In this document: positions 1 through 64,000 of the stretch, piece by piece
Layout of the letters: the number at the start of each line of letters is the position of its first letter
Numbering within the stretch: position 1 is the first letter of the stretch
Assembly: GCA_016928835.1 (NCBI GenBank)
Contig: JAFGJW010000006.1
Coordinates: 1-64,000, forward strand
DNA: 64,000 nt
Origin: Candidatus Woesearchaeota archaeon
GTDB lineage: Archaea > Nanobdellota > Nanobdellia > Woesearchaeales > GW2011-AR15
Reading direction: 5' to 3'
Notes under the pieces: model-generated
The model's input: the letters and a program-made list of their open reading frames with translations, nothing else
Database searches by the model: none
What the model was told of the DNA's origin: nothing
Position numbers and translations under genes: made by a program

Positions 1-2136
1 GGGGGTATTTATTATAGAACTTGGGCTCACGTCATCAACATTTATAATTAATGGAGTTGAATTATACCTGTTTCCTGCTTCGTCTCTTGCCTCGACTTCT
101 ATTGTGTGGGTACCGTTTGCCAATTCACTTAGGTTAAGGTATGCTGGTGTATTGTTGTTGGCTGAGCCGACCTGGCCGTTTAATGAGTTGTCAACATAGA
201 TTGTATAATTTAAAACAGAATCAAGTGCGTCTGTCAAGGTGAAATTTATCTCGGGTGTATTGTCATTTGTCCATGTGTCATTTGCAGGTGTGCTTATTGT
301 TGCATTTGGAGCAATTAAATCAATGGTCATATAATAGATCCCAGAAAAGTTAGCCGCGTTGCCAGCCTCATCAAGCACTTGTATTGTCCAAGCATATGTG
401 TTTTCATCCACAAATCCTGAAACACTAAAATTTGTGGCTGTATTATTTCCTAAGGTCAGGCCAGTTGCATTTGCAGCTGAGTTTAATATTAGCGTATAAT
501 TGAGGACTGTGTCAAGGTTGTCGTATGATGTGAAATTGAAGTCAATTATTGTTGCAGACTTGTATGAATTATTTTCAGGATAATTAAGAGAGGAAACAGT
601 TGGAGCTGCTTGATCAATATTAATTACAAGTGGTGTTGAATTGTATCTATTCCAGGCTTCATCTCTTGCCTCTACCTCTATTGAGTGGGTGCCATTTGCC
701 AATTCACTGAGATTAAGGTATGTTTGAGTGTTGTTGTTTGCAGAGCCGACTTGATTGTTTGCTATATTATCCACATATATTGTATAATTCAATACTGAGT
801 CCAGATTGTCTGTTAACGCAAAACTAATTTCTGGTGTTGTATCTGAGGACCATGTGTTATTCTCGGGAGTACTTATTGTAGAATTCGGATTAATTTGATC
901 GATAGTAAAGTAGTAGTGTCCGGAGTAATTAACTGCGTTTCCTGTATCATCCTTAACTTCAACAGACCAGTTATATGTATTCTCATTACCAAATCCGCCA
1001 ACTGTTATATTAGTGGGGGTATTATTTCCTAAGGTTAATCCAGTCTCATTCAAGGCTTCATTCATAATTAAGGTAAAATTGAGGATTGTGTCAATGTTAT
1101 CATAAGAAGTGAAATTGAAATTAATCGAGCTGCCACTTATATAGGAATTGTTTAATGGATAATTAAGAGAGGCTACTGTTGGACCTGAACCATCCACAGT
1201 AAAATAGTAAGTTCCAGAAAAGTTGGCTTCATTTGTAGCATTATCTCTCACCCCAATAGTCCAATCATACACACCTTCTGAAACAGTTGTAAGAGTGAAG
1301 TTTGTCGCTGTATTGTTGCCTACTGTCAAGCCAGTTTCATTAGCAAGCCCCAGGAGATACAAAGTATAGTTTAATACAATATCCAAATTATCAAATGAAG
1401 AAAAATTAAATTCAACAATCCCGCTTGAAAAATAGGAATTGTTTTGCGGATTGTTTAAAGCAGTAACTGTTGGGTTTGCTGTGTCAATGGTTATGCTTCT
1501 GATTTCACTCATATTATTTGTATCAGCGTCTGTACAATTAACGTACCAGGTATGCACGCCATCATTAATGGACTCATTTGCAGTTATTGTTGTAGCAGTA
1601 TTATTAGTGACTGTAGTATTGACTCCATAACCCACGTCGTCAATAAATAGTTCACATGAAAATCTTGGCACAATAACAGATTCAGTGATATTTACGACTC
1701 CTGATGTATCAACACTGTAAGTAATGTTGTTTATTGTTGAAGGGATTAATGTTATTGAGTAATTCTCTTGAAAAACCGATGTCTCAGGTATACTAACTTG
1801 AGCGATTAGTTCCCCATTGAGCGAAATATTTAGTGTTCCTTGTTCAGCAGAATCATTGACAATCATTACTGATAAGTATCCTATGCTTGATGAAATTGCG
1901 CCAATATTGTGAGAATGATTTCCGATGATGCTTGAATTAATGCTTTGGGTTGTAGAATTAGTATAACTATCATCTGTCGCTGCAGTAAAGACCATATCAG
2001 GCATATTGTTATTTGTCCAGATATTTGTATCTGGTGAAGAGATTTCAAGAGTAACTATTGTTGCTTTAGCAAATATAATTAGCAGCGGTATAAGTAACAA
2101 GCATATAACTAATTCTAATTTTATATTATATTTCAT
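1..2136 (-). CDS. Large Ig-like repeat surface protein (3' end outside window)
   Basis: The frame is open from the ATG at 2136 to the window edge (712 codons, no stop), so the C-terminus is missing. The N-terminus has a short basic stretch and a hydrophobic segment (about residues 7-24), a signal peptide or anchor. An N-terminal region of about 200 residues is followed by at least five Ig-like modules of about 97 residues in the order B-B-A-B-A. Type B modules share the theme FNFTSYDN..LNYTL..N and type A the theme SELANGTH.IEVEARDEA. N-x-S/T sequons are very dense, typical of glycosylated archaeal envelope proteins. A GGGGGAT Shine-Dalgarno lies just upstream of the start. Adhesin or S-layer-like role is inferred. 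Confidence 0.85.
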   Translation of the reverse strand, partial: MKYNIKLELVICLLLIPLLIIFAKATIVTLEISSPDTNIWTNNNMPDMVFTAATDDSYTNSTTQSINSSIIGNHSHNIGAISSSIGYLSVMIVNDSAEQGTLNISLNGELIAQVSIPETSVFQENYSITLIPSTINNITYSVDTSGVVNITESVIVPRFSCELFIDDVGYGVNTTVTNNTATTITANESINDGVHTWYVNCTDADTNNMSEIRSITIDTANPTVTALNNPQNNSYFSSGIVEFNFSSFDNLDIVLNYTLYLLGLANETGLTVGNNTATNFTLTTVSEGVYDWTIGVRDNATNEANFSGTYYFTVDGSGPTVASLNYPLNNSYISGSSINFNFTSYDNIDTILNFTLIMNEALNETGLTLGNNTPTNITVGGFGNENTYNWSVEVKDDTGNAVNYSGHYYFTIDQINPNSTISTPENNTWSSDTTPEISFALTDNLDSVLNYTIYVDNIANNQVGSANNNTQTYLNLSELANGTHSIEVEARDEAWNRYNSTPLVINIDQAAPTVSSLNYPENNSYKSATIIDFNFTSYDNLDTVLNYTLILNSAANATGLTLGNNTATNFSVSGFVDENTYAWTIQVLDEAGNAANFSGIYYMTIDLIAPNATISTPANDTWTNDNTPEINFTLTDALDSVLNYTIYVDNSLNGQVGSANNNTPAYLNLSELANGTHTIEVEARDEAGNRYNSTPLIINVDDVSPSSIINTP

Positions 2137-2259
2137 TATCCCCCGCTCTTTAAATCAAATATCATGGGAAACTTGAGACTATATAAACATTTTGTAGTTA
2201 CGTATGAATAGTTTCAATAGGACATAATATTGAAACAGATTAGGATATAACCTATTGAT

Positions 2260-2272
2260 AAAATATTTAAAG
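2260..2272 (+). promoter_or_regulatory. TATA box of the HerA-like gene
   Basis: AAAATATTTAAAG lies about 23-35 nt before the ATG at 2295. That spacing is typical of an archaeal TATA box driving a nearly leaderless transcript. The gene on the left diverges from it. Confidence 0.5.
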
Positions 2273-2294
2273 GCTGTTTTCTTGTGTTATTCAT

Positions 2295-3614
2295 ATGTAT
2301 GATATTGTCATAGGCAGAAACCAGGCAGATCTTGATAAATTTGGTACAAAGGGAACAATTCTATTAGGGAAGCATTATGTTAAAATGGGCCGCACCACCT
2401 CACTGTCAAATAATATCCTGCTGGATGTAGCACGGAGCCATGTTGTTTTTGTTTGCGGCAAAAGAGGCTCTGGAAAATCATACTCAATGGGGGTCATTGC
2501 CGAGGGCATGGCGGACCTTCCAAAGGAAATCTCAAGTAATCTGTCTGTAATAATGCTTGATACTATGGGAATATACTGGACAATGAAATACCCTAATATG
2601 AAAGATAAAGATTTGCTGGAAGAGTGGGGACAGAAACCAAAGCCATTGGATGTAAAAATTTTTACTCCGAGAGGATTTTTTAATGATTTCAAAGACAAAG
2701 GCATACCTACAGATTATCCTTTTTCTATTATTCCTTCAGAGCTGACTCCAGAAGACTGGTGCAGGACATTTAATATACAAAGAGAAGATCCAATAGGCGT
2801 CCTTATTGAAACCTCAATCCATAAACTAAAAGATGATAAAAAGAGTTTTGATATTGATGATATTGTTGAAATAATTAAAGCAGACAGTGAAAGTGATAAA
2901 ACCCTTAAGCAAAGTGCTATCAACCGCTTCCTGAATTCAAAGAATTGGGGCATTTTTGATAAAAAAGGAACACAGTTAAAGGAATTATCAAAACCAGGCC
3001 AAGTAACAGTACTGGATGTTAGTTGTTATGCCACAGCAGAAGGAGGTTGGGAGATCAAGTCTCTGGTAATAGGATTGGTCGCACAGAGATTGTTTATTGA
3101 GAGGATGATTGCCAGAAGAAACGAAGAATTTGAGTCAGTCCATGATGCACTCCATTATTTCAGTGAGGAACAGTCAAGAAAACAGGAAATGCCTCTTGTC
3201 TGGCTAGTGATAGATGAGGCTCATGAATTCCTGCCTGTCAAAGGGAAGACCGTAGCAACGGACCCCTTGGTAACAATTTTAAGAGAAGGAAGGCAGCCCG
3301 GTATTTCACTTGTACTGGCAACACAGCAGCCAGGGAAGATTCATACTGATGTTATGACACAGGCGGACACCATTATAAGCCATAGGATAACAGCCAAGCT
3401 TGATACTGATGCTCTTGGAACACTGATGCAGTCTTATATGAGAGAAGGGCTGGACAGGTTTATAGACGAGCTGCCGAGGGTTAAGGGATCTGCCATAATC
3501 CTAGATGACAATAATGAGAAGATGTATTCAATGAGAGTCAGGCCAAGATTTACATGGCATGGCGGAGAAGCACCAATGGCAGTTAAGGAAGAGAAAAGAG
3601 TCCTTGAGTTCTGA
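2295..3614 (+). CDS. HerA-like (DUF87/FtsK-family) P-loop ATPase
   Basis: 439 residues. Walker A GKRGSGKS is at residues 55-62 and Walker B VWLVIDE at 302-308, followed by EFLP and then REGRQPGISLVLATQQP, all characteristic of the HerA/DUF87 family. HerA forms hexameric DNA-pumping ATPases that usually work with the nuclease NurA in end resection. No NurA is visible nearby, so the partner is either encoded elsewhere or the protein does another DNA- or membrane-associated job. Nearly leaderless start. gatE follows after 75 nt in the same direction. Confidence 0.85.
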   Translation: MYDIVIGRNQADLDKFGTKGTILLGKHYVKMGRTTSLSNNILLDVARSHVVFVCGKRGSGKSYSMGVIAEGMADLPKEISSNLSVIMLDTMGIYWTMKYPNMKDKDLLEEWGQKPKPLDVKIFTPRGFFNDFKDKGIPTDYPFSIIPSELTPEDWCRTFNIQREDPIGVLIETSIHKLKDDKKSFDIDDIVEIIKADSESDKTLKQSAINRFLNSKNWGIFDKKGTQLKELSKPGQVTVLDVSCYATAEGGWEIKSLVIGLVAQRLFIERMIARRNEEFESVHDALHYFSEEQSRKQEMPLVWLVIDEAHEFLPVKGKTVATDPLVTILREGRQPGISLVLATQQPGKIHTDVMTQADTIISHRITAKLDTDALGTLMQSYMREGLDRFIDELPRVKGSAIILDDNNEKMYSMRVRPRFTWHGGEAPMAVKEEKRVLEF

Positions 3615-3689
3615 TCATCTTTATGATAAATTAACCAAAGGAATAATTTTTTAATGCAAAGATAATTCAATATTCTAAGTGGCAGCAAA

Positions 3690-5528
3690 ATGGAATTGGA
3701 CTATGAAAAACTTGGGACAAAAATTGGTATAGAAATCCATCAGGAGCTCAATACAAAAAAATTGTTTTGTGACTGCGACTCTTCTATGAATGAGCAGGAT
3801 ATTATATGCGAGATAACAAGAAAATTGAGGGCTGTTGCTGGTGAGACCGGAGAAGTTGACCTCGCTGCACAATATGAGCATTTTAGAGACAGGACATTCA
3901 TTTATCATGGCTATAAAAATGAGGCCTGCAATGTAGAGTGTGATGAAGAGCCTCCGCATCCTGTAAACCCTGATGCTCTTATCACTGCAATTGCCACTGC
4001 AAAAATGTTTAATCTTAATATACCTAACACTTTGTGTGTCATGAGAAAAACAGTCACAGACGGCAGTGCGGTTTCAGGATTCCAGAGGACCATACTTGTG
4101 GCTGCTGAATCTGAAAAGAGCTTTCTTGATACTTCTAACGGAAGGATAAAGATAAATCAACTTAATCTTGAAGAGGATTCATGCAAAATTGAAAGACGGG
4201 ATGCAGACACTACTTATTATTCTCTTTCGAGACTTGGTATACCTTTGCTTGAGATTGGCACAGATCCTAGCATTAAAAACCCTGAACATGCAAAAGAGGC
4301 TGCACTTCTTATTGGCACAATGCTAAGGTCATTCAAAACAGTTAGAAGAGGTCTGGGAACAATAAGACAGGATATTAACATCAGCATTAAGGGCGGCACA
4401 AGAATAGAGGTAAAAGGATGGCAGGATATAAGAACACTGCCTAAGTTAGTTGAAAATGAAGTGCAAAGACAATATTCACTATTAGAGATTAAGAAAGAGC
4501 TCAAAAAAAGAGGAATTAGCAGGTTCAATAAAAAGACAGAGGATGTCAGCAAACTGTTTTGCCAAACAAAGAATAAGATCCTTTTGCAGATTCTTAATAA
4601 TAAAGGGAGAATATACCTGCTGATTCTGCCAAGATTCAGCGGCTTGTTGAAAGGAGAATTATGCAATGGCCTGACTTTAGGAAAAGAGTTAAGCGAATAT
4701 GCAAAAGCTTACGGGACTAAAGGTATAATCCATAGTGATGAAGATATAGAAAAGTACGGGCTTGTTGCTGAATTTGAAGGGATAAGAAAGAGGTTCAAAC
4801 TAAGCAAGCATGACTTAATAATAATTATAGGTGAAGAGAAAAATATTGCAGAGAAAGCTGCAAATGCAGTCTATGAAAGGGCACTCTACTGCCTTAAAGG
4901 AGTACCTGAAGAAACAAGAGTACCTCACCATCATAATGCAACCACTTCTTATGCAAGACCTCTGCCAGGAGCCCATAGGCTCTATCCTGAAACAGATATC
5001 CCTAATATGAGGATAACAAAAAAATACCTAAGCTCAGTCAAATTGCCGGAATTATTGCCAATAAAGATTAAGAGACTAAGTAAGAAGTATAATATCGTGG
5101 AACACCTTATCAAGGAGGCTTTAAAACAAGGCATTGATCTAGAAGAATATGTAGATAGGTACAGCAATATCAATCCAAAGCAAATAGCCGAGGCACTTAT
5201 TAATGCACCAAAAGAGGTCAAGAAGAGATTTGGCATAGATATAGATATCCAGAGCCATGCTGATGAGATATTTACCAGATTGAATAAAAAGGAGATAAGC
5301 TATGATGCTGTGAATGATATACTTGTTAAGCTTGGAAAAGGTGAAGGTGTGGATTACTCCAGGTATAGGGTTATGTCTGACAAAGAGATTGAGAAAGAAG
5401 TGAGAGAGATTGTTGAAGCAAACAAAAGCCTCCCAGTTAATGCAGTAATCGGAAAGGTTATGGCAAAGCTAAGGTCAAAGGCAGATGGCAGGAAGATTGT
5501 AGAGCTAGTACGGAAATTCTTGCAGTAA
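3690..5528 (+). CDS. gatE: Glutamyl-tRNA(Gln) amidotransferase subunit E
   Basis: 612 residues, the usual GatE length. It opens with the GatB/GatE signature KIGIEIHQELNTKKLFC and contains RHTD-like and RIEVKG/QDIR segments, an inserted GAD-type domain in the middle and a helical YqeY-like tail after about residue 480. GatDE converts Glu-tRNA(Gln) to Gln-tRNA(Gln) and is restricted to Archaea, so this is a strong domain-of-life marker. GatD, the asparaginase-like partner, is not in this window. Confidence 0.95.
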   Translation: MELDYEKLGTKIGIEIHQELNTKKLFCDCDSSMNEQDIICEITRKLRAVAGETGEVDLAAQYEHFRDRTFIYHGYKNEACNVECDEEPPHPVNPDALITAIATAKMFNLNIPNTLCVMRKTVTDGSAVSGFQRTILVAAESEKSFLDTSNGRIKINQLNLEEDSCKIERRDADTTYYSLSRLGIPLLEIGTDPSIKNPEHAKEAALLIGTMLRSFKTVRRGLGTIRQDINISIKGGTRIEVKGWQDIRTLPKLVENEVQRQYSLLEIKKELKKRGISRFNKKTEDVSKLFCQTKNKILLQILNNKGRIYLLILPRFSGLLKGELCNGLTLGKELSEYAKAYGTKGIIHSDEDIEKYGLVAEFEGIRKRFKLSKHDLIIIIGEEKNIAEKAANAVYERALYCLKGVPEETRVPHHHNATTSYARPLPGAHRLYPETDIPNMRITKKYLSSVKLPELLPIKIKRLSKKYNIVEHLIKEALKQGIDLEEYVDRYSNINPKQIAEALINAPKEVKKRFGIDIDIQSHADEIFTRLNKKEISYDAVNDILVKLGKGEGVDYSRYRVMSDKEIEKEVREIVEANKSLPVNAVIGKVMAKLRSKADGRKIVELVRKFLQ

Positions 5529-5579
5529 ATTGATATGCGCAACTTTTTTCGTTTTAATAAAAAAGAAAAATTATTAAAA

Positions 5580-5638
5580 CCTCTGAGTTTTCAGAAAGCT
5601 TAGGATATCTTTATAAATGTATTATAACTCCTCAGAGG
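5580..5638. promoter_or_regulatory. 8-bp inverted repeat flanking the aIF5A TATA box
   Basis: CCTCTGAG at 5580-5587 and CTCAGAGG at 5631-5638 are exact reverse complements. They bracket the TATA-like CTTTATAAATG (5609-5619). The right arm ends next to the start codon at 5645 and contains the GAGG of a possible Shine-Dalgarno. It could be an operator, or an RNA hairpin if transcription begins further upstream. Confidence 0.45.
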
Positions 5639-5644
5639 TGCAAA

Positions 5645-6043
5645 ATGGCTCTAACAAAATTGGTGAGTGTCGGCTCATTGAAAAAAGGCAGTTATGTTGT
5701 TTTAGAAGGTGCTGCATGTATTGTACAAGATACGCAGACATCTAGGCCTGGTAAACACGGACACGCAAAAACCAGACTTGTTGCTGTTGGAATAATTGAC
5801 AGTAAGAAAAGAGATGTTGTTATGCCCGGCCATGATCAGGTTGAGGTGCCTATTATTGAGAAAAAGAACGCCCAAGTACTTTCTGTGCAAGGAGATATGG
5901 CAAATGTAATGGACATGGGCTCCTATGAAACATTTGACCTTAAAATTCCAGAAGAACTTAAGGCTCAGGCGAGTCCGGGAGTTGCTGTGCTGTATTGGGA
6001 AATACTTAATGATAGGGTAATGAAACAAGTGAAGAAAGAGTGA
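5645..6043 (+). CDS. Translation factor aIF5A
   Basis: 132 residues, the normal archaeal length. The conserved loop TSRPGKHGHAKTRL places the lysine that is modified to hypusine or deoxyhypusine at K37. The N-terminal SH3-like barrel is followed by an OB-fold C-terminal half. IF5A relieves ribosome stalling, notably at polyproline. No deoxyhypusine synthase gene is in the window. The start is set by the close TATA box and the MALTKLVSVGSLKKG N-terminus. Confidence 0.95.
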   Translation: MALTKLVSVGSLKKGSYVVLEGAACIVQDTQTSRPGKHGHAKTRLVAVGIIDSKKRDVVMPGHDQVEVPIIEKKNAQVLSVQGDMANVMDMGSYETFDLKIPEELKAQASPGVAVLYWEILNDRVMKQVKKE

Positions 6044-6112
6044 TTATGATGATTTGCTATATTAATATCCGGGTTTTCAAATTAACACAGACAGACAATA
6101 GAGGTGTTTCTA

Positions 6113-6274
6113 ATGGTTAAGTTCCCTGAAGCAGACAAAAGGCTTTTTAAAAACATTTTTGTCTGCAAAAAATGTAAGACAAAGATAAAGGCACAGCCAC
6201 TGAAAGTCCTGGCAGATAAGATTACATGCAAGAAATGCGGCAGACATGTCTTCAGGCCACTAAGAAAAAAATGA
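6113..6274 (+). CDS. Ribosomal protein L40e
   Basis: A 53-residue basic protein that starts MVKFPEADKRLFKN and has two CxxC knuckles (CKKC and CKKCG), the C4 zinc ribbon of archaeal/eukaryotic L40e. GAGGTG sits about 10 nt before the ATG. Its stop overlaps the start of the next gene in an ATGA, which implies translational coupling to the membrane protease. Recognised from family resemblance; the short length matches archaeal L40e. Confidence 0.88.
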   Translation: MVKFPEADKRLFKNIFVCKKCKTKIKAQPLKVLADKITCKKCGRHVFRPLRKK

Positions 6275-7509
6275 GTCTTTTACTGTTCAACTCAGTTATC
6301 CCAAAGATATCCGCTATCCTTTTTGAGTATAAATGGGTTATACTTTTCTATTCTCTAATTGTAATATGGATTTACAATAATAGGAAAAAATTTGAATTCC
6401 AGGCCAAGATTATTGCACTTTATAAGACTAAAATAGGAATCAAATTCATTGAAAAAATAGGCTCAAAGTATAGAGAATTAATTAGGCTAATTGGATATAT
6501 CGGGGTAGGATTCGCTGTGTTTGGCATGTTCTTTGTCTCATATACTCTGGTTCAAGCATTCTACGATTTGATTTTTAGGCCGGAGCTTCCTCCTGCCTTT
6601 GGATTGGTCATACCTGGAGTCAAAATCCCGGGCGCACCCATATTTGTTCCCTTTTGGTTTGGCATAATCTCCTTGTTTATTGTTACATTAGTACATGAGT
6701 TTTCACACGGAATTGTGGCCAAGGCTTATAATCTTGATATCAAGTCAACTGGGATTGCATTCTTCGGACCACTTATTGGTGCGTTTGTTGAACCAGAAGA
6801 GGAGCAACTAAAAAATGAGAAGGACATTGTTCAATATTCCATTTTCTCTGCGGGCCCTATATCCAATATTCTGCTTGGAGTGCTTGTTGTTGTTATTCTC
6901 ACAATTGTTCTAAATCCCCTATTAAATTCTATGATTGTTCCAATAGGTTATTCATTTGATAATCTGAATGCAAGCTACCCCGCATACCAGGCAGGTGTAA
7001 CAAGCGATACTCTTTATAATATTGTCAACTCAAAAAAGGTTGATAGTGCAGAAGAATTTATGTACGAAATAGAGCTCCTTAGAGTGAATGAGACAGTTAT
7101 GATTGGGAATGAGAATGTGACATATAGTTTTCTGGCAGCACCTCATCCCGATGACCAAAGAAAAGGGTTTCTTGGGGTGTATGGAGTAAATACAGAATAT
7201 AGGATACTGGATAAACCATTAATAAGATTCTTTTACCCCATACTAGAATGGATATCAGAGCTTCTAAAGTGGATATTTATGTTAAGCATGGGCATCGGCC
7301 TTGCTAATCTGCTTCCTCTCGGCCCTGTTGATGGCGGGAGAATTCTGCAGGTGGCGCTTAGAAAACTGAAAGGAGATAATAAAAAAGGCGATGATCTCTG
7401 GAAAAAGATAAGTTTTATTGCGCTCTTTTTCATATTGGCAGCTGTTTTTGTGCCCCTATTGAAAAATATTATAATGGCTGTCTTGGATATGCTGATAAGA
7501 TTTAAATAA
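6271..7509 (+). CDS. Site-2-protease-like M50 membrane metallopeptidase
   Basis: 412 residues from the ATG at 6271. An upstream in-frame ATG at 6226 would read into L40e and is rejected because the ATGA overlap and the membrane-protein N-terminus favour 6271. Zinc motif HEFSH is at residues 142-146 inside a membrane helix. A second motif NLLPLGPVDGG near residue 354 gives the third ligand. A PDZ-like segment lies between them, and there are about six membrane helices. Family members cut transmembrane regulators. Substrate unknown. Confidence 0.9.
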   Translation: MSLLLFNSVIPKISAILFEYKWVILFYSLIVIWIYNNRKKFEFQAKIIALYKTKIGIKFIEKIGSKYRELIRLIGYIGVGFAVFGMFFVSYTLVQAFYDLIFRPELPPAFGLVIPGVKIPGAPIFVPFWFGIISLFIVTLVHEFSHGIVAKAYNLDIKSTGIAFFGPLIGAFVEPEEEQLKNEKDIVQYSIFSAGPISNILLGVLVVVILTIVLNPLLNSMIVPIGYSFDNLNASYPAYQAGVTSDTLYNIVNSKKVDSAEEFMYEIELLRVNETVMIGNENVTYSFLAAPHPDDQRKGFLGVYGVNTEYRILDKPLIRFFYPILEWISELLKWIFMLSMGIGLANLLPLGPVDGGRILQVALRKLKGDNKKGDDLWKKISFIALFFILAAVFVPLLKNIIMAVLDMLIRFK

Positions 7510-7530
7510 TTTCTGTGTTTCCTTGTTGAG

Positions 7531-8232
7531 ATGATTAATGTTATTCTTGTCATGTCAGAAAACTCAGCTAATATTGGCTCAATTGCCAGAGTCATGGCCA
7601 ATTTTGATCTTAACACATTAATCCTTATTGCACCAAAAGCAGATCATTTAAGTGAAGAAGCCCGCAGCCTGGCAAAGCATGCACAGCATATACTGGATAA
7701 TGCAGAGGTGCATGGATATGATTATTTTAGGAAGATTAAAAAGAGGTTTGATTATGTCATAGGCACTACTTCTGTTCTTGGAACAGATTATAATTTAAGA
7801 AGGCTCCCTCTTACACCGGAGCAGGCGGTTCAAAAGATAGATTTTAACAAAAAGATTGCGCTTGTTTTTGGGAGGGACGGCTCTGGCTTAAGGAATGAGG
7901 AGCTGGAGCTTTGCGATTTTATTGTCACAATTCCCGCTTCAAAAAAATATCCATGCCTTAATATAAGCCATTCTGCTTCCATAATTTTATATGAGGTCTA
8001 CAAGAAAAGAGGAGCGAGTAAAGTAAATGAGCATATTGCATTAGCAAGCAGAAGGGAGAGAGAGATAATCATGAAAAAACTGAATAATATTCTGGACAAG
8101 ATAGACTTTGCCACACCTGAGAAAAAGGAAACACAGAGATTGGCATGGAAAAATCTTTTTGAGAAGTCTGTCCTTACAAAAAGAGAGGCATTTGCTGTTA
8201 TTGGCTTGCTTAGGAAATTGGAGAGAAAGTAG
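7531..8232 (+). CDS. SpoU/TrmJ-type RNA 2'-O-methyltransferase
   Basis: 233 residues with the knotted SPOUT fold motifs: N-terminal ILVMSENSANIGSIARVM (motif 1), VFGRDGSGLRNEEL (motif 2) and IPASKKYPCLNISHSASIILYE (motif 3, SAM-binding knot). A helical C-terminal extension follows, as in TrmJ, which methylates the ribose of nucleotide 32 in tRNA. Target assignment is by family only. It follows the M50 gene by 21 nt. Confidence 0.88.
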   Translation: MINVILVMSENSANIGSIARVMANFDLNTLILIAPKADHLSEEARSLAKHAQHILDNAEVHGYDYFRKIKKRFDYVIGTTSVLGTDYNLRRLPLTPEQAVQKIDFNKKIALVFGRDGSGLRNEELELCDFIVTIPASKKYPCLNISHSASIILYEVYKKRGASKVNEHIALASRREREIIMKKLNNILDKIDFATPEKKETQRLAWKNLFEKSVLTKREAFAVIGLLRKLERK

Positions 8233-8299
8233 TATAATTATTGAATTTTAGTTAAGCACTTTCAAAATCTTTTAATATCAGAAATTTTTACTAAGAATA

Positions 8300-8893
8300 A
8301 TGAAACTCTTGTTATTTGTTGATGTTCACGGGGATGTGTCAGCGCTGGCAAGATTAAAGCAGCTGTCAAATAAAGTTGATTTGGTAGTATGTGCAGGGGA
8401 CATTTCTCAGATGGAGCACAATCTATCTGAGCTGCTTAATGAGTTGAATGAGTTTCATGTACCTGTCCTGATTATCCACGGTAACCATGAAGATGCCGAA
8501 GGATTAAAGGAGGCTTGCTCTGTTTTTAAAAACCTTATATTTCTCCACAAGGGGGCCCATCATTTTTATAAATATGTTTTCCTAGGCTACGGCGGCGGCG
8601 GTTTTGCCCAGACAGACCAAGAGTTTAAGCAAGTTGCTGAGAAGTTTTTTTTGAATGAGTTAAAAGGAAAAGAGAAGGTTATTCTTATTGTGCATGCCCC
8701 GCCTTATAAGACAAAGCTTGACAAGATAGGCGGAGAATACAGGGGAAATAAGAGTGTAAGAGAGTTTATTGACAATGTGCAACCTACTTTGGTTGTGTGC
8801 GGACACCTGCATGAGAACGCTGGAAAAGAGGATAAATTAGGTAAGACATTTATTATTAATCCCGGAAAAAAAGGGGTTATAGTTGATGTTTAG
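8300..8893 (+). CDS. Calcineurin-like metallophosphoesterase
   Basis: 197 residues with the metal-binding series DVHGD (residues 8-12), GDIS, GNHE, HAPPY and CGHLHE in order, ending with the INPG that is common in the YfcE-like branch. These enzymes hydrolyse phosphodiesters or phosphomonoesters using two metals. Substrate unknown. Monocistronic by spacing (67 nt before, 50 nt after). Confidence 0.88.
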   Translation: MKLLLFVDVHGDVSALARLKQLSNKVDLVVCAGDISQMEHNLSELLNELNEFHVPVLIIHGNHEDAEGLKEACSVFKNLIFLHKGAHHFYKYVFLGYGGGGFAQTDQEFKQVAEKFFLNELKGKEKVILIVHAPPYKTKLDKIGGEYRGNKSVREFIDNVQPTLVVCGHLHENAGKEDKLGKTFIINPGKKGVIVDV

Positions 8894-8943
8894 CTTGTTC
8901 TCACTGGAAAAAAATAAAAATAAGGAAATTATCTTGTTGGTAC

Positions 8944-9750
8944 ATGGATGGTTCAATTGAAACAGTTATGCAAGATGATTCTATTTCCCTGATGAGGGCA
9001 GATAATGGGCCAGCTCTTGATGAACGAATACAAGGATTTCTTGGACAGGAAGTTACATTTTTAGGAGAAAGAATCACTTATGGTAATATTATTGCCAACA
9101 TTATTTCTTTGGTTATCAGGCCTTTGGTGGGTGCTCATGCCTCTGAGAGGTATAAAGATAACCCAGAAGCACTTGCTTTGATACATGCTGGTCTCATAGC
9201 CTCAGATGTTTTTGATGGATGGTTTGCAAGGAAATATGGTAATTCAGCAAGCAAGCTTGGTGAGTGGGCAGATATAATTGGTGACCACTTATATGAGATA
9301 GGGGTATTTGGGATGTATGCTAAACAAGGTAAAATCCCTTCATGGGTTCCGTTTTTCTATGTTTGTAAGGACACAGTAACAGATGTTAGAAGATATATGA
9401 GACAAAAAAGAGAAAAGACAGGTACAATTCTAAGTTCAGGCAGAACTGATTACAGGTGGGAAAGAGCTGGATATGCTTTAGCTAAATTATTGGCAATAGC
9501 AACTGCTGGCTCCAGAGCGCCAAAATGGTTAAAGCGAACAGTGTTATATAGCACAATAGCATGGGGAGCTTATCGAGCTATAAGAAATATCGGCAATATT
9601 GATCCTCCAGCAAGGTTTTATAGTGGCATGCAAGACCTGTATGATCAAGCAAGCCAAATAGCTGAAGGGTTTCTAGAGTACCTCAAATCACTTCCCCAAA
9701 AAAATCATCTGCAGTATATTGAATTAGATATGCATAGAGCCGCTGGTTAG
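8944..9750 (+). CDS. CDP-alcohol phosphatidyltransferase family protein
   Basis: 268 residues. The family signature is complete: D88-x2-D91-G92-x2-A95-R96, then G106-x3-D110-x3-D114, which binds the CDP group and two metals. Several hydrophobic helices surround it. Members transfer a phosphoalcohol from a CDP-lipid or CDP-alcohol in lipid synthesis. The acceptor (inositol phosphate, serine, glycerol phosphate) cannot be told from sequence. It converges on and overlaps the taw1 stop by 4 nt. Confidence 0.85.
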   Translation: MDGSIETVMQDDSISLMRADNGPALDERIQGFLGQEVTFLGERITYGNIIANIISLVIRPLVGAHASERYKDNPEALALIHAGLIASDVFDGWFARKYGNSASKLGEWADIIGDHLYEIGVFGMYAKQGKIPSWVPFFYVCKDTVTDVRRYMRQKREKTGTILSSGRTDYRWERAGYALAKLLAIATAGSRAPKWLKRTVLYSTIAWGAYRAIRNIGNIDPPARFYSGMQDLYDQASQIAEGFLEYLKSLPQKNHLQYIELDMHRAAG

Positions 9751-10694
9751 TCAAACTTCATTATCCTATCTTCTCTATTTTCCTTCATCAAAAGAACGAC
9801 TCTGCTCTCTTCTTTCTCATCAACAATTTTATAATCAGATTTATCTGCTATCTTTTCCGCAAATTCCCTTACTTCTTTGTGGGATGGCATATTCCCTTCT
9901 TTAAGTCGTTTTCTTGAGGAGCCCACCCACACATAGCCTTTTACTTCGACAAACATAGGTTCTGCAAGATTAACCAATTCTGCATATTTCTCAGGCAAAA
10001 TCATATTAATGTTATTTAACATAGTAATTCTCATTGTGGTTCTTGTTCTATGCTTAAATTTCTTCATTAACTCCAAACAATTAATACTTCTTTCCCAACC
10101 CTCTTTAAATAGTGGTTTGTCAATAATATTGAATAAATCCTTATTTGGTGCATCTATTGATAGGTATAGTTGAGTTGGCATCTCCATCTTTCCAAGAATC
10201 TCCGGATGCTGTCCTCTTGTAACCAAAAAGGTTGTTTTTCCCAGCTTATGCAATTTTTTAATAAGCCCGTTTATTTTTGGGTATAGCATGCTCTCCCCAA
10301 CCAGTGAGAGTGCAAAATGCATCGGCTCCATTGCCTCTTTTAATTTTTTTCTATTAACCTTATCATTTCCTCCGAAACCAGTCAATAGCTTTCTTTGAGC
10401 AGCAATACTTTTTTCTATGATTTCATCAGGCTCATCAAATTTCTCCCATCGCCAATATGTTGACAGTGGCGTAGATGAATCTCGCCAGCAAAATAAGCAT
10501 GAGTTTGAGCACGCCAAGCATGAAGTCATCTGACAGCATCTGTGGCATTTTATGCCATAAAATTTTTCTTTATAACAGAAGTTTTTATCCAAGAGTGACT
10601 TTTTTGTCCATTCACAGATTTTAACAGCACTATGACTGCCGACTAATCTATAACCTTGTTTTTCAAGTTTTACAGTTTGCTCTTGCGAAATCAT
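9747..10694 (-). CDS. taw1: tRNA 4-demethylwyosine synthase (radical SAM)
   Basis: 315 residues. The radical-SAM cluster is C62-x3-C66-x2-C69 within CSNSCLFCWRD. Further cysteines upstream (C27, C40, C50, C53, C54, C59) can hold the second cluster that the TYW1/Taw1 family uses. The enzyme condenses pyruvate with N1-methylguanosine-37 of tRNA-Phe to form the wyosine tricycle, an archaeal/eukaryotic modification. Other wyosine genes (Trm5, Taw2) are not in the window. Confidence 0.92.
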   Translation of the reverse strand: MISQEQTVKLEKQGYRLVGSHSAVKICEWTKKSLLDKNFCYKEKFYGIKCHRCCQMTSCLACSNSCLFCWRDSSTPLSTYWRWEKFDEPDEIIEKSIAAQRKLLTGFGGNDKVNRKKLKEAMEPMHFALSLVGESMLYPKINGLIKKLHKLGKTTFLVTRGQHPEILGKMEMPTQLYLSIDAPNKDLFNIIDKPLFKEGWERSINCLELMKKFKHRTRTTMRITMLNNINMILPEKYAELVNLAEPMFVEVKGYVWVGSSRKRLKEGNMPSHKEVREFAEKIADKSDYKIVDEKEESRVVLLMKENREDRIMKFD

Positions 10695-10725
10695 AAGTGA
10701 GGAGAAACTTAAGGGATATAAATAA

Positions 10726-11271
10726 TTATTTGGCCTTTTTAGTTAAACCATTGTAAAAGCCAAGCAGATAATCCATTAAATATTCAAGATCTTTCCTACT
10801 AAATTGGAACCCAGATACTTTCATGAGGAGATACTGCTTGCCATATGGCCTTTCAATATATCTAATTGTGATTAATCTGAATTTCTTTAGCTTCTTCTTT
10901 ATTTTATAGGATTGTTGGAAATCATGTTTTTTGTCCAAAATTAGTTTAATATATGTTCTTAATATACCTGGATCATCTCCTGCTTCCTTGTCCCGATAAT
11001 GTATTTCCCATTTGATATTTTTATGGCAGCCTTCAATTCTTGGCTCATCAAATATATAGGTAATTAGGTTAAAATTAAGCAATTCTGCCACTTCGAATAT
11101 TTTATTATAGAGAAAAATACGGAATAAAAGGACAATTATTAGTATAAAGTATATGAAAAAGATTGCTCTGCTAATATAGACATTGAGATATGGAGAGACT
11201 AAGAGCACGACAAAAATGACTATTGATGACAATGAATAAATGCACAGATAAAAATTATTTTTTGTATTCAT
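10726..11271 (-). CDS. Unknown two-helix membrane protein
   Basis: 181 residues. Two closely spaced membrane helices (about residues 10-30 and 35-55) are followed by a soluble basic domain of about 120 residues with alternating charged strands and the segment FRLITIRYIERPYGKQYLLM. I do not recognise the family. It is followed by taw1 in the same direction after 31 nt, so they may share a transcript. Confidence 0.65.
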   Translation of the reverse strand: MNTKNNFYLCIYSLSSIVIFVVLLVSPYLNVYISRAIFFIYFILIIVLLFRIFLYNKIFEVAELLNFNLITYIFDEPRIEGCHKNIKWEIHYRDKEAGDDPGILRTYIKLILDKKHDFQQSYKIKKKLKKFRLITIRYIERPYGKQYLLMKVSGFQFSRKDLEYLMDYLLGFYNGLTKKAK

Positions 11272-11320
11272 ATTGGATTCTGATATATTTTTTATAAATT
11301 ATATGCCTTAAATATTTTTG

Positions 11321-11887
11321 CTATTTTAGGATAATATTTAGTATAGGACCTAAAAATAGGAGATACATAAATGTAAACATAACACTAGTCATTGATTTTG
11401 ATATAACCTGGAAAGGGTCATCTGGCAGAATTGTTGTCCTGACAATAAAGTAGCCCACTGAATAAAATATGCTCGCCATATTTCCATAAAACATCAAACT
11501 AAACTTGCTGAATATTAAATGGGATAAGATAGGACAGAGATGGTATAACAAATAATTGGCAAAACTTCCTGGCGAAAAGATGCCTGAAACAAAGTCAGCA
11601 AAGAATACTGTTATGAAAAGGAATAGGAAGAGATATTTGATGCCGAAGTATCTAGTTATAATAATAGCTGAGAACAAGAGGGGGTCAAGCACAACCATTT
11701 TTAAGCCCATCTGGCCTCTGATCATCTTACCTGCAAAAGTAGCAATAATGAATAGACCCATGAAAAAGAAGATTTTATTGATAATGATGAATACAGCGCT
11801 CACAACCAAAAAGACAAGCAGCAATCGGATTTTCGAAGCATCAAGCCTAAATTTACTCTTCCTTTTTTGTTTTTGTTTCGGCAACAT
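11321..11887 (-). CDS. Unknown polytopic membrane protein
   Basis: 188 residues with a lysine/arginine-rich cytoplasmic start (KQKQKRKSKFR) and about five to six hydrophobic helices to the C-terminus. The size and topology resemble small transporter membrane subunits such as ECF S-components, but no signature confirms this. It diverges from the surface-protein gene at 12012. Confidence 0.6.
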   Translation of the reverse strand: MLPKQKQKRKSKFRLDASKIRLLLVFLVVSAVFIIINKIFFFMGLFIIATFAGKMIRGQMGLKMVVLDPLLFSAIIITRYFGIKYLFLFLFITVFFADFVSGIFSPGSFANYLLYHLCPILSHLIFSKFSLMFYGNMASIFYSVGYFIVRTTILPDDPFQVISKSMTSVMFTFMYLLFLGPILNIILK

Positions 11888-12011
11888 ACAAGTGATTAAA
11901 TAAACAATGTTTTTTATATAAATATATCGGATTTTTGGTTTTTAATCCATATGGCCAGTTCTTAACCTATTTTCATAATATTTATATAACTGAACCTTCT
12001 TAGAAAGTGAT

Positions 12012-13886
12012 ATGAAAAAGAATGTAATTCTGTTTTATATTATCCTCGTGTTCACTATCCTAATAACTGTTCAAAATGTGTTTGTATTTATCAAAATCAA
12101 TGCTATTGCCAAGGAGAGGATAACTGGCAAGATAGCCTATGGTGAGGTTGCATTATGCTACAACCAACCGCCTGTTCTTAATAACACATGCAATATGAGC
12201 GTCCTCCAAAATGAAACATATTACTGCCAAGTAAATGCGTCAGATCCTGATGGAAATGATATGAGTTTCATCTCGTTTTTTATTACTAATATTACGCTTT
12301 TCAATATCTCTTCTAGCGGAGTTATCAATTACTCACCAAATTACTCACATATTGGAAACCATACTTTTGGTGTTACTGTTATTGATCTCCCGGAGTGCGG
12401 ACCTCTCTCTGATTATGAACAGTATACACTGGAAGTCATTAGCACAAATGATCCTCCAATATTATTAATGCCTATACCTAATCAAACATGGGACTATGGC
12501 ACAAGCATAACTCCATTTGACCTTGACACCTATTTTTGGGATCCTGACGGAGACCCAATAACATACACATGGACATTGCCTACCAGCATCTCTGTTTCAA
12601 TTGATGCAAATAATGAAATCACATTTATTCCTGACAGCGGATGGTCTGGAGTAACATACATTACTTTCTTGGCTCATGATCCTTTTGGATTAAACACAAG
12701 CAGCAATCTTGTTCGGCTGACAGTAAGAGCACCACCAAGCCAACCTCAACAACCGTCTGGCGGGGGAGGGGGAGGAGGAGGAGGATCTTCTCTTCCAAAA
12801 TGCATCCCGCAGTGGTACTGCAGTGAATGGAGCAGATGTCATCCCGAGGGGTTCAGGTACAGGGAATGCGTTGATTTAAACAACTGCAGCAGCCTATTGA
12901 ACAAGCCCGAGACTAATGAGAGCTGTGAATTTATCTCTACGTGCTATGACGGATTCAAAGGACCAGACGAAGAAGGCATTGACTGCGGAGGCCCGTGTCC
13001 TCCCTGCGGCACATGCTATGACGGGATTTGTAATAATAATGAAGATTGCACAAAAGGATTAACTGATATGCCTGACTGCGGAGGCCCATGTCAAGCGTGC
13101 GAGGAAGAGCTTGCTAAAAAGATTAATGTAACTGGCAAAGCTATTGAAAGACCCGCAGTGATTGAAAAGGCATATCCTTTTTTGACAAGGATTTTATTGT
13201 TTATATTGATCATGCTGCTATTGGTATTCACAGTGTACCAAATCTCACCTGAGATAAAAAGAATTTATGGTGTATTAAAAAAGAGGAAAAAGAAGGTTGT
13301 TCTTGAAGAGAAATATGAAGCCAGCATTCTAGAACGCTTGGCCAGGCTTGAACACAAGATACCACATTACTCTGTCTCAAATCTGTTATCTGAGTTTTCC
13401 ACAATCTCAAGAGAATATTTTAAGGATTTGTTTAGCCTAGAAGTGGAATTTACATATGAAGAGCTCATCAATGAGATTAAGCAGAGGAAAGTGGACAAAG
13501 AACTTAAAAAAGTCCTGATTGGTTTCTTCAAAAGATCCACGGAAATGGAGTACAGCGGCATCAGTATCTCAAAATTAGAGTTCCAGGCAATGATAAATGA
13601 ATTCAGGGAGATTATATATTTAACAAGCACTCATGAAAAAGAAGAGAAAAGAGAGAGCGAACTTGTAATTAAGCCAAGAACGCAACTTGATAATCTTTTT
13701 TTCAAGATATCACAGGCAGAGAGAAAGTTGAGGAATAAGCAACTTACCGAGTCTAAAAAAATCTATTTAGAGCTCATAGAAGACTTTAAGAAACTAAGTC
13801 CAGCACAGAAACGCAGAGTAAGTGATTTTGTTAACAGACTCTACGAGGAATTAAGTTTAGCTCTTAAACAAGAAAAGATTAAATGA
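12012..13886 (+). CDS. Membrane-anchored surface protein with cadherin-like and TSP1-like modules
   Basis: 624 residues. N-terminal hydrophobic segment (about 8-28); cadherin/He-PIG-like modules with DPDGND and DPDGDP calcium-type motifs; a run of nine glycines (near residue 252) as a hinge; a thrombospondin-type-1-like module (QWYCSEWSRCHPEGFRYREC); and two CGGPC cysteine modules. A membrane helix (about 395-415) follows, then a basic, charged intracellular tail of about 200 residues. The large cytosolic tail is unusual for an adhesin and suggests a link to an internal partner. Ligand unknown. Confidence 0.8.
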   Translation: MKKNVILFYIILVFTILITVQNVFVFIKINAIAKERITGKIAYGEVALCYNQPPVLNNTCNMSVLQNETYYCQVNASDPDGNDMSFISFFITNITLFNISSSGVINYSPNYSHIGNHTFGVTVIDLPECGPLSDYEQYTLEVISTNDPPILLMPIPNQTWDYGTSITPFDLDTYFWDPDGDPITYTWTLPTSISVSIDANNEITFIPDSGWSGVTYITFLAHDPFGLNTSSNLVRLTVRAPPSQPQQPSGGGGGGGGGSSLPKCIPQWYCSEWSRCHPEGFRYRECVDLNNCSSLLNKPETNESCEFISTCYDGFKGPDEEGIDCGGPCPPCGTCYDGICNNNEDCTKGLTDMPDCGGPCQACEEELAKKINVTGKAIERPAVIEKAYPFLTRILLFILIMLLLVFTVYQISPEIKRIYGVLKKRKKKVVLEEKYEASILERLARLEHKIPHYSVSNLLSEFSTISREYFKDLFSLEVEFTYEELINEIKQRKVDKELKKVLIGFFKRSTEMEYSGISISKLEFQAMINEFREIIYLTSTHEKEEKRESELVIKPRTQLDNLFFKISQAERKLRNKQLTESKKIYLELIEDFKKLSPAQKRRVSDFVNRLYEELSLALKQEKIK

Positions 13887-13932
13887 ACTGGTTCTAAACC
13901 ATATCACTAGTTCTCAGGCAAAAATATAAATA

Positions 13933-13985
13933 TAACTTAGTTAATTTATATACATTATAGAACTTAGTTAACTTAGATAACTTAG
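13933..13985. promoter_or_regulatory. Tandem AACTTAG operator repeats before the RHH gene
   Basis: The heptamer AACTTAG occurs at 13934, 13961, 13970 and 13979. The last three are exactly 9 nt apart and lie between the TATA-like TTTATATAC (about 13945-13953) and the ATG at 13990. Closely spaced direct repeats between the TATA box and start are what a ribbon-helix-helix repressor would bind. Autoregulation is inferred. Confidence 0.6.
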
Positions 13986-13989
13986 TAAA

Positions 13990-14139
13990 ATGACTAATAT
14001 CAACATTGAGATACCTGATGAACTTCACAAGAAGGTGAAGATTAGGTGTGCTGTCGATGAGACTACAGTAAAGGATTTTGTAATAAAGGCTATAGAAAAC
14101 CAGGTTGAAGAGCCAAAACCACCTAAAAAAGCTAAGTAG
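13990..14139 (+). CDS. Small ribbon-helix-helix DNA-binding protein
   Basis: A 49-residue protein. The first strand reads MTNINIEIPDELHKKVK and is followed by two helices and a lysine/proline-rich tail, the CopG/Arc-type ribbon-helix-helix pattern seen in small repressors and antitoxins. The repeats ahead of it fit autoregulation. No toxin gene follows; the next gene is a 1,180-residue surface protein. It could therefore regulate the surface-protein genes. The homology is short, so confidence is moderate. Confidence 0.65.
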   Translation: MTNINIEIPDELHKKVKIRCAVDETTVKDFVIKAIENQVEEPKPPKKAK

Positions 14140-14193
14140 GTATGACTGGAGATGGGAGGCGGCACACCAGATGGAATAATTAGAAAAATAAAA

Positions 14194-17100
14194 ATGAACA
14201 AAAAAAGATTGATTTTGAGCATTGGGTATATACTAATGGTCCTTGTTATTTACCAAAACCTGAGTCTGTCTTACACATTGCAGGATATTGATTTATCTCC
14301 AAATAATGCTACCACCACAGATAATCTAATCTGCACCTGGACTCTGAGCGGGAGCGCCATGGTAAATGTGAGCTGGTATAATAACTCAGTTCTCCATGCA
14401 ACAATCGAAGATGCCTCAAACCCCCAGATACTTAGCTATACACAAACAAAAAGAGGGCAGACTTGGAACTGTACTGTGAGAGCAGGCAATGCTACAAATG
14501 TTACAGTATTGAGCGACACTGTGACTATAAAGAATGCTTTGCCAAGCGCGCCTAATGCATCTAACTTTACATTAATAGAAGACCAGGTTTTCAACACAAC
14601 ACTTAATTCAACTGACCCTGACGGGGATCCTATTACCTATTTTTATGAATCAAGTACAATAACCTTAGACACCTTTACCAGCAATACTGGATATCTTAAT
14701 TGGCTACCAGAGCAGAGTGATGTCGGATTGCATAATATCAGTTTCTATGCAAAGGATAATCAGGAGCTTACTCTTGTCGGCATCCAGGTCATATGGAATG
14801 TTACGTATGTTAATGACATGCCCTATTTCAACCCAAGTTTATCAAAGCAAACAATAAACGAAGGTGAGCCCTTAACATATCTGGTAACCGGCGCAGACGA
14901 GGAGAATACAACAGGTCCATTAAACTTCACGATAAATTCTACTTTTAACCCTGAACAATTGAATTTTACAGCCAGCAATGGATATCAGATTACTATTCAT
15001 TTTATTAACAGCAGGAATTCAAATTACAGCGACAGAGGCAACCATACTGTCACTGTGAAATTATGCGATCCAGATAACAGCACACTGTGTGTTTCTGAGA
15101 ATTTTGAACTGGAGGTTATACCAGTTAACCAGCCGCCAGTACTAGAGTTGATAGGCAACTATTCAGGAAACCAGACTGAAAATTTTACTGTTTATGTAAA
15201 TGCAACAGACCTCGACACTCAGGACATACTTACTTTTTCAATAAGCGGGTTGGATTGTCCAGTGCTTGACCCATGGAGTATTACTACACTTAACAACAGT
15301 TACAATGCTACAGGCATTATTAATATAACACCTCTGAACAATAGCCATGTTGCTTGCAGATATGTTAGAGTCACTGTAAGTGACGCCTACAGTTCTGATT
15401 ATCAGGACGTATTTTTTAATATTACAAATGTGAATGACCCCCCTATAATAAATAAGGAAAGCTACTATTCAGAGAATTCGCATAACAATTACAATATCTC
15501 GGCGCTAATTGGCTATGTGGGGATGGAATTCAGATACAGGGTAAATGGCTCTGATATTGACAATCTTACTTACGAGGGAGAGAACCTCACTTTTGAAAGC
15601 AATGCAACCAGCTGTGTAGACTGCCCTAATTTTGTAATAAATTCAACAACAGGCCTTATTTCTTTTACACCAAATAGTTCATATATTGGAAATTTCAGTT
15701 ATGAAGTCAATCTAAGTGATGACCAGGGTCTTTATGACACTGAGATTTTAAGAATGACCATATACAACAACACAGCACCATATTTCAATGAAACCCTCAC
15801 TAATTATACAGCATTTGAGGACCAGCAATTCCTACTAAAAATCAATGCCAGTGATAATGACGGCAATTTTTGGAGGTTCACTGACAATAGCACATTGTTT
15901 ATAATAGACCCTGACACAGGCCAGATTGATTTTACTCCAGCTTGCAGTGATATTGGTAATTACAGCATAAACATCACTATTACCGATACTGCCGGAGCCT
16001 ATAATTCATCTGTTTTTACTTTATTTGTTAACAATACGCCGGATGCGCCGATGCTGCCTTTTGTATATCCCTCATCTGCTATGCAGTCCAGGCTATTTTA
16101 TCTTGACATTGGCTACTCAACTACTGACGAAGACATCAGCTGCAAGCCTTATAATGATAGTCTGTTCTTCAACTCAACTTTCATAGAAGGGGATGAGCTT
16201 TTCAATATTAGCAGCGACGGATTGATTAATTTTACACCAGAGCTAGGCCAGAACGGCACCTATAGGATAAATATAAGCGTCATGGATAGTTTTGGCCTTA
16301 ATGACTCTCTCATTTTGAACTTGACTGTGTATAATAACAGCCTTGCTCCTGTGATGTACAACCTGACAGCAGCAAATAGCAGCAACCTAAGCCAATGGAG
16401 GCCCCTAATTGATTTCCCAAATAATATGACTATTATAAATATAACCGAGAATACTACAATAATATTCAACCACACAACCATTGACCCAGAAAGTGATCCA
16501 TTAGTGTATTTCTGGCTCTTGGACGATGTTGAAATTTCAAGGAACCATACCTTGAGCTACTATTTTGATTTTAACTCTTCTGGTGATTATGCACTCGATC
16601 TTTATGTAAATGATAATGTGTCAGACATATTGGCAAATAATATCTCCTTCAGATGGCTGATAACCGTAAACCAAGTTAACCGGCCCCCTGTTCTAGTAAA
16701 TGCTCTGCCAAATCAGACGTATGGATTAACAATAATGGGCATTACAAGAAGAGTAGATTACTTGACTGGACCAGATCCTGATTATCCAAGGTTCTATGAT
16801 CCTGATAATGACACGCTTAATTATAGTTCCACCTCAACTTCTTATGTCACAATTGTCTTTGAGGGCAATGATGCAATATTTACTCCTATCTCAACAGGCC
16901 TTGAGTATGTAGTCATCACAGCATCAGACGGAGAGTATTCTGCAGAGAGTAATAATGTTACTATCAATGTCTCTTATACAGAACAGGAACAGCCTATCCC
17001 CCAAACCAGGACCAAGACCAAGACAAAAACAGTGCTGCAGAAGATAATAGAAGAGAAAGAGAAGGAAAAACCGATTTACTTGGATATTATTGTTCCTGAA

Positions 17101-17742
17101 CCAATAACTCTCTACAGGAATAATACAATAAGGGCGCCAATAATTTTGGTGAATAATGCAAATGATACACTTGGAGGAATTAAGCTATCTGCTGAGACCA
17201 ATATATCAACAGTCGATGTCATGTTCTCCACAGATTATTTCGGAACACTTGTGCCTGGACAGCAGGTAACAACAGATATGATAATTACCTCATACAAAAC
17301 ATTCAATCATTATGAAATTGTTATCTGGGCAAATATTACGGAGCCAAATTTTAGGGATAATGCCGTTGTGTATGTAAATTCTATAGAAAAAACAAAAGGA
17401 AATCAGTCAGTGGCAAGTACGAAAATAACTTTTGCCAACGATCTTCTTGCAAGCAATCCTGAATGCCTTGAACTTAATGAGTTCCTTAACAGAGCCATGG
17501 ACAGAATGGAGGCCGGGGATTATGAGTCAGCTGCCAAAATAGTTGATTCTGTAATACAAGGCTGCAAGTATTTGGTCAGCCAGACACAATTAAGAAAAGA
17601 GAAACCAACAGGAGCAGTAATCTTTTCAGAGCTGAAAGAATATGCTAATATGAACACACTACTTATTGCAGTAATCGTACTTATTGTAACAATAATGCTA
17701 GTCACAATTCTGAAAAAAAAGAAAAAAACAAAGAAGAAATGA
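14194..17742 (+). CDS. Large cadherin-like repeat surface protein
   Basis: About 1,182 residues from the ATG at 14194. That start gives a clean signal peptide (MNKKRLILSIGYILMVLVIY); an in-frame ATG at 14152 only adds 14 polar residues. Multiple cadherin/dystroglycan-like modules of 90-100 residues follow, with repeated themes such as IDPDTGQIDFTPACSDIGNYS. Sequons are very dense. A soluble segment and a C-terminal membrane helix (last 35 residues) with a lysine-rich tail end the protein. It is coupled by ATGA to the next gene. Cell-surface adhesion or envelope role is inferred. Confidence 0.8.
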   Translation: MNKKRLILSIGYILMVLVIYQNLSLSYTLQDIDLSPNNATTTDNLICTWTLSGSAMVNVSWYNNSVLHATIEDASNPQILSYTQTKRGQTWNCTVRAGNATNVTVLSDTVTIKNALPSAPNASNFTLIEDQVFNTTLNSTDPDGDPITYFYESSTITLDTFTSNTGYLNWLPEQSDVGLHNISFYAKDNQELTLVGIQVIWNVTYVNDMPYFNPSLSKQTINEGEPLTYLVTGADEENTTGPLNFTINSTFNPEQLNFTASNGYQITIHFINSRNSNYSDRGNHTVTVKLCDPDNSTLCVSENFELEVIPVNQPPVLELIGNYSGNQTENFTVYVNATDLDTQDILTFSISGLDCPVLDPWSITTLNNSYNATGIINITPLNNSHVACRYVRVTVSDAYSSDYQDVFFNITNVNDPPIINKESYYSENSHNNYNISALIGYVGMEFRYRVNGSDIDNLTYEGENLTFESNATSCVDCPNFVINSTTGLISFTPNSSYIGNFSYEVNLSDDQGLYDTEILRMTIYNNTAPYFNETLTNYTAFEDQQFLLKINASDNDGNFWRFTDNSTLFIIDPDTGQIDFTPACSDIGNYSINITITDTAGAYNSSVFTLFVNNTPDAPMLPFVYPSSAMQSRLFYLDIGYSTTDEDISCKPYNDSLFFNSTFIEGDELFNISSDGLINFTPELGQNGTYRINISVMDSFGLNDSLILNLTVYNNSLAPVMYNLTAANSSNLSQWRPLIDFPNNMTIINITENTTIIFNHTTIDPESDPLVYFWLLDDVEISRNHTLSYYFDFNSSGDYALDLYVNDNVSDILANNISFRWLITVNQVNRPPVLVNALPNQTYGLTIMGITRRVDYLTGPDPDYPRFYDPDNDTLNYSSTSTSYVTIVFEGNDAIFTPISTGLEYVVITASDGEYSAESNNVTINVSYTEQEQPIPQTRTKTKTKTVLQKIIEEKEKEKPIYLDIIVPEPITLYRNNTIRAPIILVNNANDTLGGIKLSAETNISTVDVMFSTDYFGTLVPGQQVTTDMIITSYKTFNHYEIVIWANITEPNFRDNAVVYVNSIEKTKGNQSVASTKITFANDLLASNPECLELNEFLNRAMDRMEAGDYESAAKIVDSVIQGCKYLVSQTQLRKEKPTGAVIFSELKEYANMNTLLIAVIVLIVTIMLVTILKKKKKTKKK

Positions 17743-20700
17743 GCAAAAAGTTATTACTGATTTTGGTAAGCATTATCCTGGTTTATTCTGTAAATGCCGC
17801 AACTTACTATTGTGATAGTTGTTCTAATTGTTCAGCGCAGATACAGGTATCAAGTGGGGGTGATGTTGTTGTTTTGAATCAATCTATTTATAATCAAGTC
17901 GGAAATTGCATTAGTTTCAATGGGATGGATGATATTACACTTGATTGCGGAGGTAATATCATTGAAGGAGACGGAGACAGTAGTGGATATGGGATTTGGT
18001 TAAATGACTCAAATGGTGGCTCAAATAACAGCATAATAATGAACTGCCCTAACATAAGTAGATTCAATAGTGGTATTTACATTAAGTGGCCTAGTTCAAA
18101 CAACACTCTAATAGATATAACAACAATTAATAACAGCAACTCAGGAATCTATCTCTACTGGAGCTCGAAGAACAAATTCTTAAATATAACCGCCCGTGCT
18201 AATGGCAGGGGTATCCATTTTGAATCTAGCTCAAACAATACTTTCACGAATCTTACTGTTAGAGAAAATTATTTTGGTTTTGTATTTACCGCGAGGTCTC
18301 AAAATAACACCATTAAAAACTCTATAATAAGTAATAATGAGTGCGGAATTAATATGATGGCGATAATGACTTACTATCCAATAAAGAACTTAATCTATAA
18401 TAATTATTTCTCCAATAACTCACTTTATAATGCCTATATAGATTCCAATGTGGTGGGTCAAAATTACTTCAATGCAACTCTGGATTGTTTATCTGACTCA
18501 AATATAATAGGCGGTTACTGTGTAGGTGGGAATTATTGGTCCAATTCAACAGGTGATTTTTCTAATACCTGCATAGATGCTACTGGAGATGGTATCTGTG
18601 ACTCTTTATATAATCTATCACACGGGACAGTAATAGCATATGATTACCTTCCTTTAACTGATGTCACTCCAGGAATACCTTGCTATGATTGCAGCAATTG
18701 TTCTGCTGAGATACAGGCTGCTTCTGCTGGGCAAATCATAAGGCTGAATAATTCGATTTATGATCATGATGGTACTTGCATTGACTTCAATGGTGCGGAT
18801 AATATTACACTTGACTGCGATTGGAATAGGATCGAAGGAGATGGAGACAGTACTGGATCAGGAATTTATTTAAGCAATGCAAATGGCGGCTCCAATAATA
18901 ACACAATAAAAAACTGTGCTTATATAGGATTATTCCAAGGAGGAGTTTATTTGAAATCAAGTAGTGGAAATGCAATAGAAAATCTCACATCAAGTGATAA
19001 TTCCAATCTGGGACTGGACTTTTCAGGCAGTTCCAATAACACATTTACCAATATTAATTTAAGCAATAATGGAGTAGATGGTATCCAGCTTTCAACTTCA
19101 TCAAACTATAATTTTTTCAATAATTCTAGGATTAGTAATAGTTCGTCTGCAGGGATTTTATTGGGGAGTCCCTTTAATATTTTTAAGAATACTAATATTT
19201 ACAAAGAGAGTAGACAAACTGGATTAATTATTAGTAGTTTCTCAAATCAAACATATAACGTTCAGGATATTGATACCTCAAACTTGATTAATAATAAACC
19301 GATTCAGTACTATGATGGCACTTATAGAGCATGTCCAAATAATCAGATTCTTGATTTTAATACCTCTTCTTCATTTATTTTCTTTCTTGGTTGTGAGAAT
19401 GTTACAGTAAATAATACTTATGCTGCAGATAGCCTTCAGTTTTATGCAACTAATAATTCTAAAATTTACAACTCAAGGATTCAGGATTCATATTATGGGC
19501 TTATTCTTTATTATAGTTACCAAAATCATTTATTTAATATTACAGCAACTAACCACAAACTCATAGGTGTAGGGCTTGTTTCTTCATCAAATAATAATTT
19601 TTCAGAGATAAATGTATCTCATAATAATCTTTATGGATTATACTTCCAGTCCAGCCCAAACAATGTAGTCACTGACAGCAGCATTTGCTATAACGGTGAT
19701 GCACTTTATGACGATTCCTCAAACATAATTCAGAACAACACCTTCTGCGTTGATGAGTTAGCACCCTCAAGTTCTTGGTACAGCTCTGTTTCTCAATTCC
19801 GTTTCAATGTCTCCAACCCCTTGTACAGTTCAAACTGCACTCTTTATGTTGACGGATCAGAAGCAGGCAATGCAACATCTGTGACACAGCATATTTCAAC
19901 AAACGTAAGCTACACTGTTTCTGGTTCAGGTGCTCACAACTGGAATGTCTATTGCAATGACAGCTATGGCAATTACGCAAACTCAAGCCTATTTTATTTT
20001 AACATTAAAAAAGACAATGCTGCTGATTGTTCTTTTGATTATGAATGCATTAATGGATACTGTGTACACAACCACTGTAGGTCTGATGTATTTTATTGCG
20101 GAGATAGCTACTGTGATTCATATGAGAGCTGCACTTCTTGTGAAGATGATTGTGGAAAGTGCAGGAGTTCATCAAGACCTTCAAGTTCATTAACAACTCC
20201 ACCTAATCAAAAAACTATGACATTCAATGAATTGCTCCCTCAAAAAGAAACAAAGTTTACTATCACAGATGAATCTTATTGTGTGAATGAAATTAAAGTA
20301 AAAGTAAAAAATAAAGCTAATGACGTCAAAATTAAAGTCACTAAAATTGATACTATTCCTAAAACTATACCTCAACTAAGCAAACAATCTTGCTGTATTT
20401 CTGAAATTGAAATTGAAAATATAGAAAACAATGACCTTGAATCAGCAACTATCAAGTTCCCTGTTGAGAAGAAGTGGATAAGTAACAATAACCTAGACAA
20501 AGAAACTGTCAAATTAAACAGATATTCAACCCAATGGGAAGAACTGGAAACTAATTATGTCAACGAAGATAATTTAAATTACTATTTTGAATCAGTAACA
20601 CCTGGCTTCTCAATCTTCGCTGTGACTGCTGATGAAGTTGAGAAGCAAGTAGAAGAACTTCCTGAGATAGAGGAAATGCCTGTGGAAGATGTACATGTAA

Positions 20701-20870
20701 AGCCAGAACCAGAGCCTATTCAACCAGATACAAAAGGGGATGTTATAGAAGAGTACCAAAAACCTTGGCTAAACTGGATCATCTTGGCAATCTGCCTAGT
20801 TATCGTCTTAGTTGTTGCAGGACTCATGCTCCTGTCTCCGACTAAACAAAAGAAGAAAAATAACAATTAA
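17739..20870 (+). CDS. Beta-helix surface protein, paralogue 1, with PGF-pre-PGF-like domain
   Basis: 1,043 residues. A signal peptide is followed by two copies of a module that begins with a YYCDSCSNCSAQIQ-type motif and continues as a NosD-like right-handed beta-helix (NNT/SGNxI-type turns). Then come a cysteine-rich CGDSYC..SCTSCEDDCGKC element, a domain ending in WEELETNY...SVTPGFSIFAVTA (PGF-pre-PGF type), an acidic linker, a membrane helix and a lysine tail. No PGF-CTERM sorting signal is seen. Close paralogue of the gene at 21915, with near-identical DNA in the C-terminal third. Confidence 0.82.
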   Translation: MSKKLLLILVSIILVYSVNAATYYCDSCSNCSAQIQVSSGGDVVVLNQSIYNQVGNCISFNGMDDITLDCGGNIIEGDGDSSGYGIWLNDSNGGSNNSIIMNCPNISRFNSGIYIKWPSSNNTLIDITTINNSNSGIYLYWSSKNKFLNITARANGRGIHFESSSNNTFTNLTVRENYFGFVFTARSQNNTIKNSIISNNECGINMMAIMTYYPIKNLIYNNYFSNNSLYNAYIDSNVVGQNYFNATLDCLSDSNIIGGYCVGGNYWSNSTGDFSNTCIDATGDGICDSLYNLSHGTVIAYDYLPLTDVTPGIPCYDCSNCSAEIQAASAGQIIRLNNSIYDHDGTCIDFNGADNITLDCDWNRIEGDGDSTGSGIYLSNANGGSNNNTIKNCAYIGLFQGGVYLKSSSGNAIENLTSSDNSNLGLDFSGSSNNTFTNINLSNNGVDGIQLSTSSNYNFFNNSRISNSSSAGILLGSPFNIFKNTNIYKESRQTGLIISSFSNQTYNVQDIDTSNLINNKPIQYYDGTYRACPNNQILDFNTSSSFIFFLGCENVTVNNTYAADSLQFYATNNSKIYNSRIQDSYYGLILYYSYQNHLFNITATNHKLIGVGLVSSSNNNFSEINVSHNNLYGLYFQSSPNNVVTDSSICYNGDALYDDSSNIIQNNTFCVDELAPSSSWYSSVSQFRFNVSNPLYSSNCTLYVDGSEAGNATSVTQHISTNVSYTVSGSGAHNWNVYCNDSYGNYANSSLFYFNIKKDNAADCSFDYECINGYCVHNHCRSDVFYCGDSYCDSYESCTSCEDDCGKCRSSSRPSSSLTTPPNQKTMTFNELLPQKETKFTITDESYCVNEIKVKVKNKANDVKIKVTKIDTIPKTIPQLSKQSCCISEIEIENIENNDLESATIKFPVEKKWISNNNLDKETVKLNRYSTQWEELETNYVNEDNLNYYFESVTPGFSIFAVTADEVEKQVEELPEIEEMPVEDVHVKPEPEPIQPDTKGDVIEEYQKPWLNWIILAICLVIVLVVAGLMLLSPTKQKKKNNN

Positions 20871-20884
20871 TTTGAGATAAGAAT

Positions 20885-20978
20885 TGTTTACTTTTATTAA
20901 CATTTGTTTACTAAAATAAACAGAAAAGTATATAAGTAAGTGTTTATTATTGTAAACATATGTTCACTTTTGATAACA
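20885..20978. promoter_or_regulatory. Four palindromic operators around the HEPN/MNT promoter
   Basis: Four 18-nt sites follow the plan TGTTTA-N6-TAAACA. They lie at 20885-20902, 20905-20922, 20941-20958 and 20961-20978. The second and third are perfect inverted repeats; the first and fourth are degenerate. Each pair is spaced 20 nt start to start, two helical turns. The TATA box (AAGTATATAAG, about 20927-20937) sits between the pairs and the last site runs into the coding region. Repression by the HTH-bearing MNT protein is the natural guess. Confidence 0.7.
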
Positions 20979-21484
20979 CACAAAGAACATTAACTTTGTT
21001 TCTCGAGAATCCTTCAACAGAGTTTCATCTTAGGGAGATAGCAAGAAAAATGGGTTTATCTCCTGCAGGCACTTTAAAAATCTTGAAAAGGTTAACTAGT
21101 GCAGATCTAGTCAAAAAAGAAAAAACAATAATAACAGATAATTATCGAGCAAACCTTGAAAGCTTAGAATATCAGTCTCTTAAAAAGGCTTATAATCTCT
21201 ACCTCATAAACTCTTCAGGCCTAGTTGAATTCTTAGATAAGAACTGTTCCCATCAGGCAATAGTCTTGTTTGGCAGTTTTGCCAGGGGAGATAATACTTC
21301 AAAATCAGATATTGATATTGCAGTCCTTAATTCAAAACACACTAATTTAGATTTGAAGAAATATCAGCAAAAGCTAGGACATAAGATAAATGTCCAGTTT
21401 ATTGATTTCAAAAAGGCGAATCCAGAATTTAAGAATAATCTAGTCAATGGGATTACACTTAAAGGATTTGTAGAGGTGTTTTAA
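20960..21484 (+). CDS. MNT-type minimal nucleotidyltransferase with N-terminal winged helix
   Basis: 174 residues. Residues about 1-65 form a winged helix-turn-helix (EFHLREIARKMGLSPAGTLKILKRL). The rest is a minimal nucleotidyltransferase with the full GSx10DxD motif, LFGSFARGDNTSKSDIDIAVL. MNT proteins act as antitoxins by adding AMP to a tyrosine of a HEPN RNase. The HEPN gene follows with a 1-nt overlap. The HTH could bind the palindromes at its own promoter. Confidence 0.85.
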   Translation: MFTFDNTQRTLTLFLENPSTEFHLREIARKMGLSPAGTLKILKRLTSADLVKKEKTIITDNYRANLESLEYQSLKKAYNLYLINSSGLVEFLDKNCSHQAIVLFGSFARGDNTSKSDIDIAVLNSKHTNLDLKKYQQKLGHKINVQFIDFKKANPEFKNNLVNGITLKGFVEVF

Positions 21485-21918
21485 TGCTAGAAAGTTTTAA
21501 TTTTTACCTAAAAAGAGGAAAGGTCGTAAAACAGAATATATCTCCGGCTACAGTTAAATCTCTTTTTGTAAAAGCAGAGAAAAGGCTTGATTATATTAAA
21601 AGGCAGAAGATAAATGAACAGAACACTGACTTTATTTTTGAAGATGTTTACGAAGCAATGAGAGAAGCAGCTCAATCGCTGCTTGCAAAGGCAGGCTACA
21701 AGCCATATTCACATGAAGCCTTAATTGCCTTTATCAAAGAAAAATACCCGCAGTTTAATCCAAGGGAGATTGAAAAGTTTGATGAATATAGAAAAACAAG
21801 AAACCAGCTAGTGTATTATGCTGAATCAACATCAGTTGAAAAAACAAAAGAAGCATTAGAATTGCTTGAAAAGATCTTAGCAAAAATTGAGGCAATTTTA
21901 AAAGAAGATAGAAAATGA
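21484..21918 (+). CDS. HEPN-domain protein, probable toxin partner of the MNT gene
   Basis: 144 residues, all-helical. The segment YRKTRNQLVYYAES near residue 102 corresponds to the HEPN active-site region (normally R-x4-6-H, or RX4HXY in MNT-paired forms). Here a tyrosine stands where histidine is expected, so RNase activity is uncertain. Adjacent tyrosines could be AMPylation targets. Translationally joined on both sides: 1-nt overlap with MNT and a 4-nt ATGA overlap with the following surface protein gene. Confidence 0.8.
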   Translation: MLESFNFYLKRGKVVKQNISPATVKSLFVKAEKRLDYIKRQKINEQNTDFIFEDVYEAMREAAQSLLAKAGYKPYSHEALIAFIKEKYPQFNPREIEKFDEYRKTRNQLVYYAESTSVEKTKEALELLEKILAKIEAILKEDRK

Positions 21919-24900
21919 AAAAAGTGGTGTTGATATTTTTATGCATTGTCCTTGCTTATTCTGTCTCCGCAGCCACCTACTACTGCGACAGCTGTTCTAA
22001 CTGCTCATCAACCATTCAAGTTGTTTCTGGAGGGGATATTGTTGTTTTGAATCAGAGCATTTCTGCTAGTGGAAATTGCATTCAGTTCAACGGTAAGGAT
22101 AATGTAACGTTTGATTGTGGAATGAATTCTATTGTAGGAGATAATTCTGGAGGAGCAATCTACTTAAGTAATGCAGGTGGTGGTTCAAATAACAACACAA
22201 TAAAAAACTGTCCTAATATTAATTCTTTTTATTATGGGGTTGTTATGATTTACTGCCAAGACAATGTGTTTAGAAATATTAGCATATATAAAGATAATCA
22301 AAAAGCAGGTTTAGTTACTTATTATTCATCTTATTCAAATCTAGGCAATGATATTGATACATCAAATACAATAAATGGTAAACCAATTTATTATTATGAT
22401 GGTGTCCATTCACCTTGCCCAAATAACCAGATAATTGAGTTTGGGAATAATGTTTCATTTGTAGGTTTATTCGGATGTAATAATGTAACAATCCAAAATA
22501 CCAACCTTACTGATATGCTAGAACTGTATTATACTAATTCATCAACAATATCAAATGTAAGTATACTTAATTCAAATATGGGTATTTATCATAAATACGG
22601 TTATTACAATAGTTTTTATGATATTACAACAAATAATAATTTTTATGGCTTCTGGGGGGATTACATCTATTGGAGTAATTATTCAAATATTACTTCAAAC
22701 AACAATGGGAATACTGGTATGCTCCTTCAATTCGGTTCTTATAACCAAATAAAAAATCTTGTATCAATGAATAATTCAGAGGATGGCCTTAGTTTATGGG
22801 CTGATTCTAATGATGAAGTTATTAATTCTGCCTTAGTGAGTAATAGTGGCTATGGTTTAAAAATTGGACATGATGCTGATAACAATACTATTATCAATTC
22901 CACAATAAAAGAGAACTCTCCTGCAGGTTTGTTTTTTGATAAGTCAGATGCTAATCTTCCGGAATATAATCTGATTTATAACAATTTTTTAAATAATTCT
23001 GTCAATGTTCAGATTGATAAAGGAATCACAGGCGACAATTACTTCAACACAACATTAGATTGCACAAGCACAAACATCATTGGCGGCAACTGCATTGGCG
23101 GCAATTATTATGCAACGCCTTCCGGAACCGGCTTTTCAGAGACCTGCATTGATTCTACAGGAGACGGAATTTGCGATTCTACTTACAACTTATCAAATTC
23201 AGATTCTTATGCTTATGATTATTATGCTTTGACAGAAGTAACTCCTGGAATTCCTTGCTATAATTGCAGCAATTGCTCAGCACAGATACAGGCTGCTTCT
23301 GCTGGAGAGATCATAAGGTTGAATAATTCGATTTATGGGGCCACTGGAAGTTACTGTATTGACTTTAATGGGAAAGATGAGATAATCTTTGATTGTGATT
23401 CAAAAACCATACATAGTGAAACCTGCCAAAACGGAATTTATTTTAACAGTGCAGGTGGAGGTTCAAATAATAATGAAGTAAAGAATTGCCCAAATATCAG
23501 CTCATTCACTTCCACCGGAGTGTCTTCCTTTTCTTCCTCAAATAATCATCTTGAGAACCTATCTGTTTATGATGCTGTTGGAAGCGGTCTTATGTTTTAC
23601 AACTCAGCCAATTTTTCACTACAAAACGTTAACATAAACAAACAATCACAAGTACACGGTATTTGGATAACTGCGTATAGTAATGATGTCTCCTATTTTG
23701 TCCATGACATTGACAACACAAATACAGTTAATGATATCCCTGTAAATTACTTTGATGGTACATATCGAGCATGTCCAAATGATTCTGTAATTGATTATGG
23801 GAATAACGCATCTTATATTGGTCTTGTTGGGTGCAGTAATGTTACTCTAAGAAACATTAACCCAACTGATGCTTTGTTGTTAGCATATACGAATAATTCA
23901 TTTATTGAAAATATCGCCATAAGTAATAGTGGCAGGGAACCATTTAAGATTCATTATAGTTATTATAATAATTTTAGAGATATAGTGCTTAGAAACAATG
24001 GACAATTTAGTATTTATTTATATTATGGTGCTAACAGCAATTTTACGAACATAGTGACAAGTGGACATACTTATGGGTTTTATCTATCTTATTTCTCTAA
24101 CTACAATATAATAGAAAATCTCACCTCTTTAGAGAACACAAGAGGACTAAATATTGTATCAGATTCACATAATAATATAATTAGAAACTCGCATATAGTC
24201 AACAATACAGAGTATGGTGCCTACACTCTCACTGCAAATGGGAATGTTATTACTAACACAACAATCTGCTACAACACAAATGGAAATTATTTTAAGACAG
24301 CAACGAACTACATAGAAAACAATACTTTCTGCGTTGATGACCTAGCACCTTTAAGTTCATGGTATAACTCAGTCTCAGAATTCCGTTTTAATGTTTCCAA
24401 TACTTTTTTTACAACAAATTGCATACTCTATGTTGATGGTTCAGAATCAGGTAATGCAACATCAATTACTCAGCACATCTCTACAAACGTAAGCTACTCA
24501 GCCACAGGTTCTGGCTCTCACAACTGGAATGTATGGTGTAATGACAGCTATGGTAATTACGCGAATTCAAGCTTGTTTTATTTCAATATTAAAAAATCTA
24601 CCACAGAATCATGTACTTATGATTATGAGTGCTTAGGTGGATATTGTGTGCATGGCATTTGCAGGTCTAAAAGCTATTATTGCGGCGATAATTACTGTGA
24701 TGATGGAGAAACATGCTCTTCTTGTGAAGATGACTGTGGGAGGCGCAGAAGTTCTTCTAGGCCAAGCTCTGAACCCACTAACCATATTGATACCACCTTT
24801 CATCAATTAACTCCAGGTGAAACTCGATCATTTAAGATTACTGACAAAGAGTATTGCGTTGATGAAATCAAAGTCAAGGCTAAGGAAGATACTAGCTCAT

Positions 24901-25421
24901 TTAAGATTACAGTTACTAAGATTACTCAAAAGCCTTCTTCTATTCCTGAGTTAAGCAAAGAGTCATGCTGTTTTGTTAAGATTGATGCTGCTAATATTGA
25001 TTATGATGAAGTTGAATCTATTACTGTTAGGTTCCCTATTGAGAAGAAGTGGTTAGTCGATAATAAACTTGACAAAGCAACTGTCAAATTAAATCGTTAT
25101 TCAACCCAATGGGAAGAACTGGAAACTAATTACTTAAGTGAAGATGATTCCTACTTTTATTTTGAATCAGTAACACCAGGCTTCTCAATCTTCGCTGTGA
25201 CTGCTGATGAAGTTGAAGAAGAAATCCCTGCTTTAGATACCACAACATCAACTATATTATCAACTGTCCAAACCACCATGCAAGAAGTTACATCAACTAC
25301 AATACAAGATATTAAAGACAAAAGCAAAAATTCAGCATTTGGTTTTATTATGATGCTGATTGCTTTATTAATACTCACAGTAATCTATTTCAAATATTAT
25401 AAAGAAAAGAAGAGACGCTAA
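21915..25421 (+). CDS. Beta-helix surface protein, paralogue 2, with PGF-pre-PGF-like domain
   Basis: 1,168 residues with the same architecture as the gene at 17739. Signal peptide; two modules opening YYCDSCSNCSSTIQ and CYNCSNCSAQIQAASAGEIIRL; beta-helix repeats; the CGDNYC..CSSCEDDCG element; a domain ending SVTPGFSIFAVTADEVEEE; a Ser/Thr linker; a membrane helix and a basic tail. Its start overlaps the HEPN stop. Stretches of 30-50 bp are nearly identical to paralogue 1 (for example near 25087 and 25163), which points to recent duplication or gene conversion. Confidence 0.82.
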   Translation: MKKVVLIFLCIVLAYSVSAATYYCDSCSNCSSTIQVVSGGDIVVLNQSISASGNCIQFNGKDNVTFDCGMNSIVGDNSGGAIYLSNAGGGSNNNTIKNCPNINSFYYGVVMIYCQDNVFRNISIYKDNQKAGLVTYYSSYSNLGNDIDTSNTINGKPIYYYDGVHSPCPNNQIIEFGNNVSFVGLFGCNNVTIQNTNLTDMLELYYTNSSTISNVSILNSNMGIYHKYGYYNSFYDITTNNNFYGFWGDYIYWSNYSNITSNNNGNTGMLLQFGSYNQIKNLVSMNNSEDGLSLWADSNDEVINSALVSNSGYGLKIGHDADNNTIINSTIKENSPAGLFFDKSDANLPEYNLIYNNFLNNSVNVQIDKGITGDNYFNTTLDCTSTNIIGGNCIGGNYYATPSGTGFSETCIDSTGDGICDSTYNLSNSDSYAYDYYALTEVTPGIPCYNCSNCSAQIQAASAGEIIRLNNSIYGATGSYCIDFNGKDEIIFDCDSKTIHSETCQNGIYFNSAGGGSNNNEVKNCPNISSFTSTGVSSFSSSNNHLENLSVYDAVGSGLMFYNSANFSLQNVNINKQSQVHGIWITAYSNDVSYFVHDIDNTNTVNDIPVNYFDGTYRACPNDSVIDYGNNASYIGLVGCSNVTLRNINPTDALLLAYTNNSFIENIAISNSGREPFKIHYSYYNNFRDIVLRNNGQFSIYLYYGANSNFTNIVTSGHTYGFYLSYFSNYNIIENLTSLENTRGLNIVSDSHNNIIRNSHIVNNTEYGAYTLTANGNVITNTTICYNTNGNYFKTATNYIENNTFCVDDLAPLSSWYNSVSEFRFNVSNTFFTTNCILYVDGSESGNATSITQHISTNVSYSATGSGSHNWNVWCNDSYGNYANSSLFYFNIKKSTTESCTYDYECLGGYCVHGICRSKSYYCGDNYCDDGETCSSCEDDCGRRRSSSRPSSEPTNHIDTTFHQLTPGETRSFKITDKEYCVDEIKVKAKEDTSSFKITVTKITQKPSSIPELSKESCCFVKIDAANIDYDEVESITVRFPIEKKWLVDNKLDKATVKLNRYSTQWEELETNYLSEDDSYFYFESVTPGFSIFAVTADEVEEEIPALDTTTSTILSTVQTTMQEVTSTTIQDIKDKSKNSAFGFIMMLIALLILTVIYFKYYKEKKRR

Positions 25422-26065
25422 TCATAACCATGCTTGCCTCTCAGAGGCACAAAGGTGAAGCTTCCTAATTTTTTAATTTTTATGGTGTCTTTTTCCTTTG
25501 TTAGTTTTATCATTTCCTGCCCAAAGAAAGATTCTACTGGAGCTACAATTACTCCCTTGTCTTTTAATTGTTGAATTAATGGTTTTGGAATTTCCGGGCA
25601 TCCAGCTGTAATAATAATTCTGTCATAAGGCTTTTCTTTTTGATAGCCAATAGAACCATCTTCTCCGATTATTTGCACATTTTTTATGCCAATTTTTTTC
25701 AGGTTATTGATTGCAAAATCTGCTAATTCAGACACTATTTCTATTGAGTACACCCTTCCTTTATCACCAACCAGCTTACTGAGAACTGCCGCATTGTAGC
25801 CAGAACCTGCGCCTATCTCAAGTATCTTTTGTCCTGGTTTTACCTCTAATGCTCCTAACATAAAAGCTACTGTAAACGGCTGAGATATAGTCTGTCCGTA
25901 GCCTATTGGCAGGGGATAGTTGCCGTATGCCTCCTTCATGTTCTGCTTCCTAATAAATAAATGCCTTGGCACTTCAGAGATTGCATTAAGCACAGATTCA
26001 TTACTAATACCCATGCCCTTTATTTCATCTATTAGCTCCAGCAATTCATTTTTATAATCTTTCAT
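25418..26065 (-). CDS. pcm: Protein-L-isoaspartate O-methyltransferase
   Basis: 215 residues. The family signature GYGQTISQPFTVAFMLGALE and the SAM loop ILEIGAGSGYNAAVL are intact, followed by the motif II/III region DRIIITAGCPEIP. The enzyme methylates isoaspartyl residues in aged proteins to start their repair. It converges on the surface-protein gene with a 4-nt stop overlap and lies downstream of the lipoprotein gene in the same direction (8 nt apart). Confidence 0.93.
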   Translation of the reverse strand: MKDYKNELLELIDEIKGMGISNESVLNAISEVPRHLFIRKQNMKEAYGNYPLPIGYGQTISQPFTVAFMLGALEVKPGQKILEIGAGSGYNAAVLSKLVGDKGRVYSIEIVSELADFAINNLKKIGIKNVQIIGEDGSIGYQKEKPYDRIIITAGCPEIPKPLIQQLKDKGVIVAPVESFFGQEMIKLTKEKDTIKIKKLGSFTFVPLRGKHGYD

Positions 26066-26073
26066 TCTAAGAA

Positions 26074-26688
26074 TTAATCCAAGTAAAGAGTTTTATTATA
26101 TATATGCCACCTTTTTTCATAGCCGACAAGCTCAACCGCATCTATCTCATTCCAGCCTGGTGCATCAGTATCCAGGGTAAGCCTGACTGTGTCGCTTAAA
26201 TACTCTGTCATATTCTCTAATTTCACTTCAAAATATCTTGGGCATTCTTTTGTCCTGCATCCTGTTCTTTCATCCTCGCATTTCCAGATTGTCTCATAAG
26301 TGTCTATATTCTTAAGCTCCACTTTTTGAACTGCGCCCGGGCCATAGGTTTCATGGATATTGACTGCTGAGACATATACTAAACAATCGTATTCAAGCTC
26401 AAGCCATTGCATACCAAGGTCCTCTTCTGCAGGTGCCCATGCATGGCTGTCATCCTTGCACTCTGTCACATCCGGCTTGCCTGTGGCAGCATAAGGTGAC
26501 CAGTCATCATTTCCCTCTGCAAGTACACCCCCATATGCGCTGCTTGCTCTGGCTTTAAATGCCCATTGTCTCATTGATTCAGGAGGCACAGGGCCTTCTT
26601 CTGTTTTATTATTGCCTCCAATACCCAGTTGTGAGCATGAAGTCAGTACTATAGATAGAAGTAATGCAAAAACAATGATTCTCTTCAT
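26074..26688 (-). CDS. Lipoprotein with discoidin-like (F5/8-type C) domain
   Basis: 204 residues. The signal peptide ends in the lipobox LTSC (cysteine at about residue 18), so a lipid anchor is likely. The mature part reads ARASSAYGG...WSPYAATGKPD...WAPAEEDLGMQWLELEYD and ends DAPGWNEIDAVELVG, the strand pattern of discoidin/galactose-binding jelly-roll domains. Extracellular carbohydrate or surface binding is inferred. Four cysteines near the middle may form disulfides. Confidence 0.7.
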   Translation of the reverse strand: MKRIIVFALLLSIVLTSCSQLGIGGNNKTEEGPVPPESMRQWAFKARASSAYGGVLAEGNDDWSPYAATGKPDVTECKDDSHAWAPAEEDLGMQWLELEYDCLVYVSAVNIHETYGPGAVQKVELKNIDTYETIWKCEDERTGCRTKECPRYFEVKLENMTEYLSDTVRLTLDTDAPGWNEIDAVELVGYEKRWHIYNKTLYLD

Positions 26689-26813
26689 AATAAGTGAAAG
26701 TTAGTTTTACAATATAAAAAGTTTTCGACAATTCGCAAGACAAAATTGATTGATATATTGTCTCATAATCACAATACATAAAATATTTAAACATAATAAC
26801 TTAAATATAGACT

Positions 26814-27488
26814 ATGACTAAAAAAGAGCCTTCTTACAAAGTTGTCTCTCTATTGGATGTGAATGAGCTCCTATCTTTTGCCAAGCAGGAAGTCAAGGGG
26901 CTTGAAGATGAGATTAAAGAAGAGCAGAGAGTAGAGGAGGAATTAAAAGAATTTATCAAACATATTGAAAAGCATTCAGGCCATAAATTGAATTACATAG
27001 GCCATGAAAAAAGGTATGGAAAGCATTTAGTTAGATTCTTATTTCAGGATGGCGGCTTCTTAGAGGTTATTGTTGAAAAACCTTTGGCAATGAACGCTCA
27101 CTTTTCTGATGAAGAACAGGCAAAAAAATTTGTAAGTGGTTTGAAAAAGACTCTAGAGAAGACTCTGCCTGATCATCCAGTGAAGGATATGTTTATTGAT
27201 TCTATTCATATTGAAGATGGGTTTAAGGATGATGTGCTTACAGTGGATAAGTGGAGTAAGATTCATGGAATCACAATACAAAAAACACTAGTTGTAACTG
27301 TTGTAGCTGTTTTCATATTTGTCATAATCGAGCTCACTAAGGCTTATTTTGTTGAAACTGCAAGAGACGTATTGCATTTGGAATCTTTTATTATATCCAT
27401 AGTCACTGCTATTATCATTGCTCTGTTTATTGAGCCGATAAGGAACAAGACAGAGCATATTGTGGGTAAGATGATAAAAGGTAAATAA
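26814..27488 (+). CDS. Unknown protein with C-terminal two-helix membrane anchor
   Basis: 224 residues. Residues about 1-60 are charged and coiled-coil-like, then comes a soluble alpha/beta domain, followed by two membrane helices (about 158-178 and 192-208) and a basic end. I do not recognise the family. The start follows a TATA-like TTTAAACATAATAAC and looks leaderless. It is spaced 3 nt from the PaaK-like gene, so all three genes to 29695 are likely one operon. Confidence 0.65.
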   Translation: MTKKEPSYKVVSLLDVNELLSFAKQEVKGLEDEIKEEQRVEEELKEFIKHIEKHSGHKLNYIGHEKRYGKHLVRFLFQDGGFLEVIVEKPLAMNAHFSDEEQAKKFVSGLKKTLEKTLPDHPVKDMFIDSIHIEDGFKDDVLTVDKWSKIHGITIQKTLVVTVVAVFIFVIIELTKAYFVETARDVLHLESFIISIVTAIIIALFIEPIRNKTEHIVGKMIKGK

Positions 27489-27491
27489 ACT

Positions 27492-29015
27492 ATGTCTCTT
27501 TTAGGATATCTTGTTAAATTTATGTCTGTAGAACTGATGGAGAAATATATTAGATATAGAAGTAAGGATCCAAAAAAACTTGAAAAACAGTTGCTTAATG
27601 CGAATCCAGAATTTCTGCAGCTGTTAAGTCAAAAAAAAGCTTTATATATTTTTAATAAGGCTGTGAATGAAATTGAATTATATAAAAAATTTCTTAGAAA
27701 AAACCAGGTTGTAGTTCAAAGTATAAAAACCATTGCTGATTTTAGAAAAAAAATTCCAATTATGGACAAAGAAAATTACATAAAAGAGGCAAAAGACATT
27801 AGAGAGCTGTGCTTTAATAAAGACATTAGCAAAATAAATATTCTTTTTGAGAGCTCTGGCTATACCGGGAAACCAAGTATCTGGCCAAAGACAAAGGAAG
27901 AAGAGGAACAGGAAAAAAAATATGTTACAGTCGGTCTTGATATTATTTACAAAACCTATGACAAAAGAACTCTTTTTATTAATACTTTTGCTCTTGGAAG
28001 CTGGGTTACTGGAGTGGAATTAGCAAGAATAAGTGATGGCCACTGCACGCTTATTAACCCAGGACCAAATGAAGGGGAGGTATATGAGATTATTAAGAAT
28101 TTCAGCAAAGATTTTGACCAATTTATTATAGCCGGCTATCCACCATTTATTAAAAATCTTATCGACAAAGGGGGGAGTATTATTAACTGGAAAGAACACA
28201 CAATTCATTTTTTATTGGGTGCTGAAGGCATGCCTGAAGAATTGAGAGATTATATCTTTGAGCAGGTGGGAGAAAAAGCAATTGTAATGTCAGGTTATGG
28301 CGCTTCAGATATCGGAATTACTGGCATTAATGAAACCAAAGAGACTGTTTTAATTAGGAGACTAGCAAGAGATAATCCGCAATTTAACAAAGAAATTTTT
28401 AACGGTCATCATAGAAGTCTCCCGATGTTATTCCAATATGACCCATTAAGTTATTTTATAGAAGTCAATGAGAAAAATGAATTGGTCTTCACAACTATTA
28501 ATATAAACATAGCAATGCCATTAATCAGGTACAATCTTAAAGACACAGGCGGTGTTATCAGTTATGACAAGATGACAGATGTTCTTAAAAGGCATAAAAT
28601 TGATATTAAGTTTGAGTTCCCTTTTCCCTTTATGTATCTAATAGGGAGAAGCGACGGGGCCATTAATTTTTTTGGTTCATTAGTTTATCCCAATTTTATT
28701 AATGGTGTGATATATAAAAATAAAAAATTGAGATCAAAAACAACGAATAACTTCAAACTTAGTGTTAAATATGACAAAGAACATAAGCCAATTCTTTCAA
28801 TAGATATCCAACTAAAAAAGGGAGTAAAAAAGAGTAAAATGTTAAGCAGGTCTTTTGAAAGGCTAATTGAATCTGAAATGTTTGATAAAATTGAAGACTT
28901 GCTTCCAAAGAAAAAATTATTAAGCAAGATGTATAAACAGAGTATTATTAAGGTTCGATTATATTCATTTGATAAATACCCTTATATTAGCGGAATAAAG
29001 ATAAAATATAAATGA
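27492..29015 (+). CDS. PaaK/phenylacetate-CoA-ligase-like AMP-binding protein
   Basis: 507 residues. N-terminal region resembles the PaaK family (helical segment with LYKKFLRKN), the phosphate loop reads ESSGYTGKPSIWPKT, and the adenylate-binding part LLGAEGMPEELRDYI...MSGYGASDIG is present. Members adenylate a carboxylate and pass it to CoA or another acceptor. Acceptor and acid are unknown. The 4-nt ATGA overlap with the decarboxylase gene suggests a joint role, perhaps in lipid modification (inference). Confidence 0.75.
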   Translation: MSLLGYLVKFMSVELMEKYIRYRSKDPKKLEKQLLNANPEFLQLLSQKKALYIFNKAVNEIELYKKFLRKNQVVVQSIKTIADFRKKIPIMDKENYIKEAKDIRELCFNKDISKINILFESSGYTGKPSIWPKTKEEEEQEKKYVTVGLDIIYKTYDKRTLFINTFALGSWVTGVELARISDGHCTLINPGPNEGEVYEIIKNFSKDFDQFIIAGYPPFIKNLIDKGGSIINWKEHTIHFLLGAEGMPEELRDYIFEQVGEKAIVMSGYGASDIGITGINETKETVLIRRLARDNPQFNKEIFNGHHRSLPMLFQYDPLSYFIEVNEKNELVFTTININIAMPLIRYNLKDTGGVISYDKMTDVLKRHKIDIKFEFPFPFMYLIGRSDGAINFFGSLVYPNFINGVIYKNKKLRSKTTNNFKLSVKYDKEHKPILSIDIQLKKGVKKSKMLSRSFERLIESEMFDKIEDLLPKKKLLSKMYKQSIIKVRLYSFDKYPYISGIKIKYK

Positions 29016-29695
29016 TATCCAATTTGCTGTTCATTGTTGCCATTGTTATTATCGTTTTTCTAGTCTGGAAATTCTTATGGTTTGAAAGAGATCCAAAGAG
29101 AGCAATTCCCGGAGAGGAGAATATTATTGTCTCTCCTGCTGATGGGACAGTAGTGTATATAAAAAGTATTGAAAAAAACACTGTTCCCACATTATTTAAA
29201 AATGGAAAACCGATAAGGTTGGATGAAATAACTCATATAAAAGAGAAGATTGAAGCCTCCTATCTAATTGGGATTTTTATGAATCCGTTTAGTGTACATA
29301 TCAATAGGTCTCCGATAGATGGAAAGATATCATCAATAAAACATGATAAACATAAAAATCTGACAATGATAGGAATGCTATTCAAAGTAATTTTTCACAG
29401 GAAAGGATTGCCTGAGAATTACAATTATATATTTCGAAATGAAAGAAACACAATTGTTATTGAAGGACAATTTAAGGTGATAGTAGTCCAAATCGCAGAT
29501 TCCATTATTAATAAAGTTGTATGCTGGAAAAAAGTTGGTGAAACTATCAGGATTGGTGAGAAGATTGGTATGATAAAGATGGGATCACAGGTTGATTTAA
29601 TTATTCCAAAAAAAGTCAAAAATCAGAATATTAAAATTAAAGTAAAAGAAGGGGAGTATATTCACGCAGGTGAAACTATAGTTGGTATGTTTTAG
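29012..29695 (+). CDS. Phosphatidylserine (archaetidylserine) decarboxylase-like protein
   Basis: 227 residues. One N-terminal membrane helix, then the family pattern VSPADGTVVYI, FMNPFSVHINRSPIDGKI, RNERN and finally MGSQVDLIIP, where the G-S bond is the self-cleavage point that creates the pyruvoyl cofactor in this family. The short form matches archaeal/bacterial type II decarboxylases. In Archaea the likely substrate is archaetidylserine. The third gene of the operon from 26814. Confidence 0.82.
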   Translation: MISNLLFIVAIVIIVFLVWKFLWFERDPKRAIPGEENIIVSPADGTVVYIKSIEKNTVPTLFKNGKPIRLDEITHIKEKIEASYLIGIFMNPFSVHINRSPIDGKISSIKHDKHKNLTMIGMLFKVIFHRKGLPENYNYIFRNERNTIVIEGQFKVIVVQIADSIINKVVCWKKVGETIRIGEKIGMIKMGSQVDLIIPKKVKNQNIKIKVKEGEYIHAGETIVGMF

Positions 29696-29731
29696 TGTGG
29701 ATTTAAATATAACTATTTCTTACTGTTCCGC

Positions 29732-31717
29732 ATGGAACCAGATTTGTTTGCAAAAGAAGTCTGTACTGTAAATACAAGTCAGCTTGTATGGTTGGTACGG
29801 GCTAATCATGGCCAGGCGGGGATAAGCCAGTTATTAGAAAGGCTTGGTAGTATATCTGAGGACTATTTAAGAGCTACAGAAAATTGGATTTCCTTAGAGG
29901 CATTATTTAGATTATTTGATAATCTACATACGATCTACAGTAATCCAAGCCCCCAATTATTCTTTAATCTAGGAATGGATGTGCAGGCTACACAAGGGGG
30001 AGCATTGGTCACAATTGTCAAATGGGTTGGTACGCCTGAAGCAGTCATTAGGAGCAGCCCAAGTTATAATCGTAGATTTAATGAAGATCAAGAGATAGAA
30101 GTGGTTGAACTTGGAAGAGGACATGCTTTAATTGCCAATTTTTTTCGTCCAGATTATTTTGAGAGAGAAAGGTTAGACCAATGTTATTGGACCAGAGGGA
30201 TACTTGCTGGTGCACCCAGCATATTCGGACAAAAACCAGCAAAAGTCAGAGAGATTGCATGTTCATTTAGACTTGAAGAGATACTGAAGCGAGATTATGC
30301 TTATTTAGATTTAAGCGTTGAAGAGAAAGACGGCCGGATTTATATTAATAGTGAGGAATATGCACATAGAGTTGCTCTAGCATTTCGAGAGTGCAACCCC
30401 CTGTTCTTAAGTGCAAGAGATACTCCTCAAGGAATAGAGAAGGGAACAAGACAGGTCCTTTCAGGCGGTTATCAGGAAATTGGCGAATCAGATGAATTTG
30501 TTGGATATGTGGTAACAAAAACATTGAATATAGATGGAGAGGCAATAATTAAAGAAGGTGAGATTTACAATGCCCCCTATTGCCTCTATGAATTAACTTG
30601 GGAACCGGTCTCTATATGGAGAAGGCTATATCAGAAAACAATAGGAAGAATCCCTCTGTTTTTTGGACGGATAAGAGAATTAGAGGATTTATTAGACAAA
30701 TACGAAGGACTGGTTGATACGTTGGAGAGAAAAGTCCAGGAACGAACAGCAGAACTGGAAACAGAGAAGCTTAGAACAGAAGCTGCTCTTCACAATCTAG
30801 AACAAGCAACACAGAGACTTATACAGTTAGAAACTGAGATTACACTTAGGGGATATGCTGCGGCCCACAGACATGAATGGAATACACATCTAATGATACT
30901 TCGTGCATTCGCTGAAATTCTAAGTGATATTAGCGATTATTTTTCAAGATTATATTTAAGCGGTGCAGATATGTGTGGATTCATATCAAGGGAGCAGCTT
31001 GAGCAGCTTGCCAATGCACGTGAAGCAGCCATGAGATATGGGCAGGCAGCAGCAGAATATGCTACAATGACAGGTACTCCAATCCATAAAAGACTGGCAC
31101 AGTGTGTCAAAAGCATTATAGGCGAGTTAGATACTCTGTCCCAATTATCAGAAGAATTAAAAACCGATTCTGACCCCTCTAGGGTTCATTTAATACCTGA
31201 AAGGATAGAGAAGACTATTGAATTAGCATTATACACTTATACCGAAGCAATGAAACAGCAAGGTGTTCCTGAAATCACCACTGAGATAGATTACCCCCCT
31301 AACCTCCCAATGGTTCTCTACAACCGGCCAAAAATTTATCAGGCTTTGTTGCTTCACTTAAGAAACGCATATCAGTCTATTCTAAAAAGAATGCAAGAAA
31401 GCGGATACAGTGATGACAAGCCAAGAATCTCAGTGCATATATGCTGTGATATAGGCAGTCAATCCGAAGAGCAGAGAGTTTATATAACAATTAGCGATAA
31501 CGGAACAGGCATAGCTGATGAAGATCTATCTAAAATATTCGAACGGTTTTACTCAACAACAGACATGGGAACTGGGATAGGGTTGGCATTGGCAAAAGAG
31601 ATTATTGAAGTAACGCACAAAGGATTAATATATGCAAGAAGCAGATTAGGAAAGGGTTCTGAATTTATCTGGGAACTTCCGGTATATCACAACCCAGTAT
31701 ATCAAGAGGTGGAATAG
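29732..31717 (+). CDS. Sensor histidine kinase with unassigned N-terminal sensor domain
   Basis: 661 residues, soluble. Residues 1-300 form a sensor region I cannot place firmly; the run RPDYFERERLDQCYWTRGIL followed by GAPSIFG recalls V4R/HNOB-like ligand domains. A coiled coil (about 320-375) leads to the H-box AAHRHEWNTHLMILRAFAEI (H379/H381), an N-box (LLLHLRNAYQSI), a G1 box (DNGTGI) and a G2 box (GTGIGLAL). Lysine-poor. The last 53 nt overlap antisense with the dehydrogenase-receiver gene, its probable phosphorelay partner. TATA TTTAAATATAAC at 29702-29713. Confidence 0.85.
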   Translation: MEPDLFAKEVCTVNTSQLVWLVRANHGQAGISQLLERLGSISEDYLRATENWISLEALFRLFDNLHTIYSNPSPQLFFNLGMDVQATQGGALVTIVKWVGTPEAVIRSSPSYNRRFNEDQEIEVVELGRGHALIANFFRPDYFERERLDQCYWTRGILAGAPSIFGQKPAKVREIACSFRLEEILKRDYAYLDLSVEEKDGRIYINSEEYAHRVALAFRECNPLFLSARDTPQGIEKGTRQVLSGGYQEIGESDEFVGYVVTKTLNIDGEAIIKEGEIYNAPYCLYELTWEPVSIWRRLYQKTIGRIPLFFGRIRELEDLLDKYEGLVDTLERKVQERTAELETEKLRTEAALHNLEQATQRLIQLETEITLRGYAAAHRHEWNTHLMILRAFAEILSDISDYFSRLYLSGADMCGFISREQLEQLANAREAAMRYGQAAAEYATMTGTPIHKRLAQCVKSIIGELDTLSQLSEELKTDSDPSRVHLIPERIEKTIELALYTYTEAMKQQGVPEITTEIDYPPNLPMVLYNRPKIYQALLLHLRNAYQSILKRMQESGYSDDKPRISVHICCDIGSQSEEQRVYITISDNGTGIADEDLSKIFERFYSTTDMGTGIGLALAKEIIEVTHKGLIYARSRLGKGSEFIWELPVYHNPVYQEVE

Positions 31718-33413
31718 GAGTTATGTCACCTGCTGTCTCTATCTCTTGAAATACTTGAAGCAGTTGTCCAGAAGAAAGGCTATCATAAGTAGGTTCAATT
31801 GGTACTATTCCCTCATCTTTTCTTAAGAGTATTGATCTAACAGCACGGTATAAAGCATCTAGCACATCTTTTCTGCTTTTTTCAACGAATGCATAAAAGT
31901 GACCAACTGCCTCCTCAACTGCTTCTTTAGTTGCCTCTCCACTCAGGATAATTGCTTCAGGAGTAAACCTTGTTCGAGCGCCATTGATTTCTCTCATGAA
32001 AAAGTCAATGCCTGTTTCATCAGAGGGATTGGGGCTCAATTTATAGTCAACAATAATCACATCATATATTGCCCCAGGTGTCTGTAGCAACCTTCTTGCC
32101 TTATCAACATTAGGGGCGGAATCCACTTGAAAAGAATTAAAGAGTGACAAGCTTTCATCTCTTTGGAGACGCTCAAGTAATATCTGTTCAATTGGTTTAC
32201 AGGGCCCATAAACATCCTCTAACCACAGTATTCTCCTTGTCCTTTTATTTTTAGCATAAGCAAGAACAGTTGAACCAAGCCTGCGTAAAATTCCAACATT
32301 TCTTTCAAACAATCCCTGCTCCCTCTCACTTAATAAAGGGGTACCTGGTTTCAATCTTCCACCTTCCCATTCTGTTGACCAGCCATACACCAAGTTTGCT
32401 TCTAAATTGAATGATCCAACTACTAGCTCCCTACCCTGGTTCTGGTCAGGAAATAAAAGGAAGTGCAGCAGAGTAAGCACTTCAGGTACAACTTGTTCTG
32501 TTGTTCTTCCCTGGCCTTTCATTATATGTGTTCCTTCCTCAGCAATAATTAAATCCAGTGAATCAAGTATATCTTCAGTTATTTGCATTCCAGCACGAAT
32601 TTCTGGAAGTCGTGGTACCTGAGCTCTTTGGTTGTATTGAATGATTCTCGGATTGTAGGAGGCAGCTGATTGTGAGAGGGTTCTGCCAATAATTGGTTCT
32701 CCATTCAATGATGCGCCGCTCCAATGGGTAAACATCGCAGAACCATGCATGCCTAATACATGTGCTTCTAAAGCTGAGTAATTCTCAAGTGTTCTTGGTA
32801 AACCCAATAAATCTAAGATAATGTATGTTGCTCTTGTTGTATCCATAATATGCCCAACAGAATAGAACTTTCGTGGGTCTGGTCCTAGGACTTCAGGATT
32901 GTTGCTATACAAGGATTTTTGAATATTAAAGGAAGCCCAAGTCATTACATCAGAAGGGTTTGTAAGATATAATTGAAGCCCTTGATAGCCTATACTACTG
33001 AGTCCTGCAGCAACATTATGAAGTAAGAAACTATCTACTTGAGCACTGGCAGCTCTTGCTTGCTCGAAATTACCACTTCCCAAAAGATCAGTCTGGGCAG
33101 TATAATCTCCTTGGACACACACAACAACTGCATCTGTGCCATTTATTCCTATTCCATTTTCCAGTGAATTGTCGATTTCATCATAGTCACCTACAACTCC
33201 TATTCGCCTCTCGCCATCGAACCTTTCCACATAATCAAGCGCACCTTCAACGCTTTGACGGAATGACTCTGCTACGCTTCTGGTTCGGTTTAGAAGAACT
33301 ACTTTGTAACCTTGGAGAAGCATTCCTTGTGAAATAGCTTTACCATTGACCCCTGTACCAATTATACCAATTGTGTACCCGTTTTCTGGTATGTAAGCCT
33401 GAGCAAGTGTCAT
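31665..33413 (-). CDS. Lactate/malate-dehydrogenase-like protein fused to a response-regulator receiver domain
   Basis: 582 residues from the ATG at 33413, which follows a TATA box at the right distance; a GTG at 33443 adds 10 residues. Residues about 13-370 match the LDH/MDH family: Rossmann GIIGTGVNG, DAVVVCVQG, TNPSD (N152), IMDTTR (D191, R194) and the catalytic-histidine loop LGMHGSAMFTHWSGA (H223). Residues about 400-525 form a REC domain: acidic ILWLED, phospho-acceptor D456 in IIVDYKL, ILSGEAT, and conserved K512 in FVEKS. I know of no standard protein with this pairing. Confidence 0.85.
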   Translation of the reverse strand: MTLAQAYIPENGYTIGIIGTGVNGKAISQGMLLQGYKVVLLNRTRSVAESFRQSVEGALDYVERFDGERRIGVVGDYDEIDNSLENGIGINGTDAVVVCVQGDYTAQTDLLGSGNFEQARAASAQVDSFLLHNVAAGLSSIGYQGLQLYLTNPSDVMTWASFNIQKSLYSNNPEVLGPDPRKFYSVGHIMDTTRATYIILDLLGLPRTLENYSALEAHVLGMHGSAMFTHWSGASLNGEPIIGRTLSQSAASYNPRIIQYNQRAQVPRLPEIRAGMQITEDILDSLDLIIAEEGTHIMKGQGRTTEQVVPEVLTLLHFLLFPDQNQGRELVVGSFNLEANLVYGWSTEWEGGRLKPGTPLLSEREQGLFERNVGILRRLGSTVLAYAKNKRTRRILWLEDVYGPCKPIEQILLERLQRDESLSLFNSFQVDSAPNVDKARRLLQTPGAIYDVIIVDYKLSPNPSDETGIDFFMREINGARTRFTPEAIILSGEATKEAVEEAVGHFYAFVEKSRKDVLDALYRAVRSILLRKDEGIVPIEPTYDSLSSGQLLQVFQEIETAGDITPIPPLDILGCDIPEVPR

Positions 33414-33460
33414 TTTCCTAAGAACCCTCTTTAGTTTTATCACTCATAAGGAATCATCTA

Positions 33461-33471
33461 ATATATTTAAA
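33461..33471 (-). promoter_or_regulatory. TATA box of the dehydrogenase-receiver gene
   Basis: On the minus strand TTTAAATATAT precedes the ATG at 33413 by about 48 nt and the upstream GTG by 18 nt. A start of transcription near 33440 would exclude the GTG, which supports the ATG start and an independent promoter for this gene. Confidence 0.5.
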
Positions 33472-33507
33472 CATTTTTGTTGGGTACATATAATAAACCA
33501 TTTTCAT

Positions 33508-35049
33508 TTATTGGCGATAGCATGCAGCAGGAACACCAAAAAGATTGGCAAGCATATTTTGCGAACAATGCAGCTCTCTCCAGTCATACTGTGTGATTCT
33601 TTCCGTGCCTGCAACATCTCCAGGTTCAACAATAGATGCTCTATGCGAATTTTTTTCAAGGAATGGACATAGTATTTCTCTTTCTGCTTGACTAAGACCA
33701 ACAGCAACTGCATAGATATGTTTATCAGAAGATGATGCTGCTAATTGTTGTGCAAGATTTTCCCTTAATGACTGTGGTCCTGAATAGGGACAGACCAATA
33801 GCATTCTTGCAGGCACCTCTGTTGCCAGAATATCTACAGCATTAATTGGTACTCCTAAAGCCAGAAGTGTGTTAATATGGTTAGGCTGCTTTTCAGGGTC
33901 AATTTTTCCGTATCGCCCAATATTAGGGTCCAAAAGAGAAATTGCCTGCCAGATCTCTGCAACCTCTTCTACAAGTTCTGCAGGATATAATCTCTGCTGA
34001 GGGCGAAAACGCCTGCGTGCTTCAAGTAAATGTGTGCTTACTTGACCATATGCAGAATCATGCGCATAAATATTCTGCAAAGACAGACAGGAATTTCCAG
34101 CATGAGCATATGCAAATCTCAATGCAATTTCAGCTGCTTTTTCAATTTGCTCTGGTGTTGCATCAGACCCGATTATTAGAACGGGAAAATGGTCTTTGTA
34201 GAAAAAATGTCCTCTAGTGCCCTGTAATACTTCTGATAAGGTGTCAAGAGTTGTTTTTGAACCAAAATATATTCCCCCACAAGTTGTTTCTTGAACAGTG
34301 CCATCAAAAAGATTTAGAAATTTTGGCAGCAATGGCGCGTCCCATCTTCTCTGGGAGCTCCAGGTCAGCCAGTTAAATACCTGTTCAGAAGATTGAGGCA
34401 CACAATATTGCATCAAATCATGCGGAAGGTTATCTGAACTTGAAGATCTAAAAACAATTGATGCTTGATGGCCATTTTTGCAGGCTTGCGCCAGAATCCC
34501 ATAATAGAACATAATTGTGGTCTCATAAATTCCAAGCTGGCCAGAGGTCCATACACAAAGTCTTTCAGGAATTTCATGGGATTCAAAAAAAGATTTCAAA
34601 TCCTCAGTCCCCAAGATCTGGCGCAAGGCTTTTTCTCTACTATCTGGATCACGAAGAGGTTCAACAAAATCTCGACCTAATTGTTCAACTTCTAGTTTAA
34701 GGTCCTCAGGATTCATTATTCCATTTAATAGACAATAGTCCCTAACTAAAGATGATTCGTAACCAAGGTTAATTTCTTGAACCAGCGCTTCATGCATTCC
34801 CTGAATATTCTCCACAGCCTGCTCCAGAGTAAATGGATTTGTTTCGTGTTGGGCAGCTCTGCTTTTCATTTCCTTCTCTAGCTGCTGAACGACTGCTGAA
34901 GAATAATGAGTTGAAGGTGTAGCAATCACTGGTTCACCACTCACAAAGCTTAGTATGCCATTATAGCAGCCATATTGTAAACCCAGCCCAGAAGAAGGTT
35001 CAATCTCTCTTCCTTGGATTATTGCATTAAGAGCTCTCACATTGAACAA
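33508..35049 (-). CDS. Aldehyde-dehydrogenase-superfamily protein, LuxC-like acyl reductase
   Basis: 513 residues. The C-terminal two thirds follow the ALDH fold: FYYGILAQACKNGHQASIVFRSS (cofactor region), GGIYFGS, FPVLIIGSDATPEQI and the nucleophile-cysteine motif HAGNSCLSLQNIY. The N-terminal 170 residues are divergent. Paired with a LuxE/PaaK-like gene by a 13-nt overlap, it is best read as a LuxC-type reductase turning an activated acyl group into an aldehyde. A plain aldehyde dehydrogenase is the alternative. Lysine-poor (about 2.7%). Confidence 0.7.
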   Translation of the reverse strand: MFNVRALNAIIQGREIEPSSGLGLQYGCYNGILSFVSGEPVIATPSTHYSSAVVQQLEKEMKSRAAQHETNPFTLEQAVENIQGMHEALVQEINLGYESSLVRDYCLLNGIMNPEDLKLEVEQLGRDFVEPLRDPDSREKALRQILGTEDLKSFFESHEIPERLCVWTSGQLGIYETTIMFYYGILAQACKNGHQASIVFRSSSSDNLPHDLMQYCVPQSSEQVFNWLTWSSQRRWDAPLLPKFLNLFDGTVQETTCGGIYFGSKTTLDTLSEVLQGTRGHFFYKDHFPVLIIGSDATPEQIEKAAEIALRFAYAHAGNSCLSLQNIYAHDSAYGQVSTHLLEARRRFRPQQRLYPAELVEEVAEIWQAISLLDPNIGRYGKIDPEKQPNHINTLLALGVPINAVDILATEVPARMLLVCPYSGPQSLRENLAQQLAASSSDKHIYAVAVGLSQAEREILCPFLEKNSHRASIVEPGDVAGTERITQYDWRELHCSQNMLANLFGVPAACYRQ

Positions 35050-36428
35050 CCCCCTCTTGAAGCTTTTTGACTTAACAGTAGGTTACCTTGGTCATACCCA
35101 CGACTCCTCGCTATCTCTCTATCCACCAACCAAGCTCTTCCATTTGGGTCTAATTTTATAACATAAAGCGCATTGCCTGGTCTAGACCTTACTGCAATTT
35201 TTAATGAAGGAAGAATCAGATATTCTCTTGATTCACGATCATAGTAAGAAGCAGCAACATTAGTCTCATCAACCTCTCCCACATATCCTGGTGCAGCAGG
35301 CCTCCCATCTGGGCCGCTAACCATTGTAAACGTGGGGCCGAGCGGAAATAACCGTAAGGTGCTCATAGCTTCAAGCATATCCTCAACACTGCCTCCATGA
35401 AGTCTGCTGTTCCATTCTGCACAACCTGTAGGGAGGCATCTTGTATTGCCTGAAGATGTGTAGATTAGCTGGATTCCCCGCTCATGCATTCTCCGGAGCT
35501 GAGCATCAGAAATATTGGCACTGGTCATGAGTGCATATCTTAATGTATCAACATTCGCATCTAGCATACCCTCAAAGCCTAGTCCTTTAGCTTTGGCTAT
35601 TGCAGTAGGTGGTGCTGCAGCAAGCTCTGGTTGATATTGCTCCAAGATACCATTCCAGTGTTCTGGAGAACAGCCATCTGGGGCGTCAATAACAGTGATC
35701 CCGTAACCCAGGTAAAGAACATGTCTCCACAGCCAGCCGCCAATGTGTCTTTTGCTAAATGAACACGCAGCATTAGCTACCTTCCCTAATTCAGGAGCAT
35801 GTTTCAAAAGACTCATATATAATGCCTGAACAGATGCCCTCAAATCAGCATTTGGAAATAGAACCAAATAATCTTCCCCGGGACGCTTATTAGTTGTTCC
35901 GCCAGTATATAGTTCTAAAGAAAGGATCATATTGGGATCCAAATCAGTTATTCTGCATTCCAGTTTTCGAGATTCTTCTGAGTAAAGCTCAGCAAGAGGT
36001 GCCGGCAAATCATTTAGCCATGCTTTTCTTCCAAGAGCTCTTGAGTCTGTGGGTGGAATTTTATAAAAATCATCCCATGATTCAATTGGACTCAAAATAG
36101 GGTCAATATCATTATCCTTGCAATGCAGATAAAATGAAGGACACACATGATATGCAAAAGCAACTGCATTTCTGACTAGTTTCAACTGGAGCCTGTCAAT
36201 CGCACTCCAGCCAAGCTGTGGTCCTTGCCCAGGAATTGGATCAAGTCTAGGGTCAGCAAGTGTCCTAAAAGCAAAATTGTCTCTTTGAGAATGAACAGCA
36301 AATTTTTTCCAATATCCAGCAAAATTCCCAAGAGAGATTCTCTGGCCTCCAATCTGTTCTGATTCGTATGGTAAATCAACTCTATCAGTACCAAGTTTTT
36401 CAGCTAACCCACCAAATATTCTCGCCAT
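35037..36428 (-). CDS. LuxE/PaaK-like acyl-adenylating enzyme
   Basis: 463 residues. Family features: the helical entry HVCPSFYLHCKDNDIDPI, DFYKIPPTDSRAL, the phosphate loop ELYTGGTTNKRPGEDYLV (about residue 172) and LRYALMTSANIS followed by YTSSGNTRCLPTG. LuxE and PaaK proteins adenylate a carboxylic acid and pass the acyl group to a thiol. The gene has a strong AGGAGGT Shine-Dalgarno at 36434-36440 and overlaps the LuxC-like start by 13 nt, implying coupled synthesis. Lysine-poor. Confidence 0.72.
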   Translation of the reverse strand: MARIFGGLAEKLGTDRVDLPYESEQIGGQRISLGNFAGYWKKFAVHSQRDNFAFRTLADPRLDPIPGQGPQLGWSAIDRLQLKLVRNAVAFAYHVCPSFYLHCKDNDIDPILSPIESWDDFYKIPPTDSRALGRKAWLNDLPAPLAELYSEESRKLECRITDLDPNMILSLELYTGGTTNKRPGEDYLVLFPNADLRASVQALYMSLLKHAPELGKVANAACSFSKRHIGGWLWRHVLYLGYGITVIDAPDGCSPEHWNGILEQYQPELAAAPPTAIAKAKGLGFEGMLDANVDTLRYALMTSANISDAQLRRMHERGIQLIYTSSGNTRCLPTGCAEWNSRLHGGSVEDMLEAMSTLRLFPLGPTFTMVSGPDGRPAAPGYVGEVDETNVAASYYDRESREYLILPSLKIAVRSRPGNALYVIKLDPNGRAWLVDREIARSRGYDQGNLLLSQKASRGGCSM

Positions 36429-36433
36429 AGTCT

Positions 36434-36440
36434 ACCTCCT
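36434..36440 (-). promoter_or_regulatory. Strong Shine-Dalgarno of the LuxE-like gene
   Basis: AGGAGGT on the minus strand, 5 nt before the ATG at 36428. It fixes this start and contrasts with the leaderless genes elsewhere in the window. Confidence 0.7.
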
Positions 36441-36495
36441 GGTAAATAGCTAAAACAATGTTAAAAAAAGTTATATAAAAATCTATCCTAAAAAA

Positions 36496-37809
36496 CTACT
36501 CTGTGAGCAGTTTGTTATAGATAATTAGAGATGAGACTGACTGGTTACAGACTTGTGAAGATTTGCTCATTTTTGCACCGATCTCCCCAAATGTATGGAA
36601 GCCGAACAAAGGAACCCCTTTATATTTCCTCCTGGCAATATCAATCTCTGCAGTGACATCTTTTCCTAATAAGGCCTTTCTTCCGCAGCAAGAGAAGACC
36701 AAGCCAAGGGCAATCTCCTTGTGGGAGTGTATATCATCAGCCTCTTTCAGTGCATAATAGACTGCTTCTTTTGTCTTCTTTGGATCATAGTTAACTACAA
36801 CTGAAGCAGTATTCTCCTGGACTTTTGTCAATGTATACCATGTTTTTCTATCAGGATTAGGCGCACCTGATTTTATGTATACATTTCCAAAAGTATCCAG
36901 CACACCCAGCGGATGCGCTAAGATATATTTGAAAGGATTTTTTGTAAGCTCATCCACACTTACTTTAAGAATTCTCGCGTATTCTTCAACAGCTGGTTTG
37001 CCATTAATTTCTTGAATTATATGGCCTGTCTTATCAACTTTTGTAAGTAAAGCAACATTGTTGGCAACACAATAGCCGTGTGTAAAGCTGTGTGCAAAAT
37101 ATAGGTCAGACACAACAAAGACAATTATCGCAGCATCATAATAAAGCTTGCCATTGGCAAATTGGAAGTTGTTGGTAATTTTTTCTTTGGTGTACTTATC
37201 CCAATCTGTACTTGATGAACCTCCAATGATAGGGATATTTGGACCAGTTATCTTAAAAACACCCTCAAGGAATTCTGCCTCCATGCCCGGCAACGGATTT
37301 CCCTGCTTGTCAAATTTAACCCCACAGATAAGGGTCAGGATAAAATAGGGCGGTATCCTTACTATTTCATGGAAGGATTTTGTTTGCGACCTTCTGAACT
37401 GTATATAGGGATCCACATAATGGTCAACATGAACATTTTTCATTGCTTCTTGTATGGCTTTTTCACCTGAACTTGCTGGATTCTTGTGATACTTGTCAAC
37501 CACCCCAACACCAAAATGCAAATATTCAGATGAGATAGTCAACACAGATATGGTCCCCTGTTCAAAACCATGTGTACTTGTCAGCTGGGTGTCAGTTGAG
37601 CAGCCAATCCACGTATTGCCCAAGATTTCATTGCCTGCTTTAAGAATCTCCTTTTCATCATAATTTGAATCTGCATACAGTATAGAAAAAGTTGCTCCTC
37701 TTAATCCATCCAACGAATCTTTAGCAGCCTTAAGTGCTGTTTGATAAGTGTCCTTGCCTTTGGCCACACCAATACTTACTTTTATTTTTGAAGAATTTTT
37801 TTTCCCCAT
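36496..37809 (-). CDS. FIST-domain sensory protein
   Basis: 437 residues from the ATG at 37809, which has GAGGTG 6 nt upstream; a GTG at 37818 lies inside that Shine-Dalgarno. FIST-N features: SIGVAKGKDTYQTALKAAK, FSILYADSNYDEKEIL, WIGCSTDTQLTSTHG, PIIGGSSSTDWD. FIST-C features: KPAVEEYARIL, VLDTFGNVYIKSG, GLVFSCCGRKALLG and PLFGFHTFGEIG. FIST domains are thought to bind small ligands such as amino acids and often sit beside histidine kinases. Lysine-rich like the host proteins. The LuxE-like gene follows after 67 nt. Confidence 0.85.
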   Translation of the reverse strand: MGKKNSSKIKVSIGVAKGKDTYQTALKAAKDSLDGLRGATFSILYADSNYDEKEILKAGNEILGNTWIGCSTDTQLTSTHGFEQGTISVLTISSEYLHFGVGVVDKYHKNPASSGEKAIQEAMKNVHVDHYVDPYIQFRRSQTKSFHEIVRIPPYFILTLICGVKFDKQGNPLPGMEAEFLEGVFKITGPNIPIIGGSSSTDWDKYTKEKITNNFQFANGKLYYDAAIIVFVVSDLYFAHSFTHGYCVANNVALLTKVDKTGHIIQEINGKPAVEEYARILKVSVDELTKNPFKYILAHPLGVLDTFGNVYIKSGAPNPDRKTWYTLTKVQENTASVVVNYDPKKTKEAVYYALKEADDIHSHKEIALGLVFSCCGRKALLGKDVTAEIDIARRKYKGVPLFGFHTFGEIGAKMSKSSQVCNQSVSSLIIYNKLLTE

Positions 37810-37972
37810 ATTTCCCACCTCTTAGCAATTCAAAATAAAAATTATCTTGATAATATAATGGCAATATAGATATATAAATGTATTTATAGACTTGCATTTA
37901 TTACCTTTAAAAAATAGTAACATTTATATTTACAGCAAATAATATTGGTTATGTATTATTTGGGGGATAAGT

Positions 37973-39196
37973 ATGCGTAGGGTATCAAATACTATTCTAA
38001 GACAAGAAGTTGATGCAAGTGCAGGAATTAGAGCCCTATTTGAGCAAGCTATAAGATTCAAATCAGAGGGCAAAAATCCCATTGATTTATCAATTGGGAG
38101 CCCAAGTATTCCTCCTCCAACAGGATATTATGAAGCATTAATTCAGATAGCTGCAACACTTAGAGACGAACAAGGCAACAACCCCCATGGCTATATGCCA
38201 AATGCTGGTTACCTGCATGTAAGAGGAATGGTAGCTAACTATTTATCCAAGCATTTTAATGTTCAATTTGATGCCCGGGGGATTGTAATGACTGCCGGTG
38301 CAACTAATGGGCTTGACATAGTTATCGGAAACCTGATTGGAACTAGAAATCCGGGCGCAGAGATTATTCTAATAGCCCCCTATTTCCCAGCATATATTGG
38401 AATTGTCAAGGCAAATTTTGGCAAACCTGTTATTGTATACTCCGGAGAGGATTTTTCTCTTCCCTTTGAGGGAATTGAGAGTGCAATAACACCAAACACT
38501 GCTGCTATTATTATTAATTCCCCAAATAATCCAAGTGCGAGAGTTTATACAGCAGGGGAATTGAGAACCTTATCAGACATCCTAGCCAGAAAAAGTGAAG
38601 AGATTAGCAGAGCAATTGTATGCATAGAAGACGCCCCCTATAGCAGGATTCTCTTTCCTGGGCATGAATATAGTTCTATGCTTCGATTTTATCCTAATAC
38701 TGCCCATATTGACTCCTTATCAAAACAGCTTGGAATTGCTGGAGAGAGGATTGGTTTTGCTGCCCTGCCATGTCAATTTGGTGCTGATGCAGATGATAGG
38801 CAAATATTCATAAATGGCCTCACAAACAGAATGATAGAAACTGTGGTGAATGCACCAGCACTTCAGCAGAGAATCATTGGTGAACTGGGACTAGAGTCTT
38901 GTGTTCCAGTTGAAGAATATGTTGCAAGAGTTCAAAGACTGACAGAGTCTTTGAGGAGGGCGGGAATGCATTATGCAGAGCCTCAGGGTGGCTTTTTTGT
39001 TTTTGCTGAGATACCAGAGCAATTTTGTGATGAAGCAGAATTTAGAGCATGGGCCTGGTCAGGAAATGAACCTTTGCTTTATGTGCCGGGAGTCGCATTT
39101 GGTTCAGAATACAGTGGCTGGATTAGACTTTCTGGAGCAGCATCAACTGAAACAATAAATTGTGCAGGAGAGAGACTGCTGGAACTAAATCAATAA
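37973..39196 (+). CDS. PLP-dependent class I/II aminotransferase
   Basis: 407 residues with the fold-type-I motifs in order: TAGATNGLDI, APYFPAYIGI, NSPNNPSARVY, EDAPYSRI, the PLP-lysine motif DSLSKQLGIAGERIGF (K about residue 251) and WIRLSGA. Only 7 of 407 residues are lysine, one of them catalytic. GGGGGAT precedes the ATG. The divergent FIST operon starts 163 nt away. Substrate unknown; family members move amino groups between amino acids and keto acids. The 3' end overlaps rnhB antisense by 7 nt. Confidence 0.88.
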   Translation: MRRVSNTILRQEVDASAGIRALFEQAIRFKSEGKNPIDLSIGSPSIPPPTGYYEALIQIAATLRDEQGNNPHGYMPNAGYLHVRGMVANYLSKHFNVQFDARGIVMTAGATNGLDIVIGNLIGTRNPGAEIILIAPYFPAYIGIVKANFGKPVIVYSGEDFSLPFEGIESAITPNTAAIIINSPNNPSARVYTAGELRTLSDILARKSEEISRAIVCIEDAPYSRILFPGHEYSSMLRFYPNTAHIDSLSKQLGIAGERIGFAALPCQFGADADDRQIFINGLTNRMIETVVNAPALQQRIIGELGLESCVPVEEYVARVQRLTESLRRAGMHYAEPQGGFFVFAEIPEQFCDEAEFRAWAWSGNEPLLYVPGVAFGSEYSGWIRLSGAASTETINCAGERLLELNQ

Positions 39197-39846
39197 TCTC
39201 CCAATTTCTTCTGCTCTTTCTCATCTTTAATATTCTTCCAGCTCTGCCAGCTTTTTCTTATTATTTTTTCATATTCTGGGTTATTCCAGTGCTCTTCTAA
39301 AAACCTTTGTGTGATTTCATCAGACATATATCCTGAGCCGAATTCAATATTATGCTCTTTTTTTAGATTATCGATGATATTGTCTCTTGTTACTTTTGCT
39401 AAAATGCTGGCAGCTGCAACAACAGGATAATTTAAGTCTGCTTTATGTTCCACTATTAATTCTGTTTCATAGGTTATGTTGTTTAATAAAAAATCTTTGT
39501 ATCTCTTAGGATTCCTATCAGGGCAGTCAATAAATACTCTGTTTGGGTTTAAGTGATTAATAATCTCAGTCATTTTTTTCCCTTCAAGTATATTTAGGTT
39601 AGTGCAATTAGTATATCTGTTATCTATTTCTTCTGCATTTACAATTGATAATTCATAATCTTCACACAACTCTTTTATTTTTTCAAATAAATTTGCTCTC
39701 TGTTCTTTTGTTAAAAGTTTTGAATCTTTGACGCCAAGTTTTGTTAGTTGTTCAATATTTTCCTCTTTAACAAGAACTCCGCACATCACTAGAGGGCCTA
39801 GCACAGGACCGCGTCCTGCCTCATCAATGCCACAGATTAAAGTCAT
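39190..39846 (-). CDS. rnhB: Ribonuclease HII
   Basis: 218 residues. The start CGIDEAGRGPVLGPLVMCG holds the catalytic DE pair; the second acidic residue is in VFIDCPDR and the third in KADLNYPVVAAASILAKVTRD. The enzyme removes RNA primers and misincorporated ribonucleotides. It contains 22 lysines in 218 residues, a normal level for this genome and in sharp contrast to the flanking genes. Confidence 0.95.
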   Translation of the reverse strand: MTLICGIDEAGRGPVLGPLVMCGVLVKEENIEQLTKLGVKDSKLLTKEQRANLFEKIKELCEDYELSIVNAEEIDNRYTNCTNLNILEGKKMTEIINHLNPNRVFIDCPDRNPKRYKDFLLNNITYETELIVEHKADLNYPVVAAASILAKVTRDNIIDNLKKEHNIEFGSGYMSDEITQRFLEEHWNNPEYEKIIRKSWQSWKNIKDEKEQKKLGDY

Positions 39847-39909
39847 ATATTATAGAATATGTAAAAACAATTTAAACGTTTTGATGCAAGAAAACAAGGT
39901 CAAAGTAAC

Positions 39910-41073
39910 CTAGACTACTGCAAAAGATGCATGACCCTGTTCTACATGCAATCGAATTCTATCACCTACATTAAGACCAGAGGTATTTCTAGGCTCTATG
40001 AAAACCACATAAGGAACTTCTGATAATGCAGACCGGAGTCCATGTGTATAAAGATGTCCTGGATTTCCCAGAACAAACAACCCTTGGGCATTGGGCATAT
40101 ATGTGGCAATATGTGTTGGTGTCCTTGATAAATAGATAAAACTGCCTTCTGTTATCCCTCTATCTAATGTTTGTTGCATTGTCTTTTCAAATGACCACAT
40201 TGCACTATAATTATATTCACCACCAAAGGTTAAAACGACACCTTCTGGTGGTGTTTTTCCGAAGCAAAGATTACTCACTGTGGTAATCGCTCCTGGATCA
40301 GTTGATTCTTGGCCTGTTCCAGTATAATTCTTTGGCCTCACATATCTTACTTGATGTACTAGTATTGGATCAAGCTGGAATTCTATTTCATAACTAATAT
40401 GATGAGCAAACAAATCTTGTGCCATGATTTTTGAATAAATATCCAGAACCTGGCATAACTCATGTCCATGGTCAGATAATTCCTGGGATGAACACTCTGG
40501 TCTTACTCCCCCCAAGGAAATTATCTCAATTTCTTCACCTCTTTGTGTAATCTGATATGCGCTCATATTGCCATGTTCCCTGTTTCTGGTAAAAATAAGA
40601 TATGTATCCTGAACATTTGGGTGTTTAAGAAGTACACCAGTGATATTTGGATTAGAATATTCCTGGATTGTAATACCCATTTTCCTAACTACTTCATCAA
40701 AATCCAATCCTCTTAACATGCAGTAATGCCTAAGTTGTTGTCTCATCATTATTTCTTCTCTCGCAAGTCCTAGATAGCTCCCTTCTGGTTGTGTCTGAAG
40801 TCGCATCCTCCTTACTAAAGCATCATAGTCTGTTTCCAATGATGTTAATCCTGGAACAAGAGTAATAGTCATGCCATGACCTGCTTTAAATCCAAAAGGA
40901 AGCTCGGTCCTTAAAATAATACTTGAAGAATTTTCAGCAAGCCTCTGCCTAGCTTCATCTGGTGTTAGTCTGGCAGCTACAGGGATTGAACCATCTGTAC
41001 TATGTATCCATTCTAGAAGAGGCCATTTTTCACCTCCTCTTTCAAGACATATTATCTCTAATTTACTGACCAT
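39910..41073 (-). CDS. Divergent PEP-synthase/PPDK-like protein
   Basis: 387 residues. The segment YEIEFQLDPILVHQVRYVRPK resembles the end of the PEP-synthase ATP-binding domain (..DG.LYILQARP), and the C-terminus GHLYTHGLRSALSEVPYVVF...GLNVGDRIRLHVEQG resembles the swivelling phosphohistidine domain, with H344 in the place of the catalytic histidine. No C-terminal PEP/pyruvate barrel is present. It may be a stand-alone phosphotransfer protein or a remnant. Lysine-poor like the neighbouring cluster. TATA CTTTATATATAAG lies upstream. Confidence 0.5.
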   Translation of the reverse strand: MVSKLEIICLERGGEKWPLLEWIHSTDGSIPVAARLTPDEARQRLAENSSSIILRTELPFGFKAGHGMTITLVPGLTSLETDYDALVRRMRLQTQPEGSYLGLAREEIMMRQQLRHYCMLRGLDFDEVVRKMGITIQEYSNPNITGVLLKHPNVQDTYLIFTRNREHGNMSAYQITQRGEEIEIISLGGVRPECSSQELSDHGHELCQVLDIYSKIMAQDLFAHHISYEIEFQLDPILVHQVRYVRPKNYTGTGQESTDPGAITTVSNLCFGKTPPEGVVLTFGGEYNYSAMWSFEKTMQQTLDRGITEGSFIYLSRTPTHIATYMPNAQGLFVLGNPGHLYTHGLRSALSEVPYVVFIEPRNTSGLNVGDRIRLHVEQGHASFAVV

Positions 41074-41109
41074 TCAAAAAATCTATTTTAACTTATATAT
41101 AAAGATAAC

Positions 41110-41544
41110 TCAATTGAAGCCATAGACTAATTTTATGCACGCATCCAAGTCCTTGATAAAAGGCATTTTCAAAGCCTCTTCAGGGGTGACCCATTTGAAT
41201 TGCGTATGTTCTTCAGGTTTTAACTTTACATCTCTTAGTTTATCTAAGATAGAATGAAAAATATGATAGATAAAATCGCCATCCGGATATCTAACATACA
41301 CTTTGCCCAAATATTTAAGGTCTTTTCCAGAAACCACAATATTCGTCTCCTCTTCAATTTCTCTAATTACTGCATCCTTTGGAGTCTCATCTCCTTCAAT
41401 TTTTCCAGAAGGCAATCCCCAAGTATTTCCATGACTTTCATTTTCATGCCTTAACAATAGAAGTATTTTTCCATCATGTTCCATGAAGCAGCCTGCAACT
41501 TCTGCCTTGAGATTGAAGCTGGATGGCTTTTGTGTGAAGATCAT
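41110..41544 (-). CDS. Nudix hydrolase
   Basis: 144 residues. The Nudix box GKIEGDETPKDAVIREIEEE follows the GX5EX7REUXEE pattern, and the surroundings read WGLPSG..., typical of MutT-like enzymes that cleave nucleoside diphosphate derivatives. Substrate unknown. Normal lysine content. Confidence 0.9.
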   Translation of the reverse strand: MIFTQKPSSFNLKAEVAGCFMEHDGKILLLLRHENESHGNTWGLPSGKIEGDETPKDAVIREIEEETNIVVSGKDLKYLGKVYVRYPDGDFIYHIFHSILDKLRDVKLKPEEHTQFKWVTPEEALKMPFIKDLDACIKLVYGFN

Positions 41545-41633
41545 GTTCTATGGAATATTTGATTTGTTTAAAAACTTTTTATCCATAAAAGAAAAGATAG
41601 CGGGGGATAGATTTGAACTACCGACCTACGGGT

Positions 41634-41649
41634 CCCTCAGGAATACACT
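41634..41649 (-). other. tRNA-iMet intron at 37/38 (16 nt)
   Basis: BHB: central helix CTCA/TGAG, bulges TA^A and GG^A (caret marks the cut), outer pairs in the anticodon stem. The canonical archaeal intron position. Confidence 0.85.
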
Positions 41650-41657
41650 TATGAGCC

Positions 41658-41689
41658 ATCCGATTCCATGAGCCTCAACTCAATGGAAA
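41658..41689 (-). other. tRNA-iMet intron at 29/30 (32 nt)
   Basis: BHB: central helix CCGA/TCGG, bulges CG^T and AT^G, and an intron helix TTCCA/TGGAA. A non-canonical position within the 5' anticodon stem. Confidence 0.85.
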
Positions 41690-41740
41690 CGTCGGGCACT
41701 CCTGGCTGCCCTACCCCGCTATACTATCTCAGAAAACGTA

Positions 41741-41753
41741 TTTAATTTATAAA
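41741..41753 (-). promoter_or_regulatory. TATA box of tRNA-iMet
   Basis: Minus strand ATTTATAAATTAAA, 21-33 nt before the tRNA 5' end at 41720, the classical archaeal spacing. Confidence 0.6.
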
Positions 41754-41770
41754 TCTTATTCTATATTCGT

Positions 41771-41804
41771 GGGGGTTCAAGGGGGGGCTTGCCCCATTGT
41801 AAAA
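41771..41804. repeat. G-rich repeat, copy A
   Basis: GGGGGTTCAAGGGGG, a short spacer with GGGG..CCCC pairing potential, then CCCCATTGTAAAA. The second copy is at 61064-61098. It lies between the stop of the gene at 41832 (minus strand) and the tRNA-iMet promoter. Confidence 0.75.
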
Positions 41805-41831
41805 TATTAAAACAAAAGAAAAGTCAATTTC

Positions 41832-42344
41832 TCAATACAAAAACTTATTCAGATTGAGAAAACTATGCAGCTCATTTTTTAACTCAAGCGCATCAGCCTT
41901 GACCATCCCTTCATAATCTTTAGCTGCAGCTTTGAAAAGAAATTTATCAAATATGGTCCTAATAAGCATATACTCTGCCCTTGATTCCCATTTACCTCTT
42001 TGATTATAGATAAAAAAAGCATCAAGCACAATGCTTACTTTACCTTTGTTCATGTTTATTTTAACACCATCTACATCTTTAAAAACATCAATAAGGTCTT
42101 CTATCTTTATGGTTATCTGGATCTCTCTTCTTGCTCCTCCTTTCTCCTCTTTGAACGGCCTCAGTTTTATATTGACATTTTTACTTGACGAATGGACTTT
42201 CTCGCTATCTGCCGCCACAAATTTTACATAACCTTTTCTCCTCAGGAATGAGTCTATGAATTTAAACAGCTCCCTCATGCTAAACAGACCCTCATATGTA
42301 ATCTGTTGTCCTGTAATAACATGTTGTATTTCATCGCGTTTCAT
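41832..42344 (-). CDS. Unknown protein, third of three tandem paralogues
   Basis: 170 residues, soluble. The opening EGLFSMRELFKFIDSFLRRKGY matches the same place in the two upstream genes. The middle reads REIQITIKIEDLIDVFKDVDGVKINMNKGKVSIVLDAFF, followed by RGKWESRAEYMLIRTIFDKFLF. It looks like an alternating strand/helix fold with a helical tail. No known family recognised. Last gene of a compact operon; overlaps its neighbour by 4 nt (ATGA). Confidence 0.7.
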   Translation of the reverse strand: MKRDEIQHVITGQQITYEGLFSMRELFKFIDSFLRRKGYVKFVAADSEKVHSSSKNVNIKLRPFKEEKGGARREIQITIKIEDLIDVFKDVDGVKINMNKGKVSIVLDAFFIYNQRGKWESRAEYMLIRTIFDKFLFKAAAKDYEGMVKADALELKNELHSFLNLNKFLY

Positions 42345-42868
42345 GTTGACGTGTAGAGATATTTTGACATATTAAGGTAACTTGTAAGCTCTGACCTCAA
42401 TTCATAAATAATGTATTTTGATATATTTTCCCAGTATTCCATTTTTCCGTTATAGAAGTATTTTTCAAAGAGGGTCCTTATTAAGAAATAAATCGGCTTA
42501 CTATCCCATCTGTGGCGGAAATCACTTTGTATGAAACCGTCAAAAATAATGGTTATTTTGCCATTATTTGTCTTAATTTTCTGGCCTTCCACCTCTTTTT
42601 CAACTTCAACAAGATTATGGACATATAACCAGAAACGAATCTGCATTCTGATGTAATTGTCCCACTTCTTGTAATACTCTGCCTTCACGTGAATGTATTT
42701 CCCGTTTGAAGTATAAAATTCTTCATCAAATAGTATTTTCTTGTCAAAGGCTCTTGTTCGAAAATATTTGTCTATTATTCTAAATATCTCTTTCATACTG
42801 AACAAGCCTTCAAAATTCAATGTTTCGGCAGTGACAGTTGATATTAATTCAGACATTTTAATAAGCAT
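42341..42868 (-). CDS. Unknown protein, second of three tandem paralogues
   Basis: 175 residues. Same plan as the gene at 41832: NFEGLFSMKEIFRIIDKYFRTRAFDKK near the start, then EVEGQKIKTNNGKITIIFDGF and HRWDSKPIYFLIRTLFEKYFY. The two are clearly homologous over their whole length but diverged at most positions, so the duplication is old. Function unknown. Overlaps the gene upstream by 11 nt. Confidence 0.7.
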   Translation of the reverse strand: MLIKMSELISTVTAETLNFEGLFSMKEIFRIIDKYFRTRAFDKKILFDEEFYTSNGKYIHVKAEYYKKWDNYIRMQIRFWLYVHNLVEVEKEVEGQKIKTNNGKITIIFDGFIQSDFRHRWDSKPIYFLIRTLFEKYFYNGKMEYWENISKYIIYELRSELTSYLNMSKYLYTST

Positions 42869-43370
42869 GTGTGGCTGTTTCCATGCCCAAAAATTTTTTT
42901 ACATCTTGCATGAAGTCATATAAGTAATAATCCATGTAATCAAAGTATTTAAGCAATATATCATGATACATTACATAATTATTTAAGAAAGCTTCAAATT
43001 TTTTTAGGCCCGGCCCCTTTTCAAAATCCCCGTCATAATCTGTAATATAACCTCCGTTTACTATTATTTTCATTTTGGCTTCTGTCAAGCTCTTCTTTTG
43101 TCCTTGCTGTATCACCTCTACTTCTCTGGCATTCTGCAGCCAGAGCTCGATTTTCATTGTTAACATAGCATAGAAAGTAACCTTTTTCCTCCCATAGAGT
43201 TTATAGACCCGATATGGTTCTTTATGTTTTACCTCTGGCTCAAAAATATCCCAGTCGCGGTGCTTCATCCATTGAGTTATTAATTTATATAGGCCATCAA
43301 AATCAAAAATTCCAGTATAATGAATAATTCGGTGAAACCCATATTTACTCATATCTAGAATGTCTGTCAT
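42858..43370 (-). CDS. Unknown protein, first of three tandem paralogues
   Basis: 170 residues. The most diverged copy: FDFDGLYKLITQWMKHRDWDIFE corresponds to the EGLFSM..F.. segment, and EVIQQGQKKSLTEAKMKIIVNGGYITDYDG to the central strand region. The promoter-like TTATATAAACCAG on the minus strand lies just upstream (about 43390-43402). The three proteins could form a hetero-oligomer, since they keep equal length and strict order (inference). Confidence 0.7.
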   Translation of the reverse strand: MTDILDMSKYGFHRIIHYTGIFDFDGLYKLITQWMKHRDWDIFEPEVKHKEPYRVYKLYGRKKVTFYAMLTMKIELWLQNAREVEVIQQGQKKSLTEAKMKIIVNGGYITDYDGDFEKGPGLKKFEAFLNNYVMYHDILLKYFDYMDYYLYDFMQDVKKFLGMETATHAY

Positions 43371-43459
43371 CTCAGTATATTAATAAGTATACTGGTTTAT
43401 ATAATTTTTGCTTGATAGAAAACTGCGTCGGCCGGGATTCGAACCCGGATAGTCAGCTG

Positions 43460-43475
43460 ACCTCTATTCTATAAT
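43460..43475 (-). other. tRNA-Gly intron at 37/38 (16 nt)
   Basis: BHB: central helix CTTC/GAGG (one G-U), bulges CA^T and TC^A, intron helix TAT-AGA-ATA. Canonical position. Confidence 0.8.
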
Positions 43476-43497
43476 GGAAGGCTGAAGTCCTAGCCAA

Positions 43498-43516
43498 TGT
43501 CCCATCGTCTGATGTT
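43498..43516 (-). other. tRNA-Gly D-loop intron (19 nt)
   Basis: BHB: central helix GTCT/GGAC (one G-U), bulges AA^A and AT^T, intron helix CATC-AGAC-GATG. It interrupts the D-loop after position 15. Confidence 0.8.
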
Positions 43517-43652
43517 TAGACCACCGACGCATAATGCATGAGAAAAAAGATTTGTTTATAAAAATTTCTTATTGTCATTTTTTGTTACAATTCTAGAATG
43601 CAGACAGAAAAACAAAAGATTTATTAACGCAGTTTTGAACATCTAATTTAAG

Positions 43653-44003
43653 ATGGCTGAAGAACTCCAGGATATGCCTGACAATGTGAAAAAGGTTATG
43701 GACAGTAAGATGCCTGAAGATCTGAAAGAGGTAGTTACAAGAATAGCAAAAGATGCTGAAGATATGGATCTAAAACTTGCACAGTTCCAGTTTGTTCATA
43801 GTATGAAGCTTTTTGCAGTTGCAGCTGGAGGAGCAATATTCACTGTCGGCATATTTTTTACCTTGCTCTCGCTATTCTTGTTCTTCAATCTATACAATTT
43901 CGGATTTTATATCCCGCAGAATATTAGAATAATTGTTGGTTCGCTGCTTGGAGTGGTTGCCCTTATCCAGCTTATCTCAGGAATTTTATTAATGTCAAAG
44001 TGA
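43653..44003 (+). CDS. Small two-helix membrane protein
   Basis: 116 residues. An acidic amphipathic N-terminal half (EELQDMPDNVKKVMDSKMPEDLKEV...) is followed by two membrane helices (about 52-78 and 90-114) joined by a short loop. No family recognised. Its stop is immediately followed by the convergent stop of the permease gene at 44004. Confidence 0.65.
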   Translation: MAEELQDMPDNVKKVMDSKMPEDLKEVVTRIAKDAEDMDLKLAQFQFVHSMKLFAVAAGGAIFTVGIFFTLLSLFLFFNLYNFGFYIPQNIRIIVGSLLGVVALIQLISGILLMSK

Positions 44004-45470
44004 TTAGTTGTCTGCGATCTTCTTTCTAAACTCTTTAATATCCAGTATCTGCAAATAAGAGAACACGATAAAAAGTATCTGGGATGCAATAAAAACAGGA
44101 ATCAAAGCAAAAGTTGCATTAGGCACACTTTCCCTAAGAATTAAGAAGGCAATAATAATAATGACCCAAGTAATAATAGTGGCACCAAATATGGCAAGCT
44201 TCAACCTAAATTCTCCAACAATCCTCAAAATATATATAATAAATCCAACAAATATCCATACCAAACCCAGTCCTATTGACTGCATCTCAAGGAAGAACAT
44301 TAGTGAGATGACAGCTACTGCAGTCACTAGTGGGGGTATTGGGAACAAAGGTATTTTAAACGGCCTTTCTAATTTTTTGCGTTTCCCCCTCAATTTAATA
44401 ACTGTAATGCACACAAAAAAAGTAACAAAAAAATAGATGAAGTTTGCCAGATAGATTACCAGTTCTAGGCCACCGGAGAGTATAATCATTAATGCAAATA
44501 ATGTAGCTAGGCCAATTGCATTGATTGGGATGCCCTGCGCTGTTATGCTCCTGAGCTTTTTAGGCAGAAATCCAATTTCAGCTAATGAGAAAATATTCCT
44601 TGATGAAGAACTAAGAGAGCCCATGAGAGAGGATATGGAAGCAATCATCCCAATAATGGTTATAATATATAATGAGATACTGCCAAATACCTTCGAAGAC
44701 AGGAATTCGAGGGGGGCCTCAAGCGATGCTGAGTGACTGCCTATTGCACCTATCAGCACAAGATAGATAAGTATGAATAAAATAGATACTATAGTCACTG
44801 TAGAAAACATTACTCTGGGCAGTTTCTTAATATCCTGCATCTCTTCAGCATATGTTGTAAGGTCCTCAAAATTTGTAAATGCCAGGAAAAAAAATCCCAT
44901 GCCAAGAAGTATCTTTCTCAGATTAGATTGCTCTGCAAATGAGAATGAAAGTTGAGTTATGGCACTTAAATTGGATATATTCGCTACAAAAATCACTGCA
45001 AAAAAACCAAGCATAGAAATCACAAGGAGCTTATCTATCTTTTCTATGCCGGAGATCCCTTTTAGTTCTAAAATTGACACGATTATCACGATAATGATTG
45101 CTCCTATGAGAGGCTTGCCTAAGAACATGCCAAAACCAATTGCACATACAGCTGCAAAACTGATATTGCTAAAAACCTGGGACCAGCCCACAAGAAAGCT
45201 GGTAAAAGCGCCAAAGGCGTCATTGACTGAGTTAACTACAACTCCAACAACTGGCATGCACATTGCCAATTCCAGATAAGCCATGGCAATAAGGTAGCAG
45301 ATTAGCGAGCAGATTATTAAGGTAAATATGCCATAGATATCTGCAATAGCTATCAAGCCAGCCAGCATGATAAATATTTGTGGACCAAGGATATTGCCAA
45401 GACCAAAGAAGAGCAGGTTAATTGGGCTGAACTCTTTTTTCAGGATAGTTGATTTGCCTTTATAATACAT
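44004..45470 (-). CDS. APC-superfamily amino acid permease
   Basis: 488 residues with about 12 membrane helices. The first helix carries the unwound, glycine-rich FFGLGNILGPQIF of the APC family, helix 6 region includes GMGFFFLAFTNFEDLTTYAEEM, and helix 8 GMIASISSLMGSLSSSSRNIFSLAEIGFLP, which matches the conserved substrate-path serines and the R-x-hFshA motif. Probably imports amino acids, as expected for an organism with limited biosynthesis (inference). Confidence 0.88.
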   Translation of the reverse strand: MYYKGKSTILKKEFSPINLLFFGLGNILGPQIFIMLAGLIAIADIYGIFTLIICSLICYLIAMAYLELAMCMPVVGVVVNSVNDAFGAFTSFLVGWSQVFSNISFAAVCAIGFGMFLGKPLIGAIIIVIIVSILELKGISGIEKIDKLLVISMLGFFAVIFVANISNLSAITQLSFSFAEQSNLRKILLGMGFFFLAFTNFEDLTTYAEEMQDIKKLPRVMFSTVTIVSILFILIYLVLIGAIGSHSASLEAPLEFLSSKVFGSISLYIITIIGMIASISSLMGSLSSSSRNIFSLAEIGFLPKKLRSITAQGIPINAIGLATLFALMIILSGGLELVIYLANFIYFFVTFFVCITVIKLRGKRKKLERPFKIPLFPIPPLVTAVAVISLMFFLEMQSIGLGLVWIFVGFIIYILRIVGEFRLKLAIFGATIITWVIIIIAFLILRESVPNATFALIPVFIASQILFIVFSYLQILDIKEFRKKIADN

Positions 45471-45602
45471 ATTAACCTATGATTCCCTCTTCTTTATTAA
45501 AGTTGCGGATTAATTCATATTGCTAAAAAGAAAACCTTTTAAATTCTCTATATCTTCTTTTGATAAGACCAGACACATGCGGGGGTAGCAAAGTCTGGTC
45601 AA

Positions 45603-45627
45603 TTGAAATCATTTGATTTCAGACTAT
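45603..45627 (+). other. tRNA-Leu D-loop intron (25 nt)
   Basis: BHB: central helix GGTC/GACT (one G-U), bulges AA^T and AT^A, and an 8-bp intron helix TGAAATCA/TGATTTCA with a TT loop. Confidence 0.85.
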
Positions 45628-45643
45628 ATGCGCAGGACTTAAG

Positions 45644-45677
45644 CCCATTAAGACAAGCCTTGTATACATGGCAAGAT
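45644..45677 (+). other. tRNA-Leu intron at 37/38 (34 nt)
   Basis: BHB: central helix CTTA/CAAG (one A-C mismatch), bulges AG^C and AT^A, intron helix CCAT/ATGG. Canonical position. Confidence 0.82.
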
Positions 45678-45701
45678 ATCCTGTCCCTTAGTGGGTCCGA
45701 G

Positions 45702-45730
45702 AAGAGGTTACGGAAGTAATCTTTCGGAAA
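45702..45730 (+). other. tRNA-Leu T-stem intron (29 nt)
   Basis: BHB: central helix TCCG/CGGA, bulges AG^A and AA^G, and a 9-pair intron helix closed by GGAA. It splits the T-stem between positions 51 and 52. Confidence 0.82.
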
Positions 45731-45742
45731 GGTTCGAATCCC

Positions 45743-45754
45743 TTCCCCCGCACT
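45743..45754 (+). repeat. Direct repeat, tRNA-Leu 3'-end copy
   Basis: TTCCCCCGCACT, covering the last tRNA-Leu nucleotides plus two beyond. It recurs at 47953-47964 on the other side of the metallopeptidase gene. Possible attachment site. Confidence 0.5.
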
Positions 45755-45810
45755 ATTTTCTAAATTGGCCTTATCTTACTTTGTTCTCTTCAAGAAAGCG
45801 TTTATTCAAC

Positions 45811-47805
45811 TTAGCTCGCAGTATAAAATGCATAAGGACTACCTTTGACTCCTCTTTGTCCGCCATATCGTGTTTTCAACCTGTCTGCGGTGTGAGCCCC
45901 CTTACGGACAGCATTAGGCGATATACGCGACACAGGTACTTGATGATCCCATGCAACAAGTTCAACTAATTCAGTTGAAGAATATTCACCACCACCACCT
46001 AGAATCTCTCTCACTGTTGATGCTATCGACCTTCGCTCAGATGGCCCAGCATTTGTGTGTGGTTGAACGAATCCTATAAGGGATGTTGGAGGATAAATAA
46101 GTTCTCCTGAAAATTCATCATTTTCTTGATGTAGACCTGGAAAAATAAAGGCTCTGCCATAAGGCATTCCAGCTAATTTTCTTCTATATACTTCCTGCTT
46201 GTCTGTCCTAATATATTTTCTTTTCAATTCCTCTAATCTTTGTAAGTCTCCTTCCGCTCTAATATCCCCTAATATCCCAAGCAATTCCTGAACTGCAACT
46301 CTTATTCTCTCTAAATTAATATCATATCTCTCATCTCCAAAATCAATAATCGCCTCCCGGTCCAAAAAGTAGTGGAACATTAGATTTCTTGAACCATTGT
46401 GATCTATTGGGTCTGTTTTAAGCGCAACTAGCATAGAAATTAACATATCATAATATCCAGCAATCTCTTCTTGTTCTGTTATTATTTCTTGAGCAACCAG
46501 AAATGGCAATGACCACATACTGAATACTTCTGCTCTCGCTTCTTCTAGAATAGAATACTGTTCACCAAAATGCTGCTTAGGATTATTGTCTTTCACTACA
46601 CCGGTCCTGTGACCTAGCTCATGTGCTGCAGTCATTATAATACCTGATCGAGATAACAACTCCCTATAGGGTGATATACGTTCCTGAGGCAGAAACGCAT
46701 CAATAACATAACTAATAAGACCTGCATCTTCAATAGCTTCCCGAGTATTTACAAGTACAATATTAACTGAACCGTATTGGTCTACAATTGCCTCATCATC
46801 AGGTAAAGATTCCGCGCTGACTGTTCCAGGGAATAGGTTATAGAACCCTGCCCAGCGAAGCACATCTACAAACTGCAGGTTAGGTAGATTAGGTAGATTA
46901 GTTGGATCTATTTCTATTTTTTGCTTCCATGGAGCTAATTGTTCCATTTCCGGAAGTTGTTTAGCTAATGTATCAGCCAAGGATTGGAGTCTTTCATTTC
47001 GAACATAAACAATAGCCTGAGCAGCACCCCTCACACCAAAGCGTTTATCTAAGTAAAGCTCAACTCCCGTACCAAGAATGAACCCGATTTTACCAACATT
47101 ATCTTGAATCCAAGCCCTCCAACTTTCTTTTCTTGCAGGTTCCAGTCCTGTTTCTAACTCCACAATTTTTGCTCTTATATACCTAGCTAAACCAGTATCA
47201 GATGTAAATCGTTCTGCTCTTTCTAATGCAGATATAACTGGACCCAATTCATTACCAAATCTTTTCTCGTTTAATACAACCTCTAGTGTACCTCTCGGGC
47301 CTCTTATGACTGTGGAATTTTCAATATTTGATGCTGGCCCTAATGCTTCATATTCTTGGTGGGTCATATCCCAGGGATATAGACCTCTTCCCTGGGGGGG
47401 CATTGCTTCTCCCCACAAAATATCTGCAAAGCTATGTAGAGAATGTCCTTCAGGAATTTGATCCTGTGTAAAAGGGAATCTAATTCTCTCATTGAACATA
47501 TTCCAAGGTGAACTAGCTGCAAGAAAAACAGTCATATAATTACCAAATTTTGTGAGATTTCCTGAATCTTCAAGTGTTGATCCAAAGTCAACTAAAGCAT
47601 CACGTAACTCACAACCCCTATCATATTGCTGCTGAGCAAATATTGGTGCAATTCCATCAACTGCTTCAGACAGCGCAGAAAGAACAACTAATTCTTCTTG
47701 CGTTAAACCAGAAACACCAAAAGGAATCTGTATCTCAAGTGCAATGTTTGACTCTAAGCCACTAGCTCTTTCCAAATCATATGGAATCTCATTAATTTTT
47801 GGCAT
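45811..47805 (-). CDS. Metallopeptidase resembling the M49 (dipeptidyl-peptidase III) family
   Basis: 664 residues. Zinc motif AAHELGHRTG (H395, E396, H399) and, about 25 residues on, LEEARAEVFSMW, which matches the EECRAE motif that supplies the third ligand in M49 enzymes. DPP III has HELLGH; here the shorter HELGH form is present. No signal peptide, so probably cytoplasmic peptide trimming. Lysine-poor, like the 29.7-41.1 kb cluster. Strong GGGGGGTG Shine-Dalgarno before the ATG at 47805. Confidence 0.68.
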   Translation of the reverse strand: MPKINEIPYDLERASGLESNIALEIQIPFGVSGLTQEELVVLSALSEAVDGIAPIFAQQQYDRGCELRDALVDFGSTLEDSGNLTKFGNYMTVFLAASSPWNMFNERIRFPFTQDQIPEGHSLHSFADILWGEAMPPQGRGLYPWDMTHQEYEALGPASNIENSTVIRGPRGTLEVVLNEKRFGNELGPVISALERAERFTSDTGLARYIRAKIVELETGLEPARKESWRAWIQDNVGKIGFILGTGVELYLDKRFGVRGAAQAIVYVRNERLQSLADTLAKQLPEMEQLAPWKQKIEIDPTNLPNLPNLQFVDVLRWAGFYNLFPGTVSAESLPDDEAIVDQYGSVNIVLVNTREAIEDAGLISYVIDAFLPQERISPYRELLSRSGIIMTAAHELGHRTGVVKDNNPKQHFGEQYSILEEARAEVFSMWSLPFLVAQEIITEQEEIAGYYDMLISMLVALKTDPIDHNGSRNLMFHYFLDREAIIDFGDERYDINLERIRVAVQELLGILGDIRAEGDLQRLEELKRKYIRTDKQEVYRRKLAGMPYGRAFIFPGLHQENDEFSGELIYPPTSLIGFVQPHTNAGPSERRSIASTVREILGGGGEYSSTELVELVAWDHQVPVSRISPNAVRKGAHTADRLKTRYGGQRGVKGSPYAFYTAS

Positions 47806-47952
47806 TTAACACCCCCCAAAGTAGTACATGTATAATTTATCTTATATTTAAATGTAACTGTAACTAGTCATATAAGATTAGTCAAAAAAAATACTAAATA
47901 AGTAAAAAGAATTAAACCACACCAACAACCTTTATGTGGAAATGGTACTCTA

Positions 47953-47964
47953 TTCCCCCGCACT
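47953..47964 (+). repeat. Direct repeat of the tRNA-Leu 3' end
   Basis: TTCCCCCGCACT, identical over 12 nt to 45743-45754. The 209-nt gap that holds it (47806-48014) has no gene that I can support. Confidence 0.5.
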
Positions 47965-48014
47965 CTATATATTTATAAAAGAGAAATAAGAAAGAACTAT
48001 ATTAAACATGCTTC

Positions 48015-48263
48015 TTAATCTTCTGTATCTTCTGTATCTTCTGTATCTTCTTTGTCAGCCTCTTCAGAATCCCCTTCGTAGTCAACTTTCTCTGCTTTTT
48101 TTCCTCTGTCGCCTTCAGTTGGTGTAAAAGTAACTCTTGTACCTTCTTCTAAAGATACTCCTTCCTTAATAGCTGATTCATGCACAAAATAATCGGTGCC
48201 GTCTTCTCCTGTTATAAAGCCAAAACGCTTTATTCTGTTGTAGAATTTAACTGTTCCTTTCAT
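48015..48263 (-). CDS. Cold-shock-domain protein with acidic repeat tail
   Basis: 82 residues. The cold-shock fold carries both RNA-binding motifs, KFYNRIKRFGFI (RNP1-like) and DYFVHESAI (RNP2-like). The C-terminal 20 residues are an acidic tail with EDT repeated, uncommon in bacterial CspA. CSD proteins melt RNA structure and are scarce in Archaea. GGAGGT is 6 nt before the ATG. The gene is coupled to the zinc-ribbon gene upstream (17-nt overlap). Confidence 0.88.
   Translation of the reverse strand: MKGTVKFYNRIKRFGFITGEDGTDYFVHESAIKEGVSLEEGTRVTFTPTEGDRGKKAEKVDYEGDSEEADKEDTEDTEDTED
48018..48053. repeat. 9-bp tandem repeat in the cold-shock gene
   Basis: ATCTTCTGT is repeated three times in tandem, followed by a fourth, altered copy. 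It encodes the Glu-Asp-Thr repeats of the tail, so copy-number change would lengthen or shorten the tail in frame. Confidence 0.8.
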
Positions 48264-48372
48264 TTTTTACCTCCATCTTTCCTATGCATTTATCACAGTA
48301 ATAGGATTTGTTCTTTGCTTCATATCTTGCTCTGCATAATCTGCAAATCCTTATCTCCTTATAGAATTTCAT
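48247..48372 (-). CDS. Small zinc-ribbon protein
   Basis: 41 residues, MKFYKEIRICRLCRARYEAK then NKSYYCDKCIGKMEV. Two CxxC pairs separated by about 15 residues form a plausible zinc ribbon. AAAAGG precedes the ATG at 48372. The end overlaps the cold-shock gene by 17 nt and contains that gene's Shine-Dalgarno, so the two are probably expressed together. Possibly an RNA- or ribosome-associated partner (inference). Confidence 0.6.
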   Translation of the reverse strand: MKFYKEIRICRLCRARYEAKNKSYYCDKCIGKMEVKNERNS

Positions 48373-48489
48373 CCTTTTCTTACTCTGATTTTTTTTCAGA
48401 AATAGCCCAACTAAAATCCTTAGGACTGTTTATTGAACTAAGACTGTACCACTTAGAAAGTATGCTTGCTTTATAAATTTATTCTGAGA

Positions 48490-48774
48490 TTAGCCCCAAG
48501 TATCATTGACTTTGATAAGGTGCCATCCAAATTGTGTCTTTACAGGCTGTGAAATTTGGCCTTTTTTCATTGAGAAGGCAGCTTTTTCAAATTCCCTCAC
48601 CATCTGTCCATGAGTGAACCAGCCTAAACTGCCGCCTTTCTTGCCTGAGGGGCACAATGACTTTTCTTTTGCTAAATCCTCAAATGATTTTCCAGACTTA
48701 ATTTGTTCTAATAATTGCTGTGCTTCTTCCTGTGTTTTTACTAATATGTGTGATGCATTGATTTTTGTTGCCAT
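48490..48774 (-). CDS. Parvulin-type peptidyl-prolyl isomerase
   Basis: 94 residues, a single parvulin domain with no signal peptide. Motifs: ASHILVKTQEEAQQLL, FEDLAKEKSLCPSGKKGGSLGWF and GQISQPVKTQFGWHLIKV. Nearly identical in plan to bacterial PpiC and to the free-standing parvulins of some archaea. It catalyses proline cis-trans switching in the cytoplasm. Confidence 0.93.
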   Translation of the reverse strand: MATKINASHILVKTQEEAQQLLEQIKSGKSFEDLAKEKSLCPSGKKGGSLGWFTHGQMVREFEKAAFSMKKGQISQPVKTQFGWHLIKVNDTWG

Positions 48775-48892
48775 TTTATAAAATAGAAAAATAAATCGGT
48801 TATAAACTTATTGAAAAATATCCAATAGAAATCATTGAAGACTCGAGTTTTATTCTCCTTATTAGTTTCTACTACTATTTTCTTCCCGTAAC

Positions 48893-48904
48893 CTTTAAAT
48901 ATAA
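48893..48904 (+). promoter_or_regulatory. TATA box of the thr leader/thrS transcript
   Basis: CTTTAAATATAA ends 16 nt before the ATG of the leader peptide at 48920, so the transcript would begin at or close to that ATG and the leader would be leaderless-translated. Confidence 0.55.
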
Positions 48905-48919
48905 CAATCGCTTAATAAT

Positions 48920-49006
48920 ATGAAAATGGCAGCTGATTGGTTTGATAAATTAGAGGAATTGATTCTTCTGTTATTGACCACTGCAACTACCACAACAACC
49001 TGCTGA
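48920..49006 (+). CDS. Threonine-rich leader peptide upstream of thrS
   Basis: 28 codons. The last ten residues read LTTATTTTTC, with seven threonines using ACC, ACT and ACA codons. The stop codon TGA lies in the loop of a small GC-rich hairpin (CCTGC-TGA-GCAGG, 48999-49011) and is followed after 12 nt by the long inverted repeat at 49019. The threonyl-tRNA synthetase gene begins at 49088. This is the layout of leader-peptide attenuators such as thrL of bacteria. Translation is not proven. Confidence 0.55.
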   Translation: MKMAADWFDKLEELILLLLTTATTTTTC

Positions 49007-49018
49007 GCAGGCCATCGT

Positions 49019-49063
49019 CTCTAATTCTTTAAAAATTAACAAAATTTTTAAAAGGAATTAGAG
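49019..49063 (+). promoter_or_regulatory. Long inverted repeat between the Thr leader and thrS
   Basis: Arms CTCTAATTC (49019-49027) and GAATTAGAG (49055-49063) plus TTTAAAAATT (49028-49037) and AATTTTTAAA (49043-49052) give 19 pairs with a 2-nt bulge and the loop AACAA. It may act as an attenuator or RNA switch. The T-run in the 3' arm could also serve as a TATA element (TTTTTAAAAG, 49045-49054) for a second thrS promoter. Confidence 0.6.
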
Positions 49064-49087
49064 TTAACTAAACAAGAAGGTGAGAAA

Positions 49088-51010
49088 ATGATAAGAATTG
49101 AGTTTCCTGACAAATCAAAGCATGAATTTAAGAAAGGTGTCTCAGGTTATGAAATTGCACAACATATTGGCAAAAGGTTAGCAGAAGATGCTTTGGCAAT
49201 AGAAGTTAATGGCGTGCTACAAGATTTAAGCTCAAATATAGACAAAGACTCAGAAATAAAAATTATTACCTTCAAGGATAAGGAAGGGAAAGAGATATTC
49301 AGGCACAGCGCCTCTCATATCATGGCTGATGCTATTAAAAAAATATTCCCAAAAGCAAAACTGACAATTGGCCCTGCTGTTGAGGATGGTTTTTATTATG
49401 ATATTGATATTGAAAGGCCGTTCAAACCTGAAGATTTCAAGAAAATTGAAGAGGAAATGCAGGAGATTGTAAAGAGCGACCTAGAGTTCAAGCGTTTGGA
49501 TGTGTCTAAAAGAGAAGCAAAGAAAAAATTTTCTGACAATGAATTTAAGCGGGAATTGGTAAATGACCTCGGAGATGAACAATGCACAATTTATGAGCAT
49601 GGAAAATTCTCTGACCTGTGCAGGGGGCCCCATGTGCCTTCAACAGGCAAGATTAAAGCATTTAAGTTAACTAAGATTGCTGGGGCCTATTGGAGAGGGG
49701 ATGCAAAAAATAAACAGCTGCAGAGGATTTATGGAGTAGCTTTCCCAGAGCATAAACAACTCAAAGAATATCTCACTCTTCTGGAAGAAGCTGAAAAACG
49801 CGACCATAGGAAATTAGGAACAGAACTGGAATTATTCAGCATACATGACGAAGGCCCTGGCTTTCCGTTTTTCCTGCCAAAGGGCATGATAATTAAAAAT
49901 GAACTGATAAATTTCTGGAGAGAAGAACATAGGAAGGCCGGGTATCATGAAATCCAGACACCAATAATTTTAAATAGGGCTTTATGGGAGAAATCAGGAC
50001 ATTGGACCAATTATAGAGAGAACATGTACTTTACAAAGATAGATGGGGAGGATTATGCCATCAAGCCAATGAACTGCCCTGGCGGAATGCTGGTTTATAA
50101 TGAAAAAGTCCATTCATATAAAGAGCTTCCTCTTAGAGTTGGTGAGATGGGTATTGTGCACAGACATGAGATGAGCGGTGTTCTAGCTGGATTATTTAGA
50201 GTGAGGGTCTTTACTCAGGATGACGCGCATATTTATATGACACCAGAACAGATCAAGGATGAAATCATTGGGGTCATGAGCCTTTTTGAGAGATTCTACA
50301 ATCTTTTCGGATTTGAATATAAGATTGAGCTAAGTACAAGACCAGAAAAATCAATAGGCACTAAGAAGCAGTGGGATTTTACAACTGCACAGCTCAAAGC
50401 TGCCTTGGATGAAAAAAGAGTGGAGTATGAAATCAAAGAAGGCGAGGGTGCATTCTATGGACCAAAGATTGACTATCACCTGATGGATTGTCTGAAGAGA
50501 ACATGGCAGTGCGGCACAATACAGCTAGATATGTCATTGCCTGAGAGATTTGATTTAAAATATATGGGCAAGGATGGCACCCAAAATCACAGACCTTTCA
50601 TGATACATAGAGCTTTGTATGGCAGCTTGGAGAGGTTTATGGGAATCCTTATAGAGCATTATGCAGGCAAGTTTCCCTTATGGCTAAGCCCAGTACAAGT
50701 AATCATTCTCACAGTAGGAGAAAAGTTCGCTCCTTATGCAAAAAGGATAGAGAAAATGTTTTTTGATGCTGGGATAAGGGTTAAGCTGGATGAGAGAGCA
50801 GAGACAGTAAGCAAAAAAGTAAGAGAAGCCCAACTGCAGAAAATCCCTATTATGGTTATAATTGGAGAAAAGGAAGAGAAAAGCAAGAGCCTTGCATTAA
50901 GGACACTTGACGGCCAAATCAGGCATGGTATTACACCTAGTTCATTACTTAAAAAATTGACAAAGAATGTTAATGAGAGGCAAGCAACATTTAAAATAGC
51001 CTCCATTTGA
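49088..51010 (+). CDS. thrS: Threonyl-tRNA synthetase, bacterial type
   Basis: 640 residues. N-terminal TGS domain (about 1-62), bacterial-type editing domain with HSASH (about 74-78) and the distal CRGPHVPSTG, class II catalytic core with zinc-site segments MNCPGGM, HRHEMSG and QDDAH, then an anticodon-binding domain (VIILTVGEKFAPYAKRI). Most archaea use a different editing domain, so this form was probably acquired from bacteria or belongs to a lineage that uses it. AAGGTGA precedes the ATG. Its 3' end overlaps the convergent RSH gene by 20 nt. Confidence 0.95.
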   Translation: MIRIEFPDKSKHEFKKGVSGYEIAQHIGKRLAEDALAIEVNGVLQDLSSNIDKDSEIKIITFKDKEGKEIFRHSASHIMADAIKKIFPKAKLTIGPAVEDGFYYDIDIERPFKPEDFKKIEEEMQEIVKSDLEFKRLDVSKREAKKKFSDNEFKRELVNDLGDEQCTIYEHGKFSDLCRGPHVPSTGKIKAFKLTKIAGAYWRGDAKNKQLQRIYGVAFPEHKQLKEYLTLLEEAEKRDHRKLGTELELFSIHDEGPGFPFFLPKGMIIKNELINFWREEHRKAGYHEIQTPIILNRALWEKSGHWTNYRENMYFTKIDGEDYAIKPMNCPGGMLVYNEKVHSYKELPLRVGEMGIVHRHEMSGVLAGLFRVRVFTQDDAHIYMTPEQIKDEIIGVMSLFERFYNLFGFEYKIELSTRPEKSIGTKKQWDFTTAQLKAALDEKRVEYEIKEGEGAFYGPKIDYHLMDCLKRTWQCGTIQLDMSLPERFDLKYMGKDGTQNHRPFMIHRALYGSLERFMGILIEHYAGKFPLWLSPVQVIILTVGEKFAPYAKRIEKMFFDAGIRVKLDERAETVSKKVREAQLQKIPIMVIIGEKEEKSKSLALRTLDGQIRHGITPSSLLKKLTKNVNERQATFKIASI

Positions 51011-52904
51011 CAGTTAATGTGAGAATATCTTTGATTCCTTTCAGGGTTTTTTTAATCTCTGATAACTGCTCCTTGTCTTCAATCTTGATTTTAAGCGTCA
51101 GCTTTATTTTTCTTTTGTGAGGTTTGATGTTAATCGAGAGGAGACTTACATTGAGGTTAGTCAATTCATTCAAGATGTCCTCAATCATACCGATTCTATC
51201 ATTTACATAAATGACGATGGTTCTTACATTTTTTGAAGGTATATTCCATTTGACCTCTATTTTCTTATCCTGACCAAGTGTATGAATATTTGGGCACGAG
51301 TTCTTATGCACAGTGATTGTGCCTTCTTTAGTTCTGAACCCTATGATATTGTCGCCGAAGCTGGGATTACAGCACTTTGATATCTTAACCGGGTTCTTTT
51401 TCCCTTCGTAATGTATGTATTTGGCAAGGTCTAATTCCAAGGTTTGATTGGTTTGCTTGACATCTTTGTCTGCATCGATTCCAAGTGACGCTCTGATTTT
51501 TGATTTTGCCTTGCTTGTCCGTACAAAACTTAACCAATTTCGCGAGGGCTTGGTATTTTTCCCAATAATAATCTTAACAATATCCCCGCTCTTTAACTGG
51601 GTGTCAAGAGCCACAAGTTTCTTGTTTACCTCTGCCTTTAGACAATGGTCACCAACTGAGGAGTGGATCTCGTAAGCAAAGTCAACAGGTGAAGATCCTT
51701 CTTTTAGTATCACCGGATCCCCTTTTGGTGTAAATACAACAATCTCATCCTCAAACAAATCAACCTTAAGCGACTCGAGAAATTCACCAGGTGTCTTCCT
51801 CTTCCAGTCAAGTATCTGCTCAAGCCACATGATTCTCTGGTCAAATTTTTTGTCTCTTTCTGTTCCTTTATAGCGCCAGTGAGCTGCCACACCGTACTTA
51901 GCTACATAATGCATTGCAAGTGTGCGCGCCTGCACTTCAAGTATACAGCCAAAAGGGGTGGCAACATCTGTATGCAATGATTGGTAACCATTTGATTTAG
52001 GAACTGCAATATAATCTTTAAATCTACCTGGTACAGGCTTCCATAATTGGTGAACTAAGGCCACCACCCTATAGCAGTCGGGTATTTCCTTGACAACAAT
52101 ACGTACAGCTATAAGGTCGTATATCTCCTCAAATGTTTTTTTCTCAACAATCATTTTCTTGTAGATGCTGTAAAAATATTTGGCTCTTCCAGAGACCTCA
52201 ATGAAATCTATCTTATTTTCTTTAAGCTGTTCCCGCAAGATGCCCATCAACATCTCCGCTTTTTTTTCTCTCTCTTCTCTTTTCTCATTTACTTTTTGTT
52301 TTAGATCCTGATATGTCTCTGGCTTAAGATACCTTAAAGAAAGGTCTTCCAGCTCTCCTTTCAAAGAATACATCCCAAGCTTATGGGCAAGAGGAGCATA
52401 TATCTCCATTGTCTCTTTTGCTATCCTTTTTTGTTTGTCTTCCCGAAAATACTTTAGGGTACGCATATTATGGAGGCGGTCAGCTAATTTTATTAGAATC
52501 ACTCTAATATCCTTGATTGTCGCAAGCAGTATCTTCCTAAGGTTCTCAGCTGTATATGCTTCCGGACTCTCAAACACAATCTTGGCACTCTTTGTTTCAC
52601 CCTCCACCAGGGTAGCGATTTCTTCACCAAATTCTTTCTGGATTTGATGGAGTGTTACTTCAGATTCCTCGACAACGTCATGGAGAAGGGCAGCAATTAT
52701 TGTTGCAGAATCAGCCCGCATGTCCAGCAAAATGTCACTCACCCCCACAGGATGAGTAAGGAACTCCTTCCCAGAAAGCCTTTTCTGGCCTTTGTGCGCC
52801 TCTTTGGCGAAGTTATACGCCTTTTTAATTAGGGTTATATTAGCATTAGGATCATATGCACTTATTTTTGAGATAATGCCTTGTATTTCATTCATGTTGT
52901 TCAT
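50991..52904 (-). CDS. Long RelA/SpoT homologue, (p)ppGpp synthetase/hydrolase
   Basis: 637 residues with the full RSH layout: HD hydrolase (FLTHPVG, H51; LLHDVVEES, H75-D76), synthetase (YSIYKKM, YDLIAVRIVV, GRFKDYIAVPKSNGYQSLHT, EVQARTLAMHYVAKYGVAAHW), a TGS domain, a cysteine region (SKCCNPSFGDNIIGF, HKNSCPNIH) and a C-terminal ACT domain. Both catalytic halves look intact. Long RSH proteins are standard in bacteria and rare in Archaea. It converges on thrS, whose product also carries a TGS domain. Confidence 0.95.
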   Translation of the reverse strand: MNNMNEIQGIISKISAYDPNANITLIKKAYNFAKEAHKGQKRLSGKEFLTHPVGVSDILLDMRADSATIIAALLHDVVEESEVTLHQIQKEFGEEIATLVEGETKSAKIVFESPEAYTAENLRKILLATIKDIRVILIKLADRLHNMRTLKYFREDKQKRIAKETMEIYAPLAHKLGMYSLKGELEDLSLRYLKPETYQDLKQKVNEKREEREKKAEMLMGILREQLKENKIDFIEVSGRAKYFYSIYKKMIVEKKTFEEIYDLIAVRIVVKEIPDCYRVVALVHQLWKPVPGRFKDYIAVPKSNGYQSLHTDVATPFGCILEVQARTLAMHYVAKYGVAAHWRYKGTERDKKFDQRIMWLEQILDWKRKTPGEFLESLKVDLFEDEIVVFTPKGDPVILKEGSSPVDFAYEIHSSVGDHCLKAEVNKKLVALDTQLKSGDIVKIIIGKNTKPSRNWLSFVRTSKAKSKIRASLGIDADKDVKQTNQTLELDLAKYIHYEGKKNPVKISKCCNPSFGDNIIGFRTKEGTITVHKNSCPNIHTLGQDKKIEVKWNIPSKNVRTIVIYVNDRIGMIEDILNELTNLNVSLLSINIKPHKRKIKLTLKIKIEDKEQLSEIKKTLKGIKDILTLTVKWRLF

Positions 52905-53051
52905 TAATGAGTTTATATATTAAAATCTTATGCTCTGCATAAAAACGAAAATTTTTTAAAGTACAGTTCTTAAAAATATTTTAAATATATTTTGGGGGTG
53001 AAAAAAGTGAACTTTTTTGGAAGTGTACTGCAATATGGAGAAGGAATAGAC

Positions 53052-53471
53052 ATGATGTCTGGCGCAGCTCTTGGCGGAGGGATTGTTGCATTTCTGCTAG
53101 GTTTTGCATTAGTAGGTTTGGTTATTTTTGCTGCCGTTTATGTTTTCATGAGTCTTGCGCTTATGGCTGTTGCCAAGAAACTTAAGACAGAACCTGCGTG
53201 GCTTGCATGGGTACCAATTGGCAATTTATACTTAATGTCCAAGATGGCAAAGATGCACTGGTGGCCGATACTATTGTTAATAGGCTATGTCATACCTTAC
53301 ATAAATATAATAACCAACATTGCCTTAATGGTTTTTATGATAATATGGCAATGGAAGGTCTGTGAAGCCAGGAAAAGGCCAGGATGGTGGGCTGTTCTCC
53401 AATTGATTCCTGTTGTGGGCTGGATATGGGCATTCATAATGTGGGGAATACTTGCCTGGGGCAAGGATTAA
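53052..53471 (+). CDS. Small polytopic membrane protein
   Basis: About 139 residues from the ATG at 53052, preceded by GGAGAAGG. TTG or GTG starts at 52992 or 53007 in the same frame are possible but would lie close to the TATA-like TTTTAAATATATTT at 52979-52992. Four membrane helices. The part ending WWAVLQLIPVVGWIWAFIMWGILAWGKD is seen in many small archaeal/bacterial membrane proteins of unknown role, with the PAWLAWVPIGNLYLM motif after helix 1. Confidence 0.65.
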   Translation: MMSGAALGGGIVAFLLGFALVGLVIFAAVYVFMSLALMAVAKKLKTEPAWLAWVPIGNLYLMSKMAKMHWWPILLLIGYVIPYINIITNIALMVFMIIWQWKVCEARKRPGWWAVLQLIPVVGWIWAFIMWGILAWGKD

Positions 53472-53484
53472 TTTTTTTCTTTTT

Positions 53485-54153
53485 TTAATAGAACTCAACT
53501 TCTCCGTTATAATAAACTCCCTTATGCAGTTTGACCGGCCTCCAATTATCAGTAACAAGATTTGCATCTAACCACTTAGCCAGTTCCTCAGGATTGCCTA
53601 TTGTTGCAGACAGTGCAATAAACTGTGATTTTTTAAGCAGTCTCCTCAACAGAGTGATTAATATCTCCAAAGTTGGTCCTCTAGAAGAATCAGTTAACAA
53701 ATGAATTTCATCTATGATCACTGCATGTAGATATTTTATCCAATCAGCTTTGTGCCTAATTAGCGAGTCCATCTTCTCAGCTACTGTTATAATAAGATCA
53801 TACTTTTCAAGATAGGTGTCACTGGAATCTATGTCACCAATTGACAGAGCAATCTTAACCTTGCTATATCTACTTTTAAACTCATTATATTTTTCACTGG
53901 CAAGAGCTTTTAATGGCACAATATATACTGCACGGCCTTTTTTGTTTAAGATAGCCTGAAGCATTGCCATCTCTGCAATAAGTGTTTTTCCAGATGCTGT
54001 TGGTGTGCAAACAACCAGGTTTTTTCCTTCAAGCAACCCTGACTTAATAGCTTTTTCCTGTGCAGGCCTAAGACCCTTAATTTCTTTTTCCAGAACTTCG
54101 AACAAATAAGGATGCAATCTTGTTTCAATATCTTTAAGCTCCATAAGCATCAA
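53485..54153 (-). pseudogene. Truncated Hel308/Ski2-like helicase (RecA1 domain only)
   Basis: 222 residues. It holds the Q-like region GLRPAQEKAI, motif I TPTASGKT, motif Ia VPLKALASEK, motif II DEIHLL and motif III SATIGN, ending WRPVKLHKGVYYNGEVEFY and a stop. Full Hel308 continues for about 450 more residues (RecA2, winged helix, ratchet). Those are absent; the next gene is convergent and only 13 nt away. It may be a decayed gene, or one part of a gene split across the genome. Confidence 0.7.
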
Positions 54154-54243
54154 GGAGAATTTAGGTTCTTATATAGTTTTATGTGATAGTTGTACTACTT
54201 TATAATAGTAATATTTTTATATAAGTTTTTCTTAATCAGGTCT

Positions 54244-54753
54244 ATGGAGATAACTCAAAAAGATTATGAACTGTATAAGGAAGTGCAAAAGAAGTTGCGA
54301 AAAAAGCCTTCAATAATGAAGATACTTACTCTTATAAGTATAATTGTTGTATTTTTCGGATTTGTCTTCTTAATGAATGAAGAGTATGACATCACAGGCA
54401 GGGTCGTTCAGAGAAAAGACAATCTTTATAGTTGCAGTCTTGACGAATCAGGTGTGCTTTTTGCCACTGCTGGCAAAAAACTACACTGTGAAGTAGAGGA
54501 TGTATCTAATGGAGAAGTGAAAATAAAAATAATAAATAACATGGTTCTCCCAGAACTCACTGATGTAAGGATAGACAGCATAAGTATCAACAACTGCAAG
54601 TTACAGCCAGACTCAGTTGTTAAAGCAGGCAGTTATCAAGTGTTTTCATTGCCTACCTGTAAACTTAAAACTTTTTCTAATGAGATAAAGATAAGTTATA
54701 GCAGCCTTGAAACCGGGTTCTCTTATATATTAAAGGGGGAAATCAGAATTTAA
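54244..54753 (+). CDS. Unknown single-pass membrane protein
   Basis: 169 residues from the ATG at 54244, the position expected for a leaderless mRNA from the TATA-like TTTTTATATAAG about 20-30 nt upstream. A charged start of about 30 residues, one membrane helix (about 30-50) and an external beta-rich domain with four cysteines and the segment RIDSISINNCKLQPDSVVKAG follow, which looks like an immunoglobulin-type or pilus-accessory domain. Not recognised. Confidence 0.65.
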   Translation: MEITQKDYELYKEVQKKLRKKPSIMKILTLISIIVVFFGFVFLMNEEYDITGRVVQRKDNLYSCSLDESGVLFATAGKKLHCEVEDVSNGEVKIKIINNMVLPELTDVRIDSISINNCKLQPDSVVKAGSYQVFSLPTCKLKTFSNEIKISYSSLETGFSYILKGEIRI

Positions 54754-54762
54754 TGGTCTCAA

Positions 54763-55809
54763 TTAATTGATATTAGTGTTAATATTAACCAGGTTAATTA
54801 ACTCAATTTTCTGGTTCTCGATATTCCTAAGCTTTTTATTCAATGATTCCAGCTCAATAACCGGATCAACTAGAACACCCTTGTTCAGGTCAGTAATCAT
54901 GCTGTTGATATTCTCATTTATTCGCTTCCTCATTGTCTTAAGTTCAGTTAAGGAACTTTCAAGTCTATTTTTGAGCTTGAGCAGCTCACCTTTCCTGTTG
55001 CTTAGGTTCTCTGCCTCATTCCCAGTCTGATCCTCAAGCAAAGAAAGCACTTTTTCTAATTCATAGACCTCGTCAAGCAGAGCCTTTTTCTCAGAATTTT
55101 CAATCTCTGTTGACAATTGGTTCATTTTTGTGAGCAGATTGTTTATCCTTTGCTTATTGTTCCAAAAAGATGCATTGGCATTAGTCAATATTTTCTTATG
55201 TCTATGGCCGTTGTTTGAGACATAGCTATTAATGTTAATCAGCAAAAAATTCTTTGACAGCATCTCCTTATAGTTCCTGAAGAGTTCTGTTTCATAATTA
55301 TGATACCTTACAAGATTTCTGGCAATTTTTTGGTTTAGCCTGCTGAAGGATATTTCTATATTTTTTTCTGTGTCTCTTAATTGCTCATGGAGAGCCATGT
55401 TCCTTTTTGAGATATCCCTAGCGAGATTATGTCCCTGCTCAATTTTCTTAATGCACTCATTTATCTTCAATGTCAATATGTTTAGCCTATCCTCAAAGGG
55501 TTTGAATCTTTTATATGCTAAATCTACCTGTTCTTTTATTGAACCGGCTCTAGCAGTAACATAAGAGACTATCTCATTTTTATTGAGTCTGTTTTCCTTT
55601 CCTTTTTCATGATAGCTCGGCTTAACAAGATATGTTTCTTTTAGGTCAATCTGCAAATTTATCAGGCCGTTCTCAGCAAGAGGCTCAAGCCATTGCTCAA
55701 TTGTTGCAGTCTTGACTTTGAGAATTTTTGCTGCTTCCTTCAGACCAATAATATTTTTTTCTTCAATTAATTCGAGCAATTTATCAGCTGTTGTAACAAT
55801 TTTTTCCAT
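54763..55809 (-). CDS. Winged-helix protein with long coiled coil
   Basis: 348 residues. An N-terminal winged helix (LLELIEEKNIIGLKEAAKILKVKTATIEQWLEPLAENGLI, about 10-50) is followed by a coiled coil of about 250 residues rich in Leu, Glu and Lys. Such a rod on a DNA-binding head suggests a chromosome-organising or scaffold protein, but that is inference. It converges on the gene at 54244 (9-nt gap) and diverges from eno. Confidence 0.7.
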   Translation of the reverse strand: MEKIVTTADKLLELIEEKNIIGLKEAAKILKVKTATIEQWLEPLAENGLINLQIDLKETYLVKPSYHEKGKENRLNKNEIVSYVTARAGSIKEQVDLAYKRFKPFEDRLNILTLKINECIKKIEQGHNLARDISKRNMALHEQLRDTEKNIEISFSRLNQKIARNLVRYHNYETELFRNYKEMLSKNFLLININSYVSNNGHRHKKILTNANASFWNNKQRINNLLTKMNQLSTEIENSEKKALLDEVYELEKVLSLLEDQTGNEAENLSNRKGELLKLKNRLESSLTELKTMRKRINENINSMITDLNKGVLVDPVIELESLNKKLRNIENQKIELINLVNINTNIN

Positions 55810-55927
55810 ATGAAGGTGAGGGATTGAGCTTATTTATAAATTTATCCTTTTTCACTACTGTTAAGTGATTTATTATTAATAGAAACCTTTTTATCCCTGA
55901 GATGTTAGCTTATAAATAGGTGAAAAA

Positions 55928-57214
55928 ATGTCAAAAATAAAATCAATTAATGCGCGAGAGATATTGGATTCAAGAGCTAATCCCACTGTTGAGGTTGATA
56001 TATTTATCCATGAAGGAATGTCTAGGGCTGCTGTTCCCAGCGGAGCAAGCACAGGAACCCATGAAGCAGTTGAGTTAAGGGACAATGACAAAAGATATCT
56101 AGGAAAAGGAGTGAGAAAAGCAGTTGAAAATATCAATAAAATCATAGCTCCTGCTTTAAATGGCATAGACTGTGCAAATCAAAAAGATATTGATAACAGA
56201 TTAAATGAACTTGATAGTACACAAAACAAAGCCAGACTTGGAGCAAATGCAATTCTTGCTGTGTCAATCGGAGTATGCAGGGCAGGAGCTCTATCCAAAC
56301 AATTACCTTTATACAAATATGTTGCAGAATTGGCTGGCAATAAAGATCTAGTAATGCCTGTTCCAGCAATGAACGTCATCAATGGAGGCAGACATGCTGG
56401 AAACAAGCTGGATTTCCAGGAGTTTATGATTCTCCCTGTTGGAGCCCGGTCATTTAGTGAAGGTCTCAGGATGGGAGCAGAAGTCTATCACCATCTAAAA
56501 GACATTATAAAAAAAAAGCATGGATTGGATGCAGTAAATGTGGGTGATGAAGGGGGTTTTGCTCCTCCTGTCAAAGATAATGAAGAACCCTTACAATTAT
56601 TAATCCAGGCAATTGATAAGGCAGGTTACCAAGGAAAGATTAAAATTGGTTTGGACTGTGCTGCTTCTGAATTTTTTTATAAACAAAAATATTATCTTGG
56701 TGAAAAGGAAAAAGTGATGTTTAATAGAAAACCTATTAAGAAGGGTATAGATGGAAAAGAGCTCGGCAGATTATATTCAAAGTTGATTAACAAGTACCCT
56801 ATTGTTACAATTGAAGACCCATTTGCAGAGGATGACTGGGAATCATGGTCAGAGTTTACATCTAAGGCTAAATGTCAAGTTGTAGGGGACGATCTACTTG
56901 TTACAAATGTTAATAGAATGAAAAAAGCACTTGAACTAAAAGCATGCAATGCCCTTCTCCTCAAGATAAATCAAATTGGAACAATAAGCGAGGCAATAGA
57001 TGCAGCCAGATTGGCTGTTGAGAACAAGTGGGGTGTCATGGTCAGCCACAGAAGCGGAGAAACAGAAGACACTTTTATTGCAGATTTGGTTGTGGGATTA
57101 GGGGTGGGGCAGATTAAGGCAGGAGCGCCGTGCAGAAGTGAGAGAACATGCAAATATAACCAATTATTGAGGATAGAGGAAGAATTAGGAAAAGTTAAAT
57201 ATGAGAAAAAATAA
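55928..57214 (+). CDS. eno: Enolase
   Basis: 428 residues, normal length. Signature features: [79 protein letters not shown] and the C-terminal [15 protein letters not shown]. It interconverts 2-phosphoglycerate and phosphoenolpyruvate in glycolysis/gluconeogenesis. ACAGGTGAAAAAATG gives a reasonable start. Confidence 0.97.
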
Positions 57215-57217
57215 AAT

Positions 57218-58198
57218 TTATTCAGGATTACAAGTCCCATTCATACAATAATTCTGACACCATATTCGTGCATTTCCCAAGTTTTGTTGGTTATCGCAAA
57301 AATATTCAATGAGAACACTAATATTCTGACAATAATCTTGATAAAAGAAAAGATTACCCTCGTCAGTCCCATTTACAAATCCTAATGTAAAATAGTCTAA
57401 GCCGTCTGAGTCAAAACACGTATTAAAAATTGGTATTGTGGTGGTCGTCGTTGTTGTATTAGTGGGAACACACTGGCCATCATAACATCCGTTTGGACAC
57501 ACATTGTCAAAAGCTCCAAATGAGCATTTGTCCAAGTCATTACAATATGCCTCATTAACTCGCCCAAACACATTTGGATTGCATGAATCAGTAAAAGTGA
57601 AAGTCCCGTCTGTACAGGTTCCTTTAACATCAAAGTTCTTACCGCCATCTGTGTCAACACATGCAGCAGGTAAGGTGGTTGTTGTAGTTGCTGCTACACA
57701 TGCTCCATTTGAACAGCCGTTTTGGCACAGAGATCTCATGTCGCCCCAGTGTCCTTGCTTATCACAAAAGTACTCAACTATAACACTAATGTTTCTACAA
57801 TAATCTTCATAGTAAAAAGGATTGCCCTCCTCTATTCCCTTAACGTACCCAAAAGTAAATAAGTCTAACTCATCTGAATCATAGCAGTTATCAGGTTCAC
57901 ATTCCCCGCAATCTTCTACACACTCACCACACATTTCTCCTCCCTCGCAAACACCATCTCCGCAGTTGGTTTCATCAGGAGCAAGTCCTGTGTCGGTCCT
58001 GCATCCCACATCATTCCTGTCAATTGCACCGTCACCATCATTATCTAGCCGGTCATTGCATTCGTTCTTTAATTCACTTGCTCCAGACGCAAGGAAAGCG
58101 TTTCCTGCAGTATCTTCTTTATTAGAGCACCCTGCTATTAGCAGCAACAATATTGAAGTAATAATTGCCAAACAAAGAAATCTTGATATTTTACTCAC
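57218..58198 (-). CDS. Lipoprotein with duplicated cysteine-rich modules
   Basis: 326 residues. The lipobox LIAGCSN places a lipidated cysteine at about residue 24. Then come a calcium-type loop (CNDRLDNDGDGAIDRNDVGC), a CGDGVCEGGEMCGECVEDCGEC element, and a module of the type SDELDLFTFGYVKGIEEG..YYEDYCRNISVIVEYFCD. The latter recurs near the C-terminus (GLDYFTLGFVNGTDEG..YQDYCQNISVLIEYFCD), with threonine-rich linkers between. Exported surface protein; function unknown. Confidence 0.75.
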   Translation of the reverse strand: MSKISRFLCLAIITSILLLLIAGCSNKEDTAGNAFLASGASELKNECNDRLDNDGDGAIDRNDVGCRTDTGLAPDETNCGDGVCEGGEMCGECVEDCGECEPDNCYDSDELDLFTFGYVKGIEEGNPFYYEDYCRNISVIVEYFCDKQGHWGDMRSLCQNGCSNGACVAATTTTTLPAACVDTDGGKNFDVKGTCTDGTFTFTDSCNPNVFGRVNEAYCNDLDKCSFGAFDNVCPNGCYDGQCVPTNTTTTTTTIPIFNTCFDSDGLDYFTLGFVNGTDEGNLFFYQDYCQNISVLIEYFCDNQQNLGNARIWCQNYCMNGTCNPE

Positions 58199-58301
58199 AG
58201 TTCATCACCTTATAGTAATTTTATGATACTTGTTAGAAGAGAGATTTATAAAATTTTCGAAATCAAAAAATATTAAAGCCTTTCTAATTTATTAAAAGAG
58301 C

Positions 58302-59243
58302 ATGACTGCATTAGATATGATTATTGAAAAAATTGTCCTCAATAATCTGAGGTATAATAGCAGTGAGAAAATCCTAGTTGTTGCAGATGATGCGAAAAGA
58401 GAATTAGCAAAACATTTCCTGAAAGCTGCACAAACAATAACAGAATATTCCAAGCTAGTGTCAATGCCTGCAAGAAAAGAGCATGGCGAAGAACCAACTC
58501 AAGAAGTGGAAAAAGAAATGCTCGATTCAGACATTATTTTGATTGTTACATCAAAATCACTTACACACACAAAAGCAAGAATAAAGGCTTCTGAAGAAGG
58601 TGCCAAGATTGCCAGCATGCCTGATATTACAGATGAAATTATCCAGAGGTGTGTTGATATTGACTATAAAGCAATGGAGATGATTATTAATAAAATAGTT
58701 GATAAACTACGAACTACAAAACAAGTAAGGGTGAAAACAGAAAAAGGCACTGATATTACTTTCATAGTTCCAAAAATTGTAATGGACGACACAGGAGATT
58801 ATTCAAAAAAAGGAGATTTTGGAAATTTGCCTGCCGGCGAAGTATTTTTTGCTCCTGTTAATGCTAGCGGAAGATTAGTAATAGATGGGAGCATGCTTGA
58901 CATGAAATTGAAAGAGCCTGTTGAGGTTTTAATACAAGATAATTATGCTGTTGGTTTTGGTTCGAATAGAATTTCTCAAGAATTGAAAGCCAAGTTGAAT
59001 AAAGTCAGTCAAGATGCATTTAACCTTGCTGAGTTTGGCATCGGCACAAATCCAAAGGCAATAATAACTGGAAACATATTAGAAGATGAAAAAGTGCTGG
59101 GCACAGTTCATTTTGCATTTGGAAATAATGCTTCTTTTGGCGGTAAGGTAAATGTGCCTATACATCTTGATGGCGTTATTTTAAAGCCTACAGTTTATTT
59201 TGATGATAAGATAATAATGAAAGAAGGGAAAATGTTATTATAG
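58302..59243 (+). CDS. M29-type (leucyl) aminopeptidase
   Basis: 313 residues. The C-terminal part GELGIGTNPKA-like segment (FGIGTNPKAIITGNILEDEK), TVHFAFGNNASFGG and the terminal VPIHLDGVILKPTVYFDDKII match the M29/AmpS fold. This is a metal-dependent exopeptidase, shorter than bacterial AmpS (about 400). A related dioxygenase-like family has the same fold, so the substrate is not certain. Confidence 0.75.
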   Translation: MTALDMIIEKIVLNNLRYNSSEKILVVADDAKRELAKHFLKAAQTITEYSKLVSMPARKEHGEEPTQEVEKEMLDSDIILIVTSKSLTHTKARIKASEEGAKIASMPDITDEIIQRCVDIDYKAMEMIINKIVDKLRTTKQVRVKTEKGTDITFIVPKIVMDDTGDYSKKGDFGNLPAGEVFFAPVNASGRLVIDGSMLDMKLKEPVEVLIQDNYAVGFGSNRISQELKAKLNKVSQDAFNLAEFGIGTNPKAIITGNILEDEKVLGTVHFAFGNNASFGGKVNVPIHLDGVILKPTVYFDDKIIMKEGKMLL

Positions 59244-59281
59244 ATATTTTTATAAATTATCTATTGTTTAATTAATATAAC

Positions 59282-59719
59282 ATGATATACCTGGGCTCAG
59301 ACCACGGCGGTTTTAAGTTAAAGGAGTCTATCAAATCTTTTTTAGATAATAAAAATATTAAGTATGAAGATATGGGCACGCATAATGAGGAAAGCTGCGA
59401 TTACCCTGATATTGCCAAAATAGTCGCTAACCAAGTGGCAGAGAAAAATGCTTTGGGAATTCTTGTTTGCGGTACTGGAATCGGAATGAGCATTGCAGCA
59501 AATAAAATTAAGGGAATAAGGGCAGCTCTGTGCCATAATGAATACACTGCAGAGATGGCAAGGAAGCATAATGATGCAAATATATTATGCTTAGGCGGTA
59601 GAGTATTGCAGAAAGATATTGCATTAAAGATAGTTGATATCTTCATCAATACAGAATTTGATGGGGGCAGACACAAAAGAAGAGTTGATAAGATCATGGA
59701 GATTCAAGATGGATGTTAA
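59282..59719 (+). CDS. rpiB: Ribose-5-phosphate isomerase B
   Basis: 145 residues. Motifs: SDHGGFKLKE, GILVCGTGIGMSIAANKIKGIRAALCHN (active-site cysteine in VCGTG) and HNDANILCLGGRVL. It converts ribose 5-phosphate to ribulose 5-phosphate. The rpe gene follows with an 11-nt overlap, so the two enzymes of the non-oxidative pentose pathway are made together. Confidence 0.95.
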   Translation: MIYLGSDHGGFKLKESIKSFLDNKNIKYEDMGTHNEESCDYPDIAKIVANQVAEKNALGILVCGTGIGMSIAANKIKGIRAALCHNEYTAEMARKHNDANILCLGGRVLQKDIALKIVDIFINTEFDGGRHKRRVDKIMEIQDGC

Positions 59720-60344
59720 AATAGCTCCTTCAATTTTAAGTGCTGATTTCGGCAGATTAAATGAGGATATAAAAACAATTGAACCTTATGCAGATCTGCT
59801 GCATGTTGATGTCATGGACGGCAATTTTGTGCCAAATATTACGATTGGGCCTTGTGTTGTAAGAAAGATAAAAACAAAACTTCCCATAGATGTACATTTA
59901 ATGATTTCAGAGCCATTGAAATATGGCCCAGAATTTGCCAAAGCAGGCGCTTCAATGATTAGTTTTCATGGAGAATTGTTTGAGTCTGACAAAGATGGTT
60001 TGGTGCATGCTGTTGAAGAAATAAAAAAGTTAAATGTAAAGGTAGGAGTTGTGCTGAATCCCGATAAAAGATTAGAGATAATAAAACCTGTCCTTGATAA
60101 GGTTGATTTTGTTTTGCTAATGAGCGTCTATGCCGGATTTGGCGGGCAGAAATTTATTCCTGAAGTTTTAGAAAAAATCAAGGATTTGAGAAAAATTTTT
60201 TCAGGAGACATTCAAGTTGATGGCGGGATAAATGATAAAACAGCTGAGCTTGTTGTTAAGGCAGGCGCAAATGTTCTTGTAGCAGGCACCTATATTTTTG
60301 ATTCTAAGGACAGGAAAAAAGCAATTGAGAGTTTAAAGAGGTGA
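59709..60344 (+). CDS. rpe: Ribulose-phosphate 3-epimerase
   Basis: 211 residues from the ATG at 59709, which gives the standard N-terminus MDVKIAPSILSADFGRLNED. An in-frame ATG at 59634 lies inside rpiB and is not credible. TIM-barrel motifs HVDVMDGNFVPNITIG, IDVHLMISEP, FVLLMSVYAGFGGQKF and VDGGINDKTA are present, including the metal-binding His and Asp residues. It forms xylulose 5-phosphate from ribulose 5-phosphate. Confidence 0.95.
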   Translation: MDVKIAPSILSADFGRLNEDIKTIEPYADLLHVDVMDGNFVPNITIGPCVVRKIKTKLPIDVHLMISEPLKYGPEFAKAGASMISFHGELFESDKDGLVHAVEEIKKLNVKVGVVLNPDKRLEIIKPVLDKVDFVLLMSVYAGFGGQKFIPEVLEKIKDLRKIFSGDIQVDGGINDKTAELVVKAGANVLVAGTYIFDSKDRKKAIESLKR

Positions 60345-60350
60345 ATTTCT

Positions 60351-60980
60351 ATGTTAAGCATCAATAATGTTAAATTAAAATGGCTTGGTCATGCATCATT
60401 TAAATTAGAACATAATGGGCTCAAGATCTATATTGACCCATATCAAGTGAAAGAAACAGACAAGGCGGACATTATACTAATTACACATGGCCATTATGAC
60501 CACTGCAGTGTCGAAGATATAGCAAAGCTAACTAAAGAGGATACAATAATTATTACAACACCAGACACAACAAGCAAGCTAGCCAGCAAGGTTGATGGAG
60601 GAAAACCGCAGCTCATAAAGCCGGGCGACAAACTCAAGCTTAAGGGAATAATGGTAGAAGCAGTTCCTGCTTACAATATAAACAAGCAGTTCCACCCAAA
60701 AGACAATGAATGGGTTGGCTATGTTATTACAATAAACAATGTAAGGTTTTATCATTCAGGAGATAGTGACGCAATACCTGAGATGAATAACATTAAAGCA
60801 GATATTGCTATGCTTCCTGTAGGAGGAACTTACACCATGAATGCACAAGAAGCAGCTTCTGTTGCTAATAAAATTAAGCCGAAATTGGCCATACCAATGC
60901 ACTACGGCAAAATTGTGGGCAGCAATAGTGATGCAGAAAGGTTCAAGCAGTTGTGCAAGTGTGAAGTTAAGATAATGTAG
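60351..60980 (+). CDS. Metallo-beta-lactamase-fold hydrolase (UPF0173-like)
   Basis: 209 residues. Metal motif THGHYDH (residues about 45-51), then MLPVGGTYTMNAQEAASVA and IPMHYGKIVG at the C-terminus, the UPF0173/RNase Z-like branch. It starts GHASFKLEHNGLKIYIDPYQV. Probably a phosphodiesterase or lactonase; substrate unknown. It follows rpe by 6 nt in the same transcript. Confidence 0.88.
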   Translation: MLSINNVKLKWLGHASFKLEHNGLKIYIDPYQVKETDKADIILITHGHYDHCSVEDIAKLTKEDTIIITTPDTTSKLASKVDGGKPQLIKPGDKLKLKGIMVEAVPAYNINKQFHPKDNEWVGYVITINNVRFYHSGDSDAIPEMNNIKADIAMLPVGGTYTMNAQEAASVANKIKPKLAIPMHYGKIVGSNSDAERFKQLCKCEVKIM

Positions 60981-61063
60981 TTCTTTTTAATTTTGCGAAA
61001 CAGCAGATATAAAGAGTTTTAAGAAAGGAGAGCACTCCCTTCGACCCTCCCTTGGCAATTTTA

Positions 61064-61098
61064 GGGGGTTCAAGGGGGACAGAGTCCCCATTGTAAAA
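61064..61098. repeat. G-rich repeat, copy B
   Basis: GGGGGTTCAAGGGGG, a 7-nt spacer, CCCCATTGTAAAA. Same ends as copy A at 41771, with a different spacer that keeps GGGG..CCCC pairing. It lies beyond the 3' end of SRP RNA (minus strand) and downstream of the UPF0173 gene. Confidence 0.75.
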
Positions 61099-61133
61099 AA
61101 GTTTTATATAGAAAGCGGATGTTAAAAAAATAA

Positions 61134-61462
61134 GTTGAGAGGCACGCCCAAAGATGGATAATTACCCAGGAATATGGTTGACCTCAGCTTTTTCTCAATC
61201 CTGCAACCCCATAAGCACCAACATAATTGGTTAACGCTGCTTCATTCCTGATCTCTCACGTGCGTCAGCACAGGAGATGAGTGAACCTCCGAGTCTAACG
61301 CATGACGTGGTTCCCAAAAACATTAGTCCTACAGGACAAGAGATCATTGTCCAAGCCAAGACCATATTCAAAGGCGACTACCGCTCTTCAGGCTTCAGTC
61401 CTGTCATGAAGTCGATTTACAGTTACAGGGGACGACTAACCCCCCAACCTAGTCTCTCAGTG
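61134..61462 (-). ncRNA. Archaeal signal recognition particle RNA (7S)
   Basis: Minus strand, ends approximate. The 5' part GGGGGTTAGTCGTCCCC and CTGTAAC followed by AGGACTGAAGCCTGAAGAGCGG is the Alu-like domain of archaeal SRP RNA (helices 2-4). The S-domain carries helix 8, GAGATCAGGAATGAAGCAGC, where UCA-GGAA-UGA frames the GGAA tetraloop (61245-61248) and AGCAGC forms the SRP54-binding loop. The ends pair as TGAGAG / CTCTCA. SRP targets nascent membrane proteins to the translocon. Confidence 0.88.
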
Positions 61463-61509
61463 CATAGAAAAAGAACCTGATTTAAAAAAGTTATTCAAAA
61501 TCTAGAGTT

Positions 61510-62235
61510 TTAATTTGGAATGTGTTTAATACAGTGGTTTGTCCTATCATCTACAGTACCGTTTAAACAAACACCTATACTACCTTGACAATAAAACATT
61601 TGAGGTTTGAGTTCAACTTCAAAAAACCAGCAATCTCTATGAAAAACGATGAAAGGTTCTTTTAGACTAACTGGTGTGTAACCCTTCCCATTTAACTCAT
61701 TGATTGCTAGTTCTTTTGCTCTATTAATATTCATCTCTCCAGAGGAAATGTTCCCCTCAATTATCGAGCTGCAGGACCTATTTAAATCCAAAATGTAGTA
61801 TAGTTCGCCATTTATGTATTTAGTTGGAATAATTTTATAGGCGAGATTGTTACTATAATCCACTAATTCGATAATTGATATTTTACTAATCTCGCCCACG
61901 GGAACTTTTACTTTATTCCAAACATACTCGAAAACTACCTTATTCATATCACAAGGATCTCTAAGAGGATAAATGGTGCCGTTTTTCAATACCAGATACG
62001 ATGGACTTACAACAAAAGGGGCATGATCTTCTCCTATATAGAGATATACTGTAACCAGTGATGCTAAATTAGAATTATATTTTATTTTTTCTACACTGCA
62101 TGAGTCTACTCTAGTAAGGTTAAACTCTTTAATAACCAACATTGCCTCCTTTGGATAAGTGATAGTATTAATATGCGTACAACCATAAAAAAATATCGTG
62201 CTAAGTAATAATAAAAAGATTAAACTCTTTCTCAT
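61510..62235 (-). CDS. Lipoprotein of unknown function
   Basis: 241 residues. Signal peptide MRKSLIFLLLLSTIFFYGC with a lipobox (YGC, lipid cysteine at 19). The mature domain is beta-rich and has later cysteines (near 38, 98, 155, 207, 219, 228). C-terminal part GEMNINRAKELAINELNGKGYTP resembles the PepSY-type strand-helix pattern, weakly. No family assigned. Confidence 0.65.
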   Translation of the reverse strand: MRKSLIFLLLLSTIFFYGCTHINTITYPKEAMLVIKEFNLTRVDSCSVEKIKYNSNLASLVTVYLYIGEDHAPFVVSPSYLVLKNGTIYPLRDPCDMNKVVFEYVWNKVKVPVGEISKISIIELVDYSNNLAYKIIPTKYINGELYYILDLNRSCSSIIEGNISSGEMNINRAKELAINELNGKGYTPVSLKEPFIVFHRDCWFFEVELKPQMFYCQGSIGVCLNGTVDDRTNHCIKHIPN

Positions 62236-62355
62236 TTAATATTTATTTACTCATGTCCTCTTTATATATTTTATCGAACCACGTGATCTAATGATTTTGT
62301 AAGCAAGCTTGCAAGCGATATCCAGATGAAACAAGAATTATATTTGTATGAAGTT

Positions 62356-62700
62356 TTAAAAATGAATAATCTCTCCCACTTCTGTTTTAGTTTCTGCTAT
62401 TATTCCTTCTGGCAACTCAACAACATACTTTGCTTTATTTTTAGAAAAATATATTGCGAAGGGCTTTAGATTTTCTTTTATCTCTACTACCTTTTTATGT
62501 TTGTCCAAAAATAATACGTCTATTGGAAAAAATACAAAGAACATATGCAGGTCTACTCTGGTTGGCTTATTAAAAATGAAAATAAAGCCTGTATCTTTTA
62601 TTTTTCTAGAAAACATCAGTCCTTTTGCTTTTGAAAAAACACTACTTAGGATTTTTGTATTTTCACAAATCACTGTGTTTTTTGTTTTGTTTTTTATCAT
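62356..62700 (-). CDS. DUF192 family protein
   Basis: 114 residues. The family theme KAKGLMFSRKIKDTGFIFIF..VDLHMFFVFFPIDVLFLDKHKKVVEI.ENLKPF and the end VVELPEGII match DUF192, a small beta-barrel domain widespread in Archaea and Bacteria with no firmly known function. It begins right after the stop of the pilin-like gene at 62701. Confidence 0.88.
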   Translation of the reverse strand: MIKNKTKNTVICENTKILSSVFSKAKGLMFSRKIKDTGFIFIFNKPTRVDLHMFFVFFPIDVLFLDKHKKVVEIKENLKPFAIYFSKNKAKYVVELPEGIIAETKTEVGEIIHF

Positions 62701-63663
62701 TTAGCAATCGTTGTAAGTAAGTCTATCAACTTCATAGGTATCTATGCTTGAATCATCTATCCTGAACCAATCGGGCATATCAGTGACATTGCATTTGTCT
62801 GTGGTTGTGGCATTGCCAAAATAGATATAGTCAACTACAGATCTCGCCAGCAGTGGAATTCCCTGCGCATCCAAATCTTCGAGATTAACCATGCTTTCGA
62901 TACCATAAGGAGAAGGAGATAAATTTCCTGTGAACCTCATCAAGAAGCTGGGCGCATCTGTTGAGTTGATATAGTAAGAGTTTAGAAGGTGTTCATTCAG
63001 AACAGCGGTATCATTAGTTGCATCATCAATAAAATCACTGTTTGGCGTGATGTTTATGAGATTTGTTACCTTGTCTTCTGTCCCAACTGCGTAGAGTGGG
63101 TCCTCGAAACCAAGGATAGAGAATTCTCTTGTATAGATCCTGTCAAAAGTCCATGATGCAAGACCCTGTCCATCTTCGATATATACTGTTGTATTAAGAG
63201 TTACTAGAACATCCCAAGGCGTCACATGCTGGACATATATGTTCTTAACAGATAGGTCTAAATTAATATTGAGCTTGTTCGCCTCTTCATTTGTCCTAGT
63301 AAGCCAGCTTGTGATGTCTGCACCCTGTGCTCCTTGTGTCATAAGGTCGAGTGAAGTGCCGTTCATAGATCCGTTCACAATGATCTCAGTGAAAATTGAG
63401 TCAAAATCATCTACATATCCTTCTATGATACGCACATAGGCATTCATGCTTAACAAAGCTCTATAACCTCCTATAAATAGTTCCCTGTCCAGATCTTTCT
63501 CAAAATCACCAATAAAACTATTAATTGTTTTTATTCTTGCTGAGATAGCATTGCTTTTCTCTCTATATCTATATTTGTCTTTAGTGCTTACTACCGCAAC
63601 TATCAGGATTATAAGGAAAACAGCCATATATGTAAAAAAGACCCCTTTCTTGTTCATCTCCAC
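62701..63663 (-). CDS. Pilin-like membrane-anchored external protein
   Basis: 320 residues. N-terminus MEMNKKGVFFTYMAVFLIILIVAVV is a type-IV-pilin-like hydrophobic helix (KKG then a hydrophobic stretch). A beta-rich domain with several sequons and two late cysteines follows. The start overlaps the upstream gene's stop region by 10 nt. Together with the gene at 63654 and DUF192 it forms a run that enters the window from the right, probably an archaeal pilus or pseudopilus cluster (inference). Confidence 0.65.
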   Translation of the reverse strand: MEMNKKGVFFTYMAVFLIILIVAVVSTKDKYRYREKSNAISARIKTINSFIGDFEKDLDRELFIGGYRALLSMNAYVRIIEGYVDDFDSIFTEIIVNGSMNGTSLDLMTQGAQGADITSWLTRTNEEANKLNINLDLSVKNIYVQHVTPWDVLVTLNTTVYIEDGQGLASWTFDRIYTREFSILGFEDPLYAVGTEDKVTNLINITPNSDFIDDATNDTAVLNEHLLNSYYINSTDAPSFLMRFTGNLSPSPYGIESMVNLEDLDAQGIPLLARSVVDYIYFGNATTTDKCNVTDMPDWFRIDDSSIDTYEVDRLTYNDC

Positions 63664-64000
63664 ACCCTCACCTCTGCTATTGCAGGCCCCCAGGGGTAGG
63701 GTATCTGCTGCACAGAGATTGCACTCACCCTTAGATTGTATGCATCAATATTAACATATAATCTGCCATCATCATCATAGTCAAGGCTGTCAAACAATTG
63801 GAATGCGGCTGAGTCAATTGAATCATTAAGATCATAGCCCATGGCTGTGCTTGTATAGTTGCACACTTTGCTGCCAGTGTAATTCTCTGGCACATTTATT
63901 ATAGTTGAGGTGCCATCTTCAAACTCAATGTTCCAGCTGCAGCCAACTGCGAATGGAAGCACGTCAGCATATGACACAGATGAGGTAATAAGGCCTGTGT
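63654..64000 (-). CDS. Pilin-like or envelope protein, C-terminal part only
   Basis: The frame is open to the right edge, so the start is missing. The visible 115 residues have the strand-rich pattern of an external domain, with cysteines in VGCSWNIEF and SKVCNYTS and an acidic segment DYDDDGRLYVNIDAYNLRV. The gene overlaps the next one by 10 nt, implying coupled expression. An internal GTG at 63977 is unlikely to be the start because coding continues upstream of it. Confidence 0.6.
   Translation of the reverse strand, partial: TGLITSSVSYADVLPFAVGCSWNIEFEDGTSTIINVPENYTGSKVCNYTSTAMGYDLNDSIDSAAFQLFDSLDYDDDGRLYVNIDAYNLRVSAISVQQIPYPWGPAIAEVRVWR

Follow-up and report, generated by a model that had tools for sequence, protein, structure and literature searches.

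A dehydrogenase-like protein with a divergent C-terminal receiver-like domain, encoded beside a histidine kinase in a Woesearchaeota archaeon

The window analysed here is a stretch of 64,000 nucleotides from a Candidatus Woesearchaeota archaeon (assembly GCA_016928835.1, contig JAFGJW010000006.1), within which a gene for a lactate/malate dehydrogenase (LDH/MDH)-like protein extended by a receiver-like domain meets a histidine kinase gene end to end. The genes and features of the locus are:

27492 to 29015, plus strand: GH3/PaaK-like ligase (profile searches)
29732 to 31717, plus strand: cytosolic histidine kinase, presumed to be the cognate kinase; its gene lies tail-to-tail with that of the fusion
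31665 to 31717, unstranded: overlap of the 3' ends of the kinase and fusion genes, 53 bases (open reading frame coordinates)
31665 to 33413, minus strand: LDH-like/receiver fusion protein, 582 amino acids from ATG, stop codon TAA
33462 to 33471, minus strand: TATA-like box TTTAAATATA, archaeal in type, roughly 50 bases 5' of the ATG, a putative promoter element
33508 to 35049, minus strand: aldehyde-dehydrogenase-like protein upstream of the fusion gene (weak match, Cys region only, E 0.014)
35037 to 36428, minus strand: acyl/aryl-adenylating-enzyme-like protein (AMP-binding E 4.1e-5, under the Pfam cut-off)

The fusion frame is open throughout, without an internal stop, and position 33413, which the sequence-only reading had given as its end, is the ATG start of the 582-codon frame. 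Translation from a GTG at 33443 (open reading frame 31665-33443, minus strand) would yield 592 amino acids, the ten added codons reading VIKLKRVLRK, a lysine-rich stretch in contrast to the remaining protein; the position of the TATA-like box and the dissimilarity of this extension together make the ATG start plausible. The kinase combines a V4R-like sensor (weak, E 2.8e-4), a coiled coil and a HATPase domain (E 3.7e-18), and carries HRHEWNTH as a putative phospho-His motif. The aldehyde-dehydrogenase-like and AMP-binding-like genes overlap by 13 bases; a search of 279 genomes of the phylum turned up relatives of neither.

Judged by profile and alignment, the N-terminal domain of the fusion protein is a divergent member of the LDH/MDH superfamily. 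The fusion matched TIGR01771 (L-LDH; E 6e-7) and NF004863 (E 4.7e-6) in NCBIfam, its N-terminal part alone matched 1a5z in a PDB sequence search (E 4.8e-6), and tblastn matched bacterial L-LDH-like genes at E 2e-6 over residues 25-263. With 29.1 bits against the TIGR01771 L-LDH equivalog cut-off of 303.55 bits, and 12.2 against the Pfam Ldh_1_C cut-off of 22.6, these profile matches lie below curated thresholds, and the domain is therefore treated as a superfamily member and not as an equivalog. Alignments were made with bacterial LDHs, which gave 20-26% identity to genuine LDHs, and with LDH/MDHs of the same archaeal order; GxGxxG, the loop Arg, TNPxD, DxxR, HG and the late Thr are all kept, at the following places:

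32250 to 33413, minus strand: N-terminal LDH/MDH-superfamily domain, residues 1-388 (NCBIfam, PDB, tblastn, alignments)
33342 to 33359, minus strand: Rossmann loop GTGVNG, residues 19-24 (alignment)
33279 to 33290, minus strand: NRTR (residues 42-45) following strand 2, at the Asp position of NAD-dependent LDHs
33054 to 33056, minus strand: R120, at the position of the substrate-loop Arg, LDH R109 (alignment)
32949 to 32963, minus strand: TNPSD motif, residues 151-155 (alignment)
32832 to 32843, minus strand: DTTR motif with D191 and R194 (LDH D168 and R171; alignment)
32739 to 32750, minus strand: MHGS with the putative catalytic H223 (LDH H195; alignment)
32499 to 32516, minus strand: GQGRTT, residues 300-305, with the late Thr of the LDH active site (alignment)

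As aligned, the catalytic positions are all occupied (R120, N152, D191, R194, H223 and T304/305), and so complete a set despite the low identity argues for retained catalysis. The protein thus shares with the L-lactate/malate dehydrogenase superfamily (TIGR01771, PF02866) its fold by profile, its Rossmann loop and the R/D/R/H/T set, and differs from it in scoring far under the cut-offs, in a longer active-site loop, in further insertions elsewhere, in having N-R-T where an Asp normally follows the second strand, and in the attached receiver. The N-R-T replacement suggests use of NADP(H). Given the identity, the loop, the insertions and this replacement, the earlier label of a central-metabolism dehydrogenase was too strong.

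The rest of the host genome yielded no canonical LDH/MDH; such an enzyme is present in 60 of 260 sampled genomes of the same archaeal order. A stand-alone divergent LDH-like protein in another genome (L096:6813-7817, genome G090) contains 1.5% lysine and shares the NRT motif, and that genome also has the kinase module described below, at another place. The best match to the fusion dehydrogenase among the archaeal proteins compared (E 3e-8) was an LDH/MDH-like protein (L097:5775-6659, genome G242), encoded in a run with apparent Lrp-type regulators and a DAHP-synthase-like gene.

The divergence of the domain and its enlarged active-site loop would also suit a sensor, which would bind NAD(P)H or a keto acid, modulate the draining or acceptance of phosphate by the receiver and so report redox to the relay, and archaeal receivers are often linked to ligand-binding and not to output domains (PMC5847659). 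We consider this role unlikely, since the full catalytic set would be superfluous for mere binding, the kinase has a sensor domain of its own, and the fusion gene stands in a run of enzyme-like genes.

The kinase sensor has homologues in nine further genomes of the phylum, and at all nine of these related loci a receiver or receiver-like gene lies directly 3' of the kinase. Five of the pairs (L067-L071) are tail-to-tail, with 8-111 bases between the stops, the same arrangement as at the fusion gene, while in the other four (L072, L081, L082, L083) the partner follows the kinase on the same strand. Three of the nine partners are recognised as receivers by Pfam (L081, E 5e-7; L082, E 1.1e-6; L083, E 5.4e-16); the other six are as cryptic as the fusion receiver, those of L070 and L071 being the least certain. 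Wherever motifs are readable, the partners follow the D-D / D / S-T / K pattern, as in the fusion. These partners hold the same position beside a homologous kinase as the fusion protein does. Unlike it, none of the nine has a dehydrogenase attached: those of L067-L071 are proteins of 168-261 amino acids, and those of L072 and L081-L083 have a different C-terminal region. This positional evidence is the strongest for the identity of the receiver, and the conserved receiver slot beside the kinase indicates that the fusion protein takes the place of the partner receiver, preceded by an added dehydrogenase. Its pairing with the kinase next to it, already proposed from the sequence, is better supported now that a receiver or receiver-like partner has been found in nine other genomes.

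The related loci (L067-L072, L081-L083) form a recurring module of a GH3/PaaK-like ligase, the V4R-like kinase, its receiver or receiver-like partner and, often, an alpha/beta hydrolase; at six of these loci a ligase homologous to the one at 27492-29015 adjoins the kinase, and one of the remaining three lies at a contig edge. Partner receivers at L072:5487-6866, L081:6376-7551 and L082:5886-7061 have an unassigned C-terminal region of about 200-250 amino acids, possibly other outputs, and at L067:2645-5136 a second receiver-like protein and a kinase-like protein adjoin the first pair.

Within the fusion protein, the features assigned to the receiver are:

31809 to 32240, minus strand: C-terminal receiver-like domain, about residues 392-535 (profile, motif register, synteny)
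32214 to 32219, minus strand: acidic pocket E399-D400 (sequence)
32046 to 32048, minus strand: putative phospho-acceptor D456, in VIIVDYKL (register test)
31941 to 31943, minus strand: conserved Ser/Thr position, S491 (register test)
31878 to 31880, minus strand: conserved Lys, K512, in FVEKS (register test)

All five hallmark residues (E399-D400, D456, S491 and K512) occur, in the correct order. The public libraries did not recognise the domain: it was unmatched up to E 10 in Pfam (PF00072), its only NCBIfam match, at 0.12, was to a hybrid kinase/regulator family, and a PDB sequence search did not identify it. The check first proposed for the fusion, recovery of both domains by profile search, consequently succeeded for the LDH/MDH part and failed in these libraries for the receiver; taken to the letter, this is an outcome that the sequence-only reading had named as refuting it. 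A profile of canonical receivers alone likewise could not separate the domain from its shuffles. When it was aligned to a profile of ordinary receivers, however, its D, S and K landed on the canonical columns, as happened in one of 3,000 shuffles and in none of 552 segments of other window proteins. Against a broadened profile, built from canonical receivers and receivers adjoining the homologous kinases, the domain ranked first of 3,001, with 10.9 bits, the highest-scoring of 3,000 shuffles reaching 5.7. It went undetected when the profile held only the partner receivers (rank 515 of 3,001), so that the case for a receiver is built on the mixed profile, the motif register and synteny. We judge the profile signal to be real but modest. 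Single-sequence AlphaFold models of the full-length protein and of the receiver only reached a mean pLDDT of 34 and 51, respectively, and a fold search returned no significant match; strands alternate with helices in the receiver model, a poor one at pLDDT 51.

That the C-terminal domain is instead a degenerate or unrelated alpha/beta domain for oligomerisation only, in an otherwise unusual dehydrogenase, would agree with its invisibility to public profiles and PDB sequences and with the canonical profile's inability to tell it from shuffles. This explanation has to set aside the first rank of 3,001 with the broadened profile, the D/S/K register and the conserved receiver slot beside the kinase, and we hold it to be distinctly improbable. 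The weaker sequence signals taken together with synteny argue that residues 392-535 are a genuine, very divergent receiver.

Near the receiver, the in-frame starts are TTG 368, the last before it and situated within the dehydrogenase, and TTG 422, beyond the acidic pocket; a separate intact receiver product is therefore hardly possible. The joining of two genes by an assembly or sequencing error, to which a singleton architecture in one draft genome of 20 contigs might be attributed, is very improbable in the face of the single frame, the lack of a usable start codon immediately ahead of the receiver and the receiver's place in the kinase-partner slot. With one intact frame, LDH/MDH profile matches, receiver hallmarks and a conserved position, the dehydrogenase-receiver fusion recognised by the sequence-only reading is borne out.

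The host assembly (1.53 Mb, 95% complete, 0.2% contaminated) encodes several ordinary kinases and receivers, and the genes present point to an archaeon of DPANN type. The fusion gene lies on a contig of 328,730 bases, the window also holds archaeal GatE and IF-5A, and the third-position GC of the gene is that of its neighbours and host, all of which makes contamination unlikely. The fusion has been seen so far in one genome, with no second example found: the fusion protein, used to scan viral and genome contigs for close relatives, gave none, and scans of viral contigs with probe alignments A1 and A4, whose extra rows were invented to loosen peptide patterns and are a search device and not data, gave no match. 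Two dehydrogenase-like loci from Acidilobaceae/Caldisphaera, the only ones picked up in the genome-contig probe scan, are not relatives of the fusion. A reading as anti-phage defence was also set aside, as PADLOC gave no convincing match.

The reading that we favour, and to which we give somewhat better than even chances, is that the fusion protein would serve the neighbouring V4R-like kinase as its cognate response regulator, the built-in output being an NAD(P)-dependent dehydrogenase of 2-hydroxyacid/ketoacid type; a sensor kinase would then probably control a metabolic enzyme directly. The kinase (29732-31717) would detect a small molecule and autophosphorylate, the phosphate would be passed to D456, and the phosphorylated receiver would alter the predicted activity, or the assembly, of the dehydrogenase, with a likewise presumed direction of control. 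It is the catalytic integrity of the dehydrogenase that favours an output over a role in structure or sensing only. The enzyme would probably join the adenylase-like and aldehyde-dehydrogenase-like enzymes of its gene run in a small putative pathway of carboxylate/aldehyde/hydroxyacid conversion. The fuller account, in which an ancestral separate receiver of the kinase became fused to an LDH-like dehydrogenase and so gave rise to a phospho-switched redox enzyme gating this local carboxylate/aldehyde/hydroxyacid pathway, is offered tentatively, at slightly less than even chances.

The sequence-only reading named DNA-binding or second-messenger outputs as the norm for response regulators; this holds for bacteria, but enzymes are also on record as outputs, archaea included (PMC5847659). 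Those described in bacteria and archaea include KaiC-REC, the REC-glycosyltransferase MTH_548, REC-PP2C, REC-thioredoxin reductase and REC-pyruvate phosphate dikinase (PPDK) (PMC5847659). The fusion protein resembles these enzyme-output regulators in joining a receiver and a metabolic or signalling enzyme in one chain, and in being phyletically narrow and, like most of them, unstudied; it differs in that its enzyme belongs to the LDH/MDH superfamily and is N-terminal, and in that its receiver is too divergent for Pfam. The main text of PMC5847659 does not contain the word "dehydrogenase" and mentions no LDH/MDH-type output, and no report of such an output or of an LDH-receiver fusion was found in the open-licence literature searched. 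Enzyme-output response regulators being already known, the new element would be an output of LDH/MDH type. In archaea, most response regulators lack a recognisable output, and the way in which the kinases influence the cell is still to be settled (PMC5847659). The output proposed here would belong to a well-understood class of enzymes that can be assayed simply by spectrophotometry, which makes phospho-control of metabolism by an archaeal kinase directly testable. Since the recurring pair of kinase and receiver-like protein is mostly missed by Pfam, the two-component systems of these archaea are under-counted.

Beyond the adenylase-like gene lies a FIST-domain gene on the same strand, and then a divergent aminotransferase. 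The FIST-domain protein (window 36496-37818), which adjoins the adenylase-like gene, is NosP-like (E 2.2e-21); FIST proteins often work with kinases. A Peptidase M49 (dipeptidyl-peptidase III-like; E 6.6e-12), here in an archaeon, is encoded at 45811-47805 of the window. Between 29732 and 47805, the genes beginning at 29732, 31665, 33508, 35037, 37973, 39910 and 45811 encode proteins very low in lysine (1.7-3.8%) and high in arginine, most of their neighbours having about 10% lysine, and the third-position GC of the set is host-like. Low-lysine genes also lie beside the kinase homologues in related genomes, and the set could reflect an old transfer or a shared function.

Follow-up and report, generated by a model that had tools for sequence, protein, structure and literature searches.

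The LuxE-like and LuxC-like enzymes encoded in this archaeal stretch of 64,000 nucleotides (the window) belong to a gene neighbourhood in which they are joined to ligand sensors and, in some genomes, to a histidine kinase and an exchangeable enzyme carrying a receiver domain. The gene set is real and recurs in other genomes, and its co-localisation there exceeds chance. The set appears both to produce and to detect an aldehyde-type compound. The original prediction had proposed such a system for a small carbonyl or amino compound; every open reading frame that it named exists where it was placed (Table 1), and it had overlooked the small protein, a sub-threshold V4R stretch in the kinase and the gene that follows the aminotransferase. 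No recognised description of this cluster was found in the open-licence PMC literature.

Table 1. Genes of the window discussed in the text
Feature	Coordinates	Strand	Remarks
"MNAHF" small protein	26814..27488	+	about 9 kb from FIST; missed in the original prediction
Two further genes	27492 and 29012		between small protein and kinase
Histidine kinase, V4R-like N-terminal stretch	29732..31717	+	HATPase_c
LDH/MDH-like dehydrogenase with C-terminal receiver	31665..33443	-	NCBIfam, PDB and G013 matches
LuxC-type acyl reductase, ALDH superfamily	33508..35049	-	BLASTP to G013
LuxE-type acyl-adenylating enzyme	35037..36428	-	G013 match, near-C-terminal Cys
FIST ligand-sensor protein	36496..37818	-	first gene of the leftward run; PF08495 and PF10442
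PLP aminotransferase	37973..39196	+	divergent from FIST; PF00155
Presumed ribonuclease HII (by eye)	39190..39846		between aminotransferase and 39910 gene
"PEP-synthase-like" gene of the original prediction	39910..41073		label without support

Plain searches alone would describe an orphan gene set. The LuxC-like protein of the window retrieves nothing beyond its own genome, whether from 60 relatives or from the 371 genomes of the phylum (1 of 371), because these enzymes diverge fast, and has no match in plasmids and viral contigs. The dehydrogenase-receiver protein, searched in 236 genomes, finds its own genome and two weak NAD-domain matches, the LuxE-like protein has just one chance-level Streptomyces match among plasmids (E 0.7), and a contig scan with LuxE and dehydrogenase motifs gave 17 stretches and no relatives. 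The orphan description is ruled out by the relatives that appear when FIST is taken as the starting point. FIST genes occur in 20 of the 371 phylum genomes, and in 12 of these 20 FIST has LuxE- and/or LuxC-type neighbours, with a V4R gene nearby in 9 of the 12 and the small protein in 10. The neighbourhood extends to other families of the order and, outside the order but within the class, to G147 and G372; in G134 and G372 the ALDH occurs without a LuxE-type gene. FIST and the small protein share 11 genomes, against 0.8 expected, and 7 against 0.5 once the four genomes used to seed the models are removed. Models of FIST, LuxE-type, LuxC-type, V4R and small proteins gave no hit in 25 control stretches (476 kb, drawn from two genomes only).

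FIST, LuxE-type and LuxC-type genes thus recur together, as the original prediction required, and in the genome G013 the dehydrogenase-receiver and the kinase accompany them. The aminotransferase and the 39910 gene did not follow: by eye, neither an aminotransferase nor a counterpart of the 39910 gene was seen among the open reading frames around the clusters of relatives. Their membership in the system is not shown and, as no aminotransferase was seen there, an amino compound as product is unsupported. The "PEP-synthase-like" label fares no better, since the 39910 protein has no match in Pfam or NCBIfam at E 0.01 or in PDB at E 1.

Three identities are directly confirmed by Pfam. The ligand sensor has both FIST domains above cut-off (PF08495, 88.6 bits, 6.5e-25; PF10442, 57.1 bits, 2.7e-15), the kinase has HATPase_c (66.4 bits) and the PLP aminotransferase has PF00155 (112 bits, 4.7e-32), its best NCBIfam model being PRK06836 at 295.3 of 376 bits. 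The LuxE-like, LuxC-like and receiver identities come instead through relatives, from BLASTP, gene order and catalytic residues, the LuxE/LuxC assignment in the window resting on about 21% identity.

The LuxE/PaaK-like reading of the adenylating enzyme holds through its match to the LuxE-like protein of G013 (BLASTP E 3e-6), gene order and a near-C-terminal cysteine (Cys461 of 463); its own sub-threshold Pfam score makes the assignment weaker than had been claimed (AMP-binding, 23.0 of 29.9 bits). Among relatives tested only the G015 protein passes that threshold (57.3 bits; G006 has 27.9 and G013 17.7), and the G147 protein has no Pfam AMP-binding match. The window protein also has a TGGTT loop; its predicted structure, with a mean pLDDT of 37, was set aside. 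One cysteine, 2–18 residues from the C-terminus, is common to all 10 aligned LuxE-like cluster proteins (two of which are 83% alike), whereas none of 22 non-cluster PaaK-like proteins (two of them weak matches) has a cysteine in the last 20 residues. PaaK-like matches are in themselves common, occurring in 50 of the 371 genomes at E 1e-6. The profile of the LuxE-type proteins (A8, window protein included) identifies an ANL/PaaK-like adenylating domain and matches the solved LuxE 7xc6_E, which we take to be that of P. phosphoreum, at 9.8e-11, profile positions 33–372 covering residues 29–365 of 373. With the alignment ending at 372/365, the invariant cysteine at profile position 371 falls on residue 364, a register that is taken from the end coordinates and assumes a gap-free match in the last two columns. 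An excerpt of PMC8301110 names Cys364 as the residue that carries the acyl group in P. phosphoreum LuxE. The near-C-terminal cysteine is hence a predicted acylation site, which lends support to acid-to-aldehyde chemistry as originally proposed, its amine branch excepted. Because the profile scores far higher against PaaK CoA ligases (2.9e-42), a CoA ligase identity is plausible by score. In the Pfam LuxE family (PF04443), the window protein has no match and the best relative reaches 17.8 of 24.9 bits; the protein probably works like LuxE while not being a Pfam LuxE member.

The reductase gene shares 13 bp with the LuxE-type gene, provided that the TTG start is correct. Its reading as an ALDH-fold, LuxC-like enzyme is upheld by the G013 relative (BLASTP E 7e-8, 21% over 446 columns), gene order and a cysteine, though it has no Pfam match of its own at E 0.01. 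This cysteine, presumed to be the catalytic one, is the sole invariant column in a 12-row LuxC-type alignment; its catalytic role is read from the ALDH/LuxC motif, and the protein thus has the putative catalytic residue of a LuxC acyl reductase. The window protein falls below the gathering score of Pfam LuxC (PF05893, 21 bits), which is passed by G162 (123.8), G015 (46.3) and G013 (22.8).

The kinase gene is convergent with the gene for the receiver-fused third enzyme in the window (with a 53 bp overlap), in L049 and in G134. Receiver-fused enzymes accompanied by a histidine kinase are known from four clusters only. The enzyme is LDH-like in the window (NCBIfam L-LDH 6e-7; PDB LDH 1.7e-5) and in G013, and elsewhere ketopantoate reductase-like or KASIII. 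The fusion claimed for the window is backed by the G013 dehydrogenase-receiver (BLASTP E 2e-5) and by the receiver signature (acidic pair, phospho-Asp, Ser/Thr, Lys) found in all four fusions; the receiver itself is invisible to Pfam in the window and scores 26.3–28.1 of 30.2 bits in the other three, with G134 at 30.7 in a genome search. The window kinase has no Pfam HisKA match, and its putative phospho-acceptor histidine stands where one would be expected and aligns with those of the kinases of the three other clusters (4/4). Its V4R stretch reaches 21.4 of 31 bits against PF02830, and a profile comparison was weak (probability 3%, E 0.015).

Separate V4R genes are clearer in relatives, where 11 of 17 match PF02830 at E 0.1 or better (best 3.9e-14; L049, 38.8 bits). 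An excerpt of PMC2253512 describes V4R domains as probable binders of hydrophobic ligands. The small protein family has about 150 residues and occurs in 15 of the 371 genomes; the window copy, 41% identical over 144 aa to a gene of the G013 cluster, adds a C-terminal membrane extension. Its predicted fold is nearest to AdoMet-decarboxylase-like proteins (best Z 7.8 over 96 residues, rmsd 3.3; Foldseek E 2.1e-3), where Z below 8 may reflect a common arrangement. A contig scan with this protein returned 53 stretches, which yielded 8 loci in records labelled Woesearchaeota, Nanoarchaeota or Nanoarchaeia, four of the eight not being independent of genomes already counted (L050 = G015, L054 = G006, L052 = G142, L056 = G008). 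V4R and small-protein genes are found without the enzymes in L052, L053, L055 and G173 (three on short contigs).

The genes, their order, the conserved cysteines, the receiver residues and the recurrence can all be read in the sequences, and we favour, at slightly better than even chances, an acid-to-aldehyde pathway controlled by a kinase and by sensors of its own. By homology, the LuxE-type enzyme would adenylate a carboxylic acid, whose identity is a guess, and move the acyl group to its own near-C-terminal cysteine. The tail would then pass it to the catalytic cysteine of the LuxC-type enzyme for reduction by NAD(P)H to an aldehyde. The third enzyme, LDH/MDH-like in the window and of other kinds elsewhere, would convert the aldehyde or a partner molecule, and homology again suggests that the neighbouring kinase phosphorylates its receiver and so sets its activity. 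Our guess for the sensing step is that FIST and V4R bind product or precursor and inform the kinase, the small protein and perhaps also a KaiC-like ATPase passing the signal on. The product may be a signalling or storage molecule; that it leaves the cell is likewise guesswork.

LuxE/LuxC-type enzymes in bacteria make fatty aldehyde for light emission. The archaeal clusters share with this LuxC-LuxE fatty acid reductase the adjacent genes, the cysteine in register with LuxE Cys364 and the reductase cysteine; unlike it, they are archaeal, far diverged, and add FIST, V4R and, in some cases, kinase and receiver-fused enzymes. By eye, no luciferase gene was seen among the open reading frames read near the clusters. 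The clusters offer a defined gene set and a testable reaction (acid + ATP + NADPH -> aldehyde). If the pathway is correct, LuxE-LuxC logic moves from bioluminescence to archaeal regulation and metabolic enzymes come under direct kinase switching. Archaeal response regulators with enzymatic outputs likewise fuse a receiver to a metabolic enzyme (excerpt of PMC5847659).

The swapped members of the enzyme slot may mark differing products. Uncultured DPANN archaea dwell close to other cells, yet none of their own signals is known to have been characterised. Tentatively, and with the odds against it, the clusters might form a class of chemical communication. The acyl aldehyde from LuxE and LuxC would be converted by the exchangeable receiver-fused LDH-, ketopantoate reductase- or KASIII-type enzyme into a hydrophobic signal specific to the lineage; FIST, V4R and kinase would detect this signal and act directly on the last enzyme through phosphorylation, so that the loop closes on the enzyme itself. 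CqsA-CqsS alpha-hydroxyketone quorum sensing, reported in CPR genomes, also places a synthesis enzyme beside a sensor kinase (excerpts of PMC7567580), whereas the archaeal chemistry would begin at LuxE-LuxC; the main text of that paper contains none of the words LuxE, LuxC or FIST.

Alternatively, the genes might encode a regulated catabolic or detoxification pathway for an imported alcohol, aldehyde or acid, with FIST and V4R sensing the substrate, the kinase tuning the dehydrogenase and no signal made. We consider this unlikely, if a serious competitor. NosP, an NO sensor of Pseudomonas, is of FIST type, and in both systems the FIST protein is encoded close to a histidine kinase and to aldehyde enzymes. 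In passages of PMC12997753, NosP and its kinase NahK lie in the ped cluster, near enzymes that oxidise alcohols and aldehydes; these passages contain no LuxE-type enzyme or enzyme-receiver fusion. General ALDH outscores LuxC for the G015 and G013 reductases, genes that look by eye like phosphotransacetylase and acetate kinase follow the G015 cluster, and an LDH-like enzyme is reversible in direction. Against breakdown, a LuxE-type enzyme that spends ATP and carries an acceptor cysteine suits reduction more than oxidation, and a ketopantoate reductase-like or KASIII third enzyme would be odd.

A NosP-NahK-like response to NO or redox state, its output being the enzymes, is improbable. The window FIST does match the NCBIfam model of NosP, presumably itself a FIST protein in agreement with this match, and 6 of the 20 FIST genomes have a kinase close to FIST with none of the enzymes; the score, however, is 76.4 bits against a cut-off of 450. 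In a midpoint-rooted tree, moreover, the window FIST groups with cluster-type FIST proteins, on the opposite side from FIST-kinase pairs, with moderate support (81/66). Very improbable is a protein-acylation switch, in which V4R or the small protein would receive acyl groups from the LuxE-type enzyme and lose them, as aldehyde, to the LuxC-type enzyme: LuxE acts as an acyl-protein synthetase (excerpt of PMC8301110) and V4R is connected with Bet3, a subunit of TRAPP (excerpt of PMC2253512), but 17 aligned V4R proteins have no invariant cysteine and the third enzyme is left without a role.

A defence system was dropped as a candidate, with no PADLOC match for 10 proteins at E 1e-4. Recent transfer was likewise rejected, codon use being broadly host-like (Arg AGA 0.55 versus 0.54, with differences in some codons); the gene set may still have come by an old transfer. 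Eight window genes encode proteins rich in arginine and poor in lysine.

Homology searches with the window's LuxC-like protein found no relatives beyond its own genome (371 genomes), and the dehydrogenase-receiver retrieved no full-length relative except itself (236 genomes). The FIST ligand sensor matches 8 of 60 genomes, its own counted, and the DNA around three of these matches shows the same neighbourhood as the window. The gene order is kinase, FIST, LuxE-type (acyl-adenylating), LuxC-type (acyl reductase), LDH-like-receiver, small protein (a recurring protein of ~150 residues) and V4R in G013, and V4R, FIST, LuxE-type, LuxC-type and small protein in both G006 and G015, the latter with a KaiC-like gene upstream. 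Pairwise alignment of window and G013 gives E values of 7e-8 (LuxC-like), 3e-6 (LuxE-like) and 2e-5 (dehydrogenase-receiver), and 41% identity for the small protein.

Among 371 genomes of the phylum, 15 have the small protein, 20 have FIST and 11 have both, against 0.8 expected (hypergeometric 5e-13, relatedness ignored). Four of the 11 had seeded the search models; without them the counts are 11/367, 16/367 and 7, against 0.5 expected (2e-8, relatedness ignored). The two genes lie on one contig, at most ~10 kb apart, in 10 of the 11 co-carrying genomes. A LuxE- and/or LuxC-type gene adjoins FIST in 12 of the 20 FIST genomes. The full pair is present in eight (the window's genome G000, and G006, G013, G015, G074, G147, G162 and G268), the window's being counted through its pairwise match (with the models, LuxE reaches only 6e-4 and LuxC has no match). 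As for the other four, the sequence of G128 ends within LuxE, G134 and G372 lack a LuxE-type gene, and in G305 a piece of the LuxE-type protein is fused to FIST. These 12 clusters include a V4R gene in nine cases and the small protein in 10, the remaining two (G128 and G268) stopping at a contig edge.

The models for FIST, LuxE-type, LuxC-type, V4R, small protein, kinase and dehydrogenase have zero matches in 25 control stretches (476,040 bases; 13 from the window's genome, 12 from G004). The KaiC model has three, which weakens the link of KaiC to the clusters. PaaK-like matches are common in general (50/371 genomes at E 1e-6). The best eight (E 6e-86 or better) all come from FIST clusters and the next is at 2e-39; because those rows built the model, the gap alone is informative.

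Six FIST genomes (G001, G023, G099, G113, G193 and G361) have a kinase near FIST in place of the LuxE/LuxC enzymes, and two (G190 and G244) are ambiguous; in G244 the strand opposite FIST carries a 771-aa ALDH match. Seven loci (L046, L047, L048, L115, L116, L117 and L118) have FIST genes near histidine kinases without these enzymes, and are a separate FIST-kinase type within the same phylum. The midpoint-rooted FIST tree places cluster-type and FIST-kinase proteins on opposite sides, with support of only 81/66; three other rows belong to neither kind, and two of them fall beside the clusters and one beside the kinases. The window, G013 and locus L049 form a group (100/99).

The ORFs named in the original prediction are all present in the window. 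Its family labels stand for FIST, the aminotransferase and the kinase, and are sub-threshold or absent for LuxE, LuxC and the receiver on the window proteins alone; 'PEP-synthase-like' is backed by no match. The aminotransferase and 39910-41073, proposed as members of the system, lack support as such.

Genes of the window and their family support
Feature	Coordinates	Strand	Support or remark
Small protein	26814-27488	+	
Second PaaK/GH3-like protein	27492-29015	+	Lys-rich; adjoins small-protein gene; no near-C-terminal Cys
Histidine kinase	29732-31717		Pfam, NCBIfam; convergent with dehydrogenase-receiver gene
Dehydrogenase-receiver	31665-33443	-	Dehydrogenase part LDH/MDH-like; receiver label sub-threshold or absent
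LuxC-like	33508-35049	-	Sub-threshold or absent (Pfam, NCBIfam); overlaps LuxE-like gene by 13 bp if TTG start correct
LuxE-like	35037-36428	-	Sub-threshold or absent (Pfam, NCBIfam)
FIST	36496-37818	-	Pfam, NCBIfam
Aminotransferase	37973-39196		Pfam, NCBIfam; divergent from FIST
Labelled 'PEP-synthase-like' in the original prediction	39910-41073		Zero matches (Pfam, NCBIfam, PDB)
Peptidase M49 match	45811-47805	-	45 bits; host an archaeon

One Cys is invariant in all 10 aligned LuxE-type proteins, followed by 2-7 residues in nine rows and by 18 in G162. It is position 371 of the 375 in the profile, of which 33-372 match residues 29-365 of the 373-residue LuxE chain in PDB entry 7xc6; from these end coordinates, it falls on residue 364. 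In Photobacterium phosphoreum LuxE, Cys364 is the residue that accepts the acyl group, which then passes to a Cys of LuxC (PMC8301110). Among 22 PaaK-like proteins encoded elsewhere than in FIST clusters (weak matches in two cases), Cys is absent from the last 20 residues; a 23rd row, G305, has one and sits in a FIST cluster. The sole invariant column among 12 LuxC-type rows is the presumed catalytic Cys, and G162, G015 and G013 score above the Pfam LuxC cut-off. Three results, however, count against a LuxE-LuxC mechanism: PaaK-type CoA ligases score far above LuxE with the LuxE-type profile, general ALDH outscores LuxC for the reductases of G015 and G013, and the 60 listed out of 270 PDB matches of the reductase profile are all ALDH-type enzymes, none of them a LuxC. 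The window's own genome also has PaaK-like matches at three successive places (G000:C14:7762-12609).

Downstream of LuxC, four clusters have an enzyme-receiver fusion, in which the enzyme is LDH-like (window and G013), ketopantoate reductase-like (L049; ApbA_C 4.8e-15) or KASIII (G134; 8e-16). The signature residues of a receiver (acidic pair, phospho-Asp, Ser/Thr, Lys) are conserved in all four. The kinase gene is convergent with that of the third enzyme in the window (53-bp overlap), L049 (1-bp gap) and G134 (6-bp overlap), and lies at the opposite end of the cluster, before FIST, in G013. Archaeal proteins likewise joining enzyme and receiver are described in PMC5847659, with different enzymes in the part consulted. 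The main rival reading is a catabolic pathway under regulation, of the kind encoded by the ped cluster of Pseudomonas (PMC12997753, in part). The swapping of the third enzyme beside a LuxC core is the strongest hint at a product that, we infer, varies among lineages, with the caveat that G134 has no LuxE-type gene.

Pfam supports V4R in 11 of 17 V4R genes (E 0.1 or better, best 3.9e-14), and the V4R profile matches the solved archaeal protein MJ1460, which we take to be a V4R protein, at 1.8e-5. The window has no separate V4R gene that we could find; its kinase includes a stretch that matches V4R below threshold. The presumed ligands of V4R domains are hydrophobic (PMC2253512, in part), which would fit an acyl aldehyde. 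Two small proteins were scanned against Pfam: that of G015 has no match, and that of the window matches DUF6803 below threshold, within the membrane extension. The nearest folds to the predicted structure of the latter (pLDDT 79) are AdoMet-decarboxylase-like domains, at a low score (best Z 7.8). V4R and the small protein are perhaps a core relay. At three loci (L052, L055 and L114) their genes are adjacent, with FIST and the enzymes absent from the stretch examined, and KaiC is near the pair at two of them.

Eight window genes (8944-9750, four in 29732-36428, 37973-39196, 39910-41073 and 45811-47805) encode Arg-rich, Lys-poor proteins, with R/(R+K) of 0.59-0.79 against at most 0.54 in the other 43 listed, and broadly host-like codon use. 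Values of at least 0.55 occur in 28 of 211 ORFs of at least 150 aa in a sample of the window's genome, window included, and in 10 of 190 in G004, mostly short or likely non-coding by eye. The Arg-rich proteins also include an adenylosuccinate-synthetase-like one with extra N- and C-terminal parts (L015, 10335-12227) and a malic-enzyme-like one of 785 aa (L006, 11988-14345).
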